Source: Gemmatirosa kalamazoonensis
GTDB taxonomy: Bacteria > Gemmatimonadota > Gemmatimonadetes > Gemmatimonadales > Gemmatimonadaceae
Reading direction: 5' to 3'
DNA length: 64,000 nucleotides
Assembly: GCF_000522985.1 (NCBI RefSeq)
Contig: NZ_CP007129.1
Coordinates: 496,001-560,000 of the forward strand
Shown here: positions 1 through 64,000 of the stretch, piece by piece
Position numbering within the stretch: position 1 is the first letter of the stretch
How the letters are laid out: the number at the start of each line of letters is the position of its first letter
The notes under the pieces: model-generated
What the model was told of the DNA's origin: nothing
What the model saw: the letters and a program-made list of their open reading frames with translations, nothing else
Database searches by the model: none
Translations under genes and position numbers: made by a program

Positions 1-258
1 CGCCGCGCGCAGCGCCTGCGTGTCGGCGACGAACACGATCCGCGCGGTCGCCGGCATCGCCGACTCGAGGCGCGCGCGGTCGCGCGCGTCGGCCACGAGC
101 GCCACCACCGTCGGCGTGCGGGAGGGCCGCAGCAGCGGGGAGCGCCGGTGCGACGACACCGCGCCGGGCGACGGGCGCGCGTTACGTCGCGTATCGCCGT
201 TGCCCGTGGCGTGTCCAGGGCGGACCGGCAGCGTCTCCAATTCTGGAGCTCCACTCAT
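1..258 (-). CDS. partial protein of unknown function, possibly regulator N-terminus
   Basis: The first 86 residues of a gene that runs off the left edge. ATG at 258 opens a frame with no stop up to base 1. The first 45 or so residues are polar and low-complexity; then comes a stretch that reads like an alpha/beta sensory domain (TVVALVADARDRARLESAM, then ARIVFVADTQAL). That pattern recalls the receiver-like N-terminus of some helix-turn-helix regulators, but no DNA-binding domain is inside the window, so the function is a guess. It is divergent from the small lipoprotein gene starting at 271, with only 12 bases between the two starts. Confidence 0.4.
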   Translation of the reverse strand, partial: MSGAPELETLPVRPGHATGNGDTRRNARPSPGAVSSHRRSPLLRPSRTPTVVALVADARDRARLESAMPATARIVFVADTQALRAA

Positions 259-270
259 CAGGAGCTCTCC

Positions 271-498
271 ATGTTCCGTTCCACGCGCTGCACGCTCGCC
301 CTGCTCGCGCTCCTCGTCGCCCCGCTCGCCGCGTGCGGCACGAGCGATCCCACCGCCCCCGACGCCGTCGTCGCGCGCCAGGGGTCGACCCAGCTCGCGC
401 GGTCCGCCACGGACACGTCGACGGCGACGACCGTGGGGCGCATCGCGCAAGGCAGTCGGAACCTCTGCGACGCGACGCAGCCGTGGTGGCTCTGCTGA
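271..498 (+). CDS. small putative lipoprotein (75 aa)
   Basis: Residues 1-21 form a lipoprotein signal peptide (positively charged start, hydrophobic LALLALLVAPLA, then the lipobox AAC-G). The mature part is short, Ser/Thr-rich and ends with a CDATQPWWLC tail, so the processed protein would have two further cysteines. A purine-rich AGGAG sits 6 bases before the chosen ATG; an upstream in-frame ATG at 148 would bury the signal peptide and was rejected. Function unknown. It precedes, in the opposite direction, the 3' end of the TPR gene. Confidence 0.55.
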   Translation: MFRSTRCTLALLALLVAPLAACGTSDPTAPDAVVARQGSTQLARSATDTSTATTVGRIAQGSRNLCDATQPWWLC

Positions 499-553
499 GG
501 GAAGCGCGGTACGGCGGTGGCTCGGCGATGCATCGTTCGTCGGAGCGGTCGAC

Positions 554-1774
554 TCAGGTGCCGACGAGAGCGTCCACGGTGGCGTCGTCGACGGGCAGGG
601 CGCGGATCTCCGCGATGACCGCGGAGGAGGGGGCGCCGAGGGGTGGGGGTGGAGCGACGGTCCTCGCCCGCGTGGGGCGATGCTCGCGCGGCGCGGCAGC
701 GAGTGCGTTGGCCATGTCGTCCGTCTGCCACGTGAGCTCGTGGAATCCCGCGGGGATCGTGATGGCGCGAGCCGTGTGCACGTACCGCTCCGCGGCGCCA
801 CGCGCGCCGCGGGTCAGCGCGCCCGAGGCGAGGTCGATCCACGCGCAGGCGCGCTCGTACGCCGGCTCCCCCGCCGCCGCCAGACGCTCGGCGACGGCGG
901 ACAGGGCGTCGGCCGTGGCGTGGTCGCCGAGCGCGCTCGCGGCGAGCACCGCGCCGCCGAGCGCGGGGAGCTGCAGACGGCGCACCGTCGTGAGCCCCAG
1001 GCTCGCCTGGAACGCGCGCAGCGCGGCGGCGTACTCGCCGACCTTGCGGCAGAGGCGCGCGAGGTTGATGAGCATCTCGGCGCGACCCTCGGCGTCGTCG
1101 TGCGCGTGCACGAACGCCTGCCAGCCGTGCTCGAACGCGGCGTCGTAGTCCTCCGCGGCGGTCGCCGCGAGCATCAGCCCGTGGTGCGCGCCGCGCGCGA
1201 TCGGGCTGCCCGCGGGGGCCGCCGCGAGCGCGCGCCGGTACGCGTCGCGTGCCGCCGGGTAGTTGCCGCGCTGCCCGTGCACGACGCCGAGTCCGACCGC
1301 GGCGCGCGCCGCGAGCTCGTCGTCGTGCGCCCGCGCGGCGAGATCGCGGGCGCTCTCGTAGTAGCGCGTCGCGGCGTCCAGCTCGCCCATCTGCCGGGCG
1401 ACGCGGCCGAGCTGCGCGAGGACGTGGCCGCGCCGCACGAGCGCGTCGTCGGCGAGGAGCGGCACGAGCGACTGGAGCGCGGAGAGCGCGAGGTGGAGCG
1501 CGGCGGCGCGCTCCATCGCCTCGACCTCGCGCTGGACGAGCCCTGCGAGCGCGTCGGGGGCCGCGGGGCCGCGCCACGCGAGCAGCTCGCGCGCCATCGG
1601 CTCGACCGCCTCGGCGCAGCCGTGCGCGTACCCCGCGCGGTCGGCCGCGTCGACCTGGCCCAGGCGGGCGAGCACGGTGGCGACGACGAGCCACCGCGCC
1701 GACGCCTCGTCGGGAGCGTCGGTCGTGTCGAGGTCCGCGCGCAGCGCGGCCGTGGGGAGGAGGCGTGGGAGCAC
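554..1774 (-). CDS. tetratricopeptide-repeat protein
   Basis: An alanine-rich, all-helical protein of about 406 residues with recurring TPR-like pairs (for example GELDAATRYYESARDLAARA, then GNYPAARDAYRRALAAA and GEYAAALRAFQASLGL). TPR arrays are protein-binding scaffolds, so a partner-binding role is likely but the partner is unknown. No signal peptide or other domain is visible. The frame is open up to 1954, but the residues before LPRLLPTAALRADL look non-coding (Arg/Pro-rich), so I chose the GTG at 1774; no strong ribosome binding site supports it. The start leaves a 65-base divergent promoter region before the gene at 1840. Confidence 0.6.
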   Translation of the reverse strand: MLPRLLPTAALRADLDTTDAPDEASARWLVVATVLARLGQVDAADRAGYAHGCAEAVEPMARELLAWRGPAAPDALAGLVQREVEAMERAAALHLALSALQSLVPLLADDALVRRGHVLAQLGRVARQMGELDAATRYYESARDLAARAHDDELAARAAVGLGVVHGQRGNYPAARDAYRRALAAAPAGSPIARGAHHGLMLAATAAEDYDAAFEHGWQAFVHAHDDAEGRAEMLINLARLCRKVGEYAAALRAFQASLGLTTVRRLQLPALGGAVLAASALGDHATADALSAVAERLAAAGEPAYERACAWIDLASGALTRGARGAAERYVHTARAITIPAGFHELTWQTDDMANALAAAPREHRPTRARTVAPPPPLGAPSSAVIAEIRALPVDDATVDALVGT

Positions 1775-1839
1775 TGTGGCGCGTGAGTATGGCGGCACCC
1801 GGCGGTGACGCAATATGCGTTGCCCACCGGGTAACGGGG

Positions 1840-2121
1840 ATGCCCGAGGCGGAACCGCGCGGCGAGGAACGCGCACGCAGCGTCCGTCGCGAGAGCGATG
1901 GCAGCGACGACGCGGCGACCACCTCGGACGACATCGACATGGCGGATCCGGCACAGCACGGGCCAGCAGGGGAAGTGACGCAGCGGGAGGGCGTCCAGCG
2001 GATCGTCCAGGAGGTCGCGCGCGACGCCCGCGCGGTCCACGACGACGTCTCGTTCGCGCGGCTCGTGCGCAGCCTCGACGAACGCGTGACGGAGGTGCTC
2101 AGACTGTTCGGCCGCACCTGA
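1840..2121 (+). CDS. small acidic hypothetical protein (93 aa)
   Basis: Starts at ATG 1840 after the purine-rich ACGGGG. The first half is acidic and disordered-looking (many D, E, S, G); the second half (EGVQRIVQEVARDARAVHDD, then FARLVRSLDERVTEVLRLFG) is predicted helical and amphipathic. The balanced composition, unlike the Arg/Pro-rich antisense frames, argues that it is real. No family recognised. It is followed 43 bases later by another small gene on the same strand, so the two may be co-transcribed. Confidence 0.5.
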   Translation: MPEAEPRGEERARSVRRESDGSDDAATTSDDIDMADPAQHGPAGEVTQREGVQRIVQEVARDARAVHDDVSFARLVRSLDERVTEVLRLFGRT

Positions 2122-2164
2122 CGCCGCGCGCCGCTCGCATTCACCGCAAGCCCTGAGGAAGACG

Positions 2165-2416
2165 ATGTCCGAGGACCGACCCACCGCGCAGGCCATCCTC
2201 GAAGCGGCGCAGCGGATCGACATGAACCTCACGCTCGAGGCGGCCGAGCGGCTCGCGCGCGGCGAGAGCCTGCACCCGGACTGGGAGCGGCACCATTTTC
2301 TCCCGGCGGTGGGAAGCAGCGGCGGGTGCGACGGCGTCTGCTTCGGCCGCATCGGCGACTTCCAGTTCTGCATCACGGTGCGGCCCCCGAGCGTGCACAT
2401 CTGCCGGCGGGCGTAG
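2165..2416 (+). CDS. small cysteine-containing hypothetical protein (83 aa)
   Basis: An 83-residue protein starting at an ATG preceded by GAGGAAG. Residues 1-38 look helical (ILEAAQRIDMNLTLEAAERL); residues 48-80 form a Gly/Cys-rich segment with four cysteines (CDGVCFG, then FQFCI and HIC). The organisation, a helical leader-like half and a Cys/Gly-rich half, could suit a small metal-binding protein or a peptide precursor, but no modification enzyme is encoded next to it. Likely in an operon with the 93-residue protein upstream. Function unknown. Confidence 0.55.
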   Translation: MSEDRPTAQAILEAAQRIDMNLTLEAAERLARGESLHPDWERHHFLPAVGSSGGCDGVCFGRIGDFQFCITVRPPSVHICRRA

Positions 2417-2472
2417 GCGCGGCCTAACGGCGGGCGCTTTCGCCCGACCGGTGCGGGTGCGATCGTCCAACC

Positions 2473-4083
2473 ATGCCCGAGCCGCTCCTTCCGCGCCGCG
2501 CGTTCGTCGGCGCCTCCCTCGCCGCCGGCGCCGCCGGCGCCGCCGCGCTCGTGCGCGGCCGCCGCGTGTGGACACCCGCCGACGGCGCGCCCGCGCTGAT
2601 CACGTCGGAGCAGCTCCGGCCGCAGCTGCCGAGCGGCGTGCAGGCCGGCGATCCGCTGCCCGACCGCGCCATGCTGTGGAGCCGCACCGACCGGCCGGCG
2701 CGCGTGTCGGTGGAGTGGGCCACGCGCGAGGACTTCCGCGGCGCGCGCCGCGTGCGCGGCCCGGTGGCGCGCGCCGACGCGGCGTTCACGACGCACCTCG
2801 ACCTCGCCGGCCTCCCGCCCGGCGCGACGGTGCACTACCGCCTGCGCTACGAGAGCGAGGCGTCGCCCGGCGCGTGGAGCGAGCCGCTCGTCGGTCGCTT
2901 CCAGACCGCGCCGCTGCCTAACGCTGCACCGACGCGCGGCGTGCGCGTCGCGTGGTCGGCCGACATGGTGGGGCAGGGGTGGGGGATCGACGCGTCGCGC
3001 GGTGGACTGCGCATCTACGACGCGCTGCGGCGCGCCGAGCCCGATCTGTTCGTGCACTCGGGCGACAACATCTACGCCGACGGCCCGCTCGCGTCCGAGG
3101 TGGCGCTCGACGACGGCACCGTGTGGCGCAACCTCGTGACCGAGGCGAAGAGCAAGGTCGCCGAGACGCTGGACGAGTTCCGCGGCAACTTCGCCTATCA
3201 CCTGCTCGACCCGCACGCCCGCGCGTTCCACGCCGAGGTGCCGATGGTCGCGCAGTGGGACGACCACGAGGTGTGCAACAACTGGTATCACGAGCTCGTG
3301 CTCGCCGACGACGCACGCTACACCGAGAAGCGCGCGCACGTGCTGGCCGAGCGCGCGAAGCAGGCGCTGTTCGAGTTCCTCCCGATCCGGCCCAACGCCG
3401 CGGAGCCGCGCCGCGTGTACCGCCGGTTCGCGTGGGGGCCGCTGCTCGAGGTGTTCGTCGTGGACCTGCGCAGCTACCGCGCCGCGAACTCGCCGAACCG
3501 CCAGCCGACGCCGTCGGCGGCCACCGCGCTGTTCGGCGCCACGCAGCTCGCGTGGCTGCAGCGCGCGCTGCGGTCGAGCCGCGCGACGTGGAAGGTGATC
3601 GCGAGCGATCTGCCGATCGGGCTCATCGTGCCGGATCCGCCGCGCGGTCCCGAGCGCACGTACGAGTCGTTCGCGAACGCCGACCCCGGCCCGCCGCTCG
3701 GCCGAGAGCACGAGATCGCGGCGCTGCTCGGCTTCCTCAAGCGCGAGCGGATCCGGAACGTCGTGTGGATCACGGCCGACGTGCACTACGCGGCGGCGCA
3801 TCACTACGCGCCGGAGCGCGCGGCGTTCACCGACTTCGACGCGTTCTGGGAGTTCGTCGCGGGCCCGATGCACGCGGGCACGTTCGGGCCGAACGCGCTC
3901 GACGCGACGTTCGGCCCCGAGGTGCGCTTCGCGCGCGTGGCGCCGAAGCCGAACCGGCCGCCGAGCGACGGGCTGCAGTTCTACGGCACGCTCGACGTCG
4001 ACCCGCGCACGCGCGCGCTCACCGCGGCGCTGCACGACGTGGCCGGGACGCGGCTCTGGTCGACCGATCTCGCGCCGGCCTGA
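2473..4083 (+). CDS. phoD: alkaline phosphatase D family protein (PhoD-like)
   Basis: A secreted metallophosphoesterase of 536 residues. The N-terminus carries a twin-arginine-type signal (RRAFVGASLAAGAAG), followed by the Fn3-like N-terminal PhoD domain (to about residue 145) and the metallophosphatase domain. Visible metal-ligand blocks are FVHSGDNIYADGP, QWDDHEVCNN and WITADVHYAAAHHY, which are the conserved signatures of PhoD enzymes that hydrolyse phosphate mono- and diesters in the periplasm. Length fits the family. No phosphate-regulon neighbour is present. It converges on the importer ATPase gene, leaving only 16 bases between stops. Confidence 0.9.
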   Translation: MPEPLLPRRAFVGASLAAGAAGAAALVRGRRVWTPADGAPALITSEQLRPQLPSGVQAGDPLPDRAMLWSRTDRPARVSVEWATREDFRGARRVRGPVARADAAFTTHLDLAGLPPGATVHYRLRYESEASPGAWSEPLVGRFQTAPLPNAAPTRGVRVAWSADMVGQGWGIDASRGGLRIYDALRRAEPDLFVHSGDNIYADGPLASEVALDDGTVWRNLVTEAKSKVAETLDEFRGNFAYHLLDPHARAFHAEVPMVAQWDDHEVCNNWYHELVLADDARYTEKRAHVLAERAKQALFEFLPIRPNAAEPRRVYRRFAWGPLLEVFVVDLRSYRAANSPNRQPTPSAATALFGATQLAWLQRALRSSRATWKVIASDLPIGLIVPDPPRGPERTYESFANADPGPPLGREHEIAALLGFLKRERIRNVVWITADVHYAAAHHYAPERAAFTDFDAFWEFVAGPMHAGTFGPNALDATFGPEVRFARVAPKPNRPPSDGLQFYGTLDVDPRTRALTAALHDVAGTRLWSTDLAPA

Positions 4084-4099
4084 CGACTCACAGGATCCT

Positions 4100-4900
4100 T
4101 CAGAGCCGGAACCGCCAGAACGCCTCGCCCGTCTCGGCGTCGACGGCGCGGTCCGCGCGCACGCGGAACACGCGCTCGAGCAGCTCGCGCGGGATCGCGG
4201 TCGCGTCCTCGGTCTCGAGCACGAGGCGCCCGCCGTCGAGCAGGAAGAAGACGTCGCCGTACTGCAGCGCGACGTTCAGATCGTGGAGCACCGCGACGAC
4301 GGTGCAGTCGACGTCGCGCAGCCCGCGCGCGATCTCGAGTAGGTGCAGCTGGTAGTGCACGTCGAGGCTCGCCGTCGGCTCGTCGAGAAAGAGGACCTTC
4401 GGCTGCCGGTCGACCGCGTCGGCGTTCCAGATCTGCGCGAGCACGCGCGCGAGCTGCACCTTCTGCTGCTCCCCGCCGGAGAGCGTGGGGTACGCGCGCC
4501 CCGCGTAGCCGAGCATCCCCACGAGGTCGAGCGCCTGCCGCACGATGTCGCGGTCGCGGGCGCCCGGCGAGCGGCCGAAGTGCGGGTAGCGGCCCATGAG
4601 CACCACCTCCTCGACGGGCAGCGGGAACACCAGCTCCACGTGCTGCGACAGCACGGCGCGCGTGCGCGCGAGCGCGTCCGGTGAGAACGCCGCCGGCGTG
4701 CGGGCACCGCCGCTCGTCGCGTACCGGACCTCGCCCGACGTCGGCGCGAGCAGCCCGGTCGCGATCTTGAGGAGCGTCGACTTGCCGGCGCCGTTCGGCC
4801 CGAGCACGACGTTGAGCCGATTCGGGCGGAAGTGGACCGTCACGTCGTCGAGGAGGCGCGCGCCGTCGACGACGTAGCCGACGTTCACGACATCGACCAT
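4100..4900 (-). CDS. hmuV: haem/iron ABC transporter ATP-binding protein
   Basis: A 266-residue ABC ATPase of the FecCD-partner (HmuV/BtuD) class: Walker A GPNGAGKST near residue 36, signature LSGGEQQKV, Walker B VLFLDEPTASLD and a switch histidine in AVLHDLN. It energises the permease encoded immediately upstream; ATG 4900 lies 12 bases after the permease stop. Substrate (haem, ferric siderophore or cobalamin) cannot be settled from the ATPase; the solute-binding protein in the same operon looks haem/siderophore-like, hence the symbol. Confidence 0.85.
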   Translation of the reverse strand: MVDVVNVGYVVDGARLLDDVTVHFRPNRLNVVLGPNGAGKSTLLKIATGLLAPTSGEVRYATSGGARTPAAFSPDALARTRAVLSQHVELVFPLPVEEVVLMGRYPHFGRSPGARDRDIVRQALDLVGMLGYAGRAYPTLSGGEQQKVQLARVLAQIWNADAVDRQPKVLFLDEPTASLDVHYQLHLLEIARGLRDVDCTVVAVLHDLNVALQYGDVFFLLDGGRLVLETEDATAIPRELLERVFRVRADRAVDAETGEAFWRFRL

Positions 4901-4912
4901 GCGCGACCTCGC

Positions 4913-5980
4913 TCAGCCTCGCGCCCAGCCGACACCGGCGCGCGTCTGCCGGCGCAGGATCGCGAGGAACACCGGCGCGCCGACGACGGCGGTGATGATC
5001 CCGATCGGCAGCTCGGCCGGCGGGATGACGAGCCGCGCGACGACGTCGATCACCTCCATGAGGAGCGCGCCCGACAGCGCCGAGGCGGGGAGGAGGAACG
5101 TGTAGTCGGACGAGCGGAGCATGCGCAGCGCGTGGGGGATCACGAGCCCCACGAACGCGATCACGCCGACCATCGCCGTCGCCACCGCGACCATGAGCGT
5201 GTTGACGACGAGCAGGCGCATCACGAGCCGTCGCGGATCGACGCCGAGGTATGCCGCCTCGTCCTCGCCGAGCATGAGCGCGTTGAGCGCCTTGCCGGCG
5301 CGCAGCGACCAGCCGAAGCACAGCGCGAAGCAGACCGCGACGAGCGCGACGCCGCGCCAGTCGGCGGTGGTGAACGTGCCGAGGTTCCAGAACGTGATGT
5401 TGCGCGCCTGCGGGTCGCGCGCGACGTACGACAGGAACCCGGTGCCCGCGCCGCACACCGCGTTCACGGCGATGCCGGCGAGCAGCAGCGTGAAGACGTG
5501 CACCTTGCCGAACGACGAGGCGAGCCGGTAGACGAGGAGCGTCGCGCCGAACGCGCCGGCGAACGCGAGCGCGGGGACGGCGAGGGTGCCTAACGGTCGG
5601 GTGAACGTCCCGGCGCCGAACACGAACACGCACGCCGCGCCGAGCGCCGCGCCGGCCGACGTGCCGGCGAGCCCCGGCTCGACGATCGGGTTGCGGAAGA
5701 GCCCCTGCATGAGCGTGCCCGAGACGCCGAGCACCGCGCCGGTGAGCCCGGCGAGCAGCACGCGCGGAAGGCGGAGCTGGAGGAACACGTTGCGGTCGAG
5801 CGCATCCGACGCCGTCGCCGGCGACCAGCCGAGCGCCTGGGCCACGATGGTCGCGATGCGCGCCGGCGTGAACGTGAACGCGCCGACCGACGCCGACACG
5901 ACGAGCGACCCGACGAGCAGCGCGACGAGCACCGCATAGACGCGCACGTGGCCGCGGCGCATCGCGACGGCGCCCTGCAT
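4913..5980 (-). CDS. hmuU: haem/iron ABC transporter permease (FecCD family)
   Basis: A polytopic FecCD-type permease of 355 residues with the family blocks LRLPRVLLAGLTGAVLG, LMQGLFRNP, EPGLAGTSAGAALGA and IAFVGLVIPHALR, the last being the helix that contacts the ATPase. About nine to ten membrane segments are visible. Its ATG overlaps the stop of the solute-binding protein gene (TGATG at 5978-5982), which indicates translational coupling in a T-U-V operon. Confidence 0.88.
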   Translation of the reverse strand: MQGAVAMRRGHVRVYAVLVALLVGSLVVSASVGAFTFTPARIATIVAQALGWSPATASDALDRNVFLQLRLPRVLLAGLTGAVLGVSGTLMQGLFRNPIVEPGLAGTSAGAALGAACVFVFGAGTFTRPLGTLAVPALAFAGAFGATLLVYRLASSFGKVHVFTLLLAGIAVNAVCGAGTGFLSYVARDPQARNITFWNLGTFTTADWRGVALVAVCFALCFGWSLRAGKALNALMLGEDEAAYLGVDPRRLVMRLLVVNTLMVAVATAMVGVIAFVGLVIPHALRMLRSSDYTFLLPASALSGALLMEVIDVVARLVIPPAELPIGIITAVVGAPVFLAILRRQTRAGVGWARG

Positions 5981-6879
5981 CAATGCTGCGCGACGGGCGG
6001 CGTGGACGCGCTGTCGGGGTGGAACCACGCCGCGAGCTTGCGCACGACCGCGGGCGTGCGCGGCCCGAAGTACATGATCTCCTGCTCGTCGACGCGGTGG
6101 ATCCGGTTCGACTGCGCCGCGGGCGTGAGCGCGACACCCGGCAGCGTCTTGAACTTGTCGACGGTTCCGTAGCGGTCGAAGCCGACGTCGGTGGCGATGA
6201 TCACGTCGGGCGCGGCGCGCGCGATGAGCTCGGGCGACAGCCGCGCCATCCCGCCCACCGAGTCGATGGCGTTCTCGGCGCCGGCCCAGTGGAGCATCGC
6301 GTCGGCCGAGCCGCCGCGCTTGAGCGCGAGGTAGTCGTTGCGGATCTGGCCGAAGTGGATGATCAGCACGCGCGGGCGCTTCTGCCCGGCCCACTTCACG
6401 GTGTCGCGCCAGAGCGAGTCCATGCCGGCCCGCCACGCGGCGAGCACGCTGTCCGCCGCGTGCTCGCGGTGGAACTCCTGCCCGAGCTTCGTGAGCAGCG
6501 CCTGCGCGCTGTCGACCGTTCCGCCGGGCGCCAGGGTCTCGACGCGGATGCCGACCTTGCGCACCTGATCGAGCACCGGCTCGGGCCCCACGTTGCCGTC
6601 GGTGACGAGCAGCGTCGGCTTCGTCGAGATGATCCCCTCGGCGGAGAGCGCGCGGTGGTAGCCGACCGACGGCACCTGCTTGATCTGCGGCGGATAGATC
6701 GACGTGAGGTCGCGCCCGACCAGCACGCTCTCCGCGCCGATCGCGTAGAGGAACTCGTTGATCTGCTTCGAGACGCTGACGACGCGTGGGCCGCTGGTGC
6801 TCCGCGACGAGCACGCGGCGACGAGCGACGCGGCGGCGATCAGGGAGACGAGGGACGCGCGACGGGCGGGGCGTGGCAT
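5980..6879 (-). CDS. hmuT: haem/iron ABC transporter substrate-binding lipoprotein
   Basis: A periplasmic-binding-protein of the BtuF/HmuT type anchored as a lipoprotein: signal MPRPARRASLVSLIAAASLVA followed by lipobox AAC. Blocks typical of the family are RVVSVSKQINEFLYAIGA near the start, PSVGYHRALSAEGIISTKPT, and the second-lobe segment PDVIIATDVGFDRYG. I prefer ATG 6879 because it starts directly at the signal peptide; an in-frame GTG at 6909 would add ten residues. First gene of the three-gene importer operon. Iron-dependent regulation is likely in this family, but I see no clear Fur box. Confidence 0.8.
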   Translation of the reverse strand: MPRPARRASLVSLIAAASLVAACSSRSTSGPRVVSVSKQINEFLYAIGAESVLVGRDLTSIYPPQIKQVPSVGYHRALSAEGIISTKPTLLVTDGNVGPEPVLDQVRKVGIRVETLAPGGTVDSAQALLTKLGQEFHREHAADSVLAAWRAGMDSLWRDTVKWAGQKRPRVLIIHFGQIRNDYLALKRGGSADAMLHWAGAENAIDSVGGMARLSPELIARAAPDVIIATDVGFDRYGTVDKFKTLPGVALTPAAQSNRIHRVDEQEIMYFGPRTPAVVRKLAAWFHPDSASTPPVAQH

Positions 6880-7064
6880 GGGCGGGGCGGGCGCTGGGAC
6901 GACGTGCACGGCAGCAACTTACACGTGGAGTGGCCGGGCTCCACCGGCGGCCGACACGGAGGCAGGACGCGCCTCTAAAGGAACCCGCAAGGGTAATTAT
7001 GGGCTCCGTTGGTGCGCTCCCCGGACGACGTGTGCCCCGCACAGCTTCTGCGTGATGGCCGGCC

Positions 7065-7709
7065 ATGCCCAGACTCGGTCCGAGCGGCTTCGGCATGACG
7101 CCTCGGCGCGTGCTCGTGTGGGGGCTCGTTCTCGTCGCCCTCGCCACCGCCACCGCCGTCGGCGTGGCACTGGTCCAGCGCGTCCGCGCGCCGCTGGCCC
7201 GCGGCGGCGCGCCCGAGCCGCCGCGCATCACCCAGCAGATCGCCGTCGAGCGCCTGCAGGCCGTCGCGAAGCTCGTCGCCTCCGAGATGACGCTGCGCGA
7301 CGTCGTGATCTACGAGCAGACGCGGTTCGCGGCGACGAAGCGCGCGCTGCTCGTCGTCACCGGGCGCGTGTCGGCCGGCATCGACCTGGAGCACGGCACC
7401 GGCGTGGAGATCGACTCCGTGGCGAAGCGCATCGTCTTCACGCTGCCGCCGGCGCAGATCCTCGGCGTCGACGTGCTGAACCTGACGACGTACGACGAGC
7501 GCGCCGGGCTGCTGAACCCGTTCCGCCCGTCGGACCGCGACGAGATCCAGCGGCGCGTCCGGACGCAGCTGATCGAGGCCGCACGCCAGTCCGGCATCCT
7601 GACGCACGCCGACGAGAGCGCCGGCCGCATGCTCCAGGCGCTGTTCGGCCGCGACGGCTACACGGTCGAGATCCGGCGGCCCGTCGTCGAGCGGCGGCCC
7701 GCGGGCTAA
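7065..7709 (+). CDS. DUF4230 domain-containing membrane-anchored protein
   Basis: A 214-residue protein with one N-terminal membrane helix (VLVWGLVLVALATATAVGVAL) and a C-terminal DUF4230 domain (QQIAVERLQAVAKLVASEM, the central beta-rich part, and IEAARQSGILTHADESAGRML), whose role is unknown. Start at ATG 7065; an internal ATG at 7095 is possible. It is divergent from the haem importer; the 185-base gap contains a small ACCC-GCAA-GGGT hairpin next to an AT-rich TAATTAT that may be a promoter element. Confidence 0.75.
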   Translation: MPRLGPSGFGMTPRRVLVWGLVLVALATATAVGVALVQRVRAPLARGGAPEPPRITQQIAVERLQAVAKLVASEMTLRDVVIYEQTRFAATKRALLVVTGRVSAGIDLEHGTGVEIDSVAKRIVFTLPPAQILGVDVLNLTTYDERAGLLNPFRPSDRDEIQRRVRTQLIEAARQSGILTHADESAGRMLQALFGRDGYTVEIRRPVVERRPAG

Positions 7710-8047
7710 CCGATCCAGTCGGTGCACACATCGCAGTCGCTTCGAGTGCGAGACGCGCCAGGGGCCCGGACACCTCGCTGTTGCACGGCCGCCACATCCC
7801 CGAGTCCGCGGCGGACGCCAGGTAGAGCGGGTCGGCGACGGCGGAGAGTTCGCCGGCTGACCTCGGGCCGGTGACCGCAGGAGAAGGCCGGGCGTTGGCA
7901 TGATTCGTCCCATTGATTTCGGTTTTCGTTCGGGTGTACTCTATGTCCCCCCGAGCTCGGACGAGAGCGAGCTCGGCGAGATCGTCTCTCTCGGACTCGG
8001 TCCCGCTGGTTGTTCCGCTCCTCGTCTCGCGCTGACTCACGTGCCCC
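7710..8047. other. intergenic region upstream of the mutasome operon
   Basis: No convincing gene in these 338 bases. The right half is markedly less G+C-rich and holds the candidate imuA promoter at 7913-7942. Two copies of CGAGCTCGG lie at about 7963-7985. A minus-strand frame across 7720-7870 gives a fairly natural-looking peptide, but it has no start codon or ribosome binding site and extends antisense into the DUF4230 gene, so I did not call it. Confidence 0.4.
7913..7942 (+). promoter_or_regulatory. candidate promoter of imuA-imuB-dnaE2
   Basis: TTGATT (7913-7918) and TACTCT (7937-7942) are separated by 18 bases, close to a sigma70 layout and in the AT-richest stretch of the region. It lies about 105 bases upstream of imuA. 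ImuA-ImuB-DnaE2 operons are usually LexA-controlled; GTTCGGGTGTAC overlaps the -10 side here and could be a divergent operator, but it is not a perfect match to any SOS box I know. Confidence 0.35.
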
Positions 8048-8806
8048 GTGGCCGCCGTCCCCGTTCGCTCGCTCCCTCAGCTCCGGCAGTACCTCGCCGA
8101 GCGCTTTCCCGACGCGCGACCGCTCGTCGAGCGCGACGCGGAGCGCCTGGCGCGGCCGGTCGCGACGGGGATCCGCGCGCTCGACGCGGCGCTGCCGGGA
8201 GGCGGCTTCCCGCGCGGCAAGCTCTCGGTCTGGACACCGGCCGGCGGCGCGGCGGCCGTGCTGCGGGCGTCGGCGCGTGCCGTGATCGCGACGGGCGAGC
8301 GGGCGGTCTGGGTGGACGCGTCGCGCACCCTGACGTTCGGCTGGATGTCCGAGCGGTCCGAGCCGGAGCCGCTCGTCGTGCACCCGCCGGACCGCATGCA
8401 GGCGCTGCGCGCGACCGAGCTGCTGCTGCGCTCGGGCGCGTTCGCGCTCGTGATCCTCGACGGCGCGGAGCCGATCGGCACGGAGACCGTGCGGCTCACG
8501 CGCGCGGCCCGCGACGGCGGCGGTGCGTTCGTGACGCTCACGCGGCACACCGCGATGGCCGCGCTCCGCATCGCGTCGAAGCTCCTCACGCACACGATCC
8601 GCTGGCGCGCCGGCCCGTTCGGCGACCCCGCGATGCCCGAGCGCGTGCAGGCCGACGTGCGCGTGCGCGCCATGGGGTGGAACGCGCGCGCCGAGATCGT
8701 GCTGCCGGTCGCCCCGTATGACGTTCGTTGCGCTGTGGCTCCCGGCCCCGACCGACGCGGCGCCGGGCGGCGAGCCGACGCGCTCGCACACGTCGACGTC
8801 GAGTAG
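8048..8806 (+). CDS. imuA: translesion synthesis protein ImuA
   Basis: A RecA/SulA-like protein of 252 residues that forms the mutasome with ImuB and DnaE2 for damage-induced mutagenesis. It has the ImuA opening (TGIRALDAALPGGGFPRGKL) where RecA proteins have the Walker A loop; the loop here (TPAGGAAAV) lacks the canonical GKT, as is common in ImuA. Starts at GTG 8048. The 3' end overlaps imuB by 89 bases in another frame, so the last 30 residues are probably free to vary. Confidence 0.82.
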   Translation: MAAVPVRSLPQLRQYLAERFPDARPLVERDAERLARPVATGIRALDAALPGGGFPRGKLSVWTPAGGAAAVLRASARAVIATGERAVWVDASRTLTFGWMSERSEPEPLVVHPPDRMQALRATELLLRSGAFALVILDGAEPIGTETVRLTRAARDGGGAFVTLTRHTAMAALRIASKLLTHTIRWRAGPFGDPAMPERVQADVRVRAMGWNARAEIVLPVAPYDVRCAVAPGPDRRGAGRRADALAHVDVE

Positions 8807-10349
8807 CATCGACATCGCGCTCGTCGACGCGCTGCTCGTCGCGACACCGCACGTGCTCGTCCGCCCGACGGAGGACGGGGGCACGCTGGTCTGGGTGGAC
8901 GCGCGTGGGCTCTCGGCGCGGCGCGTGGCGGCCGGCGCGCTCGCCGCCGCACGGGCCCATCTCGCTCCACGGTTCGCCGTCGCGATGCGCGTCGGCGTCT
9001 CGCGCGTCGCGATCGCGGCGGAGCTGGCGGCGCGCACCGCGACCAACCGCCCGACACACGCGCGCATGGTCGTCGGCGTCGCACCCCGCGCGGAGCGCGC
9101 GTTCCTCGCGGCGCTGCCACTGCGCGCGCTGCTCGCGACGCACGCGTGGTCGGACGAGGTGCGCGCCCTCGACGTGCAGCGCGTCGTGACGGCGCTCGCC
9201 GACGTCGGCGTGCTGCTCTGCGGCGAGCTCGCCGCGCTCGCGCCGGACGCGGTCGCCGTGCGCTACGGCGCGGCGGGCGCCGCGCTGTGGCGACTCGCGC
9301 GCGCCGACGACCCGCGGCGACTCTTCGTCGCATCGCCGCGCGAGCTGCCGAGCGCCTCGGTCGAGTGGACGACGTACGAGCTGCGCGATCCGGAGCGGCT
9401 CGCGTTCGTGGCGCACCGGCTCGTCGAGCGCGTGGTGACCGAGGTGCGCGGCTGGGGCGACGCAGCGCGGAGTCTCGTGCTGCGGTTCCTGCTCGCCGGC
9501 GGCGGCGTGCACGAGACGCCGGTGCGCGGCGCGCGGCCGTCGAGCGACGTGACGACGTGGTCGCGGCTCGTGCGCACCGCGCTCGAGCGGGTCGTGCTCC
9601 CGGACGGCGTCGTGGGGCTCGCGCTGCGCGTCGAGACGGCGGCCTCGGTGGAGGCGCCGCAGGGGGATCTGTTCGATCGCGGGTTCCAGTCGGGCTCCGC
9701 GGCGGAGAGCGCGGTCGCGCGCCTGATCGACGACGGGGCCGGCGTGCCGGTGCGGATGGCGCGCGGCGGGCATGCGCTGCCGGAGCGGCGCGCGTCGTGG
9801 CGCGCGCTCGAGTTCCGCGAGGTCGCGCAGACGCTGCGTGCCGCGCCCCCGCTGCGCGACGCGTCCAGCGCCGATGCAGCGGAGCACGGAGCCGTTAGGC
9901 ACGCCGCGGGCCGGGCCGAGCCGCGCGTGCTCGACCTGCGGGCGGCACGCGCGAGACAGGACACGCGCGCGGTCGCGGCGTCGGCCGCTGCGCCGCCAGC
10001 GCTCGAGGTGCCGGAAGCGCTCGCGCTGCGCGTGCTCCCCGAGCCGCGCGAGATCGTCGTCACCACGCGCGCCCGCCGCGGCATGCGCGTGCCCGCGCGC
10101 TACCGCGAGCGACTCGCCGACGGCGAGCGCGCGCCGAGCGGCCGCCCGCTCGTGGAGATCGCGACGGCGCTCGGGCCGGACCGCGTGTTCGCCGGCGGCG
10201 AGGCGGGCGACGAGGTGCGCCGCGAGTACTGGCAGTGCCTGACCGACGAGGGGCGGCTCGTGCTCCTCTACCGCGACGTGCACGACGGTCGGATCGGGCA
10301 TGAAGACGAGCCGCCCGGGAGCTGGTACCTGCAGGGCTGGTGGGATTGA
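8718..10349 (+). CDS. imuB: translesion synthesis protein ImuB (inactive Y-family polymerase)
   Basis: A 543-residue DinB-like protein that acts as the hub of the ImuA-ImuB-DnaE2 mutasome rather than as a polymerase. N-terminal and little-finger regions are recognisable but divergent, and the paired acidic residues of active Y-family enzymes are not visible. A beta-clamp binding motif QGDLFD is at residues 315-320, and the Arg-rich C-terminal domain ends in SWYLQGWWD, a typical ImuB C-terminus that contacts partners. It overlaps imuA (89 bases) and dnaE2 (10 bases), so the three genes form one operon. Confidence 0.85.
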   Translation: MTFVALWLPAPTDAAPGGEPTRSHTSTSSSIDIALVDALLVATPHVLVRPTEDGGTLVWVDARGLSARRVAAGALAAARAHLAPRFAVAMRVGVSRVAIAAELAARTATNRPTHARMVVGVAPRAERAFLAALPLRALLATHAWSDEVRALDVQRVVTALADVGVLLCGELAALAPDAVAVRYGAAGAALWRLARADDPRRLFVASPRELPSASVEWTTYELRDPERLAFVAHRLVERVVTEVRGWGDAARSLVLRFLLAGGGVHETPVRGARPSSDVTTWSRLVRTALERVVLPDGVVGLALRVETAASVEAPQGDLFDRGFQSGSAAESAVARLIDDGAGVPVRMARGGHALPERRASWRALEFREVAQTLRAAPPLRDASSADAAEHGAVRHAAGRAEPRVLDLRAARARQDTRAVAASAAAPPALEVPEALALRVLPEPREIVVTTRARRGMRVPARYRERLADGERAPSGRPLVEIATALGPDRVFAGGEAGDEVRREYWQCLTDEGRLVLLYRDVHDGRIGHEDEPPGSWYLQGWWD

Positions 10350-13300
10350 CGCCCACGGCACGTGGCGTCGACTACGTGGACTACGTCGAGCTCCGCGCGC
10401 ACACGGCGTTCAGCTTCGGCGACGGCGCGTGCACGCCCGAAGCGCTCGCCGCGCGCGCCGCGACGCTCGGCTACCGATCGTTAGGCATCACCGACCACGC
10501 CGACCTCGGCGCGGTGATCCGCTTCGCGCTCGCCTGCCGGACGCTCGAGCTGAAGCCGGTCGTCGGCATCGAGCTCGCCGTCGACGGCGCGCCGCTCGCG
10601 CTCATCGCCCGCACCGAGGCCGGCTTCCACGCGCTCGGCGCGCACGTGACCGCCGCGCGCGCGGGCCACGTGGGCGAGTGGCAGCGCGACGACGCCGGGC
10701 GCACCGCCGGGACCCCGCCCCGCGGCCGGCCCAACGTCTCCTGGCGCCGCGTGGCCGCGCGCGCGGAGGGCGTCGTGCTGCTCACCGGCCCCGCGTCCGG
10801 TCGGCTCGCGCGCCGGCTGCTCCGTGGCCAGCGCGCGGAGGCGGAGCGGCTGCTCGCCGAGTACCGCGAGGCGTTCGGCGAGCACGTCGCCGTCGAGGTG
10901 CAGCTCCACCACGCCGGGCGGCGCGAGGAGGCGCTCGCCGGCGCGCTGATCGACCTCGCCGAGCGATCCGGCGTGCCGTGGGTCGTCACCGGCGACTCGC
11001 GGTGGGTCGACGACGCCGGTCGCCGAGCGCACGACGTGCTCACCGCGCTCCGTCACGGCGTCACGATCGACGAAGCCGCGTCGCGCGGCCTGCTGCTGCC
11101 GAACGACACGTGGGGCCTCGAGGCCCCCGCGGTCGTCGCGGCGCGGTGGCGCGCACGCGAGGCGGGCATCGCAACGAGCGCGGCGATCGCCGCCGCGTGC
11201 ACGTTCTCGCTCGCGTGGGTGCGGCCGCCGCTGCCGGACTTCCCGGTGCCTAACGGCAGCGCGAGCGCGCGCTCCGTCGACGACTACCTGCGCGAGCGCA
11301 CCTACATCGGCGCTCGCGAGCGGTGGGGCGAGGATCTCAGCGAGCGGCACGTCGCGCAGCTCGAGCACGAGCTGGGCGTGATCGGCCGCCTCGGCTTCGC
11401 GGGGTTCTTCCTCACGATGTGGGACGCGGTGCGCGAGGCGCGGAGCCGGCGCATCATGTGCCAAGGACGCGGCTCCGCCGCGAACAGCGCGGTCACGTTC
11501 TGCCTCGGCATCACGGCGGTGGACCCGATCCGCCACGGCCTCCTGTTCGAGCGCTTCCTGAGCGAGGCGCGCGTCGACGGCCTGACGGAAGCGCCCGACA
11601 TCGACCTCGACGTCGAGCACGATCGGCGCGAGGAGCTGCTCGACTACATGTACGCGAAGTACGGCCGCGCGCACGCCGCGATCACCGGCGTGACGCAGCA
11701 GTACTCCGCGCCGACGGCGATCCAGGACGTCGGTCGCGCGTACGGCATCCCCGCGCAGACCGTGTTCGCGATGTCGAAGCGCGTGCACAACCTGGAGCCC
11801 GCGGCCGGCGCCGCGCGGCTCCGCGAGGGGCTCGCCGCGGAGCACGGCGTGGACGTCACGACGGCGCGCGGCACCGCGATGCTCGCCGCGATCGCCGCGT
11901 TCGAGGGACTGCCGCGCATGCGGTCGACGCATCCCGGCGGCTTCGTGCTCTCGTCGGCGCCGCTCGGCGAGTACTGCCCGATCGAGCCGACGACGATGGG
12001 GCGCACCATCATCCAGTTCGACAAGGACGATCTCGACGCGGCTGGCATCCCGAAGTACGACTTCCTCGGACTCGGCTCGCTCGCCGCGGTGCGCCGCGCG
12101 TTCGACGTGCTGGAGGAGCGGAGCGGGACGCGTCCCACGCTCTACGGCCTGCCGCAGGACGACGCGAAGGCGTACGACCTCATCGCGCGCGGCGACACGG
12201 TGGGGCTCTTCCAGATCGAGAGCCGAGCGCAGATCGCGTCGCTCGTCAACACGCGGCCCGATCGACTGTACGACATCGTCGTGCAGGTCGCGCTCATCCG
12301 GCCCGGTCCGATCCAGGCGAAGTTCGTGCACCCGTACACCGAGCGGCGCCGCGGACGCGAGGCGGTGACGTACCTGCACCCGGATCTCGAGCCGATCCTG
12401 AAGCGGACGATGGGCATCCCCATCTTCCAGGAGCAGGCGATGGCGCTCTCGATGGCGCTCGCCGGCTACTCCGCGGCGGAGGCCGACGAGCTGCGGCGCA
12501 CGATGGGCCATCAGCGGAAGCTCCAGCGGCTGCTCGACGCATTGCAGCGGCTCACGGCGCGCATGATCGAGCGCGGCATCGCGCCCGACGTCGCGGTCCA
12601 GATCGCAGAGGACCTGACGTCGTTCGCGAACTATGGCTTTCCCGAGAGCCACGCGTGGTCGTTCGCGCTCATCGCGTACGCGACGGCGTGGCTCAAGGCG
12701 CATCACGCCGCCGCCTTCTACATCGGCCTGTTGAACGCGCAGCCGATGGGCTTCTACTCGATCGCGACGCTCGTGCACGACGCGCGGCACCACGGCGTCG
12801 AGGTGCGGCTGCCGGACGTCGTGCTGGGCGGCCCGCTCTGCACCGCGGAGTCGTCCGAGGCTTCTGCGGACGGCGTCGCGATGCGCGTGGGGTGGAAGTT
12901 CGTGCGCGGCATCGGCGACCAGGCGCTCGAGCGGCTCACGGCGGCGCGTGCGGAGGCGCCGTTCGCGTCGGTGGCGGACGTGGTGCGGCGCGCGCGGCTG
13001 TCGCGCGCGGAGGCGCAGGCGCTCGCGCGCGCGCAGGCGTTCGCGTCGTTCGAGCGCGACCGACGCCGCGCGGGCTGGGACGCGCTCGGCGCCGCGGGCG
13101 ACACGCTGCCGCTCGCGCCGGTGGCGTCTACGGTGTATACGTCGCCGGCGCCTCCCGACGCGGCGCCTCCCGACGCGGCGCCTCCCGACGCGGCGCCTCC
13201 GGCCGACGGCTTCGCGCCGCCGGCGATCGGTCGGATCGAGTCGGTGTTCGCGGACTACCACGCGCTCGGCCTCAGCACCGCGGGCCATCCGACGGAGCGC

Positions 13301-13723
13301 TTCCGCGCGTGGGCGCGTCGCGTCGGCGCGATCGACACGTCGGAGCTGCCGCACGCGAAGCAAGGGTCGCGCGTGATCCTCGTCGGCCTCGTGACGGTGC
13401 GGCAGCGTCCGCACTCGGCGAACGGCACGATGTTCCTGCTGATGGAGGACGAGCACGGGTCGGCGAACGTGATCGTGTGGCCGAAGCTGTACGAGCAGCA
13501 CCGGGAGACGATCGCGTTCTCGCCGTTCCTCGCGATCTACGGCACGGTGGAGCGCGACGGCGGGCAGGTGTCGATCATCGGGCGGCGGTTCCAGGCGTTA
13601 GGCACGGCGGAGGCGGTGGAGGAGGCGCGGCATGAAGAACCTGGTGGCGGCGCGGAGACGCGGGCGGGGCCTGCGGCGGCCGAGCTGGCGGTGATGGCGC
13701 GGCAGGCGCGGAGCTTCCGGTGA
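10340..13723 (+). CDS. dnaE2: error-prone DNA polymerase III alpha subunit DnaE2
   Basis: A C-family polymerase of 1127 residues that carries out translesion synthesis with ImuB. Domains in order: PHP (VELRAHTAFSFGDGACTPEA, GITDHADL), palm with GRGSAANSAV and PDIDLDVEH (Asp420, Asp422), fingers, helix-hairpin-helix, and a C-terminal OB fold (GLVTVRQRPHSANGTMFLLM). No C-terminal tau-binding extension, as expected for DnaE2. Starts at GTG 10340 inside imuB. A 15-base tandem repeat encodes PPDAA units in the linker before the OB fold. Confidence 0.93.
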   Translation: MGLTPTARGVDYVDYVELRAHTAFSFGDGACTPEALAARAATLGYRSLGITDHADLGAVIRFALACRTLELKPVVGIELAVDGAPLALIARTEAGFHALGAHVTAARAGHVGEWQRDDAGRTAGTPPRGRPNVSWRRVAARAEGVVLLTGPASGRLARRLLRGQRAEAERLLAEYREAFGEHVAVEVQLHHAGRREEALAGALIDLAERSGVPWVVTGDSRWVDDAGRRAHDVLTALRHGVTIDEAASRGLLLPNDTWGLEAPAVVAARWRAREAGIATSAAIAAACTFSLAWVRPPLPDFPVPNGSASARSVDDYLRERTYIGARERWGEDLSERHVAQLEHELGVIGRLGFAGFFLTMWDAVREARSRRIMCQGRGSAANSAVTFCLGITAVDPIRHGLLFERFLSEARVDGLTEAPDIDLDVEHDRREELLDYMYAKYGRAHAAITGVTQQYSAPTAIQDVGRAYGIPAQTVFAMSKRVHNLEPAAGAARLREGLAAEHGVDVTTARGTAMLAAIAAFEGLPRMRSTHPGGFVLSSAPLGEYCPIEPTTMGRTIIQFDKDDLDAAGIPKYDFLGLGSLAAVRRAFDVLEERSGTRPTLYGLPQDDAKAYDLIARGDTVGLFQIESRAQIASLVNTRPDRLYDIVVQVALIRPGPIQAKFVHPYTERRRGREAVTYLHPDLEPILKRTMGIPIFQEQAMALSMALAGYSAAEADELRRTMGHQRKLQRLLDALQRLTARMIERGIAPDVAVQIAEDLTSFANYGFPESHAWSFALIAYATAWLKAHHAAAFYIGLLNAQPMGFYSIATLVHDARHHGVEVRLPDVVLGGPLCTAESSEASADGVAMRVGWKFVRGIGDQALERLTAARAEAPFASVADVVRRARLSRAEAQALARAQAFASFERDRRRAGWDALGAAGDTLPLAPVASTVYTSPAPPDAAPPDAAPPDAAPPADGFAPPAIGRIESVFADYHALGLSTAGHPTERFRAWARRVGAIDTSELPHAKQGSRVILVGLVTVRQRPHSANGTMFLLMEDEHGSANVIVWPKLYEQHRETIAFSPFLAIYGTVERDGGQVSIIGRRFQALGTAEAVEEARHEEPGGGAETRAGPAAAELAVMARQARSFR
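13151..13195 (+). repeat. three tandem 15-base repeats in dnaE2
   Basis: The unit CCTCCCGACGCGGCG occurs three times exactly (13151, 13166, 13181) and a fourth time in degraded form from 13196. In frame it encodes Pro-Pro-Asp-Ala-Ala in a linker between the finger/HhH region and the OB domain. Being a multiple of three, copy-number changes would alter linker length without breaking the frame. Confidence 0.9.
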
Positions 13724-13948
13724 TGATTGGTACTGGGCAATGGTGCGCGAACTAGCGAACCAACCAAGCCGTCCGGCGGCAACTGCGCGCCACGAAGACC
13801 GTCGCGTGACGGCCCTAGGACTCGATCCCGACAATGGACCAACGCGTCTACGTTTGGGATCGCCGGCCTACTTCTTTCGCAGCCGGACCGAGCTGCTCGC
13901 GCTCCTCGAACGAAAACGACGGCTTCTCGCGCGGCGAGCCGCGCTGAC
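13724..13948. other. intergenic, lower G+C, left border of the putative acquired patch
   Basis: 225 bases after dnaE2 and before the convergent HEPN-like gene. Base composition falls visibly from here. Short plus-strand frames exist (for example from 13740 and 13834) but none has a ribosome binding site or recognisable content. I see no tRNA, inverted repeat or attachment site. Confidence 0.3.
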
Positions 13949-15247
13949 CTACGTGCTCGCGGGAAGCGTCTGGGTAGCCCAGCGGAAGATCGCTTCACGA
14001 ATTAGAGCATGCCCCGACAGTCGTATGTTCACGCGCTCCCATGGGCCTGGATCGATAGCATCCGTCAGACCGCTCAAGAAGTCACCCAGTGGGAACGCCC
14101 CACCGTGGAAATGAGAACTCCGGACCTTTGAGTAGAGCGTATCGAGGAACGTGCGCAAAGCCGACGCGTTCGATACATGCTGCTCCATAAAGTTGGTGAA
14201 GCCCCCAAAGCCACCCGCCTGGCTCAGTGCATCCACGGCGGCGACCTGGTACGCGACGCGCACTGTGGGAAACCGCTCGCCAACGACCATCGACAACTGA
14301 TAGAGCCTCGAGCAACTATCGAATGCTTCTTGGATACCAGTAGGCGCATTCTCCACACCCCTGAGAATCACGCGCGTCTCCTTTCGGCAACAGAGGAACC
14401 CTGCCTGATTTCTCCCGCTGTTGATATCTGTGTCTAGCACGGACCAAGCGAACTCTCCAAGCGGCGCTTCAACCCCCTTCTCGGGCATGCTGGTCGTCGG
14501 CCTCATGCCGCGCACGAAGTAACCGCGGGAGCCGCGAATGGATGCAGGCGTGCCAAGTGGATTCCAGATCCACACGTACTCTTTGGGCGCGTCGTAGAGG
14601 CCTACATCTAGGATCAACGATAGCCGTGCCGCGTATCGCATGGCTCGCTCGAATGCGAGCGCTCGCGCCAATCGCTCATCGATCGCGGACACGTTCTGAT
14701 CGATGTAGACACACCGCTCCAGATTCCCGGAGCCAGGATGCTCGTCATCAACAGGCACCGGCGCGATCCGAAATCCTGGGAGCCAGTACTCGCCAGAGAG
14801 TTGGGTGCCGATGTAGTAGAGCGGCACCCGCTGAAAGAACTGCTGTGTGATTTCTGCGAGTGTGGCGGTAAGTATGCTGTTGTAGACCTCGTGGGCGACG
14901 GAAGCGTACTCTGATTCTGGGACGTTCTCGTCTCTCGGAATTACTTCAATGTGCGGGATGCTACCGTCGGGCATCCGCACGAACGACCAGAACAAAACGA
15001 GCTCTCGGTTATCTTGTTTATGAGCTACCGCGAGTCGAACGTGGTAGGTCCCGTCAGCATGCGGTTGGTAGTACCCCCCCTCAGCGAGACCGATACTCCG
15101 AAGAGTCGCGCTGAGATACTCGAGCATGAGGCGAAGCTTCGCCTTCGGTAACGCGTCCGTTCGGAAGCGCATCAGTTCGCTCGGTAAGTGAGCGGGCTCG
15201 GTGAAGCCGCGGCGCGAAGTCGTCGCCGGCTTTTTCGTTCTCCGCAC
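13949..15247 (-). CDS. HEPN-motif protein, probable RNase-type defence effector
   Basis: A 432-residue protein, unlike its neighbours in base use: clearly lower G+C with codons such as AGA, TTA and ATA that are rare elsewhere, a sign of transfer. Residues 30-330 are an unrecognised mixed alpha/beta region. The last 100 residues are helical with LYSKVRSSHFHGG at 371-383; Arg376-x4-His381 followed by Gly-Gly is the RxxxxH motif of ApeA-like HEPN domains, which in many defence systems cleave RNA. Starts at GTG 15247; ATG 15172 is an alternative. It lies downstream of the TIR/gasdermin-like operon on the same strand, separated by a hairpin. The overall fold is inferred from one motif. Confidence 0.55.
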   Translation of the reverse strand: MRRTKKPATTSRRGFTEPAHLPSELMRFRTDALPKAKLRLMLEYLSATLRSIGLAEGGYYQPHADGTYHVRLAVAHKQDNRELVLFWSFVRMPDGSIPHIEVIPRDENVPESEYASVAHEVYNSILTATLAEITQQFFQRVPLYYIGTQLSGEYWLPGFRIAPVPVDDEHPGSGNLERCVYIDQNVSAIDERLARALAFERAMRYAARLSLILDVGLYDAPKEYVWIWNPLGTPASIRGSRGYFVRGMRPTTSMPEKGVEAPLGEFAWSVLDTDINSGRNQAGFLCCRKETRVILRGVENAPTGIQEAFDSCSRLYQLSMVVGERFPTVRVAYQVAAVDALSQAGGFGGFTNFMEQHVSNASALRTFLDTLYSKVRSSHFHGGAFPLGDFLSGLTDAIDPGPWERVNIRLSGHALIREAIFRWATQTLPAST

Positions 15248-15375
15248 TGGTGCCGGGTACCGACGACGTTGGCCATGGAGGCGCGAGCCATTCGCGATCC
15301 TGCCTGATGCCTAACGGATCACTCGCTCTCCTGCCGCTCCGCGCACAGCTCAATTGCTCGATGTCGCATGACACG

Positions 15376-15394
15376 GAGCCCGTGCGACGGGCTC
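15376..15394 (-). terminator. hairpin at the end of the TIR/gasdermin-like operon
   Basis: Perfect inverted repeat GAGCCCG-TGCGA-CGGGCTC (7-bp stem, 5-base loop) six bases beyond the stop codon of the gene ending at 15400. There is no T-run on either side, so termination strength is uncertain. Confidence 0.45.
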
Positions 15395-15399
15395 GAAGG

Positions 15400-16143
15400 T
15401 CAGGAGTCGAGCAGCTCCGCAATCCCCGGCCGCACGAACGCCGCCGCCGCATGCCGCTCAACCGCCTCCGCCCCCCGCACCGGATCGAGCGACGACCCGC
15501 CGAAGAGATGTCGCCGCAGCCGCACGCACGAGTAGAGCGGATGCAGCCCCTCGCCCCCGATGACCTGCACGAGCCGCCCGTGCGTCGACTTCACGCTAAG
15601 CGAAACCCGTGGATCGGCGAGCGACACACCGGGGATCGGCACGTCCGCGCTCGCGTCGATGACGAGACCCGCCGCGCTGTCCTCCGACACGATGACCGTC
15701 GCGCGTGTCGCCGCGTGCACCGCCTCCACCAGCAGCCACTCGTCACGCCACTGTCCCGACTCGGCCAGTGACCTGACCCGCTCCTCGAGCGCGACGCGAT
15801 CCCGGATGCTCCACTGCTGCAGGCCGGTGGCGTGAAAGACGAACGCGCCGCTCGCCGCGAACTCGATCGAGACCTCGGCCTTGCCGACCGTCGCGACCGC
15901 GGCGCCGGCGGAGCTCTCGACGCGGACACCTTTGGTCGCGGTGTACTGCACGTTCTGCGGCGCGCCGGCCTCCTCGACCGCGACGTCGACACCCAGCTCG
16001 CGGAGCGTCGCCATCTTCCGGAAGCGGCCCGCCTCGAGCACGCCCGCGTCACCGACCTCGATGCGATCGCCGGGAAGCCACGTGGCGTAGAAGCCCATGT
16101 TGTCGTGCATCTCCTTCTGATAGAGCCGCACCGGACTGGCCAT
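15400..16143 (-). CDS. gasdermin-like protein, candidate pore-forming effector
   Basis: A 247-residue protein with no enzyme motif or signal peptide. Its layout resembles bacterial gasdermins by eye: an N-terminal aromatic segment leading to a proline turn (GFYATWLPGDRIEVGDAGVL, 17-36), an alternating beta-rich middle, then RDEWLLVEAVHAATRATVIV (133-152), DASADVPIPGVSL (163-175) and a hydrophobic strand pair near GLHPLYSCVRLR, ending in a 35-residue helical tail that could be the removable inhibitor. It lacks the N-terminal cysteine that is lipidated in studied bacterial gasdermins. ATG 16143 has an excellent GAGGGGG site. It is the second gene of an operon whose first gene carries a protease-like domain, which is the arrangement known for gasdermins. 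Homology is a hypothesis. Confidence 0.45.
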   Translation of the reverse strand: MASPVRLYQKEMHDNMGFYATWLPGDRIEVGDAGVLEAGRFRKMATLRELGVDVAVEEAGAPQNVQYTATKGVRVESSAGAAVATVGKAEVSIEFAASGAFVFHATGLQQWSIRDRVALEERVRSLAESGQWRDEWLLVEAVHAATRATVIVSEDSAAGLVIDASADVPIPGVSLADPRVSLSVKSTHGRLVQVIGGEGLHPLYSCVRLRRHLFGGSSLDPVRGAEAVERHAAAAFVRPGIAELLDS

Positions 16144-16173
16144 GGATCCCCCTCGTCTCGTTAGGCGCCTCGC

Positions 16174-17697
16174 TCAGTGCGACACGCGCGTGCCGCGCTC
16201 GCGCAGGTCGCGGACGTCGAGATAGTGGCGCAGCGACAGGCCCTCGCGCCGGAGCAGGCGCTCCGCCGCGTTCCGCGCGTCCTGGAAGCTCAGGAGCTTG
16301 TCGTGCCGCTCGTCCGGCAGCTCCGCGCCCACCGGACTGTCCGCCTCCGTCGCGCCGGTGACCTCGAACAGCACCGCGTCGCCCCGCGCCACCGCGCCGC
16401 GGAGATCGCCCAGGTCGTTGGTCTCCCAGGCAGGCTCCCCGTGCGCGCGGTAGCCGGCGAGCGCGTGCGCGAAGTTCGGCCCCTCGACGACCACCAGCAG
16501 CGGATTCTGCCCCGCGTTCTCCAGCAGGGACGCGAACAGGCACGCGATGTCGATGCACGTCGCCGTGCGATGCGTCGCGATGTTCGTGGGCGATCGGATC
16601 GCCTGCACGCCGGCGACGCCGCTCACCGCCTCGATCTCGTACGCGAAGTGGTGTCGCTGGATCCCCTCGTAGAACACGCGGAACAGATCGAAGCACTCCT
16701 CGCGCGAGCGGAGCCGGCCGACGGCCTTCCCCAGCTGATTCGCCGCGCGCCGGACCTCGTCGCCGACGAACACGTGCTCCGGACGGACGTGCGCCAGCAG
16801 CCCTGGTCCATCGTCGAGCCGCCAGAGCTGCTCCTCCTTCGGCTGCCACCGCATGCGGCTCGTGTCTCTGGTGGGCCGCACGAGCCCCGACTGGTAGCTC
16901 TCGAGCTGCCGCGTCAGCTCGACGAGCATGTCGTCGCGAACGCTCCAGCGCACGACGCCGGAGAGCGACGGGCTGCAGTCGGTCCATCCCTCCTCGTAGC
17001 GGAGGCGGATGGACGGGATGCAGTGGGCGTGCGCCATGGCGAGCGCGAGATGCGCGTCGGACAGCCGCTCGCCCAGCAGGAACACGCAGACCTCCGCCCG
17101 CCACAAGCTCTCGAGCAGCCGGATGTCGTTCAGCCCGTGCTCCGGGTCGTTGCCGAGTGGACGTGTCACGGCATATCCGGCGCGCTGGAGCACCTCCTCG
17201 ACGTCGCGCGCCGCCTCGCGATGGAGTCGCTTCCCCGCCCCGATGATCACCGCGGCCTCGCCGGCGCGTGCCGCGCGAGGCGGGCGATACGTCGTCTCCA
17301 GCGTCTTGCCGAAGTCCTGGACGGCGGCGACGAAGCGCGCGTTCCCTTCGTCCAGCGCATCGGGGCGGAACTCCACCGCGTCCTCGGGAAAGTCGAGGCG
17401 GTGCCGCCGGTAGACCAACTCGTCGACGAAGAGCAGACGCGGGACGCGCGCTCGGCGCGCGAGGTTCAGCTCCTGGCCGATGTACGCGGAGTAGGCGCCG
17501 GGATCCGTGTCGGTGACGCGTCGCGGGATGATGGACACGAACCCGGCGATCTCGCCGAGGTAGCGCTCCAGCTTCGCGACGCACCAGATGTCCGTCTTCT
17601 GGTCGGCTCCGAGGGCGATCTCCTCGTCCTCGAAGCAGCGCCGGAAGTGCGCGTTGACCGTCTCGTCGCGGTAGCTGTGGCTGAAGTACACCTGCAT
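16174..17697 (-). CDS. TIR-like / transglutaminase-like cysteine protease fusion
   Basis: A 507-residue cytoplasmic protein. Residues 1-125 read as a TIR-like domain (VYFSHSYRDETVNAHF, then AGFVSIIPRR and YSAYIGQELNLARRARVP). Residues 145-265 are a second alpha/beta domain of similar style (EAAVIIGAGKRLHREAARDV, VCVFLLGERLSDAHLALAMA). Residues 330-500 look like a transglutaminase-like papain fold: Cys381 in HRTATCIDIACLFASLLENA, His411 in FAHALAGYR, and an acidic third member near Glu445 (LFEVTG). The first two domains could sense or make a nucleotide signal and the third could cleave the protein encoded 30 bases downstream. The gap to that gene carries a CGTTAGGC site. Catalysis and partner are inferred. 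Confidence 0.6.
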   Translation of the reverse strand: MQVYFSHSYRDETVNAHFRRCFEDEEIALGADQKTDIWCVAKLERYLGEIAGFVSIIPRRVTDTDPGAYSAYIGQELNLARRARVPRLLFVDELVYRRHRLDFPEDAVEFRPDALDEGNARFVAAVQDFGKTLETTYRPPRAARAGEAAVIIGAGKRLHREAARDVEEVLQRAGYAVTRPLGNDPEHGLNDIRLLESLWRAEVCVFLLGERLSDAHLALAMAHAHCIPSIRLRYEEGWTDCSPSLSGVVRWSVRDDMLVELTRQLESYQSGLVRPTRDTSRMRWQPKEEQLWRLDDGPGLLAHVRPEHVFVGDEVRRAANQLGKAVGRLRSREECFDLFRVFYEGIQRHHFAYEIEAVSGVAGVQAIRSPTNIATHRTATCIDIACLFASLLENAGQNPLLVVVEGPNFAHALAGYRAHGEPAWETNDLGDLRGAVARGDAVLFEVTGATEADSPVGAELPDERHDKLLSFQDARNAAERLLRREGLSLRHYLDVRDLRERGTRVSH

Positions 17698-17729
17698 GCT
17701 GTCCGGTCCCGCCCCCAGTGCCCGGTTCT

Positions 17730-18464
17730 CTAGTGCCCGTCGCGCCGGATCTCCCACCCCGACGACGTCCGCACCAGCCGCTCCGGCGTGACGCGGCACC
17801 GTCCCGGCGCGCCGTCCACCGGCACCGCGTGCCCGTACGCGAGCTCGGCGCCGACCCAGCGCACGTGCACCGGCGCCCACGACTCGGCGCCCTCGGTCCC
17901 CGACGTCGTGAGCGTGTAGTCCAGGCGCGCGCCGTCCGGCGTCAGCGCGATCACGTCCAGGCCACTGTCCTCGAAGTCGGCCTCGAGGTCCGCCTTCGCG
18001 GCCGCCGCGTAGTGTCCGTCGGGCGACGGCACCGGCAGGTCGCGCACGCCGAGCGTGTCGCCGGTCGGCAGGTGGACGAGCAGGTAGTCGAGCGCCTCGT
18101 AGCGCGTCCGGCTGACGGCCGCGTACTCGGTCCCCGCGAGGCGTCCGACCAGCTGGTGGCTGACGTAGCCCTCGTCGTCCGCGGAATCGTCCACGAGCGC
18201 GAGCGATGCGCCGCGCGGCGCGGTGTAGCGCAGCGTCACGCCGTCGCGGCGCCACCCCGTGAGCGCCTGGAGCGCCGTCGCCTCCGACGAGGAATCGACG
18301 GCCGGTGCGCCGCCCGCGATCGCCTCGCACGCGTCCGTGAGCGCGGCCGCGGACGGCGTCGCTGCGGTCGTCGCCCCGTCGGCGGTCGTCGCCGCCGTGC
18401 GCGGCGTGTCGCCGCACGACGCCACGACGACTGCGCCGCCGAGGAAGATCAGGAATCGTCTCAC
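17730..18464 (-). CDS. hypothetical lipoprotein
   Basis: About 244 residues. Starting at GTG 18464 gives a lipoprotein signal (RRFLIFLGGAVVVASC) followed by a Thr/Ala-rich linker and a soluble domain with phrases such as GYVSHQLVGRLAGTEYAAVS and HYAAAAKADLEADFEDSGLD. No family recognised. The frame stays open to 18542 but that part has poor coding character. It is upstream of, and co-directional with, the TIR-containing gene (32-base gap), so co-transcription is possible, although its lipoprotein nature does not obviously fit that module. Confidence 0.6.
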   Translation of the reverse strand: MRRFLIFLGGAVVVASCGDTPRTAATTADGATTAATPSAAALTDACEAIAGGAPAVDSSSEATALQALTGWRRDGVTLRYTAPRGASLALVDDSADDEGYVSHQLVGRLAGTEYAAVSRTRYEALDYLLVHLPTGDTLGVRDLPVPSPDGHYAAAAKADLEADFEDSGLDVIALTPDGARLDYTLTTSGTEGAESWAPVHVRWVGAELAYGHAVPVDGAPGRCRVTPERLVRTSSGWEIRRDGH

Positions 18465-18598
18465 GATGAGGAGCGCTGGACCGGCCGGAGTTAGGCGCCC
18501 GCCCGAGTCGGGCCGCGCGGCGCACACCTTCACACCGATCACCGGGCACGCACAAGGGGGCGTGGCGCGATCGCGGCAGCGTCGCGTATGATGGCGAC

Positions 18599-19474
18599 AT
18601 GCGCCTCACACCGCACTCGCTCGCCGCGCTCGCGCTCCTCGCGATCGCACCTCTCGCGTGCGGTGTGCCCGACCCGCCTAACGATCCGGTGACGCGCGCC
18701 GACCGCGCCGACGGCCAGTGGGTGTGGTCCGCCGCCGACGCGGCGCGCTTCGCCGAGAGCCGGCGCGCGGATCGGGCGCTCCTGCCGGGTGTGTGGGTCG
18801 CGACGATCGCGTTCGCGGGCGACTCGGTGACGCAGCGGCTCGCGCGCTCCCCGGCGGCGGCACGCGATACCGGCGGCGCGCCGGTCGTCGCCGTCGTGCG
18901 GTTCGACGACGCGTTCCACCGCGCGTGGGACGTCATGGACGACCGCGCGCTCGCCGCGGCGCTCGGCGCGCGGCTCGGCCGGCTGCTCGCGGCGCTCGAC
19001 GCGTCGGACGCCCGCGTGGCCGAGGTGCAGCTCGACTACGACTGCCCCGAGCGGCGCCTCGCGCGGTGGGCCGCGGTGGTGCGCGCGCTCGGCCGCGGCC
19101 CGCTCGCCGGGCGGCCGCTGTGGATCACCAGCATCCCGGCGCACGTCCGCCACGCCGACTACGGGACGCTGTTCCGCGGTGCGGTCGCGGGCCACGTGGT
19201 GCAGGTGTTCGACACGGGCGACCGGTTCGACGCCGCGGCGTTAGGCACCCTGGCCGCGGCGCTCGACGCGCGGGCGCTGCCGTTCCGGCTCGGCGTCGGC
19301 GCGTTCGAGCGCGCGACTCGGCGCGGCCCGACGGCGGCCCGTACGTCGCACCGCGCGTGGTTCGCCGCCGCGCCGCGGCTCGCGCGCAGCCGGTGGTACC
19401 GGGGCACGTGGGTGTTCCCCGCCGGCGAGCGGTGGCTCGACTACCGCGTCGCGTCGAGCGAGACGGCGCCATGA
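18599..19474 (+). CDS. DUF3142 domain-containing lipoprotein
   Basis: A 291-residue protein with lipobox signal (LLAIAPLAC) and a DUF3142-type domain, which has a TIM-barrel look: VAEVQLDYDCPERRLARWAA, PLWITSIPAHVRH, HVVQVFDTGDRFD and a C-terminal GTWVFPAGERWLDYRV. The role of DUF3142 proteins is unknown; they resemble glycosidase-like barrels. Its stop overlaps the next start (ATGA at 19471-19474), so it is coupled to the following large helical protein. A 134-base divergent region separates it from the lipoprotein gene on the other strand. Confidence 0.75.
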   Translation: MRLTPHSLAALALLAIAPLACGVPDPPNDPVTRADRADGQWVWSAADAARFAESRRADRALLPGVWVATIAFAGDSVTQRLARSPAAARDTGGAPVVAVVRFDDAFHRAWDVMDDRALAAALGARLGRLLAALDASDARVAEVQLDYDCPERRLARWAAVVRALGRGPLAGRPLWITSIPAHVRHADYGTLFRGAVAGHVVQVFDTGDRFDAAALGTLAAALDARALPFRLGVGAFERATRRGPTAARTSHRAWFAAAPRLARSRWYRGTWVFPAGERWLDYRVASSETAP

Positions 19475-21495
19475 GACGATTTCCCGAAGCGCGCGCGGCG
19501 CTCCTCGCGCTCGTCGCGGCGGCGGCGTTAGGCACCGGCGCGACGCTGGCGAGCGGCGCGCGCACGCTCGCGTGCGCCTGTGGCGGCCCGGCGAGCTACG
19601 ACATCGACGCGCCGCTCGCCGCGCCGGAGAAGTGGCTCGACGGCGTCACGCTCGTCGACGCGTTCGAGGGCACGCCGCGCGACGAGCTGCGCTTCCTCGC
19701 CCCGTTCCGGTTCGGCGACCCCGCCGACTCGGCGCGCATCGACGCGCTCTGGCGGAGCGCGTACGGGTCGTCGGGCGACGACTCGATCCCGCCGGTATCG
19801 GTCGACGCGCTCGACGCGGCGCTCCGCGCGGGCGATCTCGCGCGCGCCGAGCGCGAGGCGCGCGCGGTGGCGACACGCGTGCTCGACGAGCCGGCGCCGA
19901 TCGCCGACGCGCACCAGGGCGCGCTCCGCCGCGCCGTCGAGCTGCTGGAGCTCGCGCCGTCGCTGCGCGGCGTCGACGCGGCGCTGACGGCGCGCGTGCT
20001 CGCGACGGGGCTGGACGCGCGGGCGGTGCCGGGCACGCCCGCATCGCTGCCGGCACCGCTCGCCGCCGCGGTCGAGGTGCGACGGCTCGCGTTCCCGGCG
20101 CTCGCCGCGCTCGCCGTCAGGCGCCCCGACCATCCGCGCATCGCGAGCCTGCGCTGGGTCGCGCTGCAGGAGCGGCTGCGCACGGAGATCCCGAACGGGT
20201 GGCCCGACGAGATCCGCAAGCAGGTGCCGGCCGCACGCTGGCGCGCGCTCGACGACGCACACGCGCGCTGGCTCGCCGACTACCCCGATCACCCGCTCGC
20301 GGACCTCGTGCGGCTGTCGCGCGTGCGCGTCGCGTACTACGAGGGTGACTCGACACGTGCGTGGCGCCTGACGCTCGCGGCGTGGCCGCGCCGCCTGCCT
20401 CGGGTGCTGGGCGAGCTGCGCGTGCTCGCCGTGCGCGGCATGGTGGGCGAGCCGCAAGGTCCCGCCGCCACCGACCCGCGTCTGCGCTCGGCGATGCTCA
20501 CGGTCCGCGCCCCGTCGCGCGCCGAGTGGGATGCGCTGTGGCGTCTCTCGGAGGACAGCCTCGCGCGGCCGTGGGCGGTGAACCTGCAGGAGCGGCTGCT
20601 CGAGCGCGCCGTGCGCACGGCGCTCGCCGGCGAGCCGCTGCCGACGCGTTTCCCCGCGCGCCCCGAGCGGCGCACGACGCTGTGGGGACGGCTGCGCCTC
20701 GTCGCGCTCTACGCGGCGGGCGACGAGCGCGGAGCGGAGTCGCAGGCCGCGGCGTTAGGCGCCGACTCGGTCGCGGCGCTCGTGCGCACGCGGCTCGCCG
20801 TCACTCGGCGCCAGTGGTCGCGCGCCGCGCGGGAGCCGCTGCTCGTCGAGGACGCGCGCACCTACCTCGTGCGCGTGCTGCTGCCCGACAGCGCGCTCGC
20901 GGCGCTCGCCGACTCCACGCGCGACGCGGCCGTCACGCTCGGCGCGCGCGCGGCGGCGCGCGGCACGTGGAGCGCCGCCGCGTGGAACGCCGGGGTGCAG
21001 GCGCTCGCGCGCGGCGGGCGCGCCGTGCCCGCGGAGCTCGCGACGCGGTGGCGCCGCGCGGCCGCGCTCGCGGGCGACACGTCGCTCGCCGGGCGCCTCG
21101 CCTACGCGCGGTGGCTCGCCACGCAGCGCGGGCAGCTGTTCCACGGCGTCGACAACGCGTGGTACCGGTCGCTCGGCTGGCGCGTCGCGGCGCTGCGCGA
21201 TACGGCGGTGCACGGGCGCGCCGCGGCCTTGAGCGCGGACGAGGAGATCGCGGCGATCCGCACGCATCTCGAGGCGACCACGGAGCCGTATCTCGCGGTG
21301 CATGCGTACGGCGAGTGGCTCGCGCGCACGGAGCGCGGCGGCGCGACGGCCGACGAGCGTCGACGCGTCGCGCGCGAGGCGGACCGCGTGTACAACGTGC
21401 TCGTGAACTGGGACGCGACGAACACCTCGTTCTGGGCGGACGTGCTCGCGCGGAGCGAGATCGCGCGCGCGATCCGGCGCGCGGGCCGCGGTTAG
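19471..21495 (+). CDS. large helical exported protein, partner of DUF3142 protein
   Basis: A 674-residue Ala/Arg/Leu-rich protein with an N-terminal export signal (ALLALVAAAALGTGATLASG) followed by a CACGG segment. The rest is nearly all helical with TPR/SEL1-like spacing, for example LARAEREARAVATRVLDEPA and HARWLADYPDHPLADLV. Coupled translationally to the DUF3142 gene. I recognise no catalytic motif; a scaffold role in the periplasm is plausible. Three CGTTAGGC-type sites fall in or at the ends of this gene. Confidence 0.65.
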   Translation: MRRFPEARAALLALVAAAALGTGATLASGARTLACACGGPASYDIDAPLAAPEKWLDGVTLVDAFEGTPRDELRFLAPFRFGDPADSARIDALWRSAYGSSGDDSIPPVSVDALDAALRAGDLARAEREARAVATRVLDEPAPIADAHQGALRRAVELLELAPSLRGVDAALTARVLATGLDARAVPGTPASLPAPLAAAVEVRRLAFPALAALAVRRPDHPRIASLRWVALQERLRTEIPNGWPDEIRKQVPAARWRALDDAHARWLADYPDHPLADLVRLSRVRVAYYEGDSTRAWRLTLAAWPRRLPRVLGELRVLAVRGMVGEPQGPAATDPRLRSAMLTVRAPSRAEWDALWRLSEDSLARPWAVNLQERLLERAVRTALAGEPLPTRFPARPERRTTLWGRLRLVALYAAGDERGAESQAAALGADSVAALVRTRLAVTRRQWSRAAREPLLVEDARTYLVRVLLPDSALAALADSTRDAAVTLGARAAARGTWSAAAWNAGVQALARGGRAVPAELATRWRRAAALAGDTSLAGRLAYARWLATQRGQLFHGVDNAWYRSLGWRVAALRDTAVHGRAAALSADEEIAAIRTHLEATTEPYLAVHAYGEWLARTERGGATADERRRVAREADRVYNVLVNWDATNTSFWADVLARSEIARAIRRAGRG

Positions 21496-21506
21496 GCGGC
21501 GCTGCC

Positions 21507-22799
21507 GTGAACGCTCGCGCGCGCGCCGACCACGTCGTGCTCGTCTCGATCGACGCGCTGCGACCGGCGTTCTACCGCGACCTCACGTGGCCGATGCCGA
21601 CGCTGCAGCTGTTCGCGTCGAGCGGGGCGTACGCAGAGTCGGTCCGCAGCGTCTTCCCGGCGCTCACCTATCCGGCCCACACCACGATCGTCACCGGCGA
21701 GCTTCCGGCGCGACACGGCGTCAGGCACAACCGCCCGTTCGAGCCGGCGGGCCAGAGCGGCCGCTGGCTGTGGGAGGCCGAGCACATTCGCGTGCCGACG
21801 CTCTGGGACGCGGTCCGCGCCGCTGGCGGCACGACCGCGGCGATCAGCTGGCCCGTCACCGTCGGCGCCGCGATCGACTGGAACGTGCCGGACGTCTGGC
21901 CGCTCGACGACGGCGATCCGATGGCGCCGATCCGCGCCACGACGACGCCGGCGGGCCTCATCGAGGAGCTCGAGCGGGAGGCGACCGGTCCGCTGCGCGG
22001 CGCGAACTTCGGCATTCGGCAGCTCGCACGCGAGGACCGCGTCGGCGCCATCGGCGCGTATATCCTCGAGCGTCGTCGCCCCACGCTGCTGCTGATGCAC
22101 TGCATCGGCACCGACCACGTGCAGCACGAGCTCGGACGCGACAACCCGCGGCTGAGACGCGCGTGCGGCGCGGCGGATCGTGCGATCTCGCAGGTGCTGG
22201 AGGTCGTCGAGCGGCTGGGCATCGCGGACCGCACGACGTTCGTCGTGACCGGCGATCATGGCTCGTCGGACCTCCACAGCCAGCTGCGGCCGAACGTGTG
22301 GCTCGCGGAGGCCGGATTCATGGAGCGGCGCGACGACCGCGGCGCGTGGCGCGCGACGTTCATGGCGAGCGGCGGCTCCGCGTTCCTCATGCTGCGCGAC
22401 CCGGCGGACACCGAGGCCGTCGCGCAGGTGGAGGCGATCCTCGCGACGCAGTCGCCCGGGCTCCGGCGGCTGTTCACCATCGTCCGCGCCGACGAGCTGC
22501 GCGCGCTCGGCGCGGACCCGGAGTCGCCGCTCGCGCTGTGCGCCGTGCCGGGCGTCGAGCTGCACGAGAGCCCGTTCGATCCGCCGCTCGTCGCGAAGCT
22601 CGGCGCGGCCCACGGGTATCTGCCCGACATGCCGGAGATGCGCACCGGCTTCGTCGCGGCGGGCGCCGGGATCCGCCGCGGCGCCGTGGTTCCAGAGATG
22701 GGCCTCGAGCACATCGCGCCGCTCGTCGCGGCCCTCCTCGGCCTGACGTTCCCCACGGTCGACGGCGTGCTCCTGCCGGGATTGGTCGCGCCCGCGTAG
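21507..22799 (+). CDS. type I phosphodiesterase / nucleotide pyrophosphatase family protein
   Basis: A 430-residue alkaline-phosphatase-superfamily enzyme. Metal-binding and nucleophile blocks are visible: VLVSIDALRP, then SVFPALTYPAHTTIVTGELP with the catalytic Thr, GTDHVQHELG, TFVVTGDHGS, and AAHGYLPDMPEM near the end. These are the conserved Asp/His/Thr sites of NPP-type enzymes that hydrolyse nucleotide or lipid phosphodiesters. There is no signal peptide, so it is probably cytoplasmic. GTG 21507 follows the previous stop by 11 bases, suggesting one operon with the DUF3142 pair. Confidence 0.85.
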   Translation: MNARARADHVVLVSIDALRPAFYRDLTWPMPTLQLFASSGAYAESVRSVFPALTYPAHTTIVTGELPARHGVRHNRPFEPAGQSGRWLWEAEHIRVPTLWDAVRAAGGTTAAISWPVTVGAAIDWNVPDVWPLDDGDPMAPIRATTTPAGLIEELEREATGPLRGANFGIRQLAREDRVGAIGAYILERRRPTLLLMHCIGTDHVQHELGRDNPRLRRACGAADRAISQVLEVVERLGIADRTTFVVTGDHGSSDLHSQLRPNVWLAEAGFMERRDDRGAWRATFMASGGSAFLMLRDPADTEAVAQVEAILATQSPGLRRLFTIVRADELRALGADPESPLALCAVPGVELHESPFDPPLVAKLGAAHGYLPDMPEMRTGFVAAGAGIRRGAVVPEMGLEHIAPLVAALLGLTFPTVDGVLLPGLVAPA

Positions 22800-22872
22800 A
22801 GCGCACGGGCGGCACGGCGGATAAGATGGGGTGGCCGGGCGTCGCCCGCGCCGGAATCCCGATCGAACTCCC

Positions 22873-25380
22873 ATGACCTCACTGGAACTGCGTGCGCCCG
22901 TGGCCGGCTGGTGCCTGCCACTCTCGGAGGTGCCGGACCCGGTCTTCGCCGCGCGCATGGTCGGCGACGGCGTCGGCATCGACCCGACGGACGGCGTGCT
23001 CCACGCGCCGTGCGAGGGCGTCGTGGTGCCGACGCGCGGCACGCACGCCGTGACGCTGCGCACCGTGCTCGGGATCGACATCCTCATGCACGTCGGCATC
23101 GACACGGTGCAGATGGGCAGCACGGGGTTCGAGCTGCTGGTGCGTCCGGGACAGAGCGTCCGCGCCGGCGATCCGCTGCTGCGCTTCGACCTCGACCTCG
23201 TCGCGCGGCACGCGAAGAGCGCGGTGACGCCGGTCGTCGTCGCGACCGGCGACGTCGAGGCCGTGGTGACGCGTCGCGCCGAGCATCGCGGCCTCGCGGT
23301 CGGCGACTTCCTCATGGAGGTCCGCGTCGACACCACGGAGACGCGCGCGGAGCCCCCGGTGGCCGAGCTCGCGGAGGCGCGCGGCACGTTCACCGTGCCG
23401 TTCGACCACGGCATCCACGCGCGGCCGGCCGCGCAGCTCGCGGCGGCGCTGCGCCCGTTCGCCGCCGACGTGTCGCTCGTCTCGCGCGGCCGCAGCGCGA
23501 ATCTCCGCAGCGCCGTCGCGCTCATGACGCTCGGCGTGCACACCGGCGAGACGGTCGAGGTGCGCGCGGTGGGACCCGACGCGGCGCGGGCGCTCGCCGC
23601 CGTCGCGTCGCTGCTCGCGGAGCCCGCCGCGCCGCCGCCCCCGCGCGCGGAAGCGCAAGCGGCACGACCGCGCCGCACCGCGGACGACGGCCGCGGTCGA
23701 TACGACGCCGTGATCGCGTCGCGCGGCGTCGCGGCGGGCCGCGCCGTGCAGCTCATCCCGGCCGAGGTGCCGATCGCGCCGTCGAGCGGCGACCCGGCGC
23801 GCGAGGCGAGCGCGTTGAGCGCCGCCGTCGCCACCGTCGCGCAGTACCTCGAGACGCTCGCCGCGAGCGCCACCGCGGAGCAGCGCACGATCGTCGACGC
23901 GCACATGGAGCTCGTGCGGGATCCCGAGCTCGCGCGGCACGCGGACGGCGCGATCCGCGGCGGCGCGAGCGCGGGCGCCGCGTGGAGCGGCGCGACGCGC
24001 GCGACGATCGACGCGCTCACCGCGCTCGGCGACGCCCGCATGCTGGAGCGCGCCACCGATCTGCGCGATCTCGAGAACCAGGTGCTGCGCGTGCTCGCCG
24101 GCCAGGCGCCCGGCGCCGTTAGGCACGACCTGCCCGAGCAGGCGGTCGTCGTCGCCGACGACATCCTGCCGTCGCTGTTCGTGTCGCTCGATCGGACGCG
24201 CATCGCGGCCATCGTCACCGCGCGCGGCGGCCCCACGTCGCACGCGGCGATCCTCGCGGCGTCGATGGGGATCCCGATGCTCGTCGCGGCGGGAAGCGAG
24301 ATCCTCGACGTCCCGGACGGCACGCGGGTCGTGGTGGACGCCGTGCGCGGCCGCGTCGACGTCGACCCGCCGGCCGCGGAGTGGGATGCCGTGCAGCGGT
24401 CGATCGCCGACCGCGCGACGCAGGACGCGTCCGACCGCGCCACCGCGTCGCAGCCCGCGCAGACCACCGACGGCGTGCACGTCGCGGTGTACGCGAACTG
24501 CGGATCGGTCGAGGAAGCGGAGGCCGCGGCATCGCTCGGCGCCGAGGGCTCGGGGCTCGTGCGCACCGAGTTCCTGTTCCTCGAGCGCCGCGACGCGCCG
24601 GACGAGGAGGAGCAGCTCCGCGTCTACCAGCGCATCGCCACCGCGCTCGCGGGGCGGCCCGTCGCCATCCGCACGCTCGACATCGGCGGCGACAAGCCGA
24701 TCCCGTATCTCCCGCTGCCGCGCGAGGAGAACCCCGCGCTCGGCCTGCGCGGTCTGCGCACGAGCCTCTGGCGACCCGATCTCCTGCGTGCGCAGCTGCG
24801 CGCGATGCTGCGCGTGCAGCCCGCCGAGCACGTACGCGTGCTGCTGCCGATGGTGACGGACCTCGACGACGTGCGCGCGGTGCGCTCGGTGCTCGACGAG
24901 GAGCGCGCCTCGTTGGGCGTGGCCGCGGCGCCGAAGCTCGGCGTGATGATCGAGACGCCGGCGTCCGCCCTGCTCGCCGACCAGCTCGTGCGCGAGGTGG
25001 ATTTCCTCTCCGTCGGCACGAACGACCTGTCGCAGTACGCGCTCGCGCTCGACCGCGGGCACGCCGAGCTCGCGCCGCGGCTGGACGGGCTGCACCCGGC
25101 GGTGCTGCGCCTCATCGCGACGGCGAGCGCCGCCGCCACGGCCGCCGGCCGCGAGATCGCGGTGTGCGGCGGCCTCGGCTCCGACCCGGACGCGATCCCG
25201 ATCCTCCTCGGCCTCGGCATCCGCGAGCTGTCCGTGGTGGCGGGCGCGGTGCCGCGCGTGAAGCGCATCGTGCGCGGCCTGTCCGAGGCGGCGTGCAGGT
25301 CGCTCGCGACGGAGGCGCTCGCGCAGACGAGCGCGCGCGCGGTGCGCGAGCTGGTGCAGGCGAAGACGTTAGGCACGTGA
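22873..25380 (+). CDS. PTS EIIA-HPr-enzyme I fusion phosphotransferase
   Basis: An 835-residue multiphosphoryl transfer protein of the sugar PTS. Order: EIIA of the glucose type (residues 1-155, active His73 in ILMHVGIDTV), HPr (about 170-255, active His182 in HGIHARPAAQ), and enzyme I (about 275-835, active His457 in GGPTSHAAILA, and the PEP site near DFLSVGTNDLSQYA). It would take phosphate from PEP and pass it internally to the EIIB of the permease encoded 31 bases downstream. With that permease it supplies every PTS component, so no separate ptsH or ptsI is needed. Confidence 0.93.
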   Translation: MTSLELRAPVAGWCLPLSEVPDPVFAARMVGDGVGIDPTDGVLHAPCEGVVVPTRGTHAVTLRTVLGIDILMHVGIDTVQMGSTGFELLVRPGQSVRAGDPLLRFDLDLVARHAKSAVTPVVVATGDVEAVVTRRAEHRGLAVGDFLMEVRVDTTETRAEPPVAELAEARGTFTVPFDHGIHARPAAQLAAALRPFAADVSLVSRGRSANLRSAVALMTLGVHTGETVEVRAVGPDAARALAAVASLLAEPAAPPPPRAEAQAARPRRTADDGRGRYDAVIASRGVAAGRAVQLIPAEVPIAPSSGDPAREASALSAAVATVAQYLETLAASATAEQRTIVDAHMELVRDPELARHADGAIRGGASAGAAWSGATRATIDALTALGDARMLERATDLRDLENQVLRVLAGQAPGAVRHDLPEQAVVVADDILPSLFVSLDRTRIAAIVTARGGPTSHAAILAASMGIPMLVAAGSEILDVPDGTRVVVDAVRGRVDVDPPAAEWDAVQRSIADRATQDASDRATASQPAQTTDGVHVAVYANCGSVEEAEAAASLGAEGSGLVRTEFLFLERRDAPDEEEQLRVYQRIATALAGRPVAIRTLDIGGDKPIPYLPLPREENPALGLRGLRTSLWRPDLLRAQLRAMLRVQPAEHVRVLLPMVTDLDDVRAVRSVLDEERASLGVAAAPKLGVMIETPASALLADQLVREVDFLSVGTNDLSQYALALDRGHAELAPRLDGLHPAVLRLIATASAAATAAGREIAVCGGLGSDPDAIPILLGLGIRELSVVAGAVPRVKRIVRGLSEAACRSLATEALAQTSARAVRELVQAKTLGT

Positions 25381-25411
25381 GCCACACCTTTCAGCACACG
25401 AGGATCTGCGG

Positions 25412-27211
25412 ATGAAGCGGTGGATCGAGGCCACCCAGCCTCTCGGGCGCGCGCTGATGCTGCCGATCGCCGTGCTGCCCGCGGCGGCGCTGCTGCTGCG
25501 GCTCGGCCAGGGCGATCTATTGAACCTTCCGTTCGTCGCCGCCGCGGGGAACGCGATCTTCTCCAACCTCGGCCTGCTGTTCGCGATCGGCGTCGCGGTC
25601 GGGCTCGCGCGCGAGAACCACGGCGCGGCGGGCCTCGCGGGCGTCGTCGGCTATCTCATCGCGACCGAGGGCGCGAAGGTCCTCATCGCCGTCCCGCCGA
25701 CGATCGGCGCGGGGCTCGCGAAGGACGCCGCCGACGCGGCGGTCGCGGCGTTCAAGTCGAAGGAGCTGTCGCGGCTCAGCGTCCCGATCGGGATCATCAG
25801 CGGACTGATCGCCGGGTGGCTGTACAACCGCTACAAGGACATCAAGCTCCCGAACTATCTCGCGTTCTTCGGCGGACGCCGCTTCGTGCCGATCGCGGCC
25901 GGCTTCGCGGGGCTCGTCGTCGCGGCGGCGTTCGGGTTCGGGTGGCCCGTGCTCACGCGCGGCATGGACGCGGTCAGCAACGCGGTCGTCTCGTCGGGGC
26001 CGATCGGCCTGTTCGTCTATGGCCTGCTGAACCGCATCCTCATCGTCACGGGACTGCACCACATCATCAACAACGTGGCGTGGTTCCTCGTCGGCAGCTA
26101 CCACGGCGTCACCGGAGACCTCAACCGCTTCTTCGCCGGCGACCCGACGGCGGGCGCGTTCATGAGCGGCTTCTTCCCGGTGATGATGTTCGGCCTCCCC
26201 GCGGCGTGTCTCGCGATGTACCGCACGGCGCTGCCCGCGCGGCGCGCGGCGGTCGGCGGCATGCTGCTGTCGCTCGCGCTGACGTCGTTCCTCACCGGCG
26301 TCACCGAGCCGATCGAGTTCAGCTTCATGTTCCTCGCGCCGGCGCTCTACGCGCTGCACGCGGTGCTCACCGGCGCGGCGCTGGTGACGATGGATCTGAT
26401 CAACTCGAAGCTCGGCTTCGGCTTCTCGGCGGGGCTGTTCGACTACGTGCTGAACTTCAACAAGTCCACGAACCCGCTGCTGCTGTGGCCCGTGGGACTG
26501 GTGTACTTCGCGCTGTACTACGGGCTGTTCCGCTGGGCCATCGTCCGCTTCGACCTCAAGACGCCGGGACGCGAGCTCGAGGAGGACGTCGCGGCGACGA
26601 CGGCGGCCGCGTCGGCGCCGACCGCGGGCGCCGACGACAGTCGGGCCGGCCGCTTCATCACGGCGCTCGGCGGTCCCGCCAATCTGCGCACCGTCGACGC
26701 ATGCGCGACGCGCCTGCGCCTAACGGTGAACGACCAGGGCGCGATCGACGAGCGGACGCTCCGCGGGCTCGGCGCGAGCGGCACGATGAAGGTGGGCGCG
26801 AACGGCCTCCAGGTGGTGCTCGGCCCGATCGCGGATCTCGTCGCGGGCGAGATCCGCGATCGGCTCCACGAGCTGCCGCGCAGGGCCGCGACGCCGCCGG
26901 CGCCGGCCGCCGCACCGGTGCCGGCGAGCGCACCCGCCGCGACCGACGGCGCGGCGCGCGTGGACGGCGAGCTGGCGGCGCACGCGTCCGACATCCTTGC
27001 GGCGCTCGGCGGCCCGCCAGCGGTGCGCAGCTTCGAGGCGGCCGGCGGCCGCGTGCTCGTCACCGTCGTCGACGGCACACGCATCGACGAGGCCGCGCTC
27101 CGGACGCTCGGCGTGCGCGGCGTCGCCCGCCCCTCGCGGACGAGCGTGCACCTGCTGCATGCCGACCCCGACGCGCTCGCGCGTGCCCTGAACGCGTCGG
27201 CCGAGCGCTGA
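25412..27211 (+). CDS. nagE: PTS EIICB sugar permease, N-acetylglucosamine type
   Basis: A 599-residue glucose-superfamily PTS permease closest in style to NagE: EIIC membrane domain to about residue 385 (GRALMLPIAVLPAAALLLRLG, LHHIINNVAWFLVGSYHG, GVTEPIEFSFMFLAPALY), then EIIB with phospho-Cys431 in VDACATRLRL. A second EIIB-like repeat (about 530-595) has lost the cysteine (SFEAAGGRVLVTV) and is probably non-catalytic. EIIA is absent because it is in the upstream fusion protein. GlcNAc is the likely substrate but glucose cannot be excluded; no nagA or nagB is adjacent. Confidence 0.85.
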   Translation: MKRWIEATQPLGRALMLPIAVLPAAALLLRLGQGDLLNLPFVAAAGNAIFSNLGLLFAIGVAVGLARENHGAAGLAGVVGYLIATEGAKVLIAVPPTIGAGLAKDAADAAVAAFKSKELSRLSVPIGIISGLIAGWLYNRYKDIKLPNYLAFFGGRRFVPIAAGFAGLVVAAAFGFGWPVLTRGMDAVSNAVVSSGPIGLFVYGLLNRILIVTGLHHIINNVAWFLVGSYHGVTGDLNRFFAGDPTAGAFMSGFFPVMMFGLPAACLAMYRTALPARRAAVGGMLLSLALTSFLTGVTEPIEFSFMFLAPALYALHAVLTGAALVTMDLINSKLGFGFSAGLFDYVLNFNKSTNPLLLWPVGLVYFALYYGLFRWAIVRFDLKTPGRELEEDVAATTAAASAPTAGADDSRAGRFITALGGPANLRTVDACATRLRLTVNDQGAIDERTLRGLGASGTMKVGANGLQVVLGPIADLVAGEIRDRLHELPRRAATPPAPAAAPVPASAPAATDGAARVDGELAAHASDILAALGGPPAVRSFEAAGGRVLVTVVDGTRIDEAALRTLGVRGVARPSRTSVHLLHADPDALARALNASAER

Positions 27212-27257
27212 CGCTGGAAGAGCGCCGTCGGATCGCACGAGCCGTCGCCGGCCACCT

Positions 27258-27728
27258 TCAGACGCGTCTCGGCACGACCAGCACGGCCGCCGTGCGGCGC
27301 TCGATCAGTCGCGCCGCGAGGCGTAGGGCGGGCTGCCCGTCCACCTCGTCCCGGCCGATGCAGATCAGCTGCGCCTGCATCTCCGCGCCGACGGCGGCGA
27401 GAACGTCGGCGACCGACCCGCGCCGAGCGAGCGGCGTCACGCGCTGCACCGGGAGCAGTCCGGCGAGCCCGCGCAGCGCGCCGACGATGGCGTCCGCTCG
27501 GGCGTCCGTTCCGCCGCGCGCCGCAGCCGCGACGGGCGGCAGCGCGTGTACCAGCACGAGCTCGACGTGGGGCCCGAGCGCCTCGCCGACCCACCGCGCG
27601 GCGGCGAGCGACGCGAGGCTGAAGTCGATGCCGGCGACGACGCGTGGCAGCTCGCGCATCGAGGCGCGCGATTCGCGGCTCCGCTCGGGCAGCGGAGCGG
27701 CGCGATGCGAGAGGGCGGATCCCGGCAT
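27258..27728 (-). CDS. universal stress protein (UspA family)
   Basis: A 156-residue single-domain Usp: RVVAGIDFSLASLAAARWVG at the start of the fold and LICIGRDEVDGQPALRLA...VLVVPRR at the end. The usual G-2x-G-9x-G(S/T) ATP loop is degenerate, so nucleotide binding is uncertain. ATG 27728 has a good GTGGAGGTG site; an ATG at 27659 would start exactly at the domain. Converges with the PTS permease gene; a 5-base gap to the gene upstream suggests co-transcription with the small paralogous genes. Confidence 0.8.
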   Translation of the reverse strand: MPGSALSHRAAPLPERSRESRASMRELPRVVAGIDFSLASLAAARWVGEALGPHVELVLVHALPPVAAAARGGTDARADAIVGALRGLAGLLPVQRVTPLARRGSVADVLAAVGAEMQAQLICIGRDEVDGQPALRLAARLIERRTAAVLVVPRRV

Positions 27729-27733
27729 GCGTG

Positions 27734-28285
27734 TCACCTCCACGAGGGCACGCGCGACGCACGCGCCGCGGGCCGCATCCGGTGATGGTGCACGGCGGCG
27801 TACAGCACCTGCACGATCGTCAGGCAGACGTCGAGGCTCGTGTCCTCGGAGAGCAGGAACTCGATCGAGAACGCATTCGCCTCGGGCGTCGGCGGACACG
27901 CGCTCGGGCCGCCGCATGCCAGCACCTCCTCGATCGACGGCACCGCGTCCGCGGAGGTCGGCGGCACCAGCCGCGCCACGCGCGTCGCGTGGACGTACAC
28001 CCACTCGTGCCGGCCGTCGTTCAGCACGCGGACGCCGGCGCGTGCCTCGCCGCCCGCGTCGTTAGGCGGCCGGGCGGCCCCGGGGCCCGCATGCAGCACG
28101 CGCGACGTGGTGCCGCCGGCGTACGCGGCGAGCGCGAGCGCGCCCTGCACCGCCGCGGCCACGGCGTCGCGATGCGAGGCGAAGCACGTGAAGCGGACCG
28201 TCCGCGCCTCGAGCCAGCCGACCGTCGCGTGACCGGCGTCGCGAAACAGGTACGCTCCGGGGCTTCGCGGAATGATCCTCATCAT
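27734..28285 (-). CDS. hypothetical protein, paralogue of the 28676-29125 product
   Basis: A 183-residue protein sharing a block order with the 149-residue product of the gene at 28676-29125: VGWLEARTVRF versus VGWIRDRTIGL, NDGRHEWVYVHATRVARL versus HDGRHEWIADDTRKLARL, and FSIEFLLSEDTSLDVC versus FAVEFDLPSYATLGTL. The pair therefore descends from one gene. Function unknown. ATG 28285 has GAGAGGA upstream and overlaps the stop of the preceding gene (TGATG-type), so three small genes and the Usp form a coupled set. Confidence 0.65.
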   Translation of the reverse strand: MMRIIPRSPGAYLFRDAGHATVGWLEARTVRFTCFASHRDAVAAAVQGALALAAYAGGTTSRVLHAGPGAARPPNDAGGEARAGVRVLNDGRHEWVYVHATRVARLVPPTSADAVPSIEEVLACGGPSACPPTPEANAFSIEFLLSEDTSLDVCLTIVQVLYAAVHHHRMRPAARASRVPSWR

Positions 28286-28683
28286 GTCGATCCTCTCGGG
28301 TGAACCTGGTGGTCGATCGGGTGCTCCACCGCGGCGTCGCGCGGGAGGTCGGCCAGCGGCGACCAGAACTGCATGCGCTGCTCGATCGGCAGCGTTCGCC
28401 GCGCCTCGGCGCTCGCGCGGAGCACCATCTGGTAGCGCGCGTACAGCGTGGGATGACGCGCCCAGAACGCGCCGGGCACCTCCATCAGCCCGCGCACGAT
28501 GTCGCCGGTGAACCATCCGCCCGACGCGAGCGGATCCCGCTCGGCCACGTCGAGCGCGCGCGGCACCGCGCTCGCGAAGTCCCAGCCGCCGAGCAGCGCG
28601 CCGAGCAGCTCCGTGAGCCGCGCGTCCGCAATCGGTCGGCGCGTCGTCGGTGCGCAGGTGGCGCGCGCGCGAGAGTCAGGCAT
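28282..28683 (-). CDS. hypothetical protein between two paralogues (133 aa)
   Basis: A 133-residue helical protein with LTELLGALLGGWDFASAVPR and a Trp/Phe-rich stretch (ASGGWFTGDIVRGLMEVPGA, FWARHPTLYARYQMVL). No family recognised and no signal peptide. It overlaps both neighbours, eight bases with the gene before and four with the gene after, so its expression must be linked to theirs. Confidence 0.6.
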   Translation of the reverse strand: MPDSRARATCAPTTRRPIADARLTELLGALLGGWDFASAVPRALDVAERDPLASGGWFTGDIVRGLMEVPGAFWARHPTLYARYQMVLRASAEARRTLPIEQRMQFWSPLADLPRDAAVEHPIDHQVHPRGST

Positions 28684-29125
28684 CCGGACGCGCGTCCGGC
28701 GACGGTCCCGCCACCGCGCCCTCGGCCAGCGCGCGGCTCATCGACTGCGCGGCGCTCACCAGCGTGCCTAACGTCGCGTACGACGGCAGGTCGAACTCCA
28801 CCGCGAAGCTCTCCATGCCCGGCGGCGCGTCGTCGACGCGCAGGAGCCGCGCGAGCTTGCGCGTGTCGTCGGCGATCCACTCGTGACGACCGTCGTGGAG
28901 GATGCGGAGCCGGTCCACGACCGGCTCGTAGCGCGGCCATCCCGGATACTGGCGTCGGAGCGCCGTGTCGAGCGCGCGCCACGCCGCGGCCGCCACGGTC
29001 ATGGCGCGGTGCTCGTCGCCGGATCCGTGGAGCCCGATGGTGCGATCCCGGATCCAGCCGACCACCGTTCCGTCGAGCCGCTCGAGTCTGTGCAGTTCGT
29101 CGCCCTGGGCGAGTACGTTCAGCAT
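28676..29125 (-). CDS. hypothetical protein, first of the small paralogue set (149 aa)
   Basis: A 149-residue soluble protein; ATG 29125 follows the strong site GGAGGAGA. Shares the DGRHEW core with the product of 27734-28285. The composition (acidic, moderate size, no membrane segment) suggests a small binding domain, and the linkage with a universal stress protein hints at a stress role, but nothing in the sequence proves it. Confidence 0.62.
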   Translation of the reverse strand: MLNVLAQGDELHRLERLDGTVVGWIRDRTIGLHGSGDEHRAMTVAAAAWRALDTALRRQYPGWPRYEPVVDRLRILHDGRHEWIADDTRKLARLLRVDDAPPGMESFAVEFDLPSYATLGTLVSAAQSMSRALAEGAVAGPSPDARPDA

Positions 29126-29477
29126 GGCGTCTCCTCCAACGCGTGCCGCGAGTGATGAGCGGGATGTCGTCCGGCACGCGGACCACGCCGTGATGCCGTC
29201 GTTCGGCGCGGCCCGGTGCCCGACCGTTCAGCTGGTGGTGCGATCGGATGTCGATGGTGGATGCGGCCCTCCTCTCTCTCGCGTGAGGTGCGGGTGGGCT
29301 GCGCGACGCGCACGGCGACCGCGGAAGTCGCGTTTTTTTTGTGCGGCCACGCGTGCGCGCGCGAGCCCACCGGAAGCGGTGCCTAACGTGGGACCGCCCC
29401 CCCGGCGTCGTGCGCAGGAGGGGCGGTCGGTCGCGGCGCCGGTGAGGGTCGCCGCGGGAGCCGGTCCAGGCCGGGGC
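29126..29477. other. intergenic region with an orphan plus-strand terminator
   Basis: 352 bases without a convincing gene. Frames are present on both strands but have Arg/Pro/His-rich shadow composition. The notable element is a hairpin plus T8 on the plus strand at 29315-29340, although no plus-strand gene lies upstream of it for more than a kilobase. Contains one CGTTAGGC site near 29381. Confidence 0.4.
29315..29340 (+). terminator. intrinsic terminator without an annotated gene
   Basis: GCGAC-CGCGGAA-GTCGC (5-bp stem, 7-base loop) followed one base later by eight T residues. It has intrinsic-terminator form on the plus strand and is the only such T-run I noticed in the window. Confidence 0.5.
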
Positions 29478-29741
29478 TCAGCCGCTCCGGTGCCGCCCTC
29501 GGAGCGATGGCCCACGGCGCCTGCGCGCGCGCGGGAGGTCGGCCGCCACGTCTCGCATCTCGGACACCCGCGTGCGATGCGTGCCCGACTTCACGAGGTA
29601 CGGCACGCCGCTGTCGGTCGCGCGCGACGTCGCCGCCCGCCCCGTCCACGACCCCGTCGCACCCGTGCACGCTCCGCGCGCCGGCGTGGCGGTGCGCGCT
29701 GGTCGCGTCGCGGATCGAGCGGTGGTGGTAGCAGCAGTCAT
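29478..29741 (-). CDS. possible small basic protein (87 aa)
   Basis: ATG 29741 opens an 87-residue frame: Thr/Ala/Arg-rich first half, then a more protein-like GVPYLVKSGTHRTRVSEMRD and an Arg-rich tail. No recognised family and no strong ribosome binding site. Kept because the middle does not look like an antisense shadow, but it may not be a gene. Confidence 0.25.
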   Translation of the reverse strand: MTAATTTARSATRPARTATPARGACTGATGSWTGRAATSRATDSGVPYLVKSGTHRTRVSEMRDVAADLPRARRRRGPSLRGRHRSG

Positions 29742-29922
29742 GACGGCGTGCACGCGAGTGGGTGAAACGCACGAAGTCGCGTCACCGATGTCACCGGCCA
29801 GCACACACGGCTGCCGGGGGCGACCACCCGCGCGACGCGCGGCGGCCACCTTCCACATCGGGACGCGACTCCCGCATCGGAGTGTAGCCCGCGCGCCGAT
29901 GAAGTCAAGCGAGGTCGACACG

Positions 29923-30360
29923 TTAGGCGGCCACGCGCCGATCGGCCGTGCGCGCCGTCGTCGGCCGCGGGTGCTCGGTGAACGGCCCCTGCCGGACGAG
30001 CATCGCGATGCTGAGGACGAGCAGCAGTCCGCTCAGGCCGAGCAGCAGCGCATGGAACTCCTGCGGCGTCGCGAAGCCGACGGCGATCGGCACGAACGCC
30101 GCCAGCACGACCGAGAGCCACGGCTCGCGGCGGTACCACGGCCACGGCGTGTCGTGCGCCACCGTCGACGTCGTGGACGATGCGGGCGATGTGGACGCCG
30201 TCGACGTGCGCGCGGCGGCCACCGTCTCCGACGGCGCGGTCGGCGACTCGGCCGGCGGATCGTCCATCGGCGACGCGAGTCGCACCTGCGGCTGCGAGGT
30301 GTCGTTGCGACCACCCGGCAGATGCGCGGGGATCGGGATCGGGCGAGCGTGGAAGGACAT
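29923..30360 (-). CDS. small membrane protein (145 aa)
   Basis: An N-terminal Pro/Ser/Thr-rich cytoplasmic stretch (about 70 residues) precedes two membrane helices, WLSVVLAAFVPIAVGFA and HALLLGLSGLLLVLSIAMLV, separated by a short loop. ATG 30360 is preceded by TGGAGAA. Function unknown. A 20-base perfect palindrome lies 30 bases upstream of the start. Confidence 0.6.
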   Translation of the reverse strand: MSFHARPIPIPAHLPGGRNDTSQPQVRLASPMDDPPAESPTAPSETVAAARTSTASTSPASSTTSTVAHDTPWPWYRREPWLSVVLAAFVPIAVGFATPQEFHALLLGLSGLLLVLSIAMLVRQGPFTEHPRPTTARTADRRVAA

Positions 30361-30389
30361 GGCGATTCTCCAGGGCGTGTCGGACGGAT

Positions 30390-30409
30390 CCCGGGCGCGC
30401 GCGCCCGGG
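30390..30409. terminator. 20-base perfect GC palindrome, candidate terminator
   Basis: CCCGGGCGCG directly followed by its complement CGCGCCCGGG. It lies in the 105-base gap after the gene ending at 30466 and before the gene starting at 30360 (both minus strand). It could end the cmoA operon transcript or bind a dimeric protein; no T-run follows. Confidence 0.35.
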
Positions 30410-30465
30410 GCGGAAGTCGACGGGTGCCCTCGCCTCAGCGCGTGGCGCGCGAGCGCGGAGGGCGA

Positions 30466-30891
30466 TCAGCCCTGGAGAGGTGGGGCCGTCGCGAAGTACG
30501 GGAGGACGGCGCCGAGGGCGGCGACGGCGTGCGACGCGCGCAGCGTGCGCAGGCTCGCGTCGGGCGCGCCGACCAGCGCGCGCAGCAGCGCCGCGGGCGA
30601 CCCGAGCGAGGTCGCCGGCGTGGGATGCGTGGCCGGCGGCGCGCCCGTCGCCGACACGACGCCCGTGACGACACGCGTGAAGCGCGGCGCGTCGCGCGTC
30701 GGGCGGGGCTCGCTCCGTCGCACGCTCGTCTCGACCGCGGCGCTCGCCGCACGAGCGGCGGCGCCGTCAGGCCGCGTCGCCGGATGACCGGCGAGCGCCT
30801 GGAAAATCGAGAGCCAGAGGGCTACGAGGAGGGACACGCTCACGGAGCCTGATACACCGCGCTGGACCAAGAGGGTCCAACCGCCGAGCAT
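30466..30891 (-). CDS. hypothetical membrane-anchored protein (141 aa)
   Basis: One N-terminal membrane helix (SGSVSVSLLVALWLSIFQALAG without its first few residues) followed by a Thr/Ala/Pro-rich linker and a helical end (LLRALVGAPDASLRTLRASH). Begins 11 bases after the stop of the methyltransferase-like gene, so it is probably the last gene of the cmoA operon. No family recognised. Confidence 0.5.
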   Translation of the reverse strand: MLGGWTLLVQRGVSGSVSVSLLVALWLSIFQALAGHPATRPDGAAARAASAAVETSVRRSEPRPTRDAPRFTRVVTGVVSATGAPPATHPTPATSLGSPAALLRALVGAPDASLRTLRASHAVAALGAVLPYFATAPPLQG

Positions 30892-30902
30892 CGCGAGCCG
30901 GC

Positions 30903-31631
30903 TCAGGTCGAGGCGACGAGCCGACGCGACTTCTTGAGCCACCGCGCCAGCGCCCACAGCACCGCGGTCGCCGGCACGCCGGCGAGCAGCGCCGCGTGAT
31001 ACGTCGGGCGCGCGTCCCACGGCTCGTGCGCGAGCGAGTCGCCGAGCATGAGCAGGCACGCGCCGGCCACCCAGTACGCCGCGCTGCCGTACTCCTTCAC
31101 GATCACGCGGCGCCAGTCGAACGGCAGCCCCGCGAGCGACGCGCGCAGCCCGCGCGGCCGGAACCCCCACCGCGGCACCGCCGCGCTGTACGCGTCGTAC
31201 GCCGCGCCGAAGCGGTCGCGCAGGAACGCCTCCTCCGCGGCCACGATGGCGACGTAGCCTAACACGAAGAACGGGATGCCTAACGCGTAGGTGAAGGGAT
31301 TGTTCCACACGACGAGCAGCCCCGCGAGGATCAGCAGGTTGCCGACGTACAGCGGGTTGCGGCAGTGCGCGAACAGCCCACCGGTGACGAGCCCCTCGGC
31401 GTACACCCGCCGGTCGCGGCCGCCGCGGATGATGTACGCGTAGCCGATCACGGCGACGCGCAGCGCCTGCCCCACCACGGCGAGCGACACGCCCAGCAGG
31501 TCGAGCAGGTCGTCGAGCCGCCGGTCGCCGCTCGGCCAGTGCGGGCGCGTGAGGCCGAACAGCGCGAGCAGCACGACCGGGAACAGCGCGTCGCGGTAGC
31601 GGAACAGGAAGTTGCCGTAGCGGATCAGCAT
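30903..31631 (-). CDS. isoprenylcysteine methyltransferase-family membrane protein
   Basis: A 242-residue integral membrane protein with the ICMT/PEMT signature LFAHCRNPLYVGNLLILAGL and, after the next helices, EEAFLRDRFGAAYDAYSAAV, the E-x-x-L...F-G-x-x-Y block that closes the active site. Members methylate prenylcysteine, phospholipid or other small substrates with S-adenosylmethionine; bacterial substrates are mostly unknown. Nineteen bases after cmoA. Confidence 0.78.
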   Translation of the reverse strand: MLIRYGNFLFRYRDALFPVVLLALFGLTRPHWPSGDRRLDDLLDLLGVSLAVVGQALRVAVIGYAYIIRGGRDRRVYAEGLVTGGLFAHCRNPLYVGNLLILAGLLVVWNNPFTYALGIPFFVLGYVAIVAAEEAFLRDRFGAAYDAYSAAVPRWGFRPRGLRASLAGLPFDWRRVIVKEYGSAAYWVAGACLLMLGDSLAHEPWDARPTYHAALLAGVPATAVLWALARWLKKSRRLVAST

Positions 31632-31650
31632 CTCGGCGGCCTCGCGCCCG

Positions 31651-32451
31651 TCACTTCACCGCGATCATGCCGGCGAAGTTGTACCACCGGAAGAACTCCT
31701 GGAACCGCGTGAACCCGCAGCGGAGCAGCAGCTCGCGGTTCTCCTCCACGCGGTACGGGATCAGCACGTTCTCCAGCGCCTCGCGCTTGCGCGCGATCTC
31801 CATGTCCGAGTACCCGTGGCGCCGCTTCATCGCGTAGTACTTGTCGATGAACACGCGGTTGAAGAGCGTCTCGCTCTCGATCACCTTCTCGCAGAAGATC
31901 AGCGCGCCGTCGGGGCGCGTTCCCGCGGCGATGGTGCGCACGACGCGCTCGCGGTGCAGCGGCCGCACGAACTGCAGGGTGAACAGCATCACCGACACCG
32001 ACGCGTCCTCCACCACGAACGGCGCGTGCAGGTCGACGAGCCGCACCTCGCGCCGGCGCGTCGGCGTCAGCCCGTCGAGCCGCTCGCGGGCGCAGCGCAC
32101 CATGTCCGGCGCGTTGTCGACGCCGACGAGCCGCACCGACGGGTCGAGCCACGAGTCGAGCGCCAGCAGCGTCGTGCCGGTGGAGCACCCGAAGTCGTAC
32201 ACCGTCGATCCGGGCGCCGCGAACTCCGCGGCGAGCTCGCACGTCATCCGCTGGATCTCGCCGTAGAACGGCACCGAGCGGTTGACCATGTCGTCGAACA
32301 CCCGCACGGTCGCCGCGTCGAACGCGAAGTCGGAGCCGCGCGGCGCTCCGTCCGCGAAGATGCGATCGGTCGGTGCGCCGCCGGGGGTGATCGGGCCCGG
32401 CATGGCCCCGTCGGGACGGTACGACGCGGGCGTCGTCACGACGTCTCTCAC
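31651..32451 (-). CDS. cmoA: carboxy-S-adenosyl-L-methionine synthase CmoA
   Basis: A 266-residue class I methyltransferase fold matching CmoA along its length: DRIFADG and FDDMVNRSVPFYGEI at the start, SAM site VYDFGCSTGTTLLAL, VGVDNAPDMVRCARERL, FTLQFVRPLHRERVV, and KRRHGYSDMEIARKREALEN near the end. CmoA makes carboxy-SAM from prephenate for tRNA wobble uridine modification, normally used by CmoB, which is not in this window. GTG 32451 is chosen because of the ideal AGGGAGG site five bases before it; ATG 32403 is the alternative. Confidence 0.85.
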   Translation of the reverse strand: MRDVVTTPASYRPDGAMPGPITPGGAPTDRIFADGAPRGSDFAFDAATVRVFDDMVNRSVPFYGEIQRMTCELAAEFAAPGSTVYDFGCSTGTTLLALDSWLDPSVRLVGVDNAPDMVRCARERLDGLTPTRRREVRLVDLHAPFVVEDASVSVMLFTLQFVRPLHRERVVRTIAAGTRPDGALIFCEKVIESETLFNRVFIDKYYAMKRRHGYSDMEIARKREALENVLIPYRVEENRELLLRCGFTRFQEFFRWYNFAGMIAVK

Positions 32452-32488
32452 GCTCGGCCTCCCTGGTGAAGACTCGTCGACCTCCCCG

Positions 32489-32516
32489 GATATACCGCGC
32501 CCGGGCCGGCTGTCAA
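32489..32516 (-). promoter_or_regulatory. sigma70-type promoter of the cmoA operon
   Basis: On the minus strand TTGACA (32516-32511) and TATATC (32494-32489) are 16 bases apart, the clearest housekeeping promoter in the window. Transcription would begin near 32482, giving a leader of about 30 bases before the GTG of cmoA. Confidence 0.75.
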
Positions 32517-32544
32517 CGAGCCTCACATCGCGCGAGACGTTCGG

Positions 32545-32799
32545 TCACTCCTCGTCGAACAGCGCCCACTCGAGCGCGGCGACGAACGCGCAGCAGTCGG
32601 CGCCGTCCTCTCGCGCCGCGTCGCGGAGCGTGCGCGCGCCGCCGCAGCACGCGTCGATGCCGAAGCCGTCGAGCACCGACGCGACGGCGGGGTGCTGCCG
32701 GAGCAGCTCGTTCACGGTCGTGGCGGGGTCGACGCGCGGAATGGGCCGGCTCTCGCGCCCGTCCGAGAGCGACCCCGCCGCGCCGCGCACGCCGCTCAC
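32545..32799 (-). CDS. DUF542 (ScdA/RIC N-terminal-like) small protein
   Basis: An 84-residue protein consisting essentially of the DUF542 domain found at the N-terminus of ScdA/YtfE/RIC di-iron repair proteins: TVNELLRQHPAVASVLDGFG and IDACCGGARTLRDAAREDG, with the diagnostic CCGG. The haemerythrin-like repair domain is missing, so it is a stand-alone module. GTG 32799 overlaps the stop of the cupredoxin gene (GTGA). In the nos operon it may help with nitrosative damage to metal centres; that role is inferred. Confidence 0.75.
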   Translation of the reverse strand: MSGVRGAAGSLSDGRESRPIPRVDPATTVNELLRQHPAVASVLDGFGIDACCGGARTLRDAAREDGADCCAFVAALEWALFDEE

Positions 32800-33272
32800 C
32801 GCGCCGAGACCTTCAGGTGTCCCTTCATGCCCAGCAGCGCGTGGGGGTCGCACTGGAAGTAGTACGTGCCCGGCGCGAACGCGACCTTCACGTCGTACGT
32901 CTGTCCCGGCAGCTGCAACATCTCGCTCGCCGGCGGGAGCCCCTGCACGCCGGGGTTCGAGTCGGGAAGGAAGTGCACGTTGTGCACGCCCTGGCCGAGC
33001 GTGTAGCGCACGACGTCGCCCGGCTTGGCCTCGACCGTCGCGGGCTGGAACACGTTGTTGCCCTGCGCGTCGGTCGTCGCCGTGACAGTGATGACCTGTC
33101 CGCCGGCGTCCGGCGTCTGCGGTCCGCCAGCGGCCGCCGGCGCCGCGGCGTTGGCCGCCGCGTTAGGCGCCTGCTCGGCGGCGGAGGCGGCGCCGTGGTC
33201 CTTGCCGCCGCACGCGGCGACGAGGGTGGCGGCAGCGAGGGCGGCGAGCGTGGAGATCCGGGACTGCGTCAT
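32796..33272 (-). CDS. cupredoxin lipoprotein, likely electron carrier of the nos operon
   Basis: A 158-residue blue-copper-type protein: lipoprotein signal with lipobox VAAC, an Ala-rich linker, then a plastocyanin-like domain with ligands His (GVHNVHF) and Cys-His-Met in YYFQCDPHALLGMKGHLKV. It sits at the 3' end of the nos operon, 28 bases after nosY. A membrane-tethered cupredoxin is a reasonable electron donor to NosZ in the periplasm, but that is deduced from context. Confidence 0.82.
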   Translation of the reverse strand: MTQSRISTLAALAAATLVAACGGKDHGAASAAEQAPNAAANAAAPAAAGGPQTPDAGGQVITVTATTDAQGNNVFQPATVEAKPGDVVRYTLGQGVHNVHFLPDSNPGVQGLPPASEMLQLPGQTYDVKVAFAPGTYYFQCDPHALLGMKGHLKVSAR

Positions 33273-33300
33273 TGAGTGAGGCTCGAGTCGAAGTGGTTGG

Positions 33301-34101
33301 TCAGAAATCCCTGCGGCGGAACGCGCGCAGGCCGAGGCCGAGCGGCAGGACGATCCAGGCGAGCAGTGCCGACGCGGCGACGAGCGATCCGGCCGTGCCG
33401 CCGAAGAAGCGCGCGAACACCGCGCCCGTGTAGCCGAGGAGCGCGGCGACGTCGAAGCGCAGGAGGAGCAGCACGCGCGCGAGATCGATCGGGTTCGTCA
33501 GCATCGCGGCGAGCAGCGGCCGCTCCACGGGGTAGTCGGCGAACACCGCGACGGCGAGCAGCACCGCGCCGTCGTAGACCAGGCCTAACGCGAGCCACAG
33601 TCCGACCGCGGCGCCGAGCCCGCGAACCTTGTCGTCGCACCGCGTGGCGATGACGAACGCCAGCGCGACGAACACCAGCGTGAGCGCGACGCCGCAGGCG
33701 AGCAGCGTCGCCAACGTCGCCGCCTCCGCGCGGCTGCCGAGTCCGTGGATCGCGAACGGCAGCCCCACGCCCGCGACGAAGCCGACGGCGAGCGGCAGCG
33801 CGAGCCCCAGCAGCAGGCCGCCGAACAGCGGCGGCCGGCCGACGGGCTGGGTGAGGAGCAGCTCGGTGAACTCGCGCGCGTCGTACAGGTACGTGGTGCC
33901 GAACACGAGGGCGACGAGCGGCACGACGAACAGCACCACGTTCACGAGGCTGAGCAGCGCGCGGCCGTCGCCGCCGCCGAAGCGGAGCAGCGCGTCGGTC
34001 ACCACCGCGAAGAACCCGACGTACGCGAGCAGCCACCGACTGCGCAGCACGTTGCTCGTCCCGTAGCCGGCGACCCTGAGAACCACCGCGGCAGGCGTCA
34101 T
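33301..34101 (-). CDS. nosY: NosY-type ABC transporter permease
   Basis: A 266-residue ABC-2 type permease with six membrane segments and the EFTELLLTQPVGRPPLFGG coupling region typical of NosY. With NosF and NosD it forms the complex required to mature the copper-sulfur CuZ centre of NosZ. Start ATG 34101 overlaps the nosF stop (TGATG); an upstream ATG at 34116 is less likely. Confidence 0.86.
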   Translation of the reverse strand: MTPAAVVLRVAGYGTSNVLRSRWLLAYVGFFAVVTDALLRFGGGDGRALLSLVNVVLFVVPLVALVFGTTYLYDAREFTELLLTQPVGRPPLFGGLLLGLALPLAVGFVAGVGLPFAIHGLGSRAEAATLATLLACGVALTLVFVALAFVIATRCDDKVRGLGAAVGLWLALGLVYDGAVLLAVAVFADYPVERPLLAAMLTNPIDLARVLLLLRFDVAALLGYTGAVFARFFGGTAGSLVAASALLAWIVLPLGLGLRAFRRRDF

Positions 34102-34832
34102 GCGGCGGCCTCGCACGGCGCGAAGGATTGCGCCGAGAGCAGCTGCGCCACGGCGCGCTCGAGGCGCGTCTGGCCGGATGCACGGAGCAGCGCGTCGACG
34201 CGGCCGTGAAACTCGACGCGGCCGTCGACGAGCAGGGCCACGTCGTCGGCCAGCTCCTCGATCTCGCTCATGATGTGCGACGTGAGCAGCACGCTCCGCC
34301 CGGCGGCACGCTCGGCGAGCACCTTGTCCTTGAGGATGCCGCTCGAGATCGGGTCGAGGCCGGCGGTCGGCTCGTCGAGCACGAGCAGGTCGGGGCGGAA
34401 CAGGAACGCGAGCACCGCGTTCACCTTCTGTCGGGTGCCGCCGGAGAGCGTGCGCAGCGGCTTGCGCAGGTGCGGCTCCAGCGCGAACCGCTCGACGAGC
34501 TCCACGTCGCGGTCGGCGGTGGCGGCCGCGTCGCGAAGATCGACGAGCATCGCCATCAGGTCGGCCGCGGTGAGGTTCTCCGGGAAGCGCGCGATCTGCG
34601 GCATGTAGCCGATCCGCGCGCGGTACGCGTCGCCGCGCACGATCTCGCCGCGAAAGCGGATCTCGCCGGCGTCGGGCCGCGTCAGGCCGAGCACGGACTT
34701 GATGAGCGTCGTCTTCCCGGCGCCGTTCGGGCCGACCAGCGCGAGCACGCGGCCCGGGTCGAGCGCGAGGTCGACGCCGCGCAGCACGTGCGCGTCGCCG
34801 AACCGCTTGGTGAGTGCCTGGATGCGGAGCAT
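34098..34832 (-). CDS. nosF: NosF-type ABC transporter ATP-binding protein
   Basis: A 244-residue ABC ATPase: Walker A GPNGAGKTT, signature LSGGTRQKV, Walker B LLVLDEPTAGLDP, H-loop SHIM. The phrase MPQIARFPENLTAADLM is characteristic of NosF. Follows nosD by two bases and overlaps nosY, so D-F-Y are translated as a unit. Confidence 0.9.
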   Translation of the reverse strand: MLRIQALTKRFGDAHVLRGVDLALDPGRVLALVGPNGAGKTTLIKSVLGLTRPDAGEIRFRGEIVRGDAYRARIGYMPQIARFPENLTAADLMAMLVDLRDAAATADRDVELVERFALEPHLRKPLRTLSGGTRQKVNAVLAFLFRPDLLVLDEPTAGLDPISSGILKDKVLAERAAGRSVLLTSHIMSEIEELADDVALLVDGRVEFHGRVDALLRASGQTRLERAVAQLLSAQSFAPCEAAA

Positions 34833-34834
34833 CG

Positions 34835-36118
34835 TCAGTGAAGCGAGGAGACAGTCGTGCGACGCGCGACGGGCCGCATCGCCGGGTGCGCGTCCACGAC
34901 CGCGTCGGGCGTGAGCGACGGGATGCCGCGCTCCGCCACGTCGAGGAGGTCGACGAAGAAGCTCCGCAGGAGCACCATCGACGGCTCGTAGCGCGCGACG
35001 AGCAGCGAGAAGAGCCGCACGGGCCGGTGCGGCACGTCGCCGCGCCCGTCGCGATCGAGGTCGTAGCCGCGGTAGGCGTCGAACCAGTTGCCGGCGAACG
35101 CCGCGGTCGCGTCGCGGCCGCTCGTCGCGACGTCGAACGTGTTCGCGGAGAAGTCGTTCGCGTCGAAGCGCGAGTCCTGCACGTTGGACATGAGGCGCAC
35201 GCCCCAGCCGTTCGACGCGAACACGTTGCGCGACGCGAGGAGCCGCGTGGTGCCGTCGGCCATGAGGCCCACGGTGTTGCGGGCGAACGTGTTCCCCTCG
35301 AGCACCGGGTCGCCGATCTCCTTCAGCAGCAGCCCGTACGCCGCGCCGCCGCGATTGTCCTCGAAGCGGTTGCCGCGCATCACGACCTGCTTCGTGTACA
35401 TGACGGCCACCCCCGACCCGTTCGCGCGGAACGTGTTGTCGAGGTAGCGGCAGCTGTCGGAGTACATGAAGTGCAGCCCGTAGCGCAGGTTCCTCTCGCT
35501 CACGTTGCGCTCGACGGTGCTCGCACGCACGAACTCGAAGTAGATGCCGTCGCGGTGGCCGCGGATCTGATTGTCGGCGATGACGACGTCGCGCGCGCTC
35601 CACAGGTGGATGCCGTTGCCGCTCGCCGACTCGCCGGTCTTGCGCGCCGAGAGGACGTTGCGCTCGATGCGGCACCCCGCGACGTTCGCGAGATAGACAC
35701 CGAAGAACGTGTCGTCGAACCGGTTGTCAGCGATGGTGCAGCCACCGGTATCGCGCACGCGGAGCGCGGCGCGATCCTCGGTGAACGCGGTGCCGACGCG
35801 CGCGAAGCGTACGCCGCGCACGGTCACGTCGCGCGCGGTCACGACCATGATCTCGCGCGCGTTCTCGCCGTCGAGCGTCGGCAGGCCCTCGCCGACGATG
35901 GTCACGGCGCGCGTCACGTGGAGCGTGGGCTCGCGGTACGTGCCGGCGCGAATGACGATGCGCGCGCCGGCCGGCGCGACGCGCAACGCCTCGGTCACCG
36001 TGCGCACCGCGCCGGTCGGCGAGACGACGACCGCGGGCTGCGCGAGGGCCGCGTGTGCGCCCAGCAGCAGCGCGGCGCCGAACGCGACCGGGCGGCGGTC
36101 AGTCCGCACGCGCCGCAT
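34835..36118 (-). CDS. nosD: nitrous oxide reductase maturation protein NosD
   Basis: A 427-residue periplasmic protein with signal peptide (AFGAALLLGAHAALAQ) and a right-handed parallel beta-helix made of about a dozen turns with the usual N-x-F/x-G-I spacing (GCTIADNRFDDTFFGVYLAN, RASTVERNVSERNLRYGLHF). NosD delivers material for the CuZ cluster together with NosFY. It overlaps the 3' end of nosL by 20 bases. Confidence 0.9.
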   Translation of the reverse strand: MRRVRTDRRPVAFGAALLLGAHAALAQPAVVVSPTGAVRTVTEALRVAPAGARIVIRAGTYREPTLHVTRAVTIVGEGLPTLDGENAREIMVVTARDVTVRGVRFARVGTAFTEDRAALRVRDTGGCTIADNRFDDTFFGVYLANVAGCRIERNVLSARKTGESASGNGIHLWSARDVVIADNQIRGHRDGIYFEFVRASTVERNVSERNLRYGLHFMYSDSCRYLDNTFRANGSGVAVMYTKQVVMRGNRFEDNRGGAAYGLLLKEIGDPVLEGNTFARNTVGLMADGTTRLLASRNVFASNGWGVRLMSNVQDSRFDANDFSANTFDVATSGRDATAAFAGNWFDAYRGYDLDRDGRGDVPHRPVRLFSLLVARYEPSMVLLRSFFVDLLDVAERGIPSLTPDAVVDAHPAMRPVARRTTVSSLH

Positions 36119-36593
36119 GCGTCGCCTCCGCGAGGGCTCCGTCGTGCCGCGCGGCGGCGAGCACGTCGCTCCACCGCATCGTCGCCCCGGCTGCGCGAGC
36201 GCCGGCCGGCACGACGCCGCGCTGCGTCGCCACGAACCCCTTCCCCATCGGGCTCCCGGCAGCGCCCTGCAGACGGCGGAACTCCGCGCTGTCGGCCGCG
36301 AGGAACGTGCCCGGGTGGTTCCAGTCGCTCACCCACACGCCGCGCACCGCCGCCGAGTCCTGTGCGAGAACGAACGCGGCGAGGCACTCGACGGAGTCGA
36401 AGGTGTGGATCCTGCCCGTCGCGGTGATCACCTCGGCGCCGAACCGCCGGTCGCTGATCGTCATGCGACAGAAGCCGCACGACTCCTCGTCGTAGGCGAT
36501 GGCCCGCGGGCCGTCGGGCGTGCACGCGGCCGCGAGCGCGGCGACGAGGGCGAGACGGCGCGCCGTCGCGCCGAGCGTGGGAAGGCGCGGCAT
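36099..36593 (-). CDS. nosL: copper chaperone NosL
   Basis: A 164-residue lipoprotein (lipobox AAC at about residue 24) of the NosL family, which carries Cu(I) to apo-NosZ. The conserved metal region CGFCRMTISDRRFGAE and the FDSVECLAAFVL block are both present, as is the SPMGKGFVA block. Stops inside the start of nosD. Confidence 0.88.
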   Translation of the reverse strand: MPRLPTLGATARRLALVAALAAACTPDGPRAIAYDEESCGFCRMTISDRRFGAEVITATGRIHTFDSVECLAAFVLAQDSAAVRGVWVSDWNHPGTFLAADSAEFRRLQGAAGSPMGKGFVATQRGVVPAGARAAGATMRWSDVLAAARHDGALAEATHAARAD

Positions 36594-36596
36594 GCG

Positions 36597-37238
36597 TCAG
36601 CTCCGCGCCGGCGCGACGGGCGGCGGCACCGGGGCAGCAGCGTGCGTCGCGGCGCGGTGCGCGACGTGCCACGGCCGCACCAGCAGCGCCATGACGCCGA
36701 GCAGGAACGCGACGCCGAGCAGGATGCCGCCCGCCGCCGGCCACGACGTGGCGACGAAGTTGAGCAGCGTCTTCGCGCCGATGAGCGGCGGCTGGTACGT
36801 CATGCCGGGGATGCTGATCGCCGCGCGCGGGTCGAGGTTGTGGCCGTAGTCGCGCTCCCACTCCCAGAAGTCGAACAGCCCCCACGCGCCGAAGGCGGCG
36901 AACGCGCCGAGCCACACGTGCAGCAGCCACCGGCGGCCCGTCGCCGCGGCAGCGAGCACGCCGACGATCAGCGCCGCGAGCACCCACGGCATGACCGTGA
37001 GCTCGGGGATCGCGTCGGGCACGATCTGCTTCATGCCGATGTAGTGATTCAGCTCGTTGATGTTCGCGAGATCCTGCGGCTGCACGCCCGTGATGGTGTG
37101 CACGCGGATCAGCATGCCGAGCCCCTCCGGGTACTGCGGCGCGACGAGCCCGATGCGCCACAGCGGGAAGACGTAGGCGCCGGCCAGCGCCGCCGCGGCG
37201 GCGACGAGCAGCAGGCGGGAAAGTCGAGGGAGCGTCAT
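36597..37238 (-). CDS. membrane protein of clade II nos clusters
   Basis: A 213-residue membrane protein with about four helices and a conserved-looking periplasmic loop (TITGVQPQDLANINELNHY, IGMKQIVPDAIPE) plus GLFDFWEWERDYGHNLDP. Similar membrane proteins accompany nosZ in clade II N2O reducers and may correspond in position to NosB of Wolinella; equivalence is not proven. It lies between nosZ (60 bases) and nosL (3 bases). Start at ATG 37238 directly before the first helix. Confidence 0.7.
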   Translation of the reverse strand: MTLPRLSRLLLVAAAAALAGAYVFPLWRIGLVAPQYPEGLGMLIRVHTITGVQPQDLANINELNHYIGMKQIVPDAIPELTVMPWVLAALIVGVLAAAATGRRWLLHVWLGAFAAFGAWGLFDFWEWERDYGHNLDPRAAISIPGMTYQPPLIGAKTLLNFVATSWPAAGGILLGVAFLLGVMALLVRPWHVAHRAATHAAAPVPPPVAPARS

Positions 37239-37298
37239 GGCCGTGAGGCGTTGGGCGTGGACTCCGACCGTCATCACGGCCGGAGTCCACGTCTCGGG

Positions 37299-39344
37299 TC
37301 AGTCGTTGCCGTGCTTGTGGGCCCGGGGAGCGGCGCTCCCGTTAGGCAGCCGCGCGAGCTGCGTGGCGGCGCGCGGGCTCGTGTTGGCCGACAGCGTGAC
37401 CGTCGAGCCGGCGGGGCTCACGCGGACGTAGCCCTGCATCTCCTGGTGGAGCGCGGAGCAGAAGTCGGTGCAGTAGAACGGGTACACGCCCGTCGCCGCC
37501 GGCACCCACTTCAGCGTCTTCGTCTCGCCCGGGTTCAGGATCAGCTCCGCGTTCGTCGCGCCGAGCACCGCGAAGCCGTGCAGGATGTCCCAGTCCTGCT
37601 CGATGTTCGTCACGTGGAAGTAGACCGTGTCGCCGAGCTGCACGCCTTCCAGGTTGTCCGGCGCGAAGTGGCTGCGGATCGCGACCATGTTCACGTCGAC
37701 GCGCTTGCCGGCGCGCTTGATGCCGCCCTGCGCCTCGGCCTTCGTCACGAACGGGTGCGTGTTCTCGGTGAGCTTGTAGAACTTGACCTGCTGCTGCTCG
37801 ATGAGCGACGCGGGGACCGCGTTCGCGTAGTGCGGCTCGCCGATCGTCGGGAAGTCGAGCAGGAGCTTGATCTTGTCGCCGCTGATGTCGTAGAGCTGCG
37901 CGCTCTGGGCGAGCTCGGGGCCGGTCGGCAGGTAGCGGTCCTTCGTGATCTTGTTCATCGCCACGAGGTACTTGCCCCACGGCTTCTTCGTGTCGCCGCC
38001 CGGGATCATGAGGTGGCCGACCGAGTAGTACGTCGGCGCGCGATCGAGCACCTCCCAGGTGCCGAGCTTCCACTTCACGACCTCGGACGAGATGAACATC
38101 GAGGTGTACGCGTTGCCGCGGCCGTCGAACTCGGTGTGCAGCGGACCGAGGCCGGGCTTCTGCACCTCGCCGGCGAGCACCGCCTGGTACTTCAGCACCG
38201 GGATGCCGTCGATCTCCGACTCGAACTGCTTGTCGGCGATCGCCTTCAGCAGCTTGGTGGCCGAGTGCACCGGGATCACCGTGGCGAGCTTGCCGCCGGC
38301 GACGATGTACTCGCCGGTCGGGTCGACGTCGACGCCGTGCGGCGACTTCGGCGTCGGCAGGTAGTAGACGAGGCCCGGGCACGTGCGCGGGTCGAGCATC
38401 GGCACGCTGGCCACCATCTCCGACTTCGCGGCGCGCGAGCCCTCGTCCATCCAGTTGTGCGCGTACCGGGTGTTGACCGTGCGCGCCTTCCCCTGCGCGA
38501 CGCAGCTCTCGGCCTGCTTGTAGTTCACGGCCGCGATGTAGTCCTTGTCGGCCTGCGAGGCGTTCGCCTCGAGCTTCGTGTACGCGCGCTCCGAGTTGTA
38601 CGACGTGAAGAAGAACCAGCCCTCGCTCGGCCCCTTGCCGGCGTGCCCGAGATCGTAGTCGTAGCCCGGCATGAGGATCTGGAACGCGATCCGCATCTTC
38701 GTCGGCTCGTCGGCCTTCACGAACGAGAGCGTACCCTTGAACGTGTCCTTGTAGCTGTCGATCGCGACGTCGCGGTTCTCGCCGGCGTCGCCGATCGGGA
38801 TCGAGAAGCGCGTCGCGCTCACGACGTAGCGGCCGTCGGGCGTGGTGAACGGCGACGCGTGGCCGCCGGCGGCGTTCGGGATCTGGACGATCTCGTCGGT
38901 CTCGAACGTCGTGAGGTCGATGCGCGCGATGCGGGGCGTGTTGTTGCCGTTGATGAACAGCCACTTGCCGTTCGGCACGCCGTCGGTCTGCGACAGCTCG
39001 GTGTGGTGCGAGTCGTCCCACGGGATGAACCCGTAGGTCGTCTCGAGCATCGGCTTCGTCTCCTCGTTGTAGCCCCAGCCGTTCTCGGCGTTCTGCGAGA
39101 ACACGGGGATCACCTTCAGGAGCCGGCCGGACGGCAGGCCGTACACGGAGACCTGGCCGCTGAAGCCGCCCGACATGAACGCGTAGTACTCGTCGTGCTG
39201 CCCGGGGGCGACGTAGACCTTCGACGCCGCGTCGCCGACGGCGAGGTTCGCGGACGGCGTGCCCGTCGTGCGGCACGCGAGGAACAGGAGGCCGCCTAAC
39301 AGCGCGGCGCCGCCGCCCACGAGCAGGGAGCGGGATGTCTTCAT
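37299..39344 (-). CDS. nosZ: nitrous oxide reductase, clade II (Sec-type)
   Basis: A 681-residue periplasmic multicopper enzyme that reduces N2O to N2. The N-terminus is a Sec lipoprotein-like signal (LLGGLLFLAC), not the Tat signal of clade I, which places it in clade II. The seven-blade propeller supplies CuZ histidines (DDSHHTE, GGHASPF, SPHGVDV and others) and the C-terminal cupredoxin has the CuA motif CTDFCSALHQEM near residues 620-635. ATG 39344 overlaps the stop of the Rrf2 gene by four bases (ATGA). Confidence 0.95.
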   Translation of the reverse strand: MKTSRSLLVGGGAALLGGLLFLACRTTGTPSANLAVGDAASKVYVAPGQHDEYYAFMSGGFSGQVSVYGLPSGRLLKVIPVFSQNAENGWGYNEETKPMLETTYGFIPWDDSHHTELSQTDGVPNGKWLFINGNNTPRIARIDLTTFETDEIVQIPNAAGGHASPFTTPDGRYVVSATRFSIPIGDAGENRDVAIDSYKDTFKGTLSFVKADEPTKMRIAFQILMPGYDYDLGHAGKGPSEGWFFFTSYNSERAYTKLEANASQADKDYIAAVNYKQAESCVAQGKARTVNTRYAHNWMDEGSRAAKSEMVASVPMLDPRTCPGLVYYLPTPKSPHGVDVDPTGEYIVAGGKLATVIPVHSATKLLKAIADKQFESEIDGIPVLKYQAVLAGEVQKPGLGPLHTEFDGRGNAYTSMFISSEVVKWKLGTWEVLDRAPTYYSVGHLMIPGGDTKKPWGKYLVAMNKITKDRYLPTGPELAQSAQLYDISGDKIKLLLDFPTIGEPHYANAVPASLIEQQQVKFYKLTENTHPFVTKAEAQGGIKRAGKRVDVNMVAIRSHFAPDNLEGVQLGDTVYFHVTNIEQDWDILHGFAVLGATNAELILNPGETKTLKWVPAATGVYPFYCTDFCSALHQEMQGYVRVSPAGSTVTLSANTSPRAATQLARLPNGSAAPRAHKHGND

Positions 39345-39799
39345 GGAGTGTCTCCGTCGATGACGGATCGGTGGAGGGAGGAGAGCGCTCCGGCGGCGCC
39401 CTCCGCGCCCCCGGTGAGATCGGCGACGGTGGTCGCGCCGAAGAAGGCGTGCACCTGTCGGGCGACCGGCGCCCAGCGCGTGTGCGCTTCGCAGGCGTGC
39501 GCGTCGCCGCAGGGGTGGTCGTGGAGCAGGCAGCGTGCAGTGTCGAGGCCCATGAACGGCGCCACGACGCGGTCGAGCGTCAGCTCCGAGGCCGGGCCGG
39601 CGAGCCGGAATCCGCCGCTCGGCCCGCGCGTCGAGCGCAGCACGCCGGCGCGGGCGAGCTGGTTGAGCGTCTTCGACAGGTAGTTGCGCGGGACGCCGGT
39701 GGTGCGGGCCAGCTCGGACACGTGCGTCCACGCCCCGGTGGGGCGGCCGGCGAGGTGCAGCACGGCGCGTAGCGCGTATTCGGCGGTGTTGCTCAGCAC
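39341..39799 (-). CDS. Rrf2-family transcriptional regulator of the nos operon
   Basis: A 152-residue Rrf2 protein: winged helix LSNTAEYALRAVLHLAGRP, recognition region GVPRNYLSKTLNQLARAGV, wing STRGPSGGFRLA, and three cysteines in CLLHDHPCGDAHAC that match the Fe-S ligand spacing of NsrR/IscR-type sensors. It probably reads NO or oxygen stress through an Fe-S cluster and controls the operon it begins. GTG 39799 has GGAG seven bases upstream; longer ATG starts at 39829-39832 were rejected as atypical. Confidence 0.82.
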   Translation of the reverse strand: MLSNTAEYALRAVLHLAGRPTGAWTHVSELARTTGVPRNYLSKTLNQLARAGVLRSTRGPSGGFRLAGPASELTLDRVVAPFMGLDTARCLLHDHPCGDAHACEAHTRWAPVARQVHAFFGATTVADLTGGAEGAAGALSSLHRSVIDGDTP

Positions 39800-39869
39800 G
39801 AGGTCTCCGGCGTGGTGTCTGCCATACATCATCGGCGAATCCGAAATGCCGGGCCGTAGGGCGCTCGCC

Positions 39870-39889
39870 GGAAATCGCACTCCGATTCC
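39870..39889. promoter_or_regulatory. imperfect palindrome upstream of the Rrf2-nosZ operon
   Basis: GGAAATCG-CACT-CCGATTCC, a near inverted repeat about 70 bases upstream of the Rrf2 start; a related half-site AATCCGAAAT lies at 39837-39846. Candidate operator for autoregulation; not a match to a consensus I can name. Confidence 0.3.
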
Positions 39890-39937
39890 CCGACAGCCGT
39901 GCCGGGGAACGGCGCGCGTGCCTAACACAGGCGAAAC

Positions 39938-39966
39938 GGCGGGGGCACCGAGCCGGTGCCCCCGCC
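39938..39966 (-). terminator. terminator of the YceI-porin operon
   Basis: Twelve-base perfect stem GGCGGGGGCACC / GGTGCCCCCGCC with a 5-base loop, followed on the minus strand by GTTTCG. It lies 60 bases beyond the stop of the porin-like gene and insulates it from the nos promoter region. Confidence 0.75.
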
Positions 39967-40026
39967 GTCCTGTCACCTCCGCCTCCTTGTTGGGAGTCTT
40001 CTGGATTCCTCGCACGCCCCGCTCGC

Positions 40027-41409
40027 TCAGAAGGCCACGGTGCCCTCGAGCATGAAGCCCTTGAACTGGGCGCCGTTGCGGATGTCCTTCGTCGGGAAGT
40101 CGTAGTACTTCTGGTTCACCCACTCGAGCTTCGTGAGCACCGTCGGGGTGACGAACCAGCCGCCGCCGACCTGGTAGCGCTTCACGCTGACGTCGTTCGC
40201 GATCCCGGCGAGCTTGCCCGACACGGTGTTGTAGCGGCCCGAGAGGTACACGTTCTCACCGAGCCCCCGCAGCGTCACCTCGTTCACCGTCTGGGTGATC
40301 GTGCGGAGCGCCGTCTCCGAGGCCAGGCGTCCCTTCGCCTGCTCGAAGTTGCCGAAGTACTCGAGGCCCCTGACCTTGAGGAACGGGTTCACGACCACCG
40401 AGTGCAGCGGGCCCGTGGGACCCGAGAACGGCTGCACCGCACCCGTCCAGGCCGTCGCCGTCTCGTCCGTGCTGTTCGTGATCACGCTGTAGTACCGGCT
40501 GCCGGCGCGGTCGCCCGAGAAGAGCACCTGGTTCGCCGCCTTGCTCTGCCCGTACCACGAGCCGGTGAGGCGTGCGCGGACGTCCTTCGTGAGCTGGCGG
40601 TCGATGCCGATCTTGCCGACGAACGCGGGCGAGCGCTGCGCGGCCTTCTGCACCATCCCCTTCTCCTCGCCGTTCGTCACGCCGCCCATCACGAACGCGC
40701 CCTGCGCGAGACCGCGGCCGCGGAGGTAGAGCTCACCGCCGATCTGCGGCACGAACGCGTCCATGATGTAGTTGCCGACGAGCGGGTTGAACATCGCGTT
40801 CCCGTTGTCGGTGCGGCGGAAGTGCGCGTCGCCGTAGTTGATCTCGAAGTGGCCCGCCTTGATCGTCACGTACTGCATCAACGTGTTCAGCGGCTGGAAG
40901 TCGATCGGCGAGTCGTCGACCTGCAGGTAGCCGTCCTTCACCCACGTCTCGTTGTGGTGGCGGGCCGACAGGTATGCGGTCATCGAGACGCGGATGCCCT
41001 TCGCGAGCTGCGCGCCGACGTAGGCGTTCGCGACGGCGTTGTTCGGCCCGTGGCCGATCTGGACGAGCGCGTTCGTGTTCGCGCCGTTGACGACGTTGGG
41101 CGCGGCGGTGTTCGACTGTCCGAGCCCCTGGAACTGCTGCGTGAACGCGGCGCCGAAGCCGAGCCGGAAGCCCGTGAAGGGGATGGGGTCGTCCTTCGGC
41201 GTCTCGAACACGTTGATGCCGCGCTTGTCGGCCGGACGCAGGCGCTGGAGCGTGATCGGCGGCAGGTTGCTCGGCTTCGCGGTCGACGGGGCCGCGGAGG
41301 TCGTGGTGTCGGCCTTCGAGGCGGGACCGTTTCCATCCTGCTGTGCCGCGAGCGGGGCGCCGGCCAGCAGCGCGGCCGCGAGTGTGACGATGGTCGTGTG
41401 AGTGCGCAT
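40027..41409 (-). CDS. porin-like outer-membrane beta-barrel protein (copy 1)
   Basis: A 460-residue exported protein: Sec signal (TLAAALLAGAPLAAQ), Ala/Thr-rich linker, then alternating beta strands ending in LEGTVAF with the terminal Phe needed for outer-membrane insertion. Phrases such as [15 protein letters not shown] and [19 protein letters not shown] suggest a phosphate-selective/alginate-type porin fold. It shares most residues with the product of 60694-62085. ATG 41409 has GGGAGAA upstream. The 45-base gap to the YceI gene before it suggests an operon. Confidence 0.75.
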   Translation of the reverse strand: MRTHTTIVTLAAALLAGAPLAAQQDGNGPASKADTTTSAAPSTAKPSNLPPITLQRLRPADKRGINVFETPKDDPIPFTGFRLGFGAAFTQQFQGLGQSNTAAPNVVNGANTNALVQIGHGPNNAVANAYVGAQLAKGIRVSMTAYLSARHHNETWVKDGYLQVDDSPIDFQPLNTLMQYVTIKAGHFEINYGDAHFRRTDNGNAMFNPLVGNYIMDAFVPQIGGELYLRGRGLAQGAFVMGGVTNGEEKGMVQKAAQRSPAFVGKIGIDRQLTKDVRARLTGSWYGQSKAANQVLFSGDRAGSRYYSVITNSTDETATAWTGAVQPFSGPTGPLHSVVVNPFLKVRGLEYFGNFEQAKGRLASETALRTITQTVNEVTLRGLGENVYLSGRYNTVSGKLAGIANDVSVKRYQVGGGWFVTPTVLTKLEWVNQKYYDFPTKDIRNGAQFKGFMLEGTVAF

Positions 41410-41454
41410 GGTGGTTCTCCCGTAGGGGTGCCGTGAGTCGTCGAGGGCGTGAAG

Positions 41455-42072
41455 TCAGTTCGCTACCGACGTCACGGGCTTGAGGAGCAGGTCGAAGTTG
41501 ACGGTCACGAGCTCGTCGACCTTCATCGTGCCCATCATCAGCGAGGGCGGCTTGAGGCCGAACTGGGTCATCCGGATCTGGGCCGCTCCCGTCACGTGCA
41601 ACGTTCCGTTAGGCGCCGGCTCCGCCTGCGCCTCGAGGCTGATCGGCCGCGTCTGGCCGCCGAGGGTGAGCGTGCCGTTCAACGTGCCCTGCACGCCGGC
41701 ACTGCTCTTCGCGACGTCGTAGCCGCTCAGCTTGAACTCGATCGTCGGCGCGTCCTTCGCCTTCAGCGCCTTCAGCATGTGCTCGTTCATCGTGCCGTTG
41801 CCGCAGTCCATCTTCTCGGCCGGCACGGTCACGGTGGCCGTCTGCACGGCCTTCGTGCCGGCGAGCACCGCGGCCACGGCGCCCGGCGCCGCGTCGACGT
41901 CCACGGAGAACACGGGCGCCTTGCACGAGAAGCGGCGCACGGTGGACTTGCCGTCGATCCAGATGCGGCTCTGCGGCTGCATCACCAGCGGATCGTTGGC
42001 GGAGCGCCACGCGATCGCCGCGGGCGCGAGGCTGAGGAGCGTGGCGAGGGCGAGCCGAGTATTCGCGCGCAT
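41455..42072 (-). CDS. YceI-family periplasmic protein
   Basis: A 205-residue exported protein with signal (LALATLLSLAPAAIAW) and a YceI-like lipocalin barrel that in other bacteria binds isoprenoid quinones or related lipids: SRIWIDGKSTVRRFSC, IEFKLSGYDV, VQGTLNGTLTLGGQTRPISL, KVDELVTVNFDLLLKP. First gene of a likely two-gene operon with the porin. A perfect GTCGGG/CCCGAC palindrome lies 139 bases upstream. Confidence 0.8.
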   Translation of the reverse strand: MRANTRLALATLLSLAPAAIAWRSANDPLVMQPQSRIWIDGKSTVRRFSCKAPVFSVDVDAAPGAVAAVLAGTKAVQTATVTVPAEKMDCGNGTMNEHMLKALKAKDAPTIEFKLSGYDVAKSSAGVQGTLNGTLTLGGQTRPISLEAQAEPAPNGTLHVTGAAQIRMTQFGLKPPSLMMGTMKVDELVTVNFDLLLKPVTSVAN

Positions 42073-42210
42073 GGTATGCTCCGGTCGGTGTCTCGATCGC
42101 GGAGGTCGTCGCGATCGTCGTGCGTGCTGTCTGTAGTGAGGTTAGGCCGGCCGGTCGCCCCGCTCAGGAAGGGAAGCCCGGATCCTTCGTCGGGCGTCAG
42201 CGGCGGGCGT

Positions 42211-42227
42211 GTCGGGGATCGCCCGAC
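42211..42227. promoter_or_regulatory. palindromic operator candidate upstream of the YceI gene
   Basis: GTCGGGGATCGCCCGAC: inverted hexamers GTCGGG/CCCGAC around five bases. The exact reverse complement recurs at 49714-49730, and weaker forms occur at four other intergenic sites between 43 and 49 kb. Confidence 0.45.
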
Positions 42228-42244
42228 GTGCCGACGTCGGCGGC

Positions 42245-43048
42245 TCAGGGCAGCTGCGCGAGGTGGTGCTCCGCGGGATGGTTCTGCGCCTCGAGCGTCA
42301 TCGTCGTCTTGCCGATGACCGGCATCGTGCTCTCGATGCGCACGGGGATCCGGCAGTGGTCGTCGGTGAGGTCGAGCAGGATGACGCCCTCGCCGCGGAA
42401 GCGCCGCGGATCCTGCACCCGCATCTCCACGAGCACGGTGCGGAACGTCCCCGCCTCGGTCGTCACGCTGCGGCGGCCGAGCACGCGGACGCGCGTCGGG
42501 TTGCGGGCGGCGTCGAAGTGGCGCGCGTAGGTCACGCCGGTGTCGGTGAGCGACAGCGTGCGCAGGACGTACATGAACGACAGCTCGTCGAGCGGCGCCT
42601 CCGACGCGATCGTGCCGCTCGCGCCGTCTTCCGCCGCCCACCGGTGCGTCTCGGGGTAGAGCTCCACGCGCTCGTCGTGCTTCGAGAGCGGGTGCCGCTC
42701 GTGCTTGTGGAAGCGCAGCGACGTCAGACGCTCGGGATCGAGCCACGACTCCGTGTGGTCCACGGCGCCGATCGGGCCGACCTTCGCGTGGAAATCGAAG
42801 CGGAGCACCCACGCCGTCGTGCCACGCAGGACCTGCGGCGTGTCGACGACCATCGTCGTGCGCCCCACCGCGCCGACGCGTCCGGCGCGCACGCGGTACT
42901 CGAGCCGCTCGCCGACGAAGAACGGGAGGCGCGCGGCGCCCGACGAGCTCTGGGCGGTGGCGCCGCTCGCCGTGGTCAGCGCGGCGCCGAGGGCGATCGT
43001 CGCCCGGGCGATCCGTCGAGCCCACTCGCCGTACGCGTTCGTGCACAT
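42245..43048 (-). CDS. DUF3108 domain-containing exported protein
   Basis: A 267-residue protein with a signal peptide (ATIALGAALTTASGATAQ) and a DUF3108-type beta-rich domain: LPFFVGERLEYRVRAGRV, TESWLDPERLTSLRFHKHE, TYARHFDAARNPTRVRVLG and CRIPVRIESTMPVIGK. The role of this family is not established. ATG 43048 follows CGGAGACA. Its upstream region holds two CCCCCGAC-containing palindrome-like sites. Confidence 0.72.
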   Translation of the reverse strand: MCTNAYGEWARRIARATIALGAALTTASGATAQSSSGAARLPFFVGERLEYRVRAGRVGAVGRTTMVVDTPQVLRGTTAWVLRFDFHAKVGPIGAVDHTESWLDPERLTSLRFHKHERHPLSKHDERVELYPETHRWAAEDGASGTIASEAPLDELSFMYVLRTLSLTDTGVTYARHFDAARNPTRVRVLGRRSVTTEAGTFRTVLVEMRVQDPRRFRGEGVILLDLTDDHCRIPVRIESTMPVIGKTTMTLEAQNHPAEHHLAQLP

Positions 43049-43158
43049 GGTGTCTCCGTGGCCGGGTGTCACTCCCACACACGGAGGGTACGGCGAGCGG
43101 GCGGCGGTCACCGTCGGGGCTCGGGCACGGCGTCGGTCGAAACCCCCGACGGGGAGCC

Positions 43159-43175
43159 GTGGGGAAACCCCCGAC
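43159..43175. promoter_or_regulatory. operator-like site, variant form
   Basis: GTGGGGAAACCCCCGAC matches the 42211 palindrome at 13 of 17 positions. A second copy of the right half (GTCGAAACCCCCGAC) lies at 43136-43150. Both are upstream of the DUF3108 gene. Confidence 0.35.
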
Positions 43176-43181
43176 GCGCGG

Positions 43182-43943
43182 CTACTTGCGAATGAGGTCG
43201 ATGTCGAGCGCGAAGCGCACGTAGTCGGTGCGGTGCGCGAGACCGACCTTCTCCTCGACGCGCTGCTTGTACGTGTCCACGGTCTTCGCGCTGATGCCGA
43301 GCTGCTGGCCGATCTCCGGGCCGTTGTAGCCCTCGGCGACGAGGCGCAGCACCGTCTGCTCGCGCGCGCTGAGCGAGTCGAACGCCGCGCGCCGCGCGTC
43401 GGGCGCGGGGCCGTGTCGCACCGACTCGGCGAGCATCCGCGCCACCCGCGGTCGCACGTAGACGTCGCCCGACGCGACCACGCGGATCGCGTCGACGAGG
43501 TCACGCTCGGCGGCATCCTTCGCGAGGTAGCCGCTCGCGCCGGCGTCGAGCAGCGGGAGCAGCCGCTCCTCCTCGGTGTGCATGGTGAGCACGAGGACCT
43601 TCGGCGGCACCGGCAGCGCGTGCAGCGCGCGGGTCGCCGTCGTGCCGTCGACGCCGGGCATCTCGAGGTCCATGATCACGACCTCGGGGCCGAGCCGCTC
43701 GACGAGCGCGACGGCGTCGCGGCCGTCGGCGCCCTCCCCCACGACGACCACGTCGGGGACGCCGGCGAGCAGGGCGCGGATGCCGGCGCGCACGACGGCG
43801 TGGTCGTCCACGATCACGACGCGGATCGGCTCGTCGCGCATGGCGACGCCGCGGCGCACGTAGGGGCGGGCGGCGAGCGTGAGGCCTAACGCCTCGAGGT
43901 CACTGCCGGGCGGCAGCATCGGCGTGTGGGTGGTCCGGGTCAT
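43182..43943 (-). CDS. NarL/LuxR-family response regulator
   Basis: A 253-residue regulator: receiver domain from residue 40 (RVVIVDDHAVVRAGIRALL, phospho-Asp92 in VIMDLEMPG, conserved Lys in GYLAKDA) and a C-terminal LuxR helix-turn-helix (LSAREQTVLRLVAEGYNGPE, ISAKTVDTYKQRVEEK). The 35-residue N-terminal extension is unusual, but its ATG has GGAGGATC upstream. It pairs with the kinase encoded 119 bases upstream. A GTCGGG-N5-CCCG site precedes the gene, consistent with autoregulation. Confidence 0.9.
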   Translation of the reverse strand: MTRTTHTPMLPPGSDLEALGLTLAARPYVRRGVAMRDEPIRVVIVDDHAVVRAGIRALLAGVPDVVVVGEGADGRDAVALVERLGPEVVIMDLEMPGVDGTTATRALHALPVPPKVLVLTMHTEEERLLPLLDAGASGYLAKDAAERDLVDAIRVVASGDVYVRPRVARMLAESVRHGPAPDARRAAFDSLSAREQTVLRLVAEGYNGPEIGQQLGISAKTVDTYKQRVEEKVGLAHRTDYVRFALDIDLIRK

Positions 43944-44018
43944 GAGATCCTCCGCGAGGTGTGTGACGCCGAGTGTCCCGGCGCCGACCTACGCTCGCCT
44001 GCTCGCCCGCGTCCGCCC

Positions 44019-44035
44019 GTCGGGCATCTCCCGCA
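44019..44035. promoter_or_regulatory. operator-like site upstream of the response regulator
   Basis: GTCGGGCATCTCCCGCA keeps the CGGG-N5-CCCG core of the 42211 palindrome. Located 76 bases upstream of the regulator start in the gap to the kinase gene. Confidence 0.3.
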
Positions 44036-44062
44036 TCTCCGGCGCAGGATTCCCCGATGACC

Positions 44063-45154
44063 TCAGGGCGCGATCGGGACGGATGCGCGGATCCGCGTGC
44101 CGCGACCCGGCGCCGCGTCGATGTGGACGCGCCCGTTCACGAGGTCGACGCGCTCGCGCATCGCGAAGAGTCCCATGCCGGGGCGGCGGGCTTCGGCGTC
44201 GGCGAGCGAGAACCCGTCGCCGTCGTCGCGCACCTCGAGCACGAGCGCGGCGTGGTCGCGCGCCAGACGGACGTCGGCCGTGCGCGCGTGCGCGTGCCGC
44301 TCGACGTTGCGCAGCGACTCCTGCGCGACGCGATACAGCGCCGCCATCACCTCGGGCGACGCGCCGTCCGCGACGTCGGGCGCCGCGGTGACGGTCACCT
44401 GCAGGTCGCTCCGCTCGCTCATGGTGCGCGCGAGCCATTGCAGACCCGGCACGAGCCCGAGGTCGTCGAGCACCCGCGGATGCACGGTGTGCGACAGCGC
44501 GCGCACCTCCTCCAGCACCGTGCCGGCGAACGCGCGCAGCTCCGCGAGGCGGGCCGTGGTGGCGGGATCGGTCGCGTCGCGCGCGGCGGCGGTGAGCTGG
44601 TACGCGAGCGCGGCGATCGACTGCGCGACCGAGTCGTGCAGCTCGCGCGCGATGCGGGAGCGCTCGGCGTCCTGCGCGCGCATGGTCTGCGCGGCGGCGG
44701 CCCGGAGGCGGTCGCGGTCCGATGCCAGCCCGTCGAGCAGGAGGTTGAGCGTGCAGCCGAGTCGCGCGAGCTCGGCGTCGGCGACCGGCGACGGCACGAC
44801 GCGCGCGCCGAAGTCGCCGCGCCACACGCGCGCCGCGACCGCCTCGATCTCGCGGACCGGACGCAGCGCCAGCACGACGAGCATGCCGTTGAGCAGCAGC
44901 GCGAGGCCGAGCGCCACGGCCAGGATCTCGACGCCGCGCGCGCCGCGCAGCGCATCCGGCGTCGTCAGGAGCGCGACCGCGGCCGCGAGCGCGACGAGGA
45001 CGTTCGCGCCGACGAGCTTCGCGAGCAGCGACACCCCGAGGACGCGGCGCAGCCAGCCGGCGCGCGGGGCCGTGTTAGGCACGCCGACGGCGCGGCGCAG
45101 CACGGGCCCGCCGGTCGACGCCGGCTCCCAGCCTTTCTTCACGATGACCGTCAT
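44063..45154 (-). CDS. sensor histidine kinase (HisKA_3, NarX/LiaS type)
   Basis: A 363-residue kinase: two membrane helices close together (residues 42-64 and 76-97) with almost no periplasmic loop, a HAMP-like segment, dimerisation helix with phospho-His173 in RIARELHDSVAQS, and an HATPase domain (AQESLRNVERHAHA, VRDDGDGF, GMGLFAMRERV). The lack of a sensor loop suggests it reads a membrane or cytosolic signal, or relies on the PAS protein encoded upstream. Cognate to the regulator at 43182-43943. Confidence 0.88.
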   Translation of the reverse strand: MTVIVKKGWEPASTGGPVLRRAVGVPNTAPRAGWLRRVLGVSLLAKLVGANVLVALAAAVALLTTPDALRGARGVEILAVALGLALLLNGMLVVLALRPVREIEAVAARVWRGDFGARVVPSPVADAELARLGCTLNLLLDGLASDRDRLRAAAAQTMRAQDAERSRIARELHDSVAQSIAALAYQLTAAARDATDPATTARLAELRAFAGTVLEEVRALSHTVHPRVLDDLGLVPGLQWLARTMSERSDLQVTVTAAPDVADGASPEVMAALYRVAQESLRNVERHAHARTADVRLARDHAALVLEVRDDGDGFSLADAEARRPGMGLFAMRERVDLVNGRVHIDAAPGRGTRIRASVPIAP

Positions 45155-45246
45155 GGCGAGGACGATAACGCGGCCCGCCGGGCGGCCCGGTCGGGGGAGC
45201 GCTGATTCGCTGTGCGCATCCGACCCGTGCCGCGTGAGGCGATTCC

Positions 45247-45657
45247 CTACAACCGGGCGAGCGACTCCACCATCGGCTCCAACGCCTCGGACCACTTCCG
45301 GTCCGTGACGTCGGCCATCGTGAGCACCGCACCGTCGATCGCATCGAGGCTCGCGCCGAGCGGCGTCACGCTCACGCTCGCGTAGCGGCGTCGGCCCGTG
45401 GTGCTCCCGAGCTCGATCTCCTCGTCGCGCACGACCTCGCCGGTGAGCAGTGCGCGGCCCAGCAGCGAGCCGACGGCGTCGGGCAGCGCGGCAACGTCGC
45501 GCCGCGCCGCCGCGTTCGCGTACACCAGTCGGCCCTGCCGGTCGGCCATGAACACGGCGACCTCCAGCTGCTCGAGGAGCGCGCGCAGCGCCGACGGCCC
45601 GAAGCACGAGGCGTCGTCCGCGACCGAGCGTTCGCGGAGGGTAGTGTCGATCGGCAT
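45247..45657 (-). CDS. stand-alone PAS domain protein
   Basis: A 136-residue protein that is one PAS domain: LRALLEQLEVAVFMADRQGR, LVYANAAARRDVAAL, GRRRYASVSVTPLGAS and AVLTMADVTDRK. No output domain, so it may supply sensing to the loop-less kinase encoded 92 bases downstream. ATG 45657 follows GAGGATC. Ligand unknown. Confidence 0.78.
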   Translation of the reverse strand: MPIDTTLRERSVADDASCFGPSALRALLEQLEVAVFMADRQGRLVYANAAARRDVAALPDAVGSLLGRALLTGEVVRDEEIELGSTTGRRRYASVSVTPLGASLDAIDGAVLTMADVTDRKWSEALEPMVESLARL

Positions 45658-45734
45658 GGGAGATCCTCGGTGACGTGTGCGCCAATCGTGCGCCGGCCGC
45701 CACGCCAGCGCCGTAGGCGAACCCCCGCGCTCGT

Positions 45735-45751
45735 GAAGGGGATCGTCCGGC
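45735..45751. promoter_or_regulatory. operator-like site between PAS and ATP-grasp genes
   Basis: GAAGGGGATCGTCCGGC matches the 42211 palindrome at 13 of 17 positions and lies in the divergent promoter region of the two genes. Confidence 0.28.
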
Positions 45752-45843
45752 AGCGAAACGCCGCCGCGCCGCCAAGTTGGGCCGCGGTCCGCCGCACCAC
45801 GCACCGACGTCACGGTGCCCGCGCATGAGACGTGGGAGCGATC

Positions 45844-47439
45844 ATGCCCGACTCGCCAACCGAGCGCACGAACGACCGGCCGCCCCGTGCGGCACCGATG
45901 CCGGGTTCACCGGACGAGCGGCGCGCGTTCGCCGATCTGCAGCGGGGGCTGGCGCCGATGTACCGGCGAATCTTTCCCGATCCGCTCGCGCCGCGGACCG
46001 TCGTCGTCGTGCCCAGCATGTCGCTCGACGCGGAGGCGCTGACGAAGCTCGTCGGCGCGTCGCACTACGAGGAGCGGCTGCTCTGTCTGCTCATGCTGCT
46101 CCGGCTGCCGCACACGCGTCTGGTCTACGTGACGAGCCAGCCGATCGCTCCGTCCATCATCGACTACTATCTCCACCTGCTGCCGGGCGTCCCGGTGAGC
46201 CACGCGCGCCGGCGCCTGACGCTCCTGTCGTGCGGCGACGACTCGCCCGCGCCGCTGACGCGCAAGATCCTCGACCGGCCGTGGCTCGTCGACGCGATCC
46301 GCGCGGCGATCGCGGACCCCACGACCGCGCACGTCAGCTGCTTCAACGCCACGGCGCTCGAGCGCACGCTCGCCGTGCGACTCGGCGTGCCGCTGTACGC
46401 GTGCGATCCGGCGCTCGCGGATCTCGGGACGAAGAGCGGCAGCCGCGAGGTGTTCCGCCAGGCGGGCGTCGCGATGCCCGACGGACACGAGCGCCTGCGC
46501 GACGTGGACGACCTGGTCGACGCGCTGGTCGCCCTCAAGCGGCGCCGACCGCTCCTGCGCCGCGTCGTGATCAAGCTCGAGGAGGGGTTCTCCGGCGAAG
46601 GCAACGCCGTCCTCGCGCTCGACGGCGCGCCTAACGGCTCGGGCCTCGCGCGGTGGCTGCGCGCGGCGCTGCCCGCACGGGCGCGCTGCGTGGCGCCGGG
46701 CGAGACCTGGGAGAGCTATCGCGCGAAGCTCGCGCGCATGGGCGGCATCGTGGAGGCGTTCGTCGAGCACGGCGACGCCGGCTCGGCATGCTCCCCGTCG
46801 GTGCAGTGCCGGATCGACCCGCTCGGCCGCGTGCAGATCGTGTCCACGCACGACCAGGTCCTCGGCGGACCGACGGGGCAGGTGTTCCTCGGGTGCGCGT
46901 TCCCCGCCGATCCGTCGTGCGCCGCGGGGCTGCACGAGAGCGGTCGACGGATCGCGGAGGTGCTGCGCGACCGCGGGGCGATCGGCCGCTTCGCCGTGGA
47001 CTTCGTGTCGACGCGGCGCGGCGCGGCGTGGGACCACCGCGCGATCGAGATCAACCTGCGAAAGGGCGGCACCACGCATCCGTACCTGACGCTGCAGTTC
47101 CTGACGGACGGCGCGTACGACCCGGCGACGGGACTCTACCACACGCCGACGGGCCAGCCGTGCTACTACGTCGCGTCGGACAACCTGCACGACCCGGCGT
47201 ATCGCGGGCTGGCTCCGGAGGACCTGTTCGACATCGTGGGCAACGAGCGGCTGCACTTCGACGGAGCGACCGCGCGGGGCGTCGTGTTCCATCTCCTCGG
47301 CGCGCTGTCGGATCACGGAAAGCTCGGCGCCGTGTGCATCGGCCCGACGCGCGAGCACGCGCAGAAGCTCTACGACGACACGGTGGACGCCCTCCAGCGC
47401 GTGGTGGGCGCGGCGCGCACGCCCGTGCGCGCGGCGTGA
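45844..47439 (+). CDS. PGM1-like ATP-grasp peptide ligase
   Basis: A 531-residue ATP-grasp enzyme that resembles the peptide ligase PGM1 of pheganomycin biosynthesis. Evidence: ATP-site strand RRVVIKLEEGFSGEGNAVLA, VQCRIDPLGRVQIVSTHDQ, metal-binding EINLRKGGTTHPYLTLQFL, and a C-terminal module ending in GKLGAVCIGPTREHAQKLYD, the PGM1-type ligand-binding tail. The N-terminal 180 residues (VVVVPSMSLDAEALTKL, CLLMLLRLPHTRLVYVTSQP) are the accompanying non-catalytic domain. Such ligases join a carboxylate to an amine using ATP; substrates are unknown here, and no other biosynthetic enzyme is adjacent. ATG 45844 has GGGAGCG upstream. Confidence 0.75.
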   Translation: MPDSPTERTNDRPPRAAPMPGSPDERRAFADLQRGLAPMYRRIFPDPLAPRTVVVVPSMSLDAEALTKLVGASHYEERLLCLLMLLRLPHTRLVYVTSQPIAPSIIDYYLHLLPGVPVSHARRRLTLLSCGDDSPAPLTRKILDRPWLVDAIRAAIADPTTAHVSCFNATALERTLAVRLGVPLYACDPALADLGTKSGSREVFRQAGVAMPDGHERLRDVDDLVDALVALKRRRPLLRRVVIKLEEGFSGEGNAVLALDGAPNGSGLARWLRAALPARARCVAPGETWESYRAKLARMGGIVEAFVEHGDAGSACSPSVQCRIDPLGRVQIVSTHDQVLGGPTGQVFLGCAFPADPSCAAGLHESGRRIAEVLRDRGAIGRFAVDFVSTRRGAAWDHRAIEINLRKGGTTHPYLTLQFLTDGAYDPATGLYHTPTGQPCYYVASDNLHDPAYRGLAPEDLFDIVGNERLHFDGATARGVVFHLLGALSDHGKLGAVCIGPTREHAQKLYDDTVDALQRVVGAARTPVRAA

Positions 47440-47466
47440 TCGCAGGCAGGTCGCCGAGTCGACGCC

Positions 47467-48018
47467 TCAGCGCAGGGTCGCGTTGTACCACCACACGGCG
47501 CGGCTCAGATGCCCGTCGGCCGCGAACTGCAGCGGCACGCTCACCGCGAACGCCGCGGCGCCCGCACCCAGCACGATGCTTCCGCCGCGATCGAGGCGGC
47601 CGGCCGCGAGCGCGCGCACGCCACCGACCGCGAGCAGCAGCGCGCCGCCGTCCGTCAGCGCGCTGGCCTGCCGCCGCACGCGGACGGCGCGCGCCGCGTA
47701 GTGCGCGGCCGAGTCGTGCGCGGCGAACAGCGGCGGCAGCGGACGCGCGCGGAAGAAGCCCAGCGTCGCGACGTGCGCGCCGGACGACCCACGCACCACC
47801 GCGAGGCCGTTCCACACCGGCGCGATGCCGAGCGCGCAGCGGACGTAGGGACACGCGCGGCTCGTGTCCGCACGCGACGGCGTCGGGCCGGAGTCGACCG
47901 CCGTGCCCTGCGCGCCGGATCGTGCCGCCGCGCCGAGCAGCGCGGCGAGGAGGGCCGCGCGCGTACCCGCGTGCGTACCCGCGTGCGTCATGGTGTCGCG
48001 AAGCCGCGTCATGGACAT
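47467..48018 (-). CDS. hypothetical exported protein
   Basis: A 183-residue protein with a signal-like N-terminus (ALLAALLGAAARSGAQ) preceded by a small repeat (THAGTHAGT) encoded by a duplicated GCGTACCCGCGT unit. The mature part has two cysteines in ACPYVRCALGIAPVW and two hydrophobic stretches (GGALLLAVGGVRALAAG, SIVLGAGAAAFAVSVPLQFA). No family recognised. Convergent with the ATP-grasp gene, 27 bases apart. Confidence 0.55.
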   Translation of the reverse strand: MSMTRLRDTMTHAGTHAGTRAALLAALLGAAARSGAQGTAVDSGPTPSRADTSRACPYVRCALGIAPVWNGLAVVRGSSGAHVATLGFFRARPLPPLFAAHDSAAHYAARAVRVRRQASALTDGGALLLAVGGVRALAAGRLDRGGSIVLGAGAAAFAVSVPLQFAADGHLSRAVWWYNATLR

Positions 48019-48113
48019 GGACGTGAGATCCCCTCGTGTACGCGGCACACGCCGCACCCGCGCAACGTCGGTCCCCGCGCGCGCGCGCACCGTCGGGTGA
48101 ATGGGCCGACCTC

Positions 48114-48130
48114 GCGCGGGATTGCCCGAC
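48114..48130. promoter_or_regulatory. operator-like site upstream of the HdeD-like gene
   Basis: GCGCGGGATTGCCCGAC matches the 42211 palindrome at 13 of 17 positions; a second imperfect palindrome, GTCGGGTGAATGGGCCGAC, lies at 48092-48110. Both sit about 100-140 bases before the HdeD-like start. Confidence 0.33.
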
Positions 48131-48232
48131 GCGGCATCGGTCATCGGCCGATGGCCGCGTGGCCGACATCGCGAAATCATGCAGGGGCGACGACCTGCGA
48201 AGCCGGCCGTCGACCACACCGGGGGGCCGACC

Positions 48233-48907
48233 ATGTCCGCCATCCATCATGAGCTCGCGCACGTCGCCACCGAGACCGACCGCCGCGTCACGCGCGCCGG
48301 CGAGCACCATCACATTCGATGGCCGGGCGTCGCGCTGCGCGCTGCGGCGGCCGTCGTCGTGGGTCTCGGCACGCTCGTGCTGCCGGAGCTGTCCATCGCC
48401 GCGCTGCTCGCGCTGTTCGCCGGCTACACCCTCGTCTCCGCCGCCGCGGCGGTGAGCGTCGCGCGCGAGCTCGCGCGGCGACACGAGCGGGCCTGGCCGT
48501 TCCTCGTCTACGGACTCGCGGCGGCGCTCGTGTCGGTGGTGCTGCTCTCGTGGCCGACGGCGCTCACCGGTGCGCTGCTGGGCGCGCTCGCCGTCTGGAT
48601 GGCGCTCGCCGGGACCTCGGAGCTCGTGCTCGCCACGCAGCTGAGCCGCGTGCTGCCGCATGCGCGCCTCGTCGCCGCCGTCGGCGCCACCTCGGTGATC
48701 GCCGCGGGCGCGTTGCTCGCGCAGCCGGCGGGGGCCGCGGCGACGGCGGCGCGCGTGATCGGCGTGTACGCGCTGCTGTCCGGGCTGTTCCTCGCCGGGC
48801 TCGCGGTACGGCTACGCCGCGAGCAGCACGTGCTTCGACGTCGCGTGCAGTCACGAGCCGTCCGACGGCACGACGTCACGCCGCGGCTCGACGTGCCTCG
48901 CCCGTGA
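48233..48907 (+). CDS. HdeD/DUF308-family membrane protein
   Basis: A 224-residue membrane protein with six helices arranged as the DUF308 repeat (GVALRAAAAVVVGLGTLVLP, then FAGYTLVSAAAAVSV and so on), similar to the acid-stress protein HdeD. ATG 48233 follows a GGGGGG stretch. The last 32 bases overlap the 3' end of the convergent DUF2225 gene. Probably part of the stress regulon of this region; exact role unknown. Confidence 0.75.
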   Translation: MSAIHHELAHVATETDRRVTRAGEHHHIRWPGVALRAAAAVVVGLGTLVLPELSIAALLALFAGYTLVSAAAAVSVARELARRHERAWPFLVYGLAAALVSVVLLSWPTALTGALLGALAVWMALAGTSELVLATQLSRVLPHARLVAAVGATSVIAAGALLAQPAGAAATAARVIGVYALLSGLFLAGLAVRLRREQHVLRRRVQSRAVRRHDVTPRLDVPRP

Positions 48908-49546
48908 GCCACTCGCTCGGCCGGTCGCGCTGCTGGACCGCGAGCGTCACGAGCCACCGCTGCCCGGTCGCGTCGACGATCTCGTCGGCGACGCGGTCGA
49001 ACCACGCGCGCGCGCGCGCGCCGCATCGCCGGCGCGCCGCCAGAGCTCTCCGACGAGGTACGTCACCACCGCGCGGCGCTCGCGCGCCACCTCGTCGTAG
49101 AGCGCGAGCGCACGCTCGAACGTTCGCGCCGCGCGACGCCGGAAGAACCGTTCGGCCTCGACGTCGCCCTCGTCGATGCAGCACCACGCGGCCCGCAGCA
49201 GGAGGTCGGCGACGGCGGCGTCGCCGTCACCGCGCCGCGCCGCGATGTCCGCCGCGGCCTCGTACTTCTCGGACGCCGCGACGCGGTCGCCCCGCGACGC
49301 CATCACGCCGTCCAGCGCGGCCGTCGAGGCGCCGGTGACGACGTCGCACGCGAAGTCGTCGCGAGGACCCGCGAAGCCGCACGCGCCGCACAGCGCGACG
49401 AGGTACGCGACCGGCTCGGGGCCGTCGACGCGACGGTGAAAGTCGGTGCTCGTCCGGGCGCGCGCGTCGCTCTCCTCGGGCGCCGCGGCCGAGAACCATG
49501 TCCCACACACCGGGCACTGCAGCGTGATCTCTCGTGAAGCGCGCAT
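48876..49546 (-). pseudogene. DUF2225-type zinc-ribbon protein, frameshifted
   Basis: ATG 49546 begins a DUF2225-like protein: ITLQCPVCGTWFSA, then DFHRRVDGPEPVAYLVALCGACGFAG (two CxxC pairs, a probable zinc ribbon) and a TPR-like helical part. At the (CG)8 run (49005-49020) the frame ends in the unlikely GSTASPTRSSTRPGSGGS, whereas the adjacent frame continues naturally as AWFDRVADEIVDATGQRWLV and on to a stop at 48876. One extra CG unit would explain this. Either a sequencing/assembly slip or a real slippage mutation. Confidence 0.65.
49005..49020. repeat. (CG)8 dinucleotide run at a frameshift
   Basis: Eight CG units inside the DUF2225 gene, exactly where the coding frame changes. Gain or loss of units would switch the C-terminal 45 residues in or out of frame. 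Confidence 0.85.
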
Positions 49547-49871
49547 CGTCCGTCCCGGCGACGTCCGGCCGGCCTCCGCTGTCGGTGACATCCGCGCAGG
49601 CGTCGGAGAGACATTCACCGCGCTGCCGCGACTGTCGGCGAGAATGCCGTTCGCGGTCGGATGATTCCATCGGGGGCTTCCCGAACGTGGCGCCCAGCGT
49701 CGCCCGCCACGCCGTCGGGCGATCCCCGACACGAGCGACGCTCGCGACGTCGGCGAGCGCCGGCGCGACGGAACCACGGCGTGTCCGTGACTGCCCGACA
49801 CCGGCCGGCCGCCTCGTCCGGCACGTTAGGCGGCGTCCACGCACGCCCTCGCTCGGTGGGAGAACCGCACG
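49547..49871. other. divergent promoter region of the Usp cluster
   Basis: 325 bases between divergent genes with no convincing ORF. Holds the exact operator-like palindrome at 49714-49730 and a CGTTAGGC site at 49825-49832. Confidence 0.4.
49714..49730. promoter_or_regulatory. palindromic operator candidate, exact second copy
   Basis: GTCGGGCGATCCCCGAC is the exact reverse complement of the 42211-42227 site and lies 141 bases before the first gene of the Usp cluster. Confidence 0.45.
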
Positions 49872-50246
49872 ATGTCGATCGCCCTCATCACCCGCGCGCC
49901 GTCGGCCGAGGACGCCGGGATCGCGCCGACGTCATCCGAGCGTGGCTCGGAGGTCGCCGAGCGCTGCCTCCGTCGTCTCGACACGGCCATGGCCCGCCCG
50001 TCGCCGGAGACGGCCGCGGCGCTGCGGGCCGCGGTCACCGATCTCGTCGACGAGATGCGCGCACGGGGCCTCTCGCGCGACCAGGTCGTCGGCGCCGTGA
50101 CGGCCCTCGCGCGCGAGCACACGCTCGGCAGCGGCGTGCTGCGTCTCAGCGGCCGCACGCCGTCGACCGCGTCGAGCCCCGCGGCGTTCGACGCGCGGCT
50201 CGCGCAGTGGTGCACGCGGGCGTACTGCGACGACGCGTGGTGGTGA
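49872..50246 (+). CDS. small hypothetical protein of the stress cluster (124 aa)
   Basis: A 124-residue soluble protein with a long helical centre (TAAALRAAVTDLVDEMRARG, LSRDQVVGAVTALAREHTLG) and a C-terminus with two cysteines (WCTRAYCDDAWW). No family recognised. Twenty-eight bases before the tandem Usp gene, so it is probably co-transcribed and stress-related. Confidence 0.6.
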   Translation: MSIALITRAPSAEDAGIAPTSSERGSEVAERCLRRLDTAMARPSPETAAALRAAVTDLVDEMRARGLSRDQVVGAVTALAREHTLGSGVLRLSGRTPSTASSPAAFDARLAQWCTRAYCDDAWW

Positions 50247-50274
50247 GCGCGATCATCGGCAACCGGAGGGTTCG

Positions 50275-51222
50275 ATGTCCTCACTGTCCATACCGAACGG
50301 AGCGTGCGCGCTCCCGGACCGCGTCACGGCGCCCGGGCCCATCGTCGTGGGCACACCAGGCGACGAGGGCGACGCCGCGCTCGAGACGGTGCGACGCCTC
50401 GTCGCGTACGACGGCCGCGCCGTCTCGGTCGTCTCCGCGCTGGAGCTTCCGACGCTCGACGTGAGCGTCGCCGGCGTGCCGTACGTGCCCGACGTGGAGG
50501 AGTACGCCGCCGCCCGCCGCGAGCGCGTCGCGCGACAGCTCCGCGCCGCCGGCGAGGTGCCTAACACGTGGCCCGTCACGGTGAGCGGCGACGATCCGGC
50601 GCACGCGATCGCCGACGCCGCGCGCGCGGCGAGCGCGTCGCTCATCGTCGTCGGCGCCGGCCACCACGACGTGACGGCCCGCCTGTTCGGCGAGGTCGCG
50701 GTACGCGTGGCGCGCCACGCGCCCTGTCCGGTGCTCGCGATCGCGCGGGAGCCGATGCGCGTGCCGCCGCACGTCGCCGTCGCCGCGATCGACTTCAGCG
50801 CGTCGAGCGTGATCGCGGCGCGGGCCGCGCGCGACCTGCTCGCGCCCGGCGGCACCCTGCACCTCGTGCACGTGTGGCGGCGCCACGCGGTCGACACGCC
50901 GGCGCACGCCGAACAGGACGCGGCATACGAGCGCGCCCTCCCCGAGCGCTTCGCGCGCGTCGAGCGCGAGCTGCTCGACCATCCGCGCGACATCGCGATC
51001 GTGCCGGCGTCGCTGCAGGGCGACCCGGTCGAGCGCCTCACGGCGTTCGCGTGGTCGCACGTCGCCGACGTGATGGCCGCCGGCCGGCAGGGGCACACGT
51101 TGCTCGAGCGGCTGTTCGTCGGGCGTGTCACGACGGGGCTGCTGCGCGCGGCACCGTGCGCCCTGCTCGTCACGCCCGAACCGGCGCTCGGCGCCGCGGA
51201 CCTCGTCGCCTCGAACGCCTAA
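50275..51222 (+). CDS. tandem-domain universal stress protein
   Basis: A 315-residue protein of two Usp domains: PIVVGTPGDEGDAALETVRR through LIVVGAGHHDVTARLFGEVA...CPVLAIARE, then HVAVAAIDFSASSVIAARAA through ADVMAAGRQGHTLLERLFVG...ALLVTPE. The ATP-loop pattern is retained in the first domain and partly in the second. The site GGAGGG precedes the ATG. Similar in layout to the tandem Usp encoded at 54885-55850. Confidence 0.85.
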   Translation: MSSLSIPNGACALPDRVTAPGPIVVGTPGDEGDAALETVRRLVAYDGRAVSVVSALELPTLDVSVAGVPYVPDVEEYAAARRERVARQLRAAGEVPNTWPVTVSGDDPAHAIADAARAASASLIVVGAGHHDVTARLFGEVAVRVARHAPCPVLAIAREPMRVPPHVAVAAIDFSASSVIAARAARDLLAPGGTLHLVHVWRRHAVDTPAHAEQDAAYERALPERFARVERELLDHPRDIAIVPASLQGDPVERLTAFAWSHVADVMAAGRQGHTLLERLFVGRVTTGLLRAAPCALLVTPEPALGAADLVASNA

Positions 51223-51254
51223 CGCACGACGATCCTCTCGACCCGGAGGCTCCA

Positions 51255-52265
51255 GTGCCGCGTCATCGCAATCGGTGGCTCGCCCATCGCCGCGTCCTCG
51301 GCGTGGCGGTGCTCGCGCTCGGGCCGAGGCGCGCGAGCGCCCAGCGCACCCAGAGCGACGCGCACGTCACGTTCACTCCGTCCGCCGCCGTCACGGGCTT
51401 CACGTACGACTGGAGCACGTGGGCGTTCGCGCGTCCGGGAAACCTGCTCGGCACACCGAACTCGCGCGGGCGGATCGACGTCCCGGGCGACCAGGACACG
51501 TTCGCCGCGAGCGCGTTCTCGCAGCGGTTCAGGCCCTCGGGTGGGGAGGCGCATTCGCGCGCGGACGTCGACCTCGCCGGCGTGCTCACCGGCCCGCCGT
51601 ACGACATCTCGCTCCTCTCCAGCGCGGAGTCGAACGGCGGCGAGGCCTCGGAGGCTCACTCGACGCTGACCGCGCTCGGTGGAGCGTCGCTCCTCCACGG
51701 CACGATCTCGTGGGGCCCGAGCGTGTTCGGGTCCGGCGGCCTCCTGGGCCTCTCGTCGCCGGGCGCGGGCGTGGGAGCGTGGGCTCAGGACCCGGCCACG
51801 CAGGCGACGACGTACTTCGCCCCGTTCCTCTCCATGGAGTCGGCGAACTGGGGCGGCCAGGTCACGTGGGACAGCAACACCGGCCTGTTCGCCGTGAACG
51901 CGAAGCAGATGACGTTCAGCCTGCGGATGTCGAGCCCGTTCACGTCGGTGAACGGGCTGTTCGAGTTCACGATCTTCCGAGGGCAGGTGACCCAGTTGAC
52001 GCATACCGGCATCTTCGCCTCGATGCCGTTCCATTTCGCGTCGCCGGGCAGCTTCACGACGACGCTCGCCCCGATCGAGTTCGACTACGCCGTTCCTGAT
52101 CCGAGCGGTGGCGCCGATCCCGTCGACGCGGGCGCGTATTTCTTCGCCAGCAGCGGTGCGGCCACGATCACGCCGGAGCCGAGCACGCTCGTGCTCCTCG
52201 GGAGCGGCATGTCGCTCCTGCTGGTCGCGGGCGTGCGCCGGCGCCGAGCCGGCCGGACCGGGTGA
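51255..52265 (+). CDS. PEP-CTERM sorted secreted protein
   Basis: A 336-residue exported protein: N-terminal signal (VLGVAVLALGPRRASAQ), a beta-rich Ser/Gly/Thr-rich body, and a C-terminal sorting tag of motif TPEPST, membrane helix LVLLGSGMSLLLVAGV and RRRR. This tag is recognised by exosortase and is usually linked to exopolysaccharide export; no exosortase gene is in the window. GTG 51255 has CGGAGG upstream. Its stop overlaps the next start (GTGA). Confidence 0.82.
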   Translation: MPRHRNRWLAHRRVLGVAVLALGPRRASAQRTQSDAHVTFTPSAAVTGFTYDWSTWAFARPGNLLGTPNSRGRIDVPGDQDTFAASAFSQRFRPSGGEAHSRADVDLAGVLTGPPYDISLLSSAESNGGEASEAHSTLTALGGASLLHGTISWGPSVFGSGGLLGLSSPGAGVGAWAQDPATQATTYFAPFLSMESANWGGQVTWDSNTGLFAVNAKQMTFSLRMSSPFTSVNGLFEFTIFRGQVTQLTHTGIFASMPFHFASPGSFTTTLAPIEFDYAVPDPSGGADPVDAGAYFFASSGAATITPEPSTLVLLGSGMSLLLVAGVRRRRAGRTG

Positions 52266-53179
52266 GCGAACCGATGCCCGACATCCTCGTCGTACTGCCG
52301 CCCGCGCGTGCCGGCCGTCCGACGCGTGCAGCGCCCGACACGTCCAACCGCGCGATCGCCGCCGCGCTGGAGGAGGTCGCGCGGCTGCTCGAGGAGCAGC
52401 GCGCGAACCCGTTCCGGGTGCAGGCGTACCGCCACGCCGCCGCCACCGTGCGCGGCCTGCGCGTGACCGTCAGGCATCTGCTCGACGGCGGCGGCATCGA
52501 CGCGCTCGAGCAGATGCCCGGCATCGGCGCGCGGCTCGCCCGCATGATCCAGGAGCTCGCGGCCACGGGCCGCCTCGAGCTGCTCGACCGGCTGCGCGGC
52601 GGGCACGACCCCGTCGGCGTCCTCGGATCGGTGCCGGGCGTGGGACACACGCTGGCCGAGCGCGTGCACGAGCGGCTGGGCATCGCGTCGCTCGCCGATC
52701 TCGAGGCCGCGGCGCACGACGGGCGGCTGCGCACGGTGCCGGGCTTCGGCGCCAAGCGCATCGAGGGCGTCCGCGCCGCGCTCGCCGAGCGGCTGGGCCG
52801 GGGCCGGACGTTAGGCACCGCGCCGGAGCCGGACGTGCGTGAGCTCCTCGACGTCGACCGCGAGTACCGCGAGCGCGCCGCGGCCGGCGACCTGCCGCGC
52901 ATCGCGCCCCGGCGGTTCAACCCGAAGCACGAGGCGTGGCTGCCGGTGCTGCACACCACGCGCGGCGACCGCCACTATACCGCGCTCTACTCCAACACGG
53001 CGCGCGCCCACCGGCTCGGCGCGACGCGCGACTGGCTCGTCATCTACCACGACGGCGCACGCGGCGAGCACGCGAGCACCGTGGTGACGGCGCGGTACGG
53101 GCCGATGGAGGGACGGCGGGTGGTGCGCGGCCGCGAGGCGGAGTGTCTGGCGCTCGAGGCGGCTTTATGCACATCCTGA
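52262..53179 (+). CDS. helix-hairpin-helix protein, PolX N-terminal-like
   Basis: A 305-residue protein whose first 190 residues match the DNA-binding end of family X polymerases: IAAALEEVARLLEEQRANPF, QAYRHAAATVRGL, and HhH motifs MPGIGARLARMI, VPGVGHTLAERV and VPGFGAKRIEGV. The polymerase palm and PHP domains are absent; the C-terminal part (ALYSNTARAHRLGATRDWLV, IYHDGARGEHASTVVTARYG) is a different domain. The last residues use a TTA codon outside the CGTTAGGC context and run into a gene relic, so the C-terminus may be altered. Confidence 0.75.
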   Translation: MSEPMPDILVVLPPARAGRPTRAAPDTSNRAIAAALEEVARLLEEQRANPFRVQAYRHAAATVRGLRVTVRHLLDGGGIDALEQMPGIGARLARMIQELAATGRLELLDRLRGGHDPVGVLGSVPGVGHTLAERVHERLGIASLADLEAAAHDGRLRTVPGFGAKRIEGVRAALAERLGRGRTLGTAPEPDVRELLDVDREYRERAAAGDLPRIAPRRFNPKHEAWLPVLHTTRGDRHYTALYSNTARAHRLGATRDWLVIYHDGARGEHASTVVTARYGPMEGRRVVRGREAECLALEAALCTS

Positions 53180-53252
53180 CCACAAATGCGTACGCCCGGG
53201 CGCGCGGTGCGCGCACGAAGCGTCGCGACTCAGAGCGTCACGCCGCGTCCGT

Positions 53253-53393
53253 TGATCGGCATCGCGGGCCTCGCGCTGCGGCGGGTGCGCGTGCCGACGC
53301 TGCTCATCGTGGGCGGCAACGACCCCGAGGTTCTCGCGCTCGACCGCGCGGCAATGCACGATCTGCGGTGCCCGGCGCGGCTCGGCATCCGGC
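53253..53393 (+). pseudogene. relic of a dienelactone hydrolase-type gene
   Basis: One plus-strand frame reads LRRVRVPTLLIVGGNDPEVL and ALDRAAMHDLRCPARLGI, the usual near-C-terminal block of alpha/beta hydrolases that accompany Usp clusters. The expected following His-containing segment is missing and the frame becomes Arg/Pro-rich; no start or upstream domain remains. Confidence 0.55.
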
Positions 53394-53441
53394 GCGGGCC
53401 GCCGTGCCGGCGGCCGCCGGACCCTCGTGAGGAGACCGGTC

Positions 53442-53933
53442 ATGTCCCACAGTTCCCACCCGCCGCCGCGCTTCCGCGAGCTGTCGCACGACGAGTGCGC
53501 CGCGCTGCTGCGCCGGCAGCACGTCGGCCGGCTCGCGTACGCGCTGCACGACCGCGTGTGGATCGAGCCGATCCACTACACGTACGACGACGGCTGGCTC
53601 GTCGGACGGACCTCGGCCGGCTCCAAGCTGGCGACGCTCGCGCACAACCCGTGGGTCGCGCTGGAGACGGACGAGATCCGCGACACGTTCGACTGGGAGA
53701 GCGTCGTCGTGCGCGGGACGTTCTATCGACTGAAGCCGCACGGCAACACCGTCGATCGCGCGAGCTACGCGCGCGCGCTGCCGCTGCTCCGGGCGATCGT
53801 GCCCGAGTCGCTCGGCCCGGACGACCCGGTGGCGTTCCGCGACGTGCTGTTCCACATCCACGTCGACGAGATGACGGGCCGCGCGGCCGCGCCGCCTAAC
53901 GCGGAGACGGACGGCGAGCCCGCGAGCGGCTGA
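53442..53933 (+). CDS. pyridoxamine 5'-phosphate oxidase-family flavin protein (NimA-like)
   Basis: A 163-residue split-barrel protein: FRELSHDECAALLRRQHVGR, LAYALHDRVWIEPIHYTYDD, TSAGSKLATLAHNPWVALET and WESVVVRGTFYRL. This is the layout of NimA-type FMN/haem-binding proteins common in stress/dormancy regulons. GAGGAG lies before ATG 53442. Catalytic activity unknown. Confidence 0.8.
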   Translation: MSHSSHPPPRFRELSHDECAALLRRQHVGRLAYALHDRVWIEPIHYTYDDGWLVGRTSAGSKLATLAHNPWVALETDEIRDTFDWESVVVRGTFYRLKPHGNTVDRASYARALPLLRAIVPESLGPDDPVAFRDVLFHIHVDEMTGRAAAPPNAETDGEPASG

Positions 53934-54014
53934 GCACCGCGACGACGCCCGGGGGGCCGAACCCGTCGGCCGATGCTGGACACGGTTCGGTGAAGCGCCC
54001 GATGGCCGCGCCGC

Positions 54015-54219
54015 GCCGGCCGCCGCGGCGGACCTCCGCGCGGACGTCGTCGTGCTGGGGACGCACGGGCGCGGCCCGATGGGCCGGCTGGTCTTCGGCA
54101 GCGTCGCGGACAAGGTGCTCCGCACGGCGCCGACGGCCGTGCTCCTCTACCACATCCCGCGACCGCAGCGGCACGAGGGCGCGACCGCACGGCAAGCCGC
54201 CAGCGCTAGCCGAGGCTGA
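54015..54219 (+). pseudogene. relic of a universal stress protein gene
   Basis: One frame reads ADVVVLGTHGRGPMGRLVFG and SVADKVLRTAPTAVLLY, the exact C-terminal ATP-loop block of Usp proteins, ending at a stop at 54219. The first two-thirds of the domain and a start codon are missing. The 3' end overlaps the tail of the convergent DUF4389 gene. Confidence 0.65.
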
Positions 54220-54877
54220 ACGGCGGATACTCGTCGTGCAGCAGCAGCAGGTACGCCTCGACGCGGACGGTCCAGCGAAGCACGCCCACGGCGAAGCGGT
54301 ACAGCGGCGCGGGATGCTCGCCGGTGAACAGGATCGCGAACCAGGCGACGACGGTCACGATCGCCCACGCGATGCCTAACGCCCAGATCGCGACGAGATG
54401 CGGGATGGCGAGGAACAGCCGGAACCCGACCGACACGCGGTCGCGCTCCCCCGACGGCGCGCGCACGTCGAGGAGCGCCGGATAGCGCCCGTCGCCGAAC
54501 GGCGGGTACTCGTCGCGCAGGAGCGCGACGTACGCGATGGCGCGCGTCCGCCACCGCAGGTAGTACTCGGCGAGGCCGTAGAGGCCCTCCGGGTACCGGC
54601 CGGTGAACAGGATCGCGAACCACGCGATGACGGCGGCGGCGAACGCGACGGCGCCCAACACGCCGCCGGCGCCCATCTCGTACCGCCGCTCGGCGCCCGC
54701 GCGCCACGTCCAGGAGACGGCGGCGGCGATGGGGCCGCCGACCATGATCAGGTGCGGGATCGCGAGGAGCGGCCGGAACGCGACCGTCGGGCGGTTGCGG
54801 CCCGTCGTCGCGGGCACGACGTGTACCTGCACGGGATGGGTGGCGGCGTGCCCCGCCGCCGCGGCGATGGAGCTCAT
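54206..54877 (-). CDS. DUF4389 domain-containing membrane protein
   Basis: A 223-residue protein with two DUF4389 repeats, each a membrane helix pair ending in AWFAILFTG: FAAAVIAWFAILFTGRYPEG and IVTVVAWFAILFTGEHPAPL, followed by RWRTRAIAYVALLRDEYPPF and RWTVRVEAYLLLLHDEYPPF. Function unknown but frequent beside Usp genes. ATG 54877 is seven bases after the Usp stop. Confidence 0.82.
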   Translation of the reverse strand: MSSIAAAAGHAATHPVQVHVVPATTGRNRPTVAFRPLLAIPHLIMVGGPIAAAVSWTWRAGAERRYEMGAGGVLGAVAFAAAVIAWFAILFTGRYPEGLYGLAEYYLRWRTRAIAYVALLRDEYPPFGDGRYPALLDVRAPSGERDRVSVGFRLFLAIPHLVAIWALGIAWAIVTVVAWFAILFTGEHPAPLYRFAVGVLRWTVRVEAYLLLLHDEYPPFSLG

Positions 54878-54884
54878 GGTGTCC

Positions 54885-55850
54885 TCACGCGTGCGATGTC
54901 GATGCGCTCGCGATCGGCGGCACGACGAGCAGCGAGACGCGCCCGTCGCGCGCGACGTCGGTCGCCACGCTGCCGAGCAGCCAGCGGTCGAGCGGGCCGT
55001 AGCGCCGGCTGCCTAACGAGATCAGGTCGGTGCCCGTGCGCTCGGCGAACTCGACGAGCTGCTCGCCGACGGGGCGGCGAGACGTGCATCCCAGGACGGC
55101 GGTCTCCACCGCGACGTCGTCGTCGCGGTCGAACGTCTCGCGCAGGCGGGCGAGCCCGGTCTCCACGCCGAGCGCGTGGACGTACCCTTCCCCGTCGTCT
55201 TCCTGGAACGGCAGAGCGGCGGAGACGTAGACGAGCGTGAGCATGCCGCCCGGCGCCACGAGGTCCCGCGCCAGACGCGCCGCCGCTCGGCTCGCACGAC
55301 TGAAGTCCACGGCCGCGACGACGCGCTCGGGCAGCCCGCGGAGCGATGGCACGATGCCGAGCACGGGGCATGGCGCGTGTCGCATCACGTGGAGCGCCGT
55401 CTCGTCCTGCAGCGCACGGCCCAACGACCCGTGCCGCCGGAGGCCGAGCACGATCATGCCCGCGAGCGACTGTCGCGCCTCACGCACGATCGCCGACGCC
55501 GGCGCGCCGATCGCGACGTGCACCGGCCACGTCACCGGCGTGCGCAGCGCCGCGGCGAGCCCCATGCGGATCTCGGTGCGCTGCGTCTCGTGCACGACGT
55601 GCCCCACCAGCTCGTCGCCGAGCCCGATCGCGACGTCGAGGGGCGGCGGCAGCGGCACGCCGCGCGTCTCCATCACCCGGATCACCTCGATGGGGAGCCC
55701 GTGCTGCCGCGCGACGGCCAGCGCGACGCGGGCCGCGTCGTTCGCCAGCTCGGACTCGTCGGTCGCGAGGAGGATGCTGCCGACGAGGTGTGTCATGACC
55801 TCGGGCTCGCACAGTGGCCTGTGCTCGGATGTCGAGATGGCGGTGATCAT
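54885..55850 (-). CDS. tandem-domain universal stress protein
   Basis: A 321-residue double Usp: GSILLATDESELANDAARVA through MIVLGLRRHGSLGRALQDE...CPVLGIVPS, then RVVAAVDFSRASRAAARLAR through LISLGSRRYGPLDRWLLGSV...LLVVPP. ATG 55850 has a perfect GGAGGT site and overlaps the PEP synthase stop (ATGA), so it is coupled to that enzyme. Confidence 0.86.
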   Translation of the reverse strand: MITAISTSEHRPLCEPEVMTHLVGSILLATDESELANDAARVALAVARQHGLPIEVIRVMETRGVPLPPPLDVAIGLGDELVGHVVHETQRTEIRMGLAAALRTPVTWPVHVAIGAPASAIVREARQSLAGMIVLGLRRHGSLGRALQDETALHVMRHAPCPVLGIVPSLRGLPERVVAAVDFSRASRAAARLARDLVAPGGMLTLVYVSAALPFQEDDGEGYVHALGVETGLARLRETFDRDDDVAVETAVLGCTSRRPVGEQLVEFAERTGTDLISLGSRRYGPLDRWLLGSVATDVARDGRVSLLVVPPIASASTSHA

Positions 55851-58231
55851 GGGGACCTCCGGTCGAATGTCGGTCCAGCATCGCGGCGCGCGGCGTCGAG
55901 CAGCAGCCGCTGCTCGGCCGCCGCGACGTTGCGGCGCGTCGCGTCCACCGCGTCCGGATTCACCGAGATCGAGTCGACGCCGGCGCGCACGAGGAACTCC
56001 GCGTACTCGGGATGCACGCTCGGCGCCTGCCCGCAGATGGAGCACGTGATGCCCAGGCGACGGCACTCGCGCACGATCGCGCGAATCGCGTCCTGCACCG
56101 CGCGGTCACGCTCGTCGTAGAGCGGCGCCACCAGCTCGCTGTCGCGGTCGACGCCGAGCACGAGCTGCGTGAGGTCGTTCGAGCCGATCGAGACGCCGGT
56201 GACGCCCAGGCGCACGTACTCCTCGAGCCACGACACGACCGACGGCACCTCCGCCATCACCCACAGCCTGAACCGCGGGTCGTCGGTCAGCCCGCTCGCG
56301 TCGACGACGTGCTTGCACGCGCGCAGCTCGCTGCCCGTGCGCACGAACGGGATCATGAGGTGCAGGTTGGGCCAGCGGGAGCGCACCCGCGCGATCGCCT
56401 TCAGCTCGAGCGCGAACAGGTCCGGCTCGCGCGTGTAGCGGAAGCAGCCGCGGTAGCCGATCATCGGGTTCTCCTCGTGCGGCTCGAACGCGTCGCCGCC
56501 CGCGAGGCCGCGGAACTCGTTCGTGCGGAAGTCGGTCGCGCGGTAGATGACGGGACGCGGCGCGAACGCCGACGCGAACCGCTCGAGCGCGGCGGCCATG
56601 CGCGTCACCAGCTCGTCGCCGCGCCCGTCGCGCAGCAGCACGCGCGGATGCGTGCGGTCGAGGGCGGCGAGGAGCATGAACTCCGCGCGCAGCAGCCCCA
56701 CGCCGTCGACGTCGAGGCAGGCGACCCGCTCCGCGAGATCGGGCTCGCCGAGGTTCACGTAGATGCGCGTCGCCGTGACGATGCCGCCCGCGCGCGGCTC
56801 GACGGCCGCCGTCGCGTTAGGCAGCGCCGCCGGCGCGGCCGCCGTCTCGGGAGCGCCGTCGACCACCGTGCCGAGCCGCCCGTCGACGGTCACGACCTGG
56901 CCGGTGTGCAGCGCACGCGTGGCGGAGCGCGTGCCGACGACGCACGGGATGCCGAGCTCGCGCGACACGATCGCCGCGTGCGACGTCATGCCGCCCGCGT
57001 CGGTGACGACGGCGGCGGCGCGGCGCATGACCGGCACCCAGTCGGGCGACGTCATCGCGGCGACGAGCACCTCGCCGGCCCGCAGCGCGCCGCCCTCGTC
57101 GGGGCTGCCGAGCACGCGCGCCGGCCCCGAGGCGGTCCCGGGACTCGCGCCGAGGCCGTGCACCAGCTCCGCGCCCGTGCCGTGCCCCTCCGGCTTCTCG
57201 GTCAACGTCGTGATGGGGCGCGTCTGCACGAGCCAGATGCGGCCGTCCTCGATCGCCCACTCGGCATCCTGCGGCGCGCCGTAGTGCGCCTCGTCGGCGA
57301 GCGCGAGCTCGGTGAGCGCTCGCACCTCGGCGTTCGAGAGCACCGGCTCGCGCCCCTTCACCTCGTCGAGCGCGACGCGCACCGTCTCGCCGCTCGCCGC
57401 GTCGCGCGTGAGCATGAACTCCTTGCGGGCGACGTCGCGCTCCACGACGGCGAGGCCCTGCTTGTCGACCTCGTAGTGGTCCGGCGTCACCTCGCCGAGG
57501 ACGACGACCTCGCCGAGCCCGAACGCGCCCTCGATGACGACGCGCGTGCGATCGTTCGTCGCGGGGTTCGCGGTGAACATCACGCCCGAGCGGTCGGCGT
57601 TCACCATGCGCTGCACGACCGCGGCGACGAGCACCGGCGCGGTGAGGTGCTGCTTCGCGCGGTAGAAGATGAGCCGCTCGGTGAACGCCGACGTCCAGCA
57701 CTCCTTCACCGCGCGCAGCAGCGCGTCGGCGCCGCGCACGTTCAGCGTGCTCTGGAACATGCCGGCGAACGAGAACTGCGCGCTGTCCTCCACGGTCCCC
57801 GACGAGCGCACCGCGACGAGCGTCGTGCCGTCGTTGCCGAGCGGCGCGAGCGCGCCGTACGCGTCGAGGATCGCGCCGCGCACGTCGTCCGGGGTGGGCG
57901 CCTCGCGAACGAGCTTCTGCAGCGCGAGCGACGCCGCGCGCAGCTGGTCGGTGTCGTCGACGTCGGTGCGCGCGAGCCGCGCGCTCACCTGGGCGGCGAT
58001 GTCGTTCGCGCCGGCGAATCGCTCGTACGCCGCGACGGTCACGACGAACCCCGGCGGCACGGGCAGCCCGGCGCGCGTCATCTCGCCGAGGTTCGCGCCC
58101 TTGCCGCCGACGAGCGCGACGTCGTCGCGCGAGAGGTCGCGGAACCAGCGGATGTACGACGGCGACGCGGACGGCGACGGTACGGTCGCGGCATCCAGCC
58201 GCTCGGTGGGTGCGACGGCGATGGCGGACAT
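55847..58231 (-). CDS. ppsA: phosphoenolpyruvate synthase
   Basis: A 794-residue pyruvate, water dikinase: N-terminal ATP-binding domain (DVALVGGKGANLGEMTRAGL, VAVRSSGTVEDSAQFSFAG), central phospho-His domain (TDAGGMTSHAAIVSRELGIP), and C-terminal PEP-binding barrel (VAEVPSV-type VMAEVPSVVSWLEEY, GSNDLTQLVLGVDRDS, ITCSICGQAPS with the catalytic Cys). Converts pyruvate and ATP to PEP. In stress clusters this enzyme may support anaerobic or dormant metabolism. The 130-base upstream region has CCGTCGG/CCGACGG inverted arms 15 bases apart. Confidence 0.92.
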   Translation of the reverse strand: MSAIAVAPTERLDAATVPSPSASPSYIRWFRDLSRDDVALVGGKGANLGEMTRAGLPVPPGFVVTVAAYERFAGANDIAAQVSARLARTDVDDTDQLRAASLALQKLVREAPTPDDVRGAILDAYGALAPLGNDGTTLVAVRSSGTVEDSAQFSFAGMFQSTLNVRGADALLRAVKECWTSAFTERLIFYRAKQHLTAPVLVAAVVQRMVNADRSGVMFTANPATNDRTRVVIEGAFGLGEVVVLGEVTPDHYEVDKQGLAVVERDVARKEFMLTRDAASGETVRVALDEVKGREPVLSNAEVRALTELALADEAHYGAPQDAEWAIEDGRIWLVQTRPITTLTEKPEGHGTGAELVHGLGASPGTASGPARVLGSPDEGGALRAGEVLVAAMTSPDWVPVMRRAAAVVTDAGGMTSHAAIVSRELGIPCVVGTRSATRALHTGQVVTVDGRLGTVVDGAPETAAAPAALPNATAAVEPRAGGIVTATRIYVNLGEPDLAERVACLDVDGVGLLRAEFMLLAALDRTHPRVLLRDGRGDELVTRMAAALERFASAFAPRPVIYRATDFRTNEFRGLAGGDAFEPHEENPMIGYRGCFRYTREPDLFALELKAIARVRSRWPNLHLMIPFVRTGSELRACKHVVDASGLTDDPRFRLWVMAEVPSVVSWLEEYVRLGVTGVSIGSNDLTQLVLGVDRDSELVAPLYDERDRAVQDAIRAIVRECRRLGITCSICGQAPSVHPEYAEFLVRAGVDSISVNPDAVDATRRNVAAAEQRLLLDAARRDAGPTFDRRSP

Positions 58232-58361
58232 GGCTCACTCCCGATGCGCGTGATGCCGTCAGTTTGGGTCGCCGCCCACGCGCGCGCCGTCGGGGAGTCG
58301 ATGCGCGACCGACGGGGCCTGCCTGACAGACGCATGCCACGCGGCGACGCATGATCGCGGC

Positions 58362-60014
58362 ATGCGCACGTTCGCGATCGCACTGCTGGCGCTGCTGCTC
58401 GCCGCTCCGGCGCGCGCGCGGGCGCAGCCGACGGTCGCGGCCGCGACGGACGGCCCGCGCTGGATCGACGCCGGCGGTCGCGCGACCGCGGGGGCGTACG
58501 CGCTCGTCGCGCTGCTCCGTCGCGCCGACGAGCGCGGGCTGCGGCCGGCGGACTACGGCGCGCAATCGTTAGGCGCGCGGCTCGCGGCGCTGCCGGGTGC
58601 CACCACGACGGAGGCCGCCGCGCTCGACGTCGCGCTCACGCGCGCGGCGCTGCGCTTCCTGACGCACCTGCACATGGGCCGGCTCGACCCGCACGCCCTC
58701 GGCTTCCACCTGCCCGACTCGCACGGCGAGCTGGATCTCGCGCCACCGCTGCTCGCGTTGAGCCGGGCGCGGAGCGACACCGACGCGGCGCGGGTGCTGG
58801 CGTCCGTGGAGCCGCCGTATGCCGGCTACCGCGCGCTGCTCGCGATGCTCGGCCGCTACCGCGCGCTCGCCGCCGATCCCGCGCTGCACGCGCCGCTCCT
58901 GCCGCGCGGCGGCCTGCGCCGCGGCGACGCGTTCGCCGACGCGCCGACGCTCCGACGCCTGCTCGCCGCGCTCGGCGATCTGCCCAACGGTGCGCCGGCG
59001 GCCGACAGCGCGCGCTACGACGATGCGCTGGCGGGGGCGGTGCGCGCGTTCCAGCGCCGGCACGGGCTCGCGTACGACGGCGACGTCGGCCCCGCCACCG
59101 CGGCGGCGCTGGCGGTGCCGCTCGCGCGCCGCGTGCGGCAGATCGAGCTCACGCTGGAGCGGTGGCGCTGGCTCCCCGACTCCGCGGCCCAGCGGTTCGT
59201 CGTCGTCAACATCCCCGCGTTCCGTCTCTACGCGTTCGAGGACGACCCCACCGCCGCGCACCCGGCGCTGCGCATGGACGTGATCGTGGGCCGCGCCGCC
59301 GGCGCGCGCCGCACGCCGGTGTTCGCGGCGACGATGCGCGAGGTCGTGTTCCGCCCCTACTGGGACGTCCCGCCGAGCATCGCGGCGAACGAGCTGCTGC
59401 CGCGCATCCGGCGCCGGCCCGGCACCCTCGACGCGGAGGATCTGGAGATCGTGCGGGCGGGCGACGACGGGCGGGCCGCGCGCACGTATGCGCCTAACGC
59501 GGCGAACCTCGCCCGAGTGGCGTCGGGCACGCTCCGGCTGCGGCAGCGCCCAGGCGATCGCAACGCGCTCGGCCCTGTGAAGCTCGTCTTCCCGAACCCG
59601 TACAACGTCTACCTGCACGGGACGCCGGCGCGGGAGCTGTTCCGCCAGACGCGCCGCGACTTCAGCCACGGCTGCATCCGCGTCGCCGATCCCGCGGCGC
59701 TCGCCGCGTTCGCGCTGCGCGGGCAGGTCGAGTGGGACAGCGCGGCCATCGCGCACGCCATGGCGAGCGGCCCGTGGTCGCGGCGCGTGGCGGTCGCGCG
59801 TCCCATCGAGGTGCTCACGCTCTACGGGACCGTCGTGCAGGGCGACGACGGGCTGGTGCGCTTCTACCCCGACGTCTACGGCCACGACGCGGCGTTGGAG
59901 CGTACGCTCGGCCTCGTGCCGGTCGCGGCGCGGGTCTCCCGACCGTCAGGCGTCCCCGCACCGCGCATCGGTGGTCCGCCCGATGTCATGCCCCGCGCGC
60001 CGGGCGCACCGTAG
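58362..60014 (+). CDS. L,D-transpeptidase (YcbB/LdtD type)
   Basis: A 550-residue exported enzyme: signal (AIALLALLLAAPARARAQ), scaffold domain, peptidoglycan-binding domain (AVRAFQRRHGLAYDGDVGPA), and YkuD catalytic domain with FSHGCIRVADPAALA, catalytic Cys438. The long form with the insertion before the catalytic domain is that of YcbB/LdtD, which makes 3-3 crosslinks in peptidoglycan. Divergent from the PEP synthase. Confidence 0.88.
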   Translation: MRTFAIALLALLLAAPARARAQPTVAAATDGPRWIDAGGRATAGAYALVALLRRADERGLRPADYGAQSLGARLAALPGATTTEAAALDVALTRAALRFLTHLHMGRLDPHALGFHLPDSHGELDLAPPLLALSRARSDTDAARVLASVEPPYAGYRALLAMLGRYRALAADPALHAPLLPRGGLRRGDAFADAPTLRRLLAALGDLPNGAPAADSARYDDALAGAVRAFQRRHGLAYDGDVGPATAAALAVPLARRVRQIELTLERWRWLPDSAAQRFVVVNIPAFRLYAFEDDPTAAHPALRMDVIVGRAAGARRTPVFAATMREVVFRPYWDVPPSIAANELLPRIRRRPGTLDAEDLEIVRAGDDGRAARTYAPNAANLARVASGTLRLRQRPGDRNALGPVKLVFPNPYNVYLHGTPARELFRQTRRDFSHGCIRVADPAALAAFALRGQVEWDSAAIAHAMASGPWSRRVAVARPIEVLTLYGTVVQGDDGLVRFYPDVYGHDAALERTLGLVPVAARVSRPSGVPAPRIGGPPDVMPRAPGAP

Positions 60015-60038
60015 GGCCGAACCCGAACGGAGCGTCCC

Positions 60039-60656
60039 ATGTCTGCGCGCGACATCCTCATCGTGTACGGCACGAGCTACGGTCAGACCGAGAAAATCGC
60101 ACGGCGCATGGCCGAGTGGCTGCGCGAGTCGGGCGACCGTGTCGTGCTCGCGAGCGCCGACGCGATCCCGTACGACCTCGACGTCGCGGACTTCGACGGC
60201 GTCCTGATCGGCGGCTCGGTGCTGTTCGGCCGTCACAAGGCGTCGCTGCGAAAGTTCGTGCACGCCGAACGCCGCGCGCTCGGCCGCCTGCCATCCGGCT
60301 TCTTCTCCGTCAGCGGCGCCGCGGCGTCGCGCGATCCGCACGAGCGCCGCAGAGCCAGCGCGTTCCTCGATCAGTTCGCGCAGCGCACGGGGTGGCAGCC
60401 GACGCTCTCGCTGTCGGTCGCGGGCGCGATGTCGTACACGAAGTACCACCCGCTCGTGCGCTGGATGCTGCGGCGCATCAGCCGCGCCGAGGGCGGCCCG
60501 ACGGACACGTCGCGCGATCACGAGATGACCGACTGGACGGAAGTGCGGCGGTTCGTCGACGCGTTCGTCGCGCTGCTGGAGCGGCACCCCGCGCGGCCGC
60601 GGCCCCGTGTCGCCGTCGGACAACGCCGTACGTCGGGCGTCGCGGTCGGGCTCTGA
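60039..60656 (+). CDS. hemG: flavodoxin-fold protein, HemG-like
   Basis: A 205-residue flavodoxin: FMN phosphate loop ILIVYGTSYGQTEKIARRM, GVLIGGSVLFGRHKASLRKF and GFFSVSGAAASRDPHERRRA are the blocks seen in menaquinone-linked protoporphyrinogen IX dehydrogenase HemG, including the long insertion loop (SYTKYHPLVRWMLRRISRAE). A related reductase cannot be excluded. No other haem gene is nearby. ATG 60039 follows AACGGAG. Confidence 0.7.
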   Translation: MSARDILIVYGTSYGQTEKIARRMAEWLRESGDRVVLASADAIPYDLDVADFDGVLIGGSVLFGRHKASLRKFVHAERRALGRLPSGFFSVSGAAASRDPHERRRASAFLDQFAQRTGWQPTLSLSVAGAMSYTKYHPLVRWMLRRISRAEGGPTDTSRDHEMTDWTEVRRFVDAFVALLERHPARPRPRVAVGQRRTSGVAVGL

Positions 60657-60693
60657 GCACTGCATTCCACCATTCATCGCAGGAGGCATCTCC

Positions 60694-62085
60694 ATGCGCA
60701 CCTTTCTCACCCTCACCCTCGGGATCGCGCTGACCGCCGCGCCGCTCGCCGCGCAGCAGAGCGTTGCGACGTCCGGCTCGGTCACGCGCGACTCGGCGAA
60801 CGGCACCGTCGATTCCGCGACCGCGACGGCCGCGAAGCCGAGCAACCTGCCGCCGATCCAGATCGGCCGGCTGCGCGCGAACGACAAGCGCGGGATCAAC
60901 GTGTTCGAGGCCCCGAAGGAAGCGGACGTGCCGTTCACCGGGTTCCGGCTCGGCTTCGGCGCCGCGTTCACGCAGCAGTTCCAGGGGCTCGGTCAGTCGA
61001 ACACCGCCGCGCCGAACGTCGTCAACGGCGCGAACGCCAACCAGCTCGTGACGCTCGGCCACGGCTTCAACAACGCCGTCGCGAACGCCTATCTCAACGC
61101 GCAGCTCGCGAAGGGCATCCGCGTCTCGATGACGGCGTACCTGTCGGCCCGCCACCACAACGAGACGTGGGTGAAGGACGGCTATCTGCAGGTCGACGAC
61201 TCGCCGATCGACTTCCAGCCACTCAACACGTTGATGCAGTACGTGACGATCAAGGCGGGCCACTTCGAGATCAACTACGGCGACGCGCACTTCCGCCGCA
61301 CCGACAACGGGAACGCGCTGTTCAACCCGCTCGTCGGCAACTACATCCTCGACGCGTTCGCCCCGCAGGTCGGCGGCGAGGTGTACCTGCACGGCGCCGG
61401 CGCGCTGAAGGGCGCGTTCGTGATGGGCGGCGTGACGAACGGCGAGGAGAAGGGGATGGTGCAGAAGGCCGCGCAGCGCTCACCCGCGTTCATCGGCAAG
61501 GTCGGCATCGACCACGCGTTCACCACCGACGTCCGCGCCCGCCTCACCGGCTCGTGGTACGCGCAGAGCAAGGCCGCGAACCAGGTGCTCTTCTCGGGCG
61601 ACCGGGGCGGCAGCCGGTACTACAGCGTGATCACGAACAGCACGGACGAGACGGCGACGGCCTGGACGGGCATGGTGCAGCCGTTCAGCGGCCCGAGCGC
61701 CGGGCTGCACTCGGCGGTCCTCAACCCGTTCCTCAAGTACAAGGGGCTGGAGTACTTCGGCAACTTCGAGCGGGCCAAGGGCAAGGGCGCGTCCGAGACG
61801 GCGACGCGCACGATCACCCAGATCGTGAACGAGCTGACGCTGCGCGGGCTCGGTGACGACGTCTACCTCAGCGGCCGGTACAACACGGTGAGCGGGCAGC
61901 TCGCCGGCATCGCGAACGACGTCGACGTGAAGCGCTACCAGGTCGGCGGCGGCTGGTTCATCACCCCGACCGTGCTGGTCAAGGGCGAGTGGGTCGACCA
62001 GAAGTACGTCGACTTCCCCGTGAAGGACATCCGCAACGGCGCTCGCTTCAAGGGATTCGTCGTCGAGGGGACCGTCGCCTTCTGA
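60694..62085 (+). CDS. porin-like outer-membrane beta-barrel protein (copy 2)
   Basis: A 463-residue near copy of the protein encoded at 40027-41409, in the opposite orientation. Signal ([16 protein letters not shown]), variable linker, then long identical blocks such as [40 protein letters not shown] and [11 protein letters not shown], ending VEGTVAF. Differences cluster in the linker and a few loops. AGGAGG precedes ATG 60694. Unlike copy 1 it is not linked to a YceI gene. Confidence 0.75.
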
Positions 62086-62107
62086 CGGCCTAACGATCTC
62101 CCGCAAC

Positions 62108-62154
62108 GCGCCGGCCGCGCGCCACGAGTCATACGGTGGTTGCGCGGCCGGCGC
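62108..62154 (+). terminator. strong hairpin after porin copy 2
   Basis: GCGCCGGCCGCG (62108-62119) pairs perfectly with CGCGGCCGGCGC (62143-62154), a 12-bp stem around a 23-base loop. It lies between the porin stop and the ribosome binding site of the next gene; terminator or attenuator. Confidence 0.55.
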
Positions 62155-62167
62155 CGTGGAGGGGCTC

Positions 62168-62602
62168 ATGCCGCATTCGATCGAGATCCTCCTCGTCGAG
62201 GACAATCCCGGCGACGTCGAGCTGACGCGCGAGGCGCTGCACGAGAGCAAGCTGCACATCGACCTGCATGTCGTCGACGACGGTGACGAGGCGCTGGCGT
62301 TCCTGCGGCACGAGGGCGCATACCGCGAGGCCCCGCGTCCGGATCTCATCCTGCTCGACCTGAACCTGCCGAGGACGGACGGCCGCGCCGTGCTGCGCGA
62401 GGTGAAGAGCGATCCGGCGTTGCGTCCCATCCCGGTCGTCGTGCTCACGAGCTCCGGGGCCGACCGCGACATCGCGCAGGCGTACGCCCTGCACGCCAAC
62501 TGCTTCGTGACGAAGCCGATCGGTCTCGACCAGTTCCTCACGATCGTGCGCTCGATCGAGCAGTTCTGGCTCACGATCGTCAAGCTCCCACCGGAGACCT
62601 GA
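62168..62602 (+). CDS. CheY-like single-domain response regulator (Rcp1 type)
   Basis: A 144-residue receiver: [18 protein letters not shown], phospho-Asp64 in [26 protein letters not shown] and [14 protein letters not shown]. The NPGD form and long loop are those of Rcp1-like regulators that partner phytochrome or hybrid kinases. No kinase adjacent. GGAGGGG precedes ATG 62168. Confidence 0.88.
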
Positions 62603-62619
62603 CGCCGCCGGGGTGCCGC

Positions 62620-63396
62620 ATGGTCGCGCTGCTCTCCCTCCTCGTCGTGCTGGTGGTCTCGCACCTCGCGATCCGGGCCGGCGCCGCCGCGCTGGCGCTC
62701 ACCGGCATCGCCGAGGAGGCGGCGCGCTTCCAGGCGCAGTCCGCGTTCCTCGGCGTCGGCTTCACCACGCGCGAGTCGGAGCAGGTGCTCGACCACCCGG
62801 TGCGCCGCCGCATCGTGATGCTGCTCATGCTGCTCGGCAACGCGGGCGTGGCCGCGAGCATCTCCAGCGTGGTGCTCGTCTTCGTCACCGGCGCGAACGG
62901 CGAGAGCGAGTGGACGCGCGCCGTCGCGCTCGTCGGCGCGGTGACGGCGCTGTGGATCGTGGGGCGCAGCGCCGTCGTGGACCGCAACCTGACGCGCGCG
63001 GTACGGTGGGCGCTCAGGCGATGGACCCGGCTCGACGTGCGCGACTACGTGCGGCTGCTGCACCTGACGGGCGACTTCGCCATCGTGGAGCTGGAGGTGC
63101 GCCCCGGCACCTGGCTCGCCGGCCGCACGCTCGCGGAGCTCGACCTCCGCAGCGAGGGGCTGCTGGTGTTGGGCATCGAGCGCCCCGGCGGTGCCTATCT
63201 CGGCGTGCCGCGCGGGCCGACGCGCCTCCTCGTGGCCGACGTGCTGCTCGTCTACGGCATCGCCGGGCTCCTCGAGGATCTCGACCATCGCCCGGTGGGC
63301 GACGCGGGAGACCGCGCCCACGCCGCGGCGATGGAGCGTCAGATGCGCCGGCTCGGGCTGCGCGTCCCGAGCGTCACGGCCATCGCGCGCCGATGA
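62620..63396 (+). CDS. membrane protein with TrkA-C (RCK_C) domain
   Basis: A 258-residue protein: three membrane segments (residues 2-28, 65-90, 100-117), then a soluble RCK_C-type domain (FAIVELEVRPGTWLAGRTLA, LVLGIERPGGAYLGVPRGPT, VADVLLVYGI) that in K+ channels and transporters binds a regulatory ligand. No pore signature is visible, so transport is not established. Seventeen bases after the response regulator gene. Confidence 0.72.
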   Translation: MVALLSLLVVLVVSHLAIRAGAAALALTGIAEEAARFQAQSAFLGVGFTTRESEQVLDHPVRRRIVMLLMLLGNAGVAASISSVVLVFVTGANGESEWTRAVALVGAVTALWIVGRSAVVDRNLTRAVRWALRRWTRLDVRDYVRLLHLTGDFAIVELEVRPGTWLAGRTLAELDLRSEGLLVLGIERPGGAYLGVPRGPTRLLVADVLLVYGIAGLLEDLDHRPVGDAGDRAHAAAMERQMRRLGLRVPSVTAIARR

Positions 63397-63537
63397 GCCG
63401 CGGCGGTGGGGCCGGTGCGACGCGCACGCGCGCGACCGAGCCGTCGCGCAGCGTCACGCACGCGCACGTGTCGTCCACGCCCTCGAGGACGGGAACGACG
63501 AAGTCGCGCGCCTGTCCGGGAATCGCTGGCCCTGCGC

Positions 63538-64000
63538 TCAGTAGATGAAGACGCGCGTGCCGACGGGGATGAACTCGTACAGCCACGCCATGTCGACGTC
63601 GCCGACGCGGATGCATCCGTGCGTGACCGCCTGGCCGATCGACTCCTTCCACGGCGTGCCATGGATCGACACTCCATCGCCGAGGTCAAGACGATAGCGG
63701 CCGAGCTCTCCCGCGATCCGCCGGTTGCGCGTGCCGAGCGGCGGGATGAACAGCGCGCCGTCGAACACGATCTCCTCGTCGACCGGCAGCTCGGCGAACG
63801 TCCCGTCCGGATCCACGACGCCGACGACGGCGCGCCGGATCTCGAGCCGCCGGCCGTCGCTCAGCGTGACCGGCCGGTCGGCCGCGAGCCGCCTAACGGC
63901 GAGCCCGTGCTCGCGCGCGACCTCGTAGTAGTGCCACTCCGGCGGCGTCCACACGGGGAGCGAATCCTTGCGCACGACCCTCCGCTGGCCGCGCGGCGTC
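63538..64000 (-). CDS. L,D-transpeptidase (YkuD), partial
   Basis: The last ~154 residues of a YkuD-family enzyme that continues past the right edge (the frame is open to base 64000 and reads VVRKDSLPVWTPPEWHYYEV). Catalytic block SIHGTPWKESIGQAVTHGCI then RVGDVDMAWLYEFIPVGTRV. It would crosslink peptidoglycan or anchor proteins. Second L,D-transpeptidase within 6 kb. Confidence 0.85.
   Translation of the reverse strand, partial: TPRGQRRVVRKDSLPVWTPPEWHYYEVAREHGLAVRRLAADRPVTLSDGRRLEIRRAVVGVVDPDGTFAELPVDEEIVFDGALFIPPLGTRNRRIAGELGRYRLDLGDGVSIHGTPWKESIGQAVTHGCIRVGDVDMAWLYEFIPVGTRVFIY

Follow-up and report, generated by a model that had tools for sequence, protein, structure and literature searches.

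Organization of the locus

The window analysed here is a stretch of 64 kb (64,000 nt) on replicon C3 of Gemmatirosa kalamazoonensis. It carries a gene for a NarL-type response regulator and an adjoining histidine kinase gene, with Usp, HSP20 and PPDK genes nearby. The genes considered are the following.

37299..39344, minus strand: nosZ (nitrous-oxide reductase) of the same replicon, beside the island; Pfam nos_propeller
41455..42072, minus strand: yceI, putative conserved target; Pfam YceI
42245..43048, minus strand: DUF3108 gene, putative target; Pfam DUF3108
43182..43943, minus strand: NarL-type response regulator, proposed binder; Pfam Response_reg and GerE
44063..45154, minus strand: histidine kinase; HisKA_3, HATPase_c and a sub-threshold HAMP
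45247-45657: separate PAS gene
48233..48907, plus strand: HdeD-like DUF308 gene, possible target; Pfam DUF308
49872..50246, plus strand: 124-aa gene, first in a putative operon with Usp; no Pfam match
50275..51222, plus strand: universal stress protein gene; Pfam Usp

The regulator matched PF00072 with 89.4 bits and PF00196 with 57 bits, both over the cut-off, and thus has the receiver and LuxR-type DNA-binding domains of NarL/FixJ-type response regulators, beside which a HisKA_3 kinase is usually, though not always, encoded. Its relatives of solved structure include VraR, NarL and DevR, of which DevR scores below the other two. The kinase matched HisKA_3 (56.1 bits) and HATPase_c (48.2 bits), and Pfam recognised no sensor domain in it, neither GAF nor PAS. 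The product of nosZ is the enzyme that removes nitrous oxide; the gene at 37299..39344 is 71% identical to a nosZ passing TIGR04246.

Copies of the palindrome in the window

The 17-mer GTCGGGGATCGCCCGAC occupies 42211-42227 and recurs as an exact reverse complement at 49714-49730, as a sequence-only reading of this DNA had reported. The two copies share 30 nt at 90% (42199-42228 and 49713-49742). That reading added variants at 43159, 44019, 45735 and 48114, and gene calls place all six sites in intergenic DNA, as it had stated. The site at 43159 departs from the arm pattern by one mismatch and 44019 by two, while 45735 and 48114 exceed two. Mismatch counting within the window was rejected as evidence, since the arm pattern with at most two mismatches was not enriched (23 observed vs 20.3 expected), a count that would suit chance palindromes in GC-rich DNA.

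Sites were scored with a matrix trained on other genomes only; the background consisted of 376,104 positions in coding DNA and 47,655 in other intergenic DNA.

42211..42227, minus strand: predicted operator, exact arms, 18.0 bits, 138 bp upstream of yceI
43159..43175, minus strand: predicted operator, 16.6 bits, 110 bp upstream of the DUF3108 gene
44019..44035, no strand assigned: unsupported site between kinase and regulator genes, 8.5 bits
45234..45250, minus strand: predicted operator, 14.9 bits, 79 bp upstream of the histidine kinase-response regulator operon
45735..45751, no strand assigned: unsupported site between PAS and ATP-grasp genes, 7.3 bits
48114..48130, plus strand: weak site between divergent genes, 10.8 bits, 102 bp before the HdeD-like (DUF308) gene
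49669..49685, plus strand: marginal site in the promoter region of 49714, 9.1 bits
49714..49730, plus strand: predicted operator, exact arms, 18.0 bits, 141 bp upstream of the 124-aa gene, then the Usp gene
49783..49799, plus strand: weaker site in the promoter region of 49714, 11.0 bits

No background position, coding or intergenic, scored as high as 42211, 49714 or 43159, and the score of 45234 was equalled at no coding and one other intergenic position. The score of 48114 was equalled at 3 coding and 4 other intergenic positions, that of 44019 at 17 and 13, and that of 45735 at 36 and 24. The last two sites, not clearly above background, were rejected as members of the motif. The earlier list is thereby reduced to three strong sites (42211, 49714 and 43159) and a weak one (48114), each upstream of the gene assigned to it; the assignments of 44019 to the regulator and of 45735 to the PAS/ATP-grasp genes found no support. 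The strong site at 45234, absent from that list, overlaps the final 4 bases of the PAS gene and has counterparts before the regulator operon in other genomes. The distance of 42211 from yceI is similar to that kept in homologous yceI promoters. A second motif suspected at 43137 scored -0.3 bits with the matrix and was rejected.

The motif learned from other genomes

Palindromic EM was applied to 99 intergenic segments (20.4 kb) near homologues of the regulator, with the G. kalamazoonensis genome excluded. On these sequences of other Gemmatimonadales it converged on the same palindrome, GTcGGGgAaTcCCCgAC. The 8 best of 250 sequence-drawn seeds all reached it, with a likelihood of 120.6 vs 48-58 for shuffled sets (4 sets, 60 seeds each). 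At 41 regulator loci TMGGGN5CCCKA occurred 13 times in 87 kb of intergenic DNA and twice in 712 kb of coding DNA; 19 control stretches yielded no match in 40 kb of intergenic DNA and one in 340 kb of coding DNA. Seven patterns with changed arms or spacer gave 0-2 intergenic matches at the regulator loci. The best reading of these comparisons is that GTMGGG-N5-CCCKAC is a predicted 17-bp operator of a NarL/NreC-like response regulator.

Frequency in the genome

The whole genome was searched by patterns, and the matrix was applied to sampled stretches. Exact arm matches were found at 8 places in the 7.48-Mb genome, 7 of them on replicon C3 and 4 of these in C3:538-568 kb; as two of the four had defined the pattern, the independent tally is 2/6 in about 0.4% of the genome. 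Two of the eight lie in coding DNA, and two, at a distance of 53 kb from each other, are copies whose context is identical. A strict pattern, loosened so that the known sites fit, matched at 11 places, 6 of them in C3:538-568 kb, and its reversed control at 2. In 20 whole relatives the strict pattern matched at 14 places (9 intergenic) vs 9 for the reversed control, which is no clear genome-wide enrichment. A search of a plasmid collection returned no match.

The sequence-only reading had proposed comparing the frequency of sites inside and outside genes. At 14 bits or more, the other-genome matrix found 5 sites in the 5.1 kb of intergenic DNA of the island, whose limits had been set after the sites were known, and none in 461 kb of coding DNA; sites were thus not equally frequent inside genes. 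Other intergenic stretches sampled (47.7 kb) had one site, and so did the paralogue loci (9.8 kb). None of 500 column-permuted matrices reached 5 island sites. The independent matrix, the permuted matrices, the coding DNA, the control loci and the conservation across genomes all contradict an origin by chance, whose probability we regard as close to nil.

Sites in relatives

A site of at least 13 bits precedes the regulator gene or operon at 22 of the 41 regulator loci. Among the best-scoring 30 loci of each search, sites of at least 11 bits lay upstream of nosZ in 18/30 and of yceI in 21/29 (the yceI of the window is included, and locus L256 was in the training set), compared with 4/145 control genes. 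At 14 bits these counts were 10/30, 12/29 and 2/145. The gene yceI lies at most 16 kb from a regulator match in 13 of the 36 genomes searched for both. In relatives, sites also precede Usp genes and two-domain multicopper oxidase genes. The multicopper oxidase was considered as NirK and rejected, because NCBIfam Cu_nitrite_red scored 62-71 bits and has its cut-off at 296.

Outside Gemmatimonadota, most of the 68 scored loci lack such a site. At all 11 Halobacillus loci, no block of the operon promoter is better conserved than the palindrome. Another locus outside Gemmatimonadota, L058, had been called intergenic and was not counted because its site falls within a long open frame.

The probable binding protein of the palindrome

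The sequence-only reading took the palindrome for the operator of the local NarL-type regulator. Comparison supports this well: the motif emerged de novo beside homologues of the regulator, precedes it at the 22 loci, and recurs in the Halobacillus promoter. As judged from these sequence data, the palindrome is very probably the binding site of the 43182-43943 regulator and its subfamily.

The genome encodes three further paralogues of this regulator, which could share the sites. Two of them, C4:133640 (67% identical) and C2:2196698 (55%), have the same KTVDTYKQR helix, and the highest-scoring site seen on the chromosome, at 20.9 bits, precedes a multicopper oxidase-regulator pair on C2. It is conceivable that the palindrome is the operator of the subfamily and that mainly one of these two paralogues acts on it, or several regulators together, but we consider this distinctly the less likely case, since the sites cluster round the 43182-43943 regulator on C3 and one stands directly upstream of its operon. 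The helix itself was rejected as a sharp predictor of sites (22/37 regulators with KTV[DE]TYKQR vs 1/5 others); 15 of the 37 have no intergenic 13-bit site within 3 kb.

Regulator loci without a nearby site would also fit an unrelated transcription factor that binds the palindrome and counts the regulator genes merely among its targets. This is improbable, given that the motif recurs beside the regulator across genera and in the operon promoter of the Halobacillus homologue. Moreover, among genomes with nosZ, its site was present in 18 of the 23 that have a regulator match at E <=1e-50 and in none of the 7 that lack one, a co-occurrence confounded with taxonomic family.

Comparison with known systems

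NreBC is the two-component system through which staphylococci and bacilli respond to low oxygen and nitrate, and the kinase of NreABC has a PAS domain with an Fe-S cluster. The present system resembles it in its NarL/FixJ-type regulator. According to our reading of translations, the homologue at Halobacillus locus L019 adjoins a gene for a PAS-histidine kinase and a small GAF-like gene; the palindrome lies in its promoter. A possible further likeness is that nosZ, an N-oxide-linked gene, carries sites in relatives, though not in this genome, where the top score upstream of nosZ (39301-40060) is 3.5 bits. The window kinase differs from that of NreBC in having no PAS domain, and no NreA-like gene was seen beside it. 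Enterobacterial NarL, which controls anaerobic respiration, shares the domain layout; its TACYNMT heptamers in 7-2-7 arrangement are unlike the operator described here.

With DosR/DevR and OsdR the system shares a NarL-family regulator, a palindromic GGG...CCC operator, Usp genes, a regulon that clusters near its regulator, and a site before the regulator's own gene, the last as given for OsdR (PMC5069765). Near osdR, Usp and PPDK genes are among the OsdR targets, and the consensus AGGGCCGATCGGCCCT, which resembles the DevR box, has 8 nt between GGG and CCC (PMC5069765); the spacer here is 5 nt. A true DosR-type dormancy regulon, having DosR boxes and a haem sensor, would be in keeping with the Usp, HSP20 and PPDK genes of the neighbourhood. 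It is nevertheless highly unlikely in view of the spacer, of the window kinase, which has no GAF (haem-binding) domain, of the score of DevR, which is below those of VraR and NarL, and of the PPDK gene, which has no preceding site of at least 9 bits. In relatives, nosZ and yceI among the site-bearing genes are another difference. The earlier comparison with DosR boxes is reasonable as an analogy of role, because nosZ and Usp genes carry sites in relatives; it fails in spacing and sensor.

Proposed regulon

If the 43182-43943 regulator is the binder, the 44063-45154 kinase would phosphorylate it, and in a regulator dimer each GerE helix-turn-helix would sit on one of the GTMGGG halves of GTMGGGNNWNNCCCKAC. 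Bound at sites about 80-140 bp before start codons, the dimer would turn promoters on; we infer both this activation, rather than repression, and the binding itself. In the window the predicted regulon would comprise the kinase-regulator operon itself, yceI, the DUF3108 gene and the Usp operon. Sites beyond it stand before a 2-oxoacid oxidoreductase gene and before a Usp-DUF5335 gene that is followed by DUF6064, HSP20 and VIT1 genes, and these may also belong. The YceI, Usp and Usp-DUF5335/HSP20 neighbourhood agrees with the stress regulon proposed from the sequence.

Across the family, the genes that recur as apparent targets are yceI, nosZ, Usp and those of two-domain multicopper oxidases, together with the operon of the regulator itself; low oxygen or nitrogen oxides are therefore most likely the signal. 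A low-oxygen/N-oxide and stress regulon is our best reading. We somewhat favour a family-wide regulon of Gemmatimonadaceae in which one NreC-like two-component system would couple nosZ, multicopper oxidase and YceI to Usp, through an operator that can be traced to Bacillota. On the megaplasmid the regulator would head a stress island, and the adjacent nos operon, which starts with an Rrf2-type gene, would have lost its operator.

In the literature searched, which took in few subscription papers, the GGGGATTCCCC string was absent from the papers listed for it, and no work, judged by title, dealt with a response-regulator motif of Gemmatimonadetes or with two-component control of nosZ. Gemmatimonadetes are particularly abundant in soils (PMC3974934). 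With an operator and a regulator named, control of N2O reduction in Gemmatimonadota becomes directly testable, and the matrix can be used for finding more targets. A nosZ-like gene was present in 92 of 201 Gemmatimonadales genomes when a Sec-dependent NosZ (by TIGR04246) was used as the query.

A palindrome learned from other genomes

Of 201 Gemmatimonadales genomes, 89 have matches (E ≤ 1e-50) to the NarL-type response regulator encoded at 43182-43943. We assembled 41 regulator loci, 40 of them fetched around matches at E ≤ 1e-50 (three being paralogue loci of this genome) and one, L016, from a wider homologue set. The paralogue loci were left out of the training by expectation maximization (EM), which used 99 intergenic segments at most 2.5 kb from the regulator at the other 38 loci. 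A palindromic 17-bp model gave GTcGGGgAaTcCCCgAC with a likelihood of 120.6, whereas four shuffled sets, run with fewer seeds, reached 48-58. The pattern TMGGGN5CCCKA, counted at the 41 loci without EM, occurred 13 times in 87,170 intergenic bases (one match belonging to the chromosome of this genome) and twice in 711,612 coding bases. The counts in 19 control stretches of relatives were 0 in 40,271 intergenic and 1 in 339,729 coding bases.

Other results count against the palindrome as the regulator's operator, as does the nosZ of this genome, which lacks a site. A search of 20 whole relatives with the strict pattern GTMGGGNNWNNCCCKAC gave 14 places in 11 genomes, nine of the places intergenic, and the reversed control gave 9 places. 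No intergenic site of 13 bits lay within 3 kb of 15 of the 37 regulators carrying the KTV[DE]TYKQR helix, and most of the 68 scorable loci of the wider homologue set were without such a site near the regulator.

Predicted sites in this genome

The genome comprises 7,479,215 bases in four contigs, including C2 (5,311,527 bases), C3 (1,106,233 bases, holding the window at C3:496001-560000) and C4 (1,040,503 bases); a chromosome of 5,312 kb and two large satellite elements of 1,106 and 1,041 kb were described for KBS708 (PMC3974934).

Genes around the regulator, with domain matches (window positions)
41455-42072, minus strand, YceI gene
42245-43048, minus strand, DUF3108 gene
43182-43943, minus strand, NarL-type response regulator (receiver and GerE domains)
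44063-45154, minus strand, HisKA_3 kinase (HisKA_3, HATPase_c, sub-threshold HAMP)
45247-45657, minus strand, PAS protein gene
45832-47439, plus strand, ATP-grasp gene with PGM1_C
48233-48907, plus strand, DUF308 gene
49872-50246, plus strand, 124-aa gene without Pfam match
50275-51222, plus strand, Usp gene (Pfam)

Matrix scores of candidate sites
42211, 18.0 bits
49714, 18.0 bits
43159, 16.6 bits
45234, 14.9 bits
49783, 11.0 bits
48114, 10.8 bits
49669, 9.1 bits
44019, 8.5 bits
45735, 7.3 bits
C3:568361, outside the window, 19.3 bits
C3:592144, outside the window, 14.9 bits, 144 bp upstream of a 2-oxoacid oxidoreductase gene
C3:560358, outside the window, 12.9 bits
C2:2195448 (L136:8448-8464), chromosome, 20.9 bits

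Five sites of at least 14 bits fell in 5,095 intergenic bases of an island at C3:537-577 kb, none in 461,126 coding bases, one in the 47,655 intergenic bases sampled elsewhere and one in 9,836 at paralogue loci; the island limits were drawn after the sites were known, and some sampled stretches were picked around exact matches. Among 500 column-permuted matrices none reached the five island sites at 14 bits (mean 0.06, maximum 2) or the observed six at 12 bits, and one reached the observed nine at 10 bits.

The two exact reverse-complement copies reported by the sequence-only reading, at 42211 and 49714, are present. The arm pattern with up to two mismatches was not enriched within the window (23 found, 20.3 expected). 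Eight exact matches occur in the whole genome. Two fall inside coding DNA (C3:587391 and C2:4309200) and six between genes: those at C3:538211, 545714, 560358 and 568361, and a pair of copies, C3:40275 and 93333, that lie 53 kb from each other. Allowing one mismatch raised the number of places to 77, compared with 19 for the reversed pattern. The pattern GTNRGGNNWNNCCYNAC, broadened so that known sites fit, gave 11 places, six of them in C3:538-568 kb, and its control two.

C3:560358 is flanked by an L,D-transpeptidase gene and an SDR gene; C3:568361 is followed by a Usp-DUF5335 gene, with DUF6064, HSP20 and VIT1 genes further downstream. The copies at C3:40275 and 93333 (loci L091 and L092) have identical 57-nt contexts and are separated by 53,058 bases, which fits the 53-kb tandem repeat resolved in the C3-sized element (PMC3974934). 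The C2:2195448 site includes GGATCC, which fits RGATCY, among the three N6-adenine methylation motifs reported for KBS708 (PMC3974934); the strong window sites have no RGATCY. The ATP-grasp protein combines an IQCH-like ATP-grasp domain with PGM1_C and has a distant likeness to the amino-acid ligase BesA (171 bits, cut-off 750).

Genes behind the sites in relatives

The survey of targets covered 55 loci, of which 14 came from the strict-pattern search of whole relatives and the rest were the 41 regulator loci. Sites of at least 13 bits were intergenic in 48 cases and coding in 10. By manual count, 22 of the 41 regulator loci had such a site before the regulator gene or before a kinase or multicopper oxidase gene leading into it. 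Across the survey, sites of this strength preceded two-domain multicopper oxidase genes at six loci (one on the chromosome of this genome), nosZ at five and Usp genes at four; a cytochrome oxidase subunit II gene stood behind a site once in relatives.

nosZ was matched in 92 of 201 genomes with a query passing TIGR04246 (915.6 bits, cut-off 625), and yceI in 55 of 148. A site of at least 11 bits lay upstream at 18 of the 30 best-scoring nosZ loci (18/20 in the family of the window, 0/10 in a second family) and at 21 of 29 usable yceI loci, drawn from the 30 best-scoring with one yceI per genome, the window included and one locus (L256) shared with the matrix training set; control genes had one in 4 of 145 cases. 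At 14 bits the counts were 10/30, 12/29 and 2/145, respectively. Seventeen of the 21 yceI-associated sites were positioned 108-144 bp before the start. Every one of the 20 nosZ genomes in the window's family has a regulator match, as do 3 of the 10 others, so that nosZ sites occur in 18 of 23 genomes with the regulator and in none of seven without it. Of the 36 yceI genomes searched for both, 13 had yceI at most 16 kb from a regulator match on the same contig.

At L136:8586-10366, on the chromosome of this genome, a two-domain multicopper oxidase gene leads directly into the gene of a paralogous NarL-type regulator. The same pair occurs at L164, and a kinase gene lies in between at L142, L147, L150 and L162. 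In the stretch L135:9637-11644 (C4:133637-135644) the closest paralogue (67%) adjoins a hybrid kinase that carries HisKA and receiver domains, instead of a HisKA_3 kinase, and a site of 13.5 bits lies upstream of the hybrid-kinase gene.

The nos cluster of this genome

The nos cluster adjoins the island on the megaplasmid.
34098-39832, ABC ATPase, NosD, sub-threshold NosL, an unmatched gene, NosZ and an Rrf2-type gene

No site was found upstream of its nosZ (best score 3.5 bits), whereas 18 of 20 nosZ loci of the window's family have one, and this cluster may be under other control. The Rrf2-type gene leads the cluster and its 3' end overlaps the called nosZ start by 4 bp; its product is perhaps the controller.

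Signal and class of the system

The HisKA_3 kinase has no known sensor domain among its domain matches, and thus the signal cannot be read from it. Genes that follow the sites in relatives (nosZ, cytochrome oxidase subunit II once, Usp, YceI) suggest low oxygen or nitrogen oxides as the signal. The comparison with DosR proposed earlier holds as a likeness in role. OsdR of Streptomyces recognises the DevR/DosR element, with consensus AGGGCCGATCGGCCCT, and Usp and PPDK genes are among its targets (PMC5069765); the window also holds PPDK and Usp genes, although its PPDK gene has no upstream site reaching 9 bits. Operator spacing and sensor differ from those of DosR, and therefore we do not class the system as DosR but as NarL/FixJ-family and, at most, NreC-like. 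A likeness to NreABC appears at locus L019, where the neighbours are a small GAF-like gene and a PAS kinase, as named from their translations.

The palindrome was present near the regulator at all 11 Halobacillus loci of the wider homologue set. When these were aligned on the match, the intergenic DNA was poorly conserved except for an AAAAT-MRGGGAA-YRCCCCTA-like block around the palindrome, and TATGAT-like DNA followed downstream in most loci. At L026, one of these loci, 31 nt separate the palindrome centre from TATGAT (manual count); if TATGAT is the -10 element, the centre would lie near -44, a place that would suit activators contacting the -35 region.
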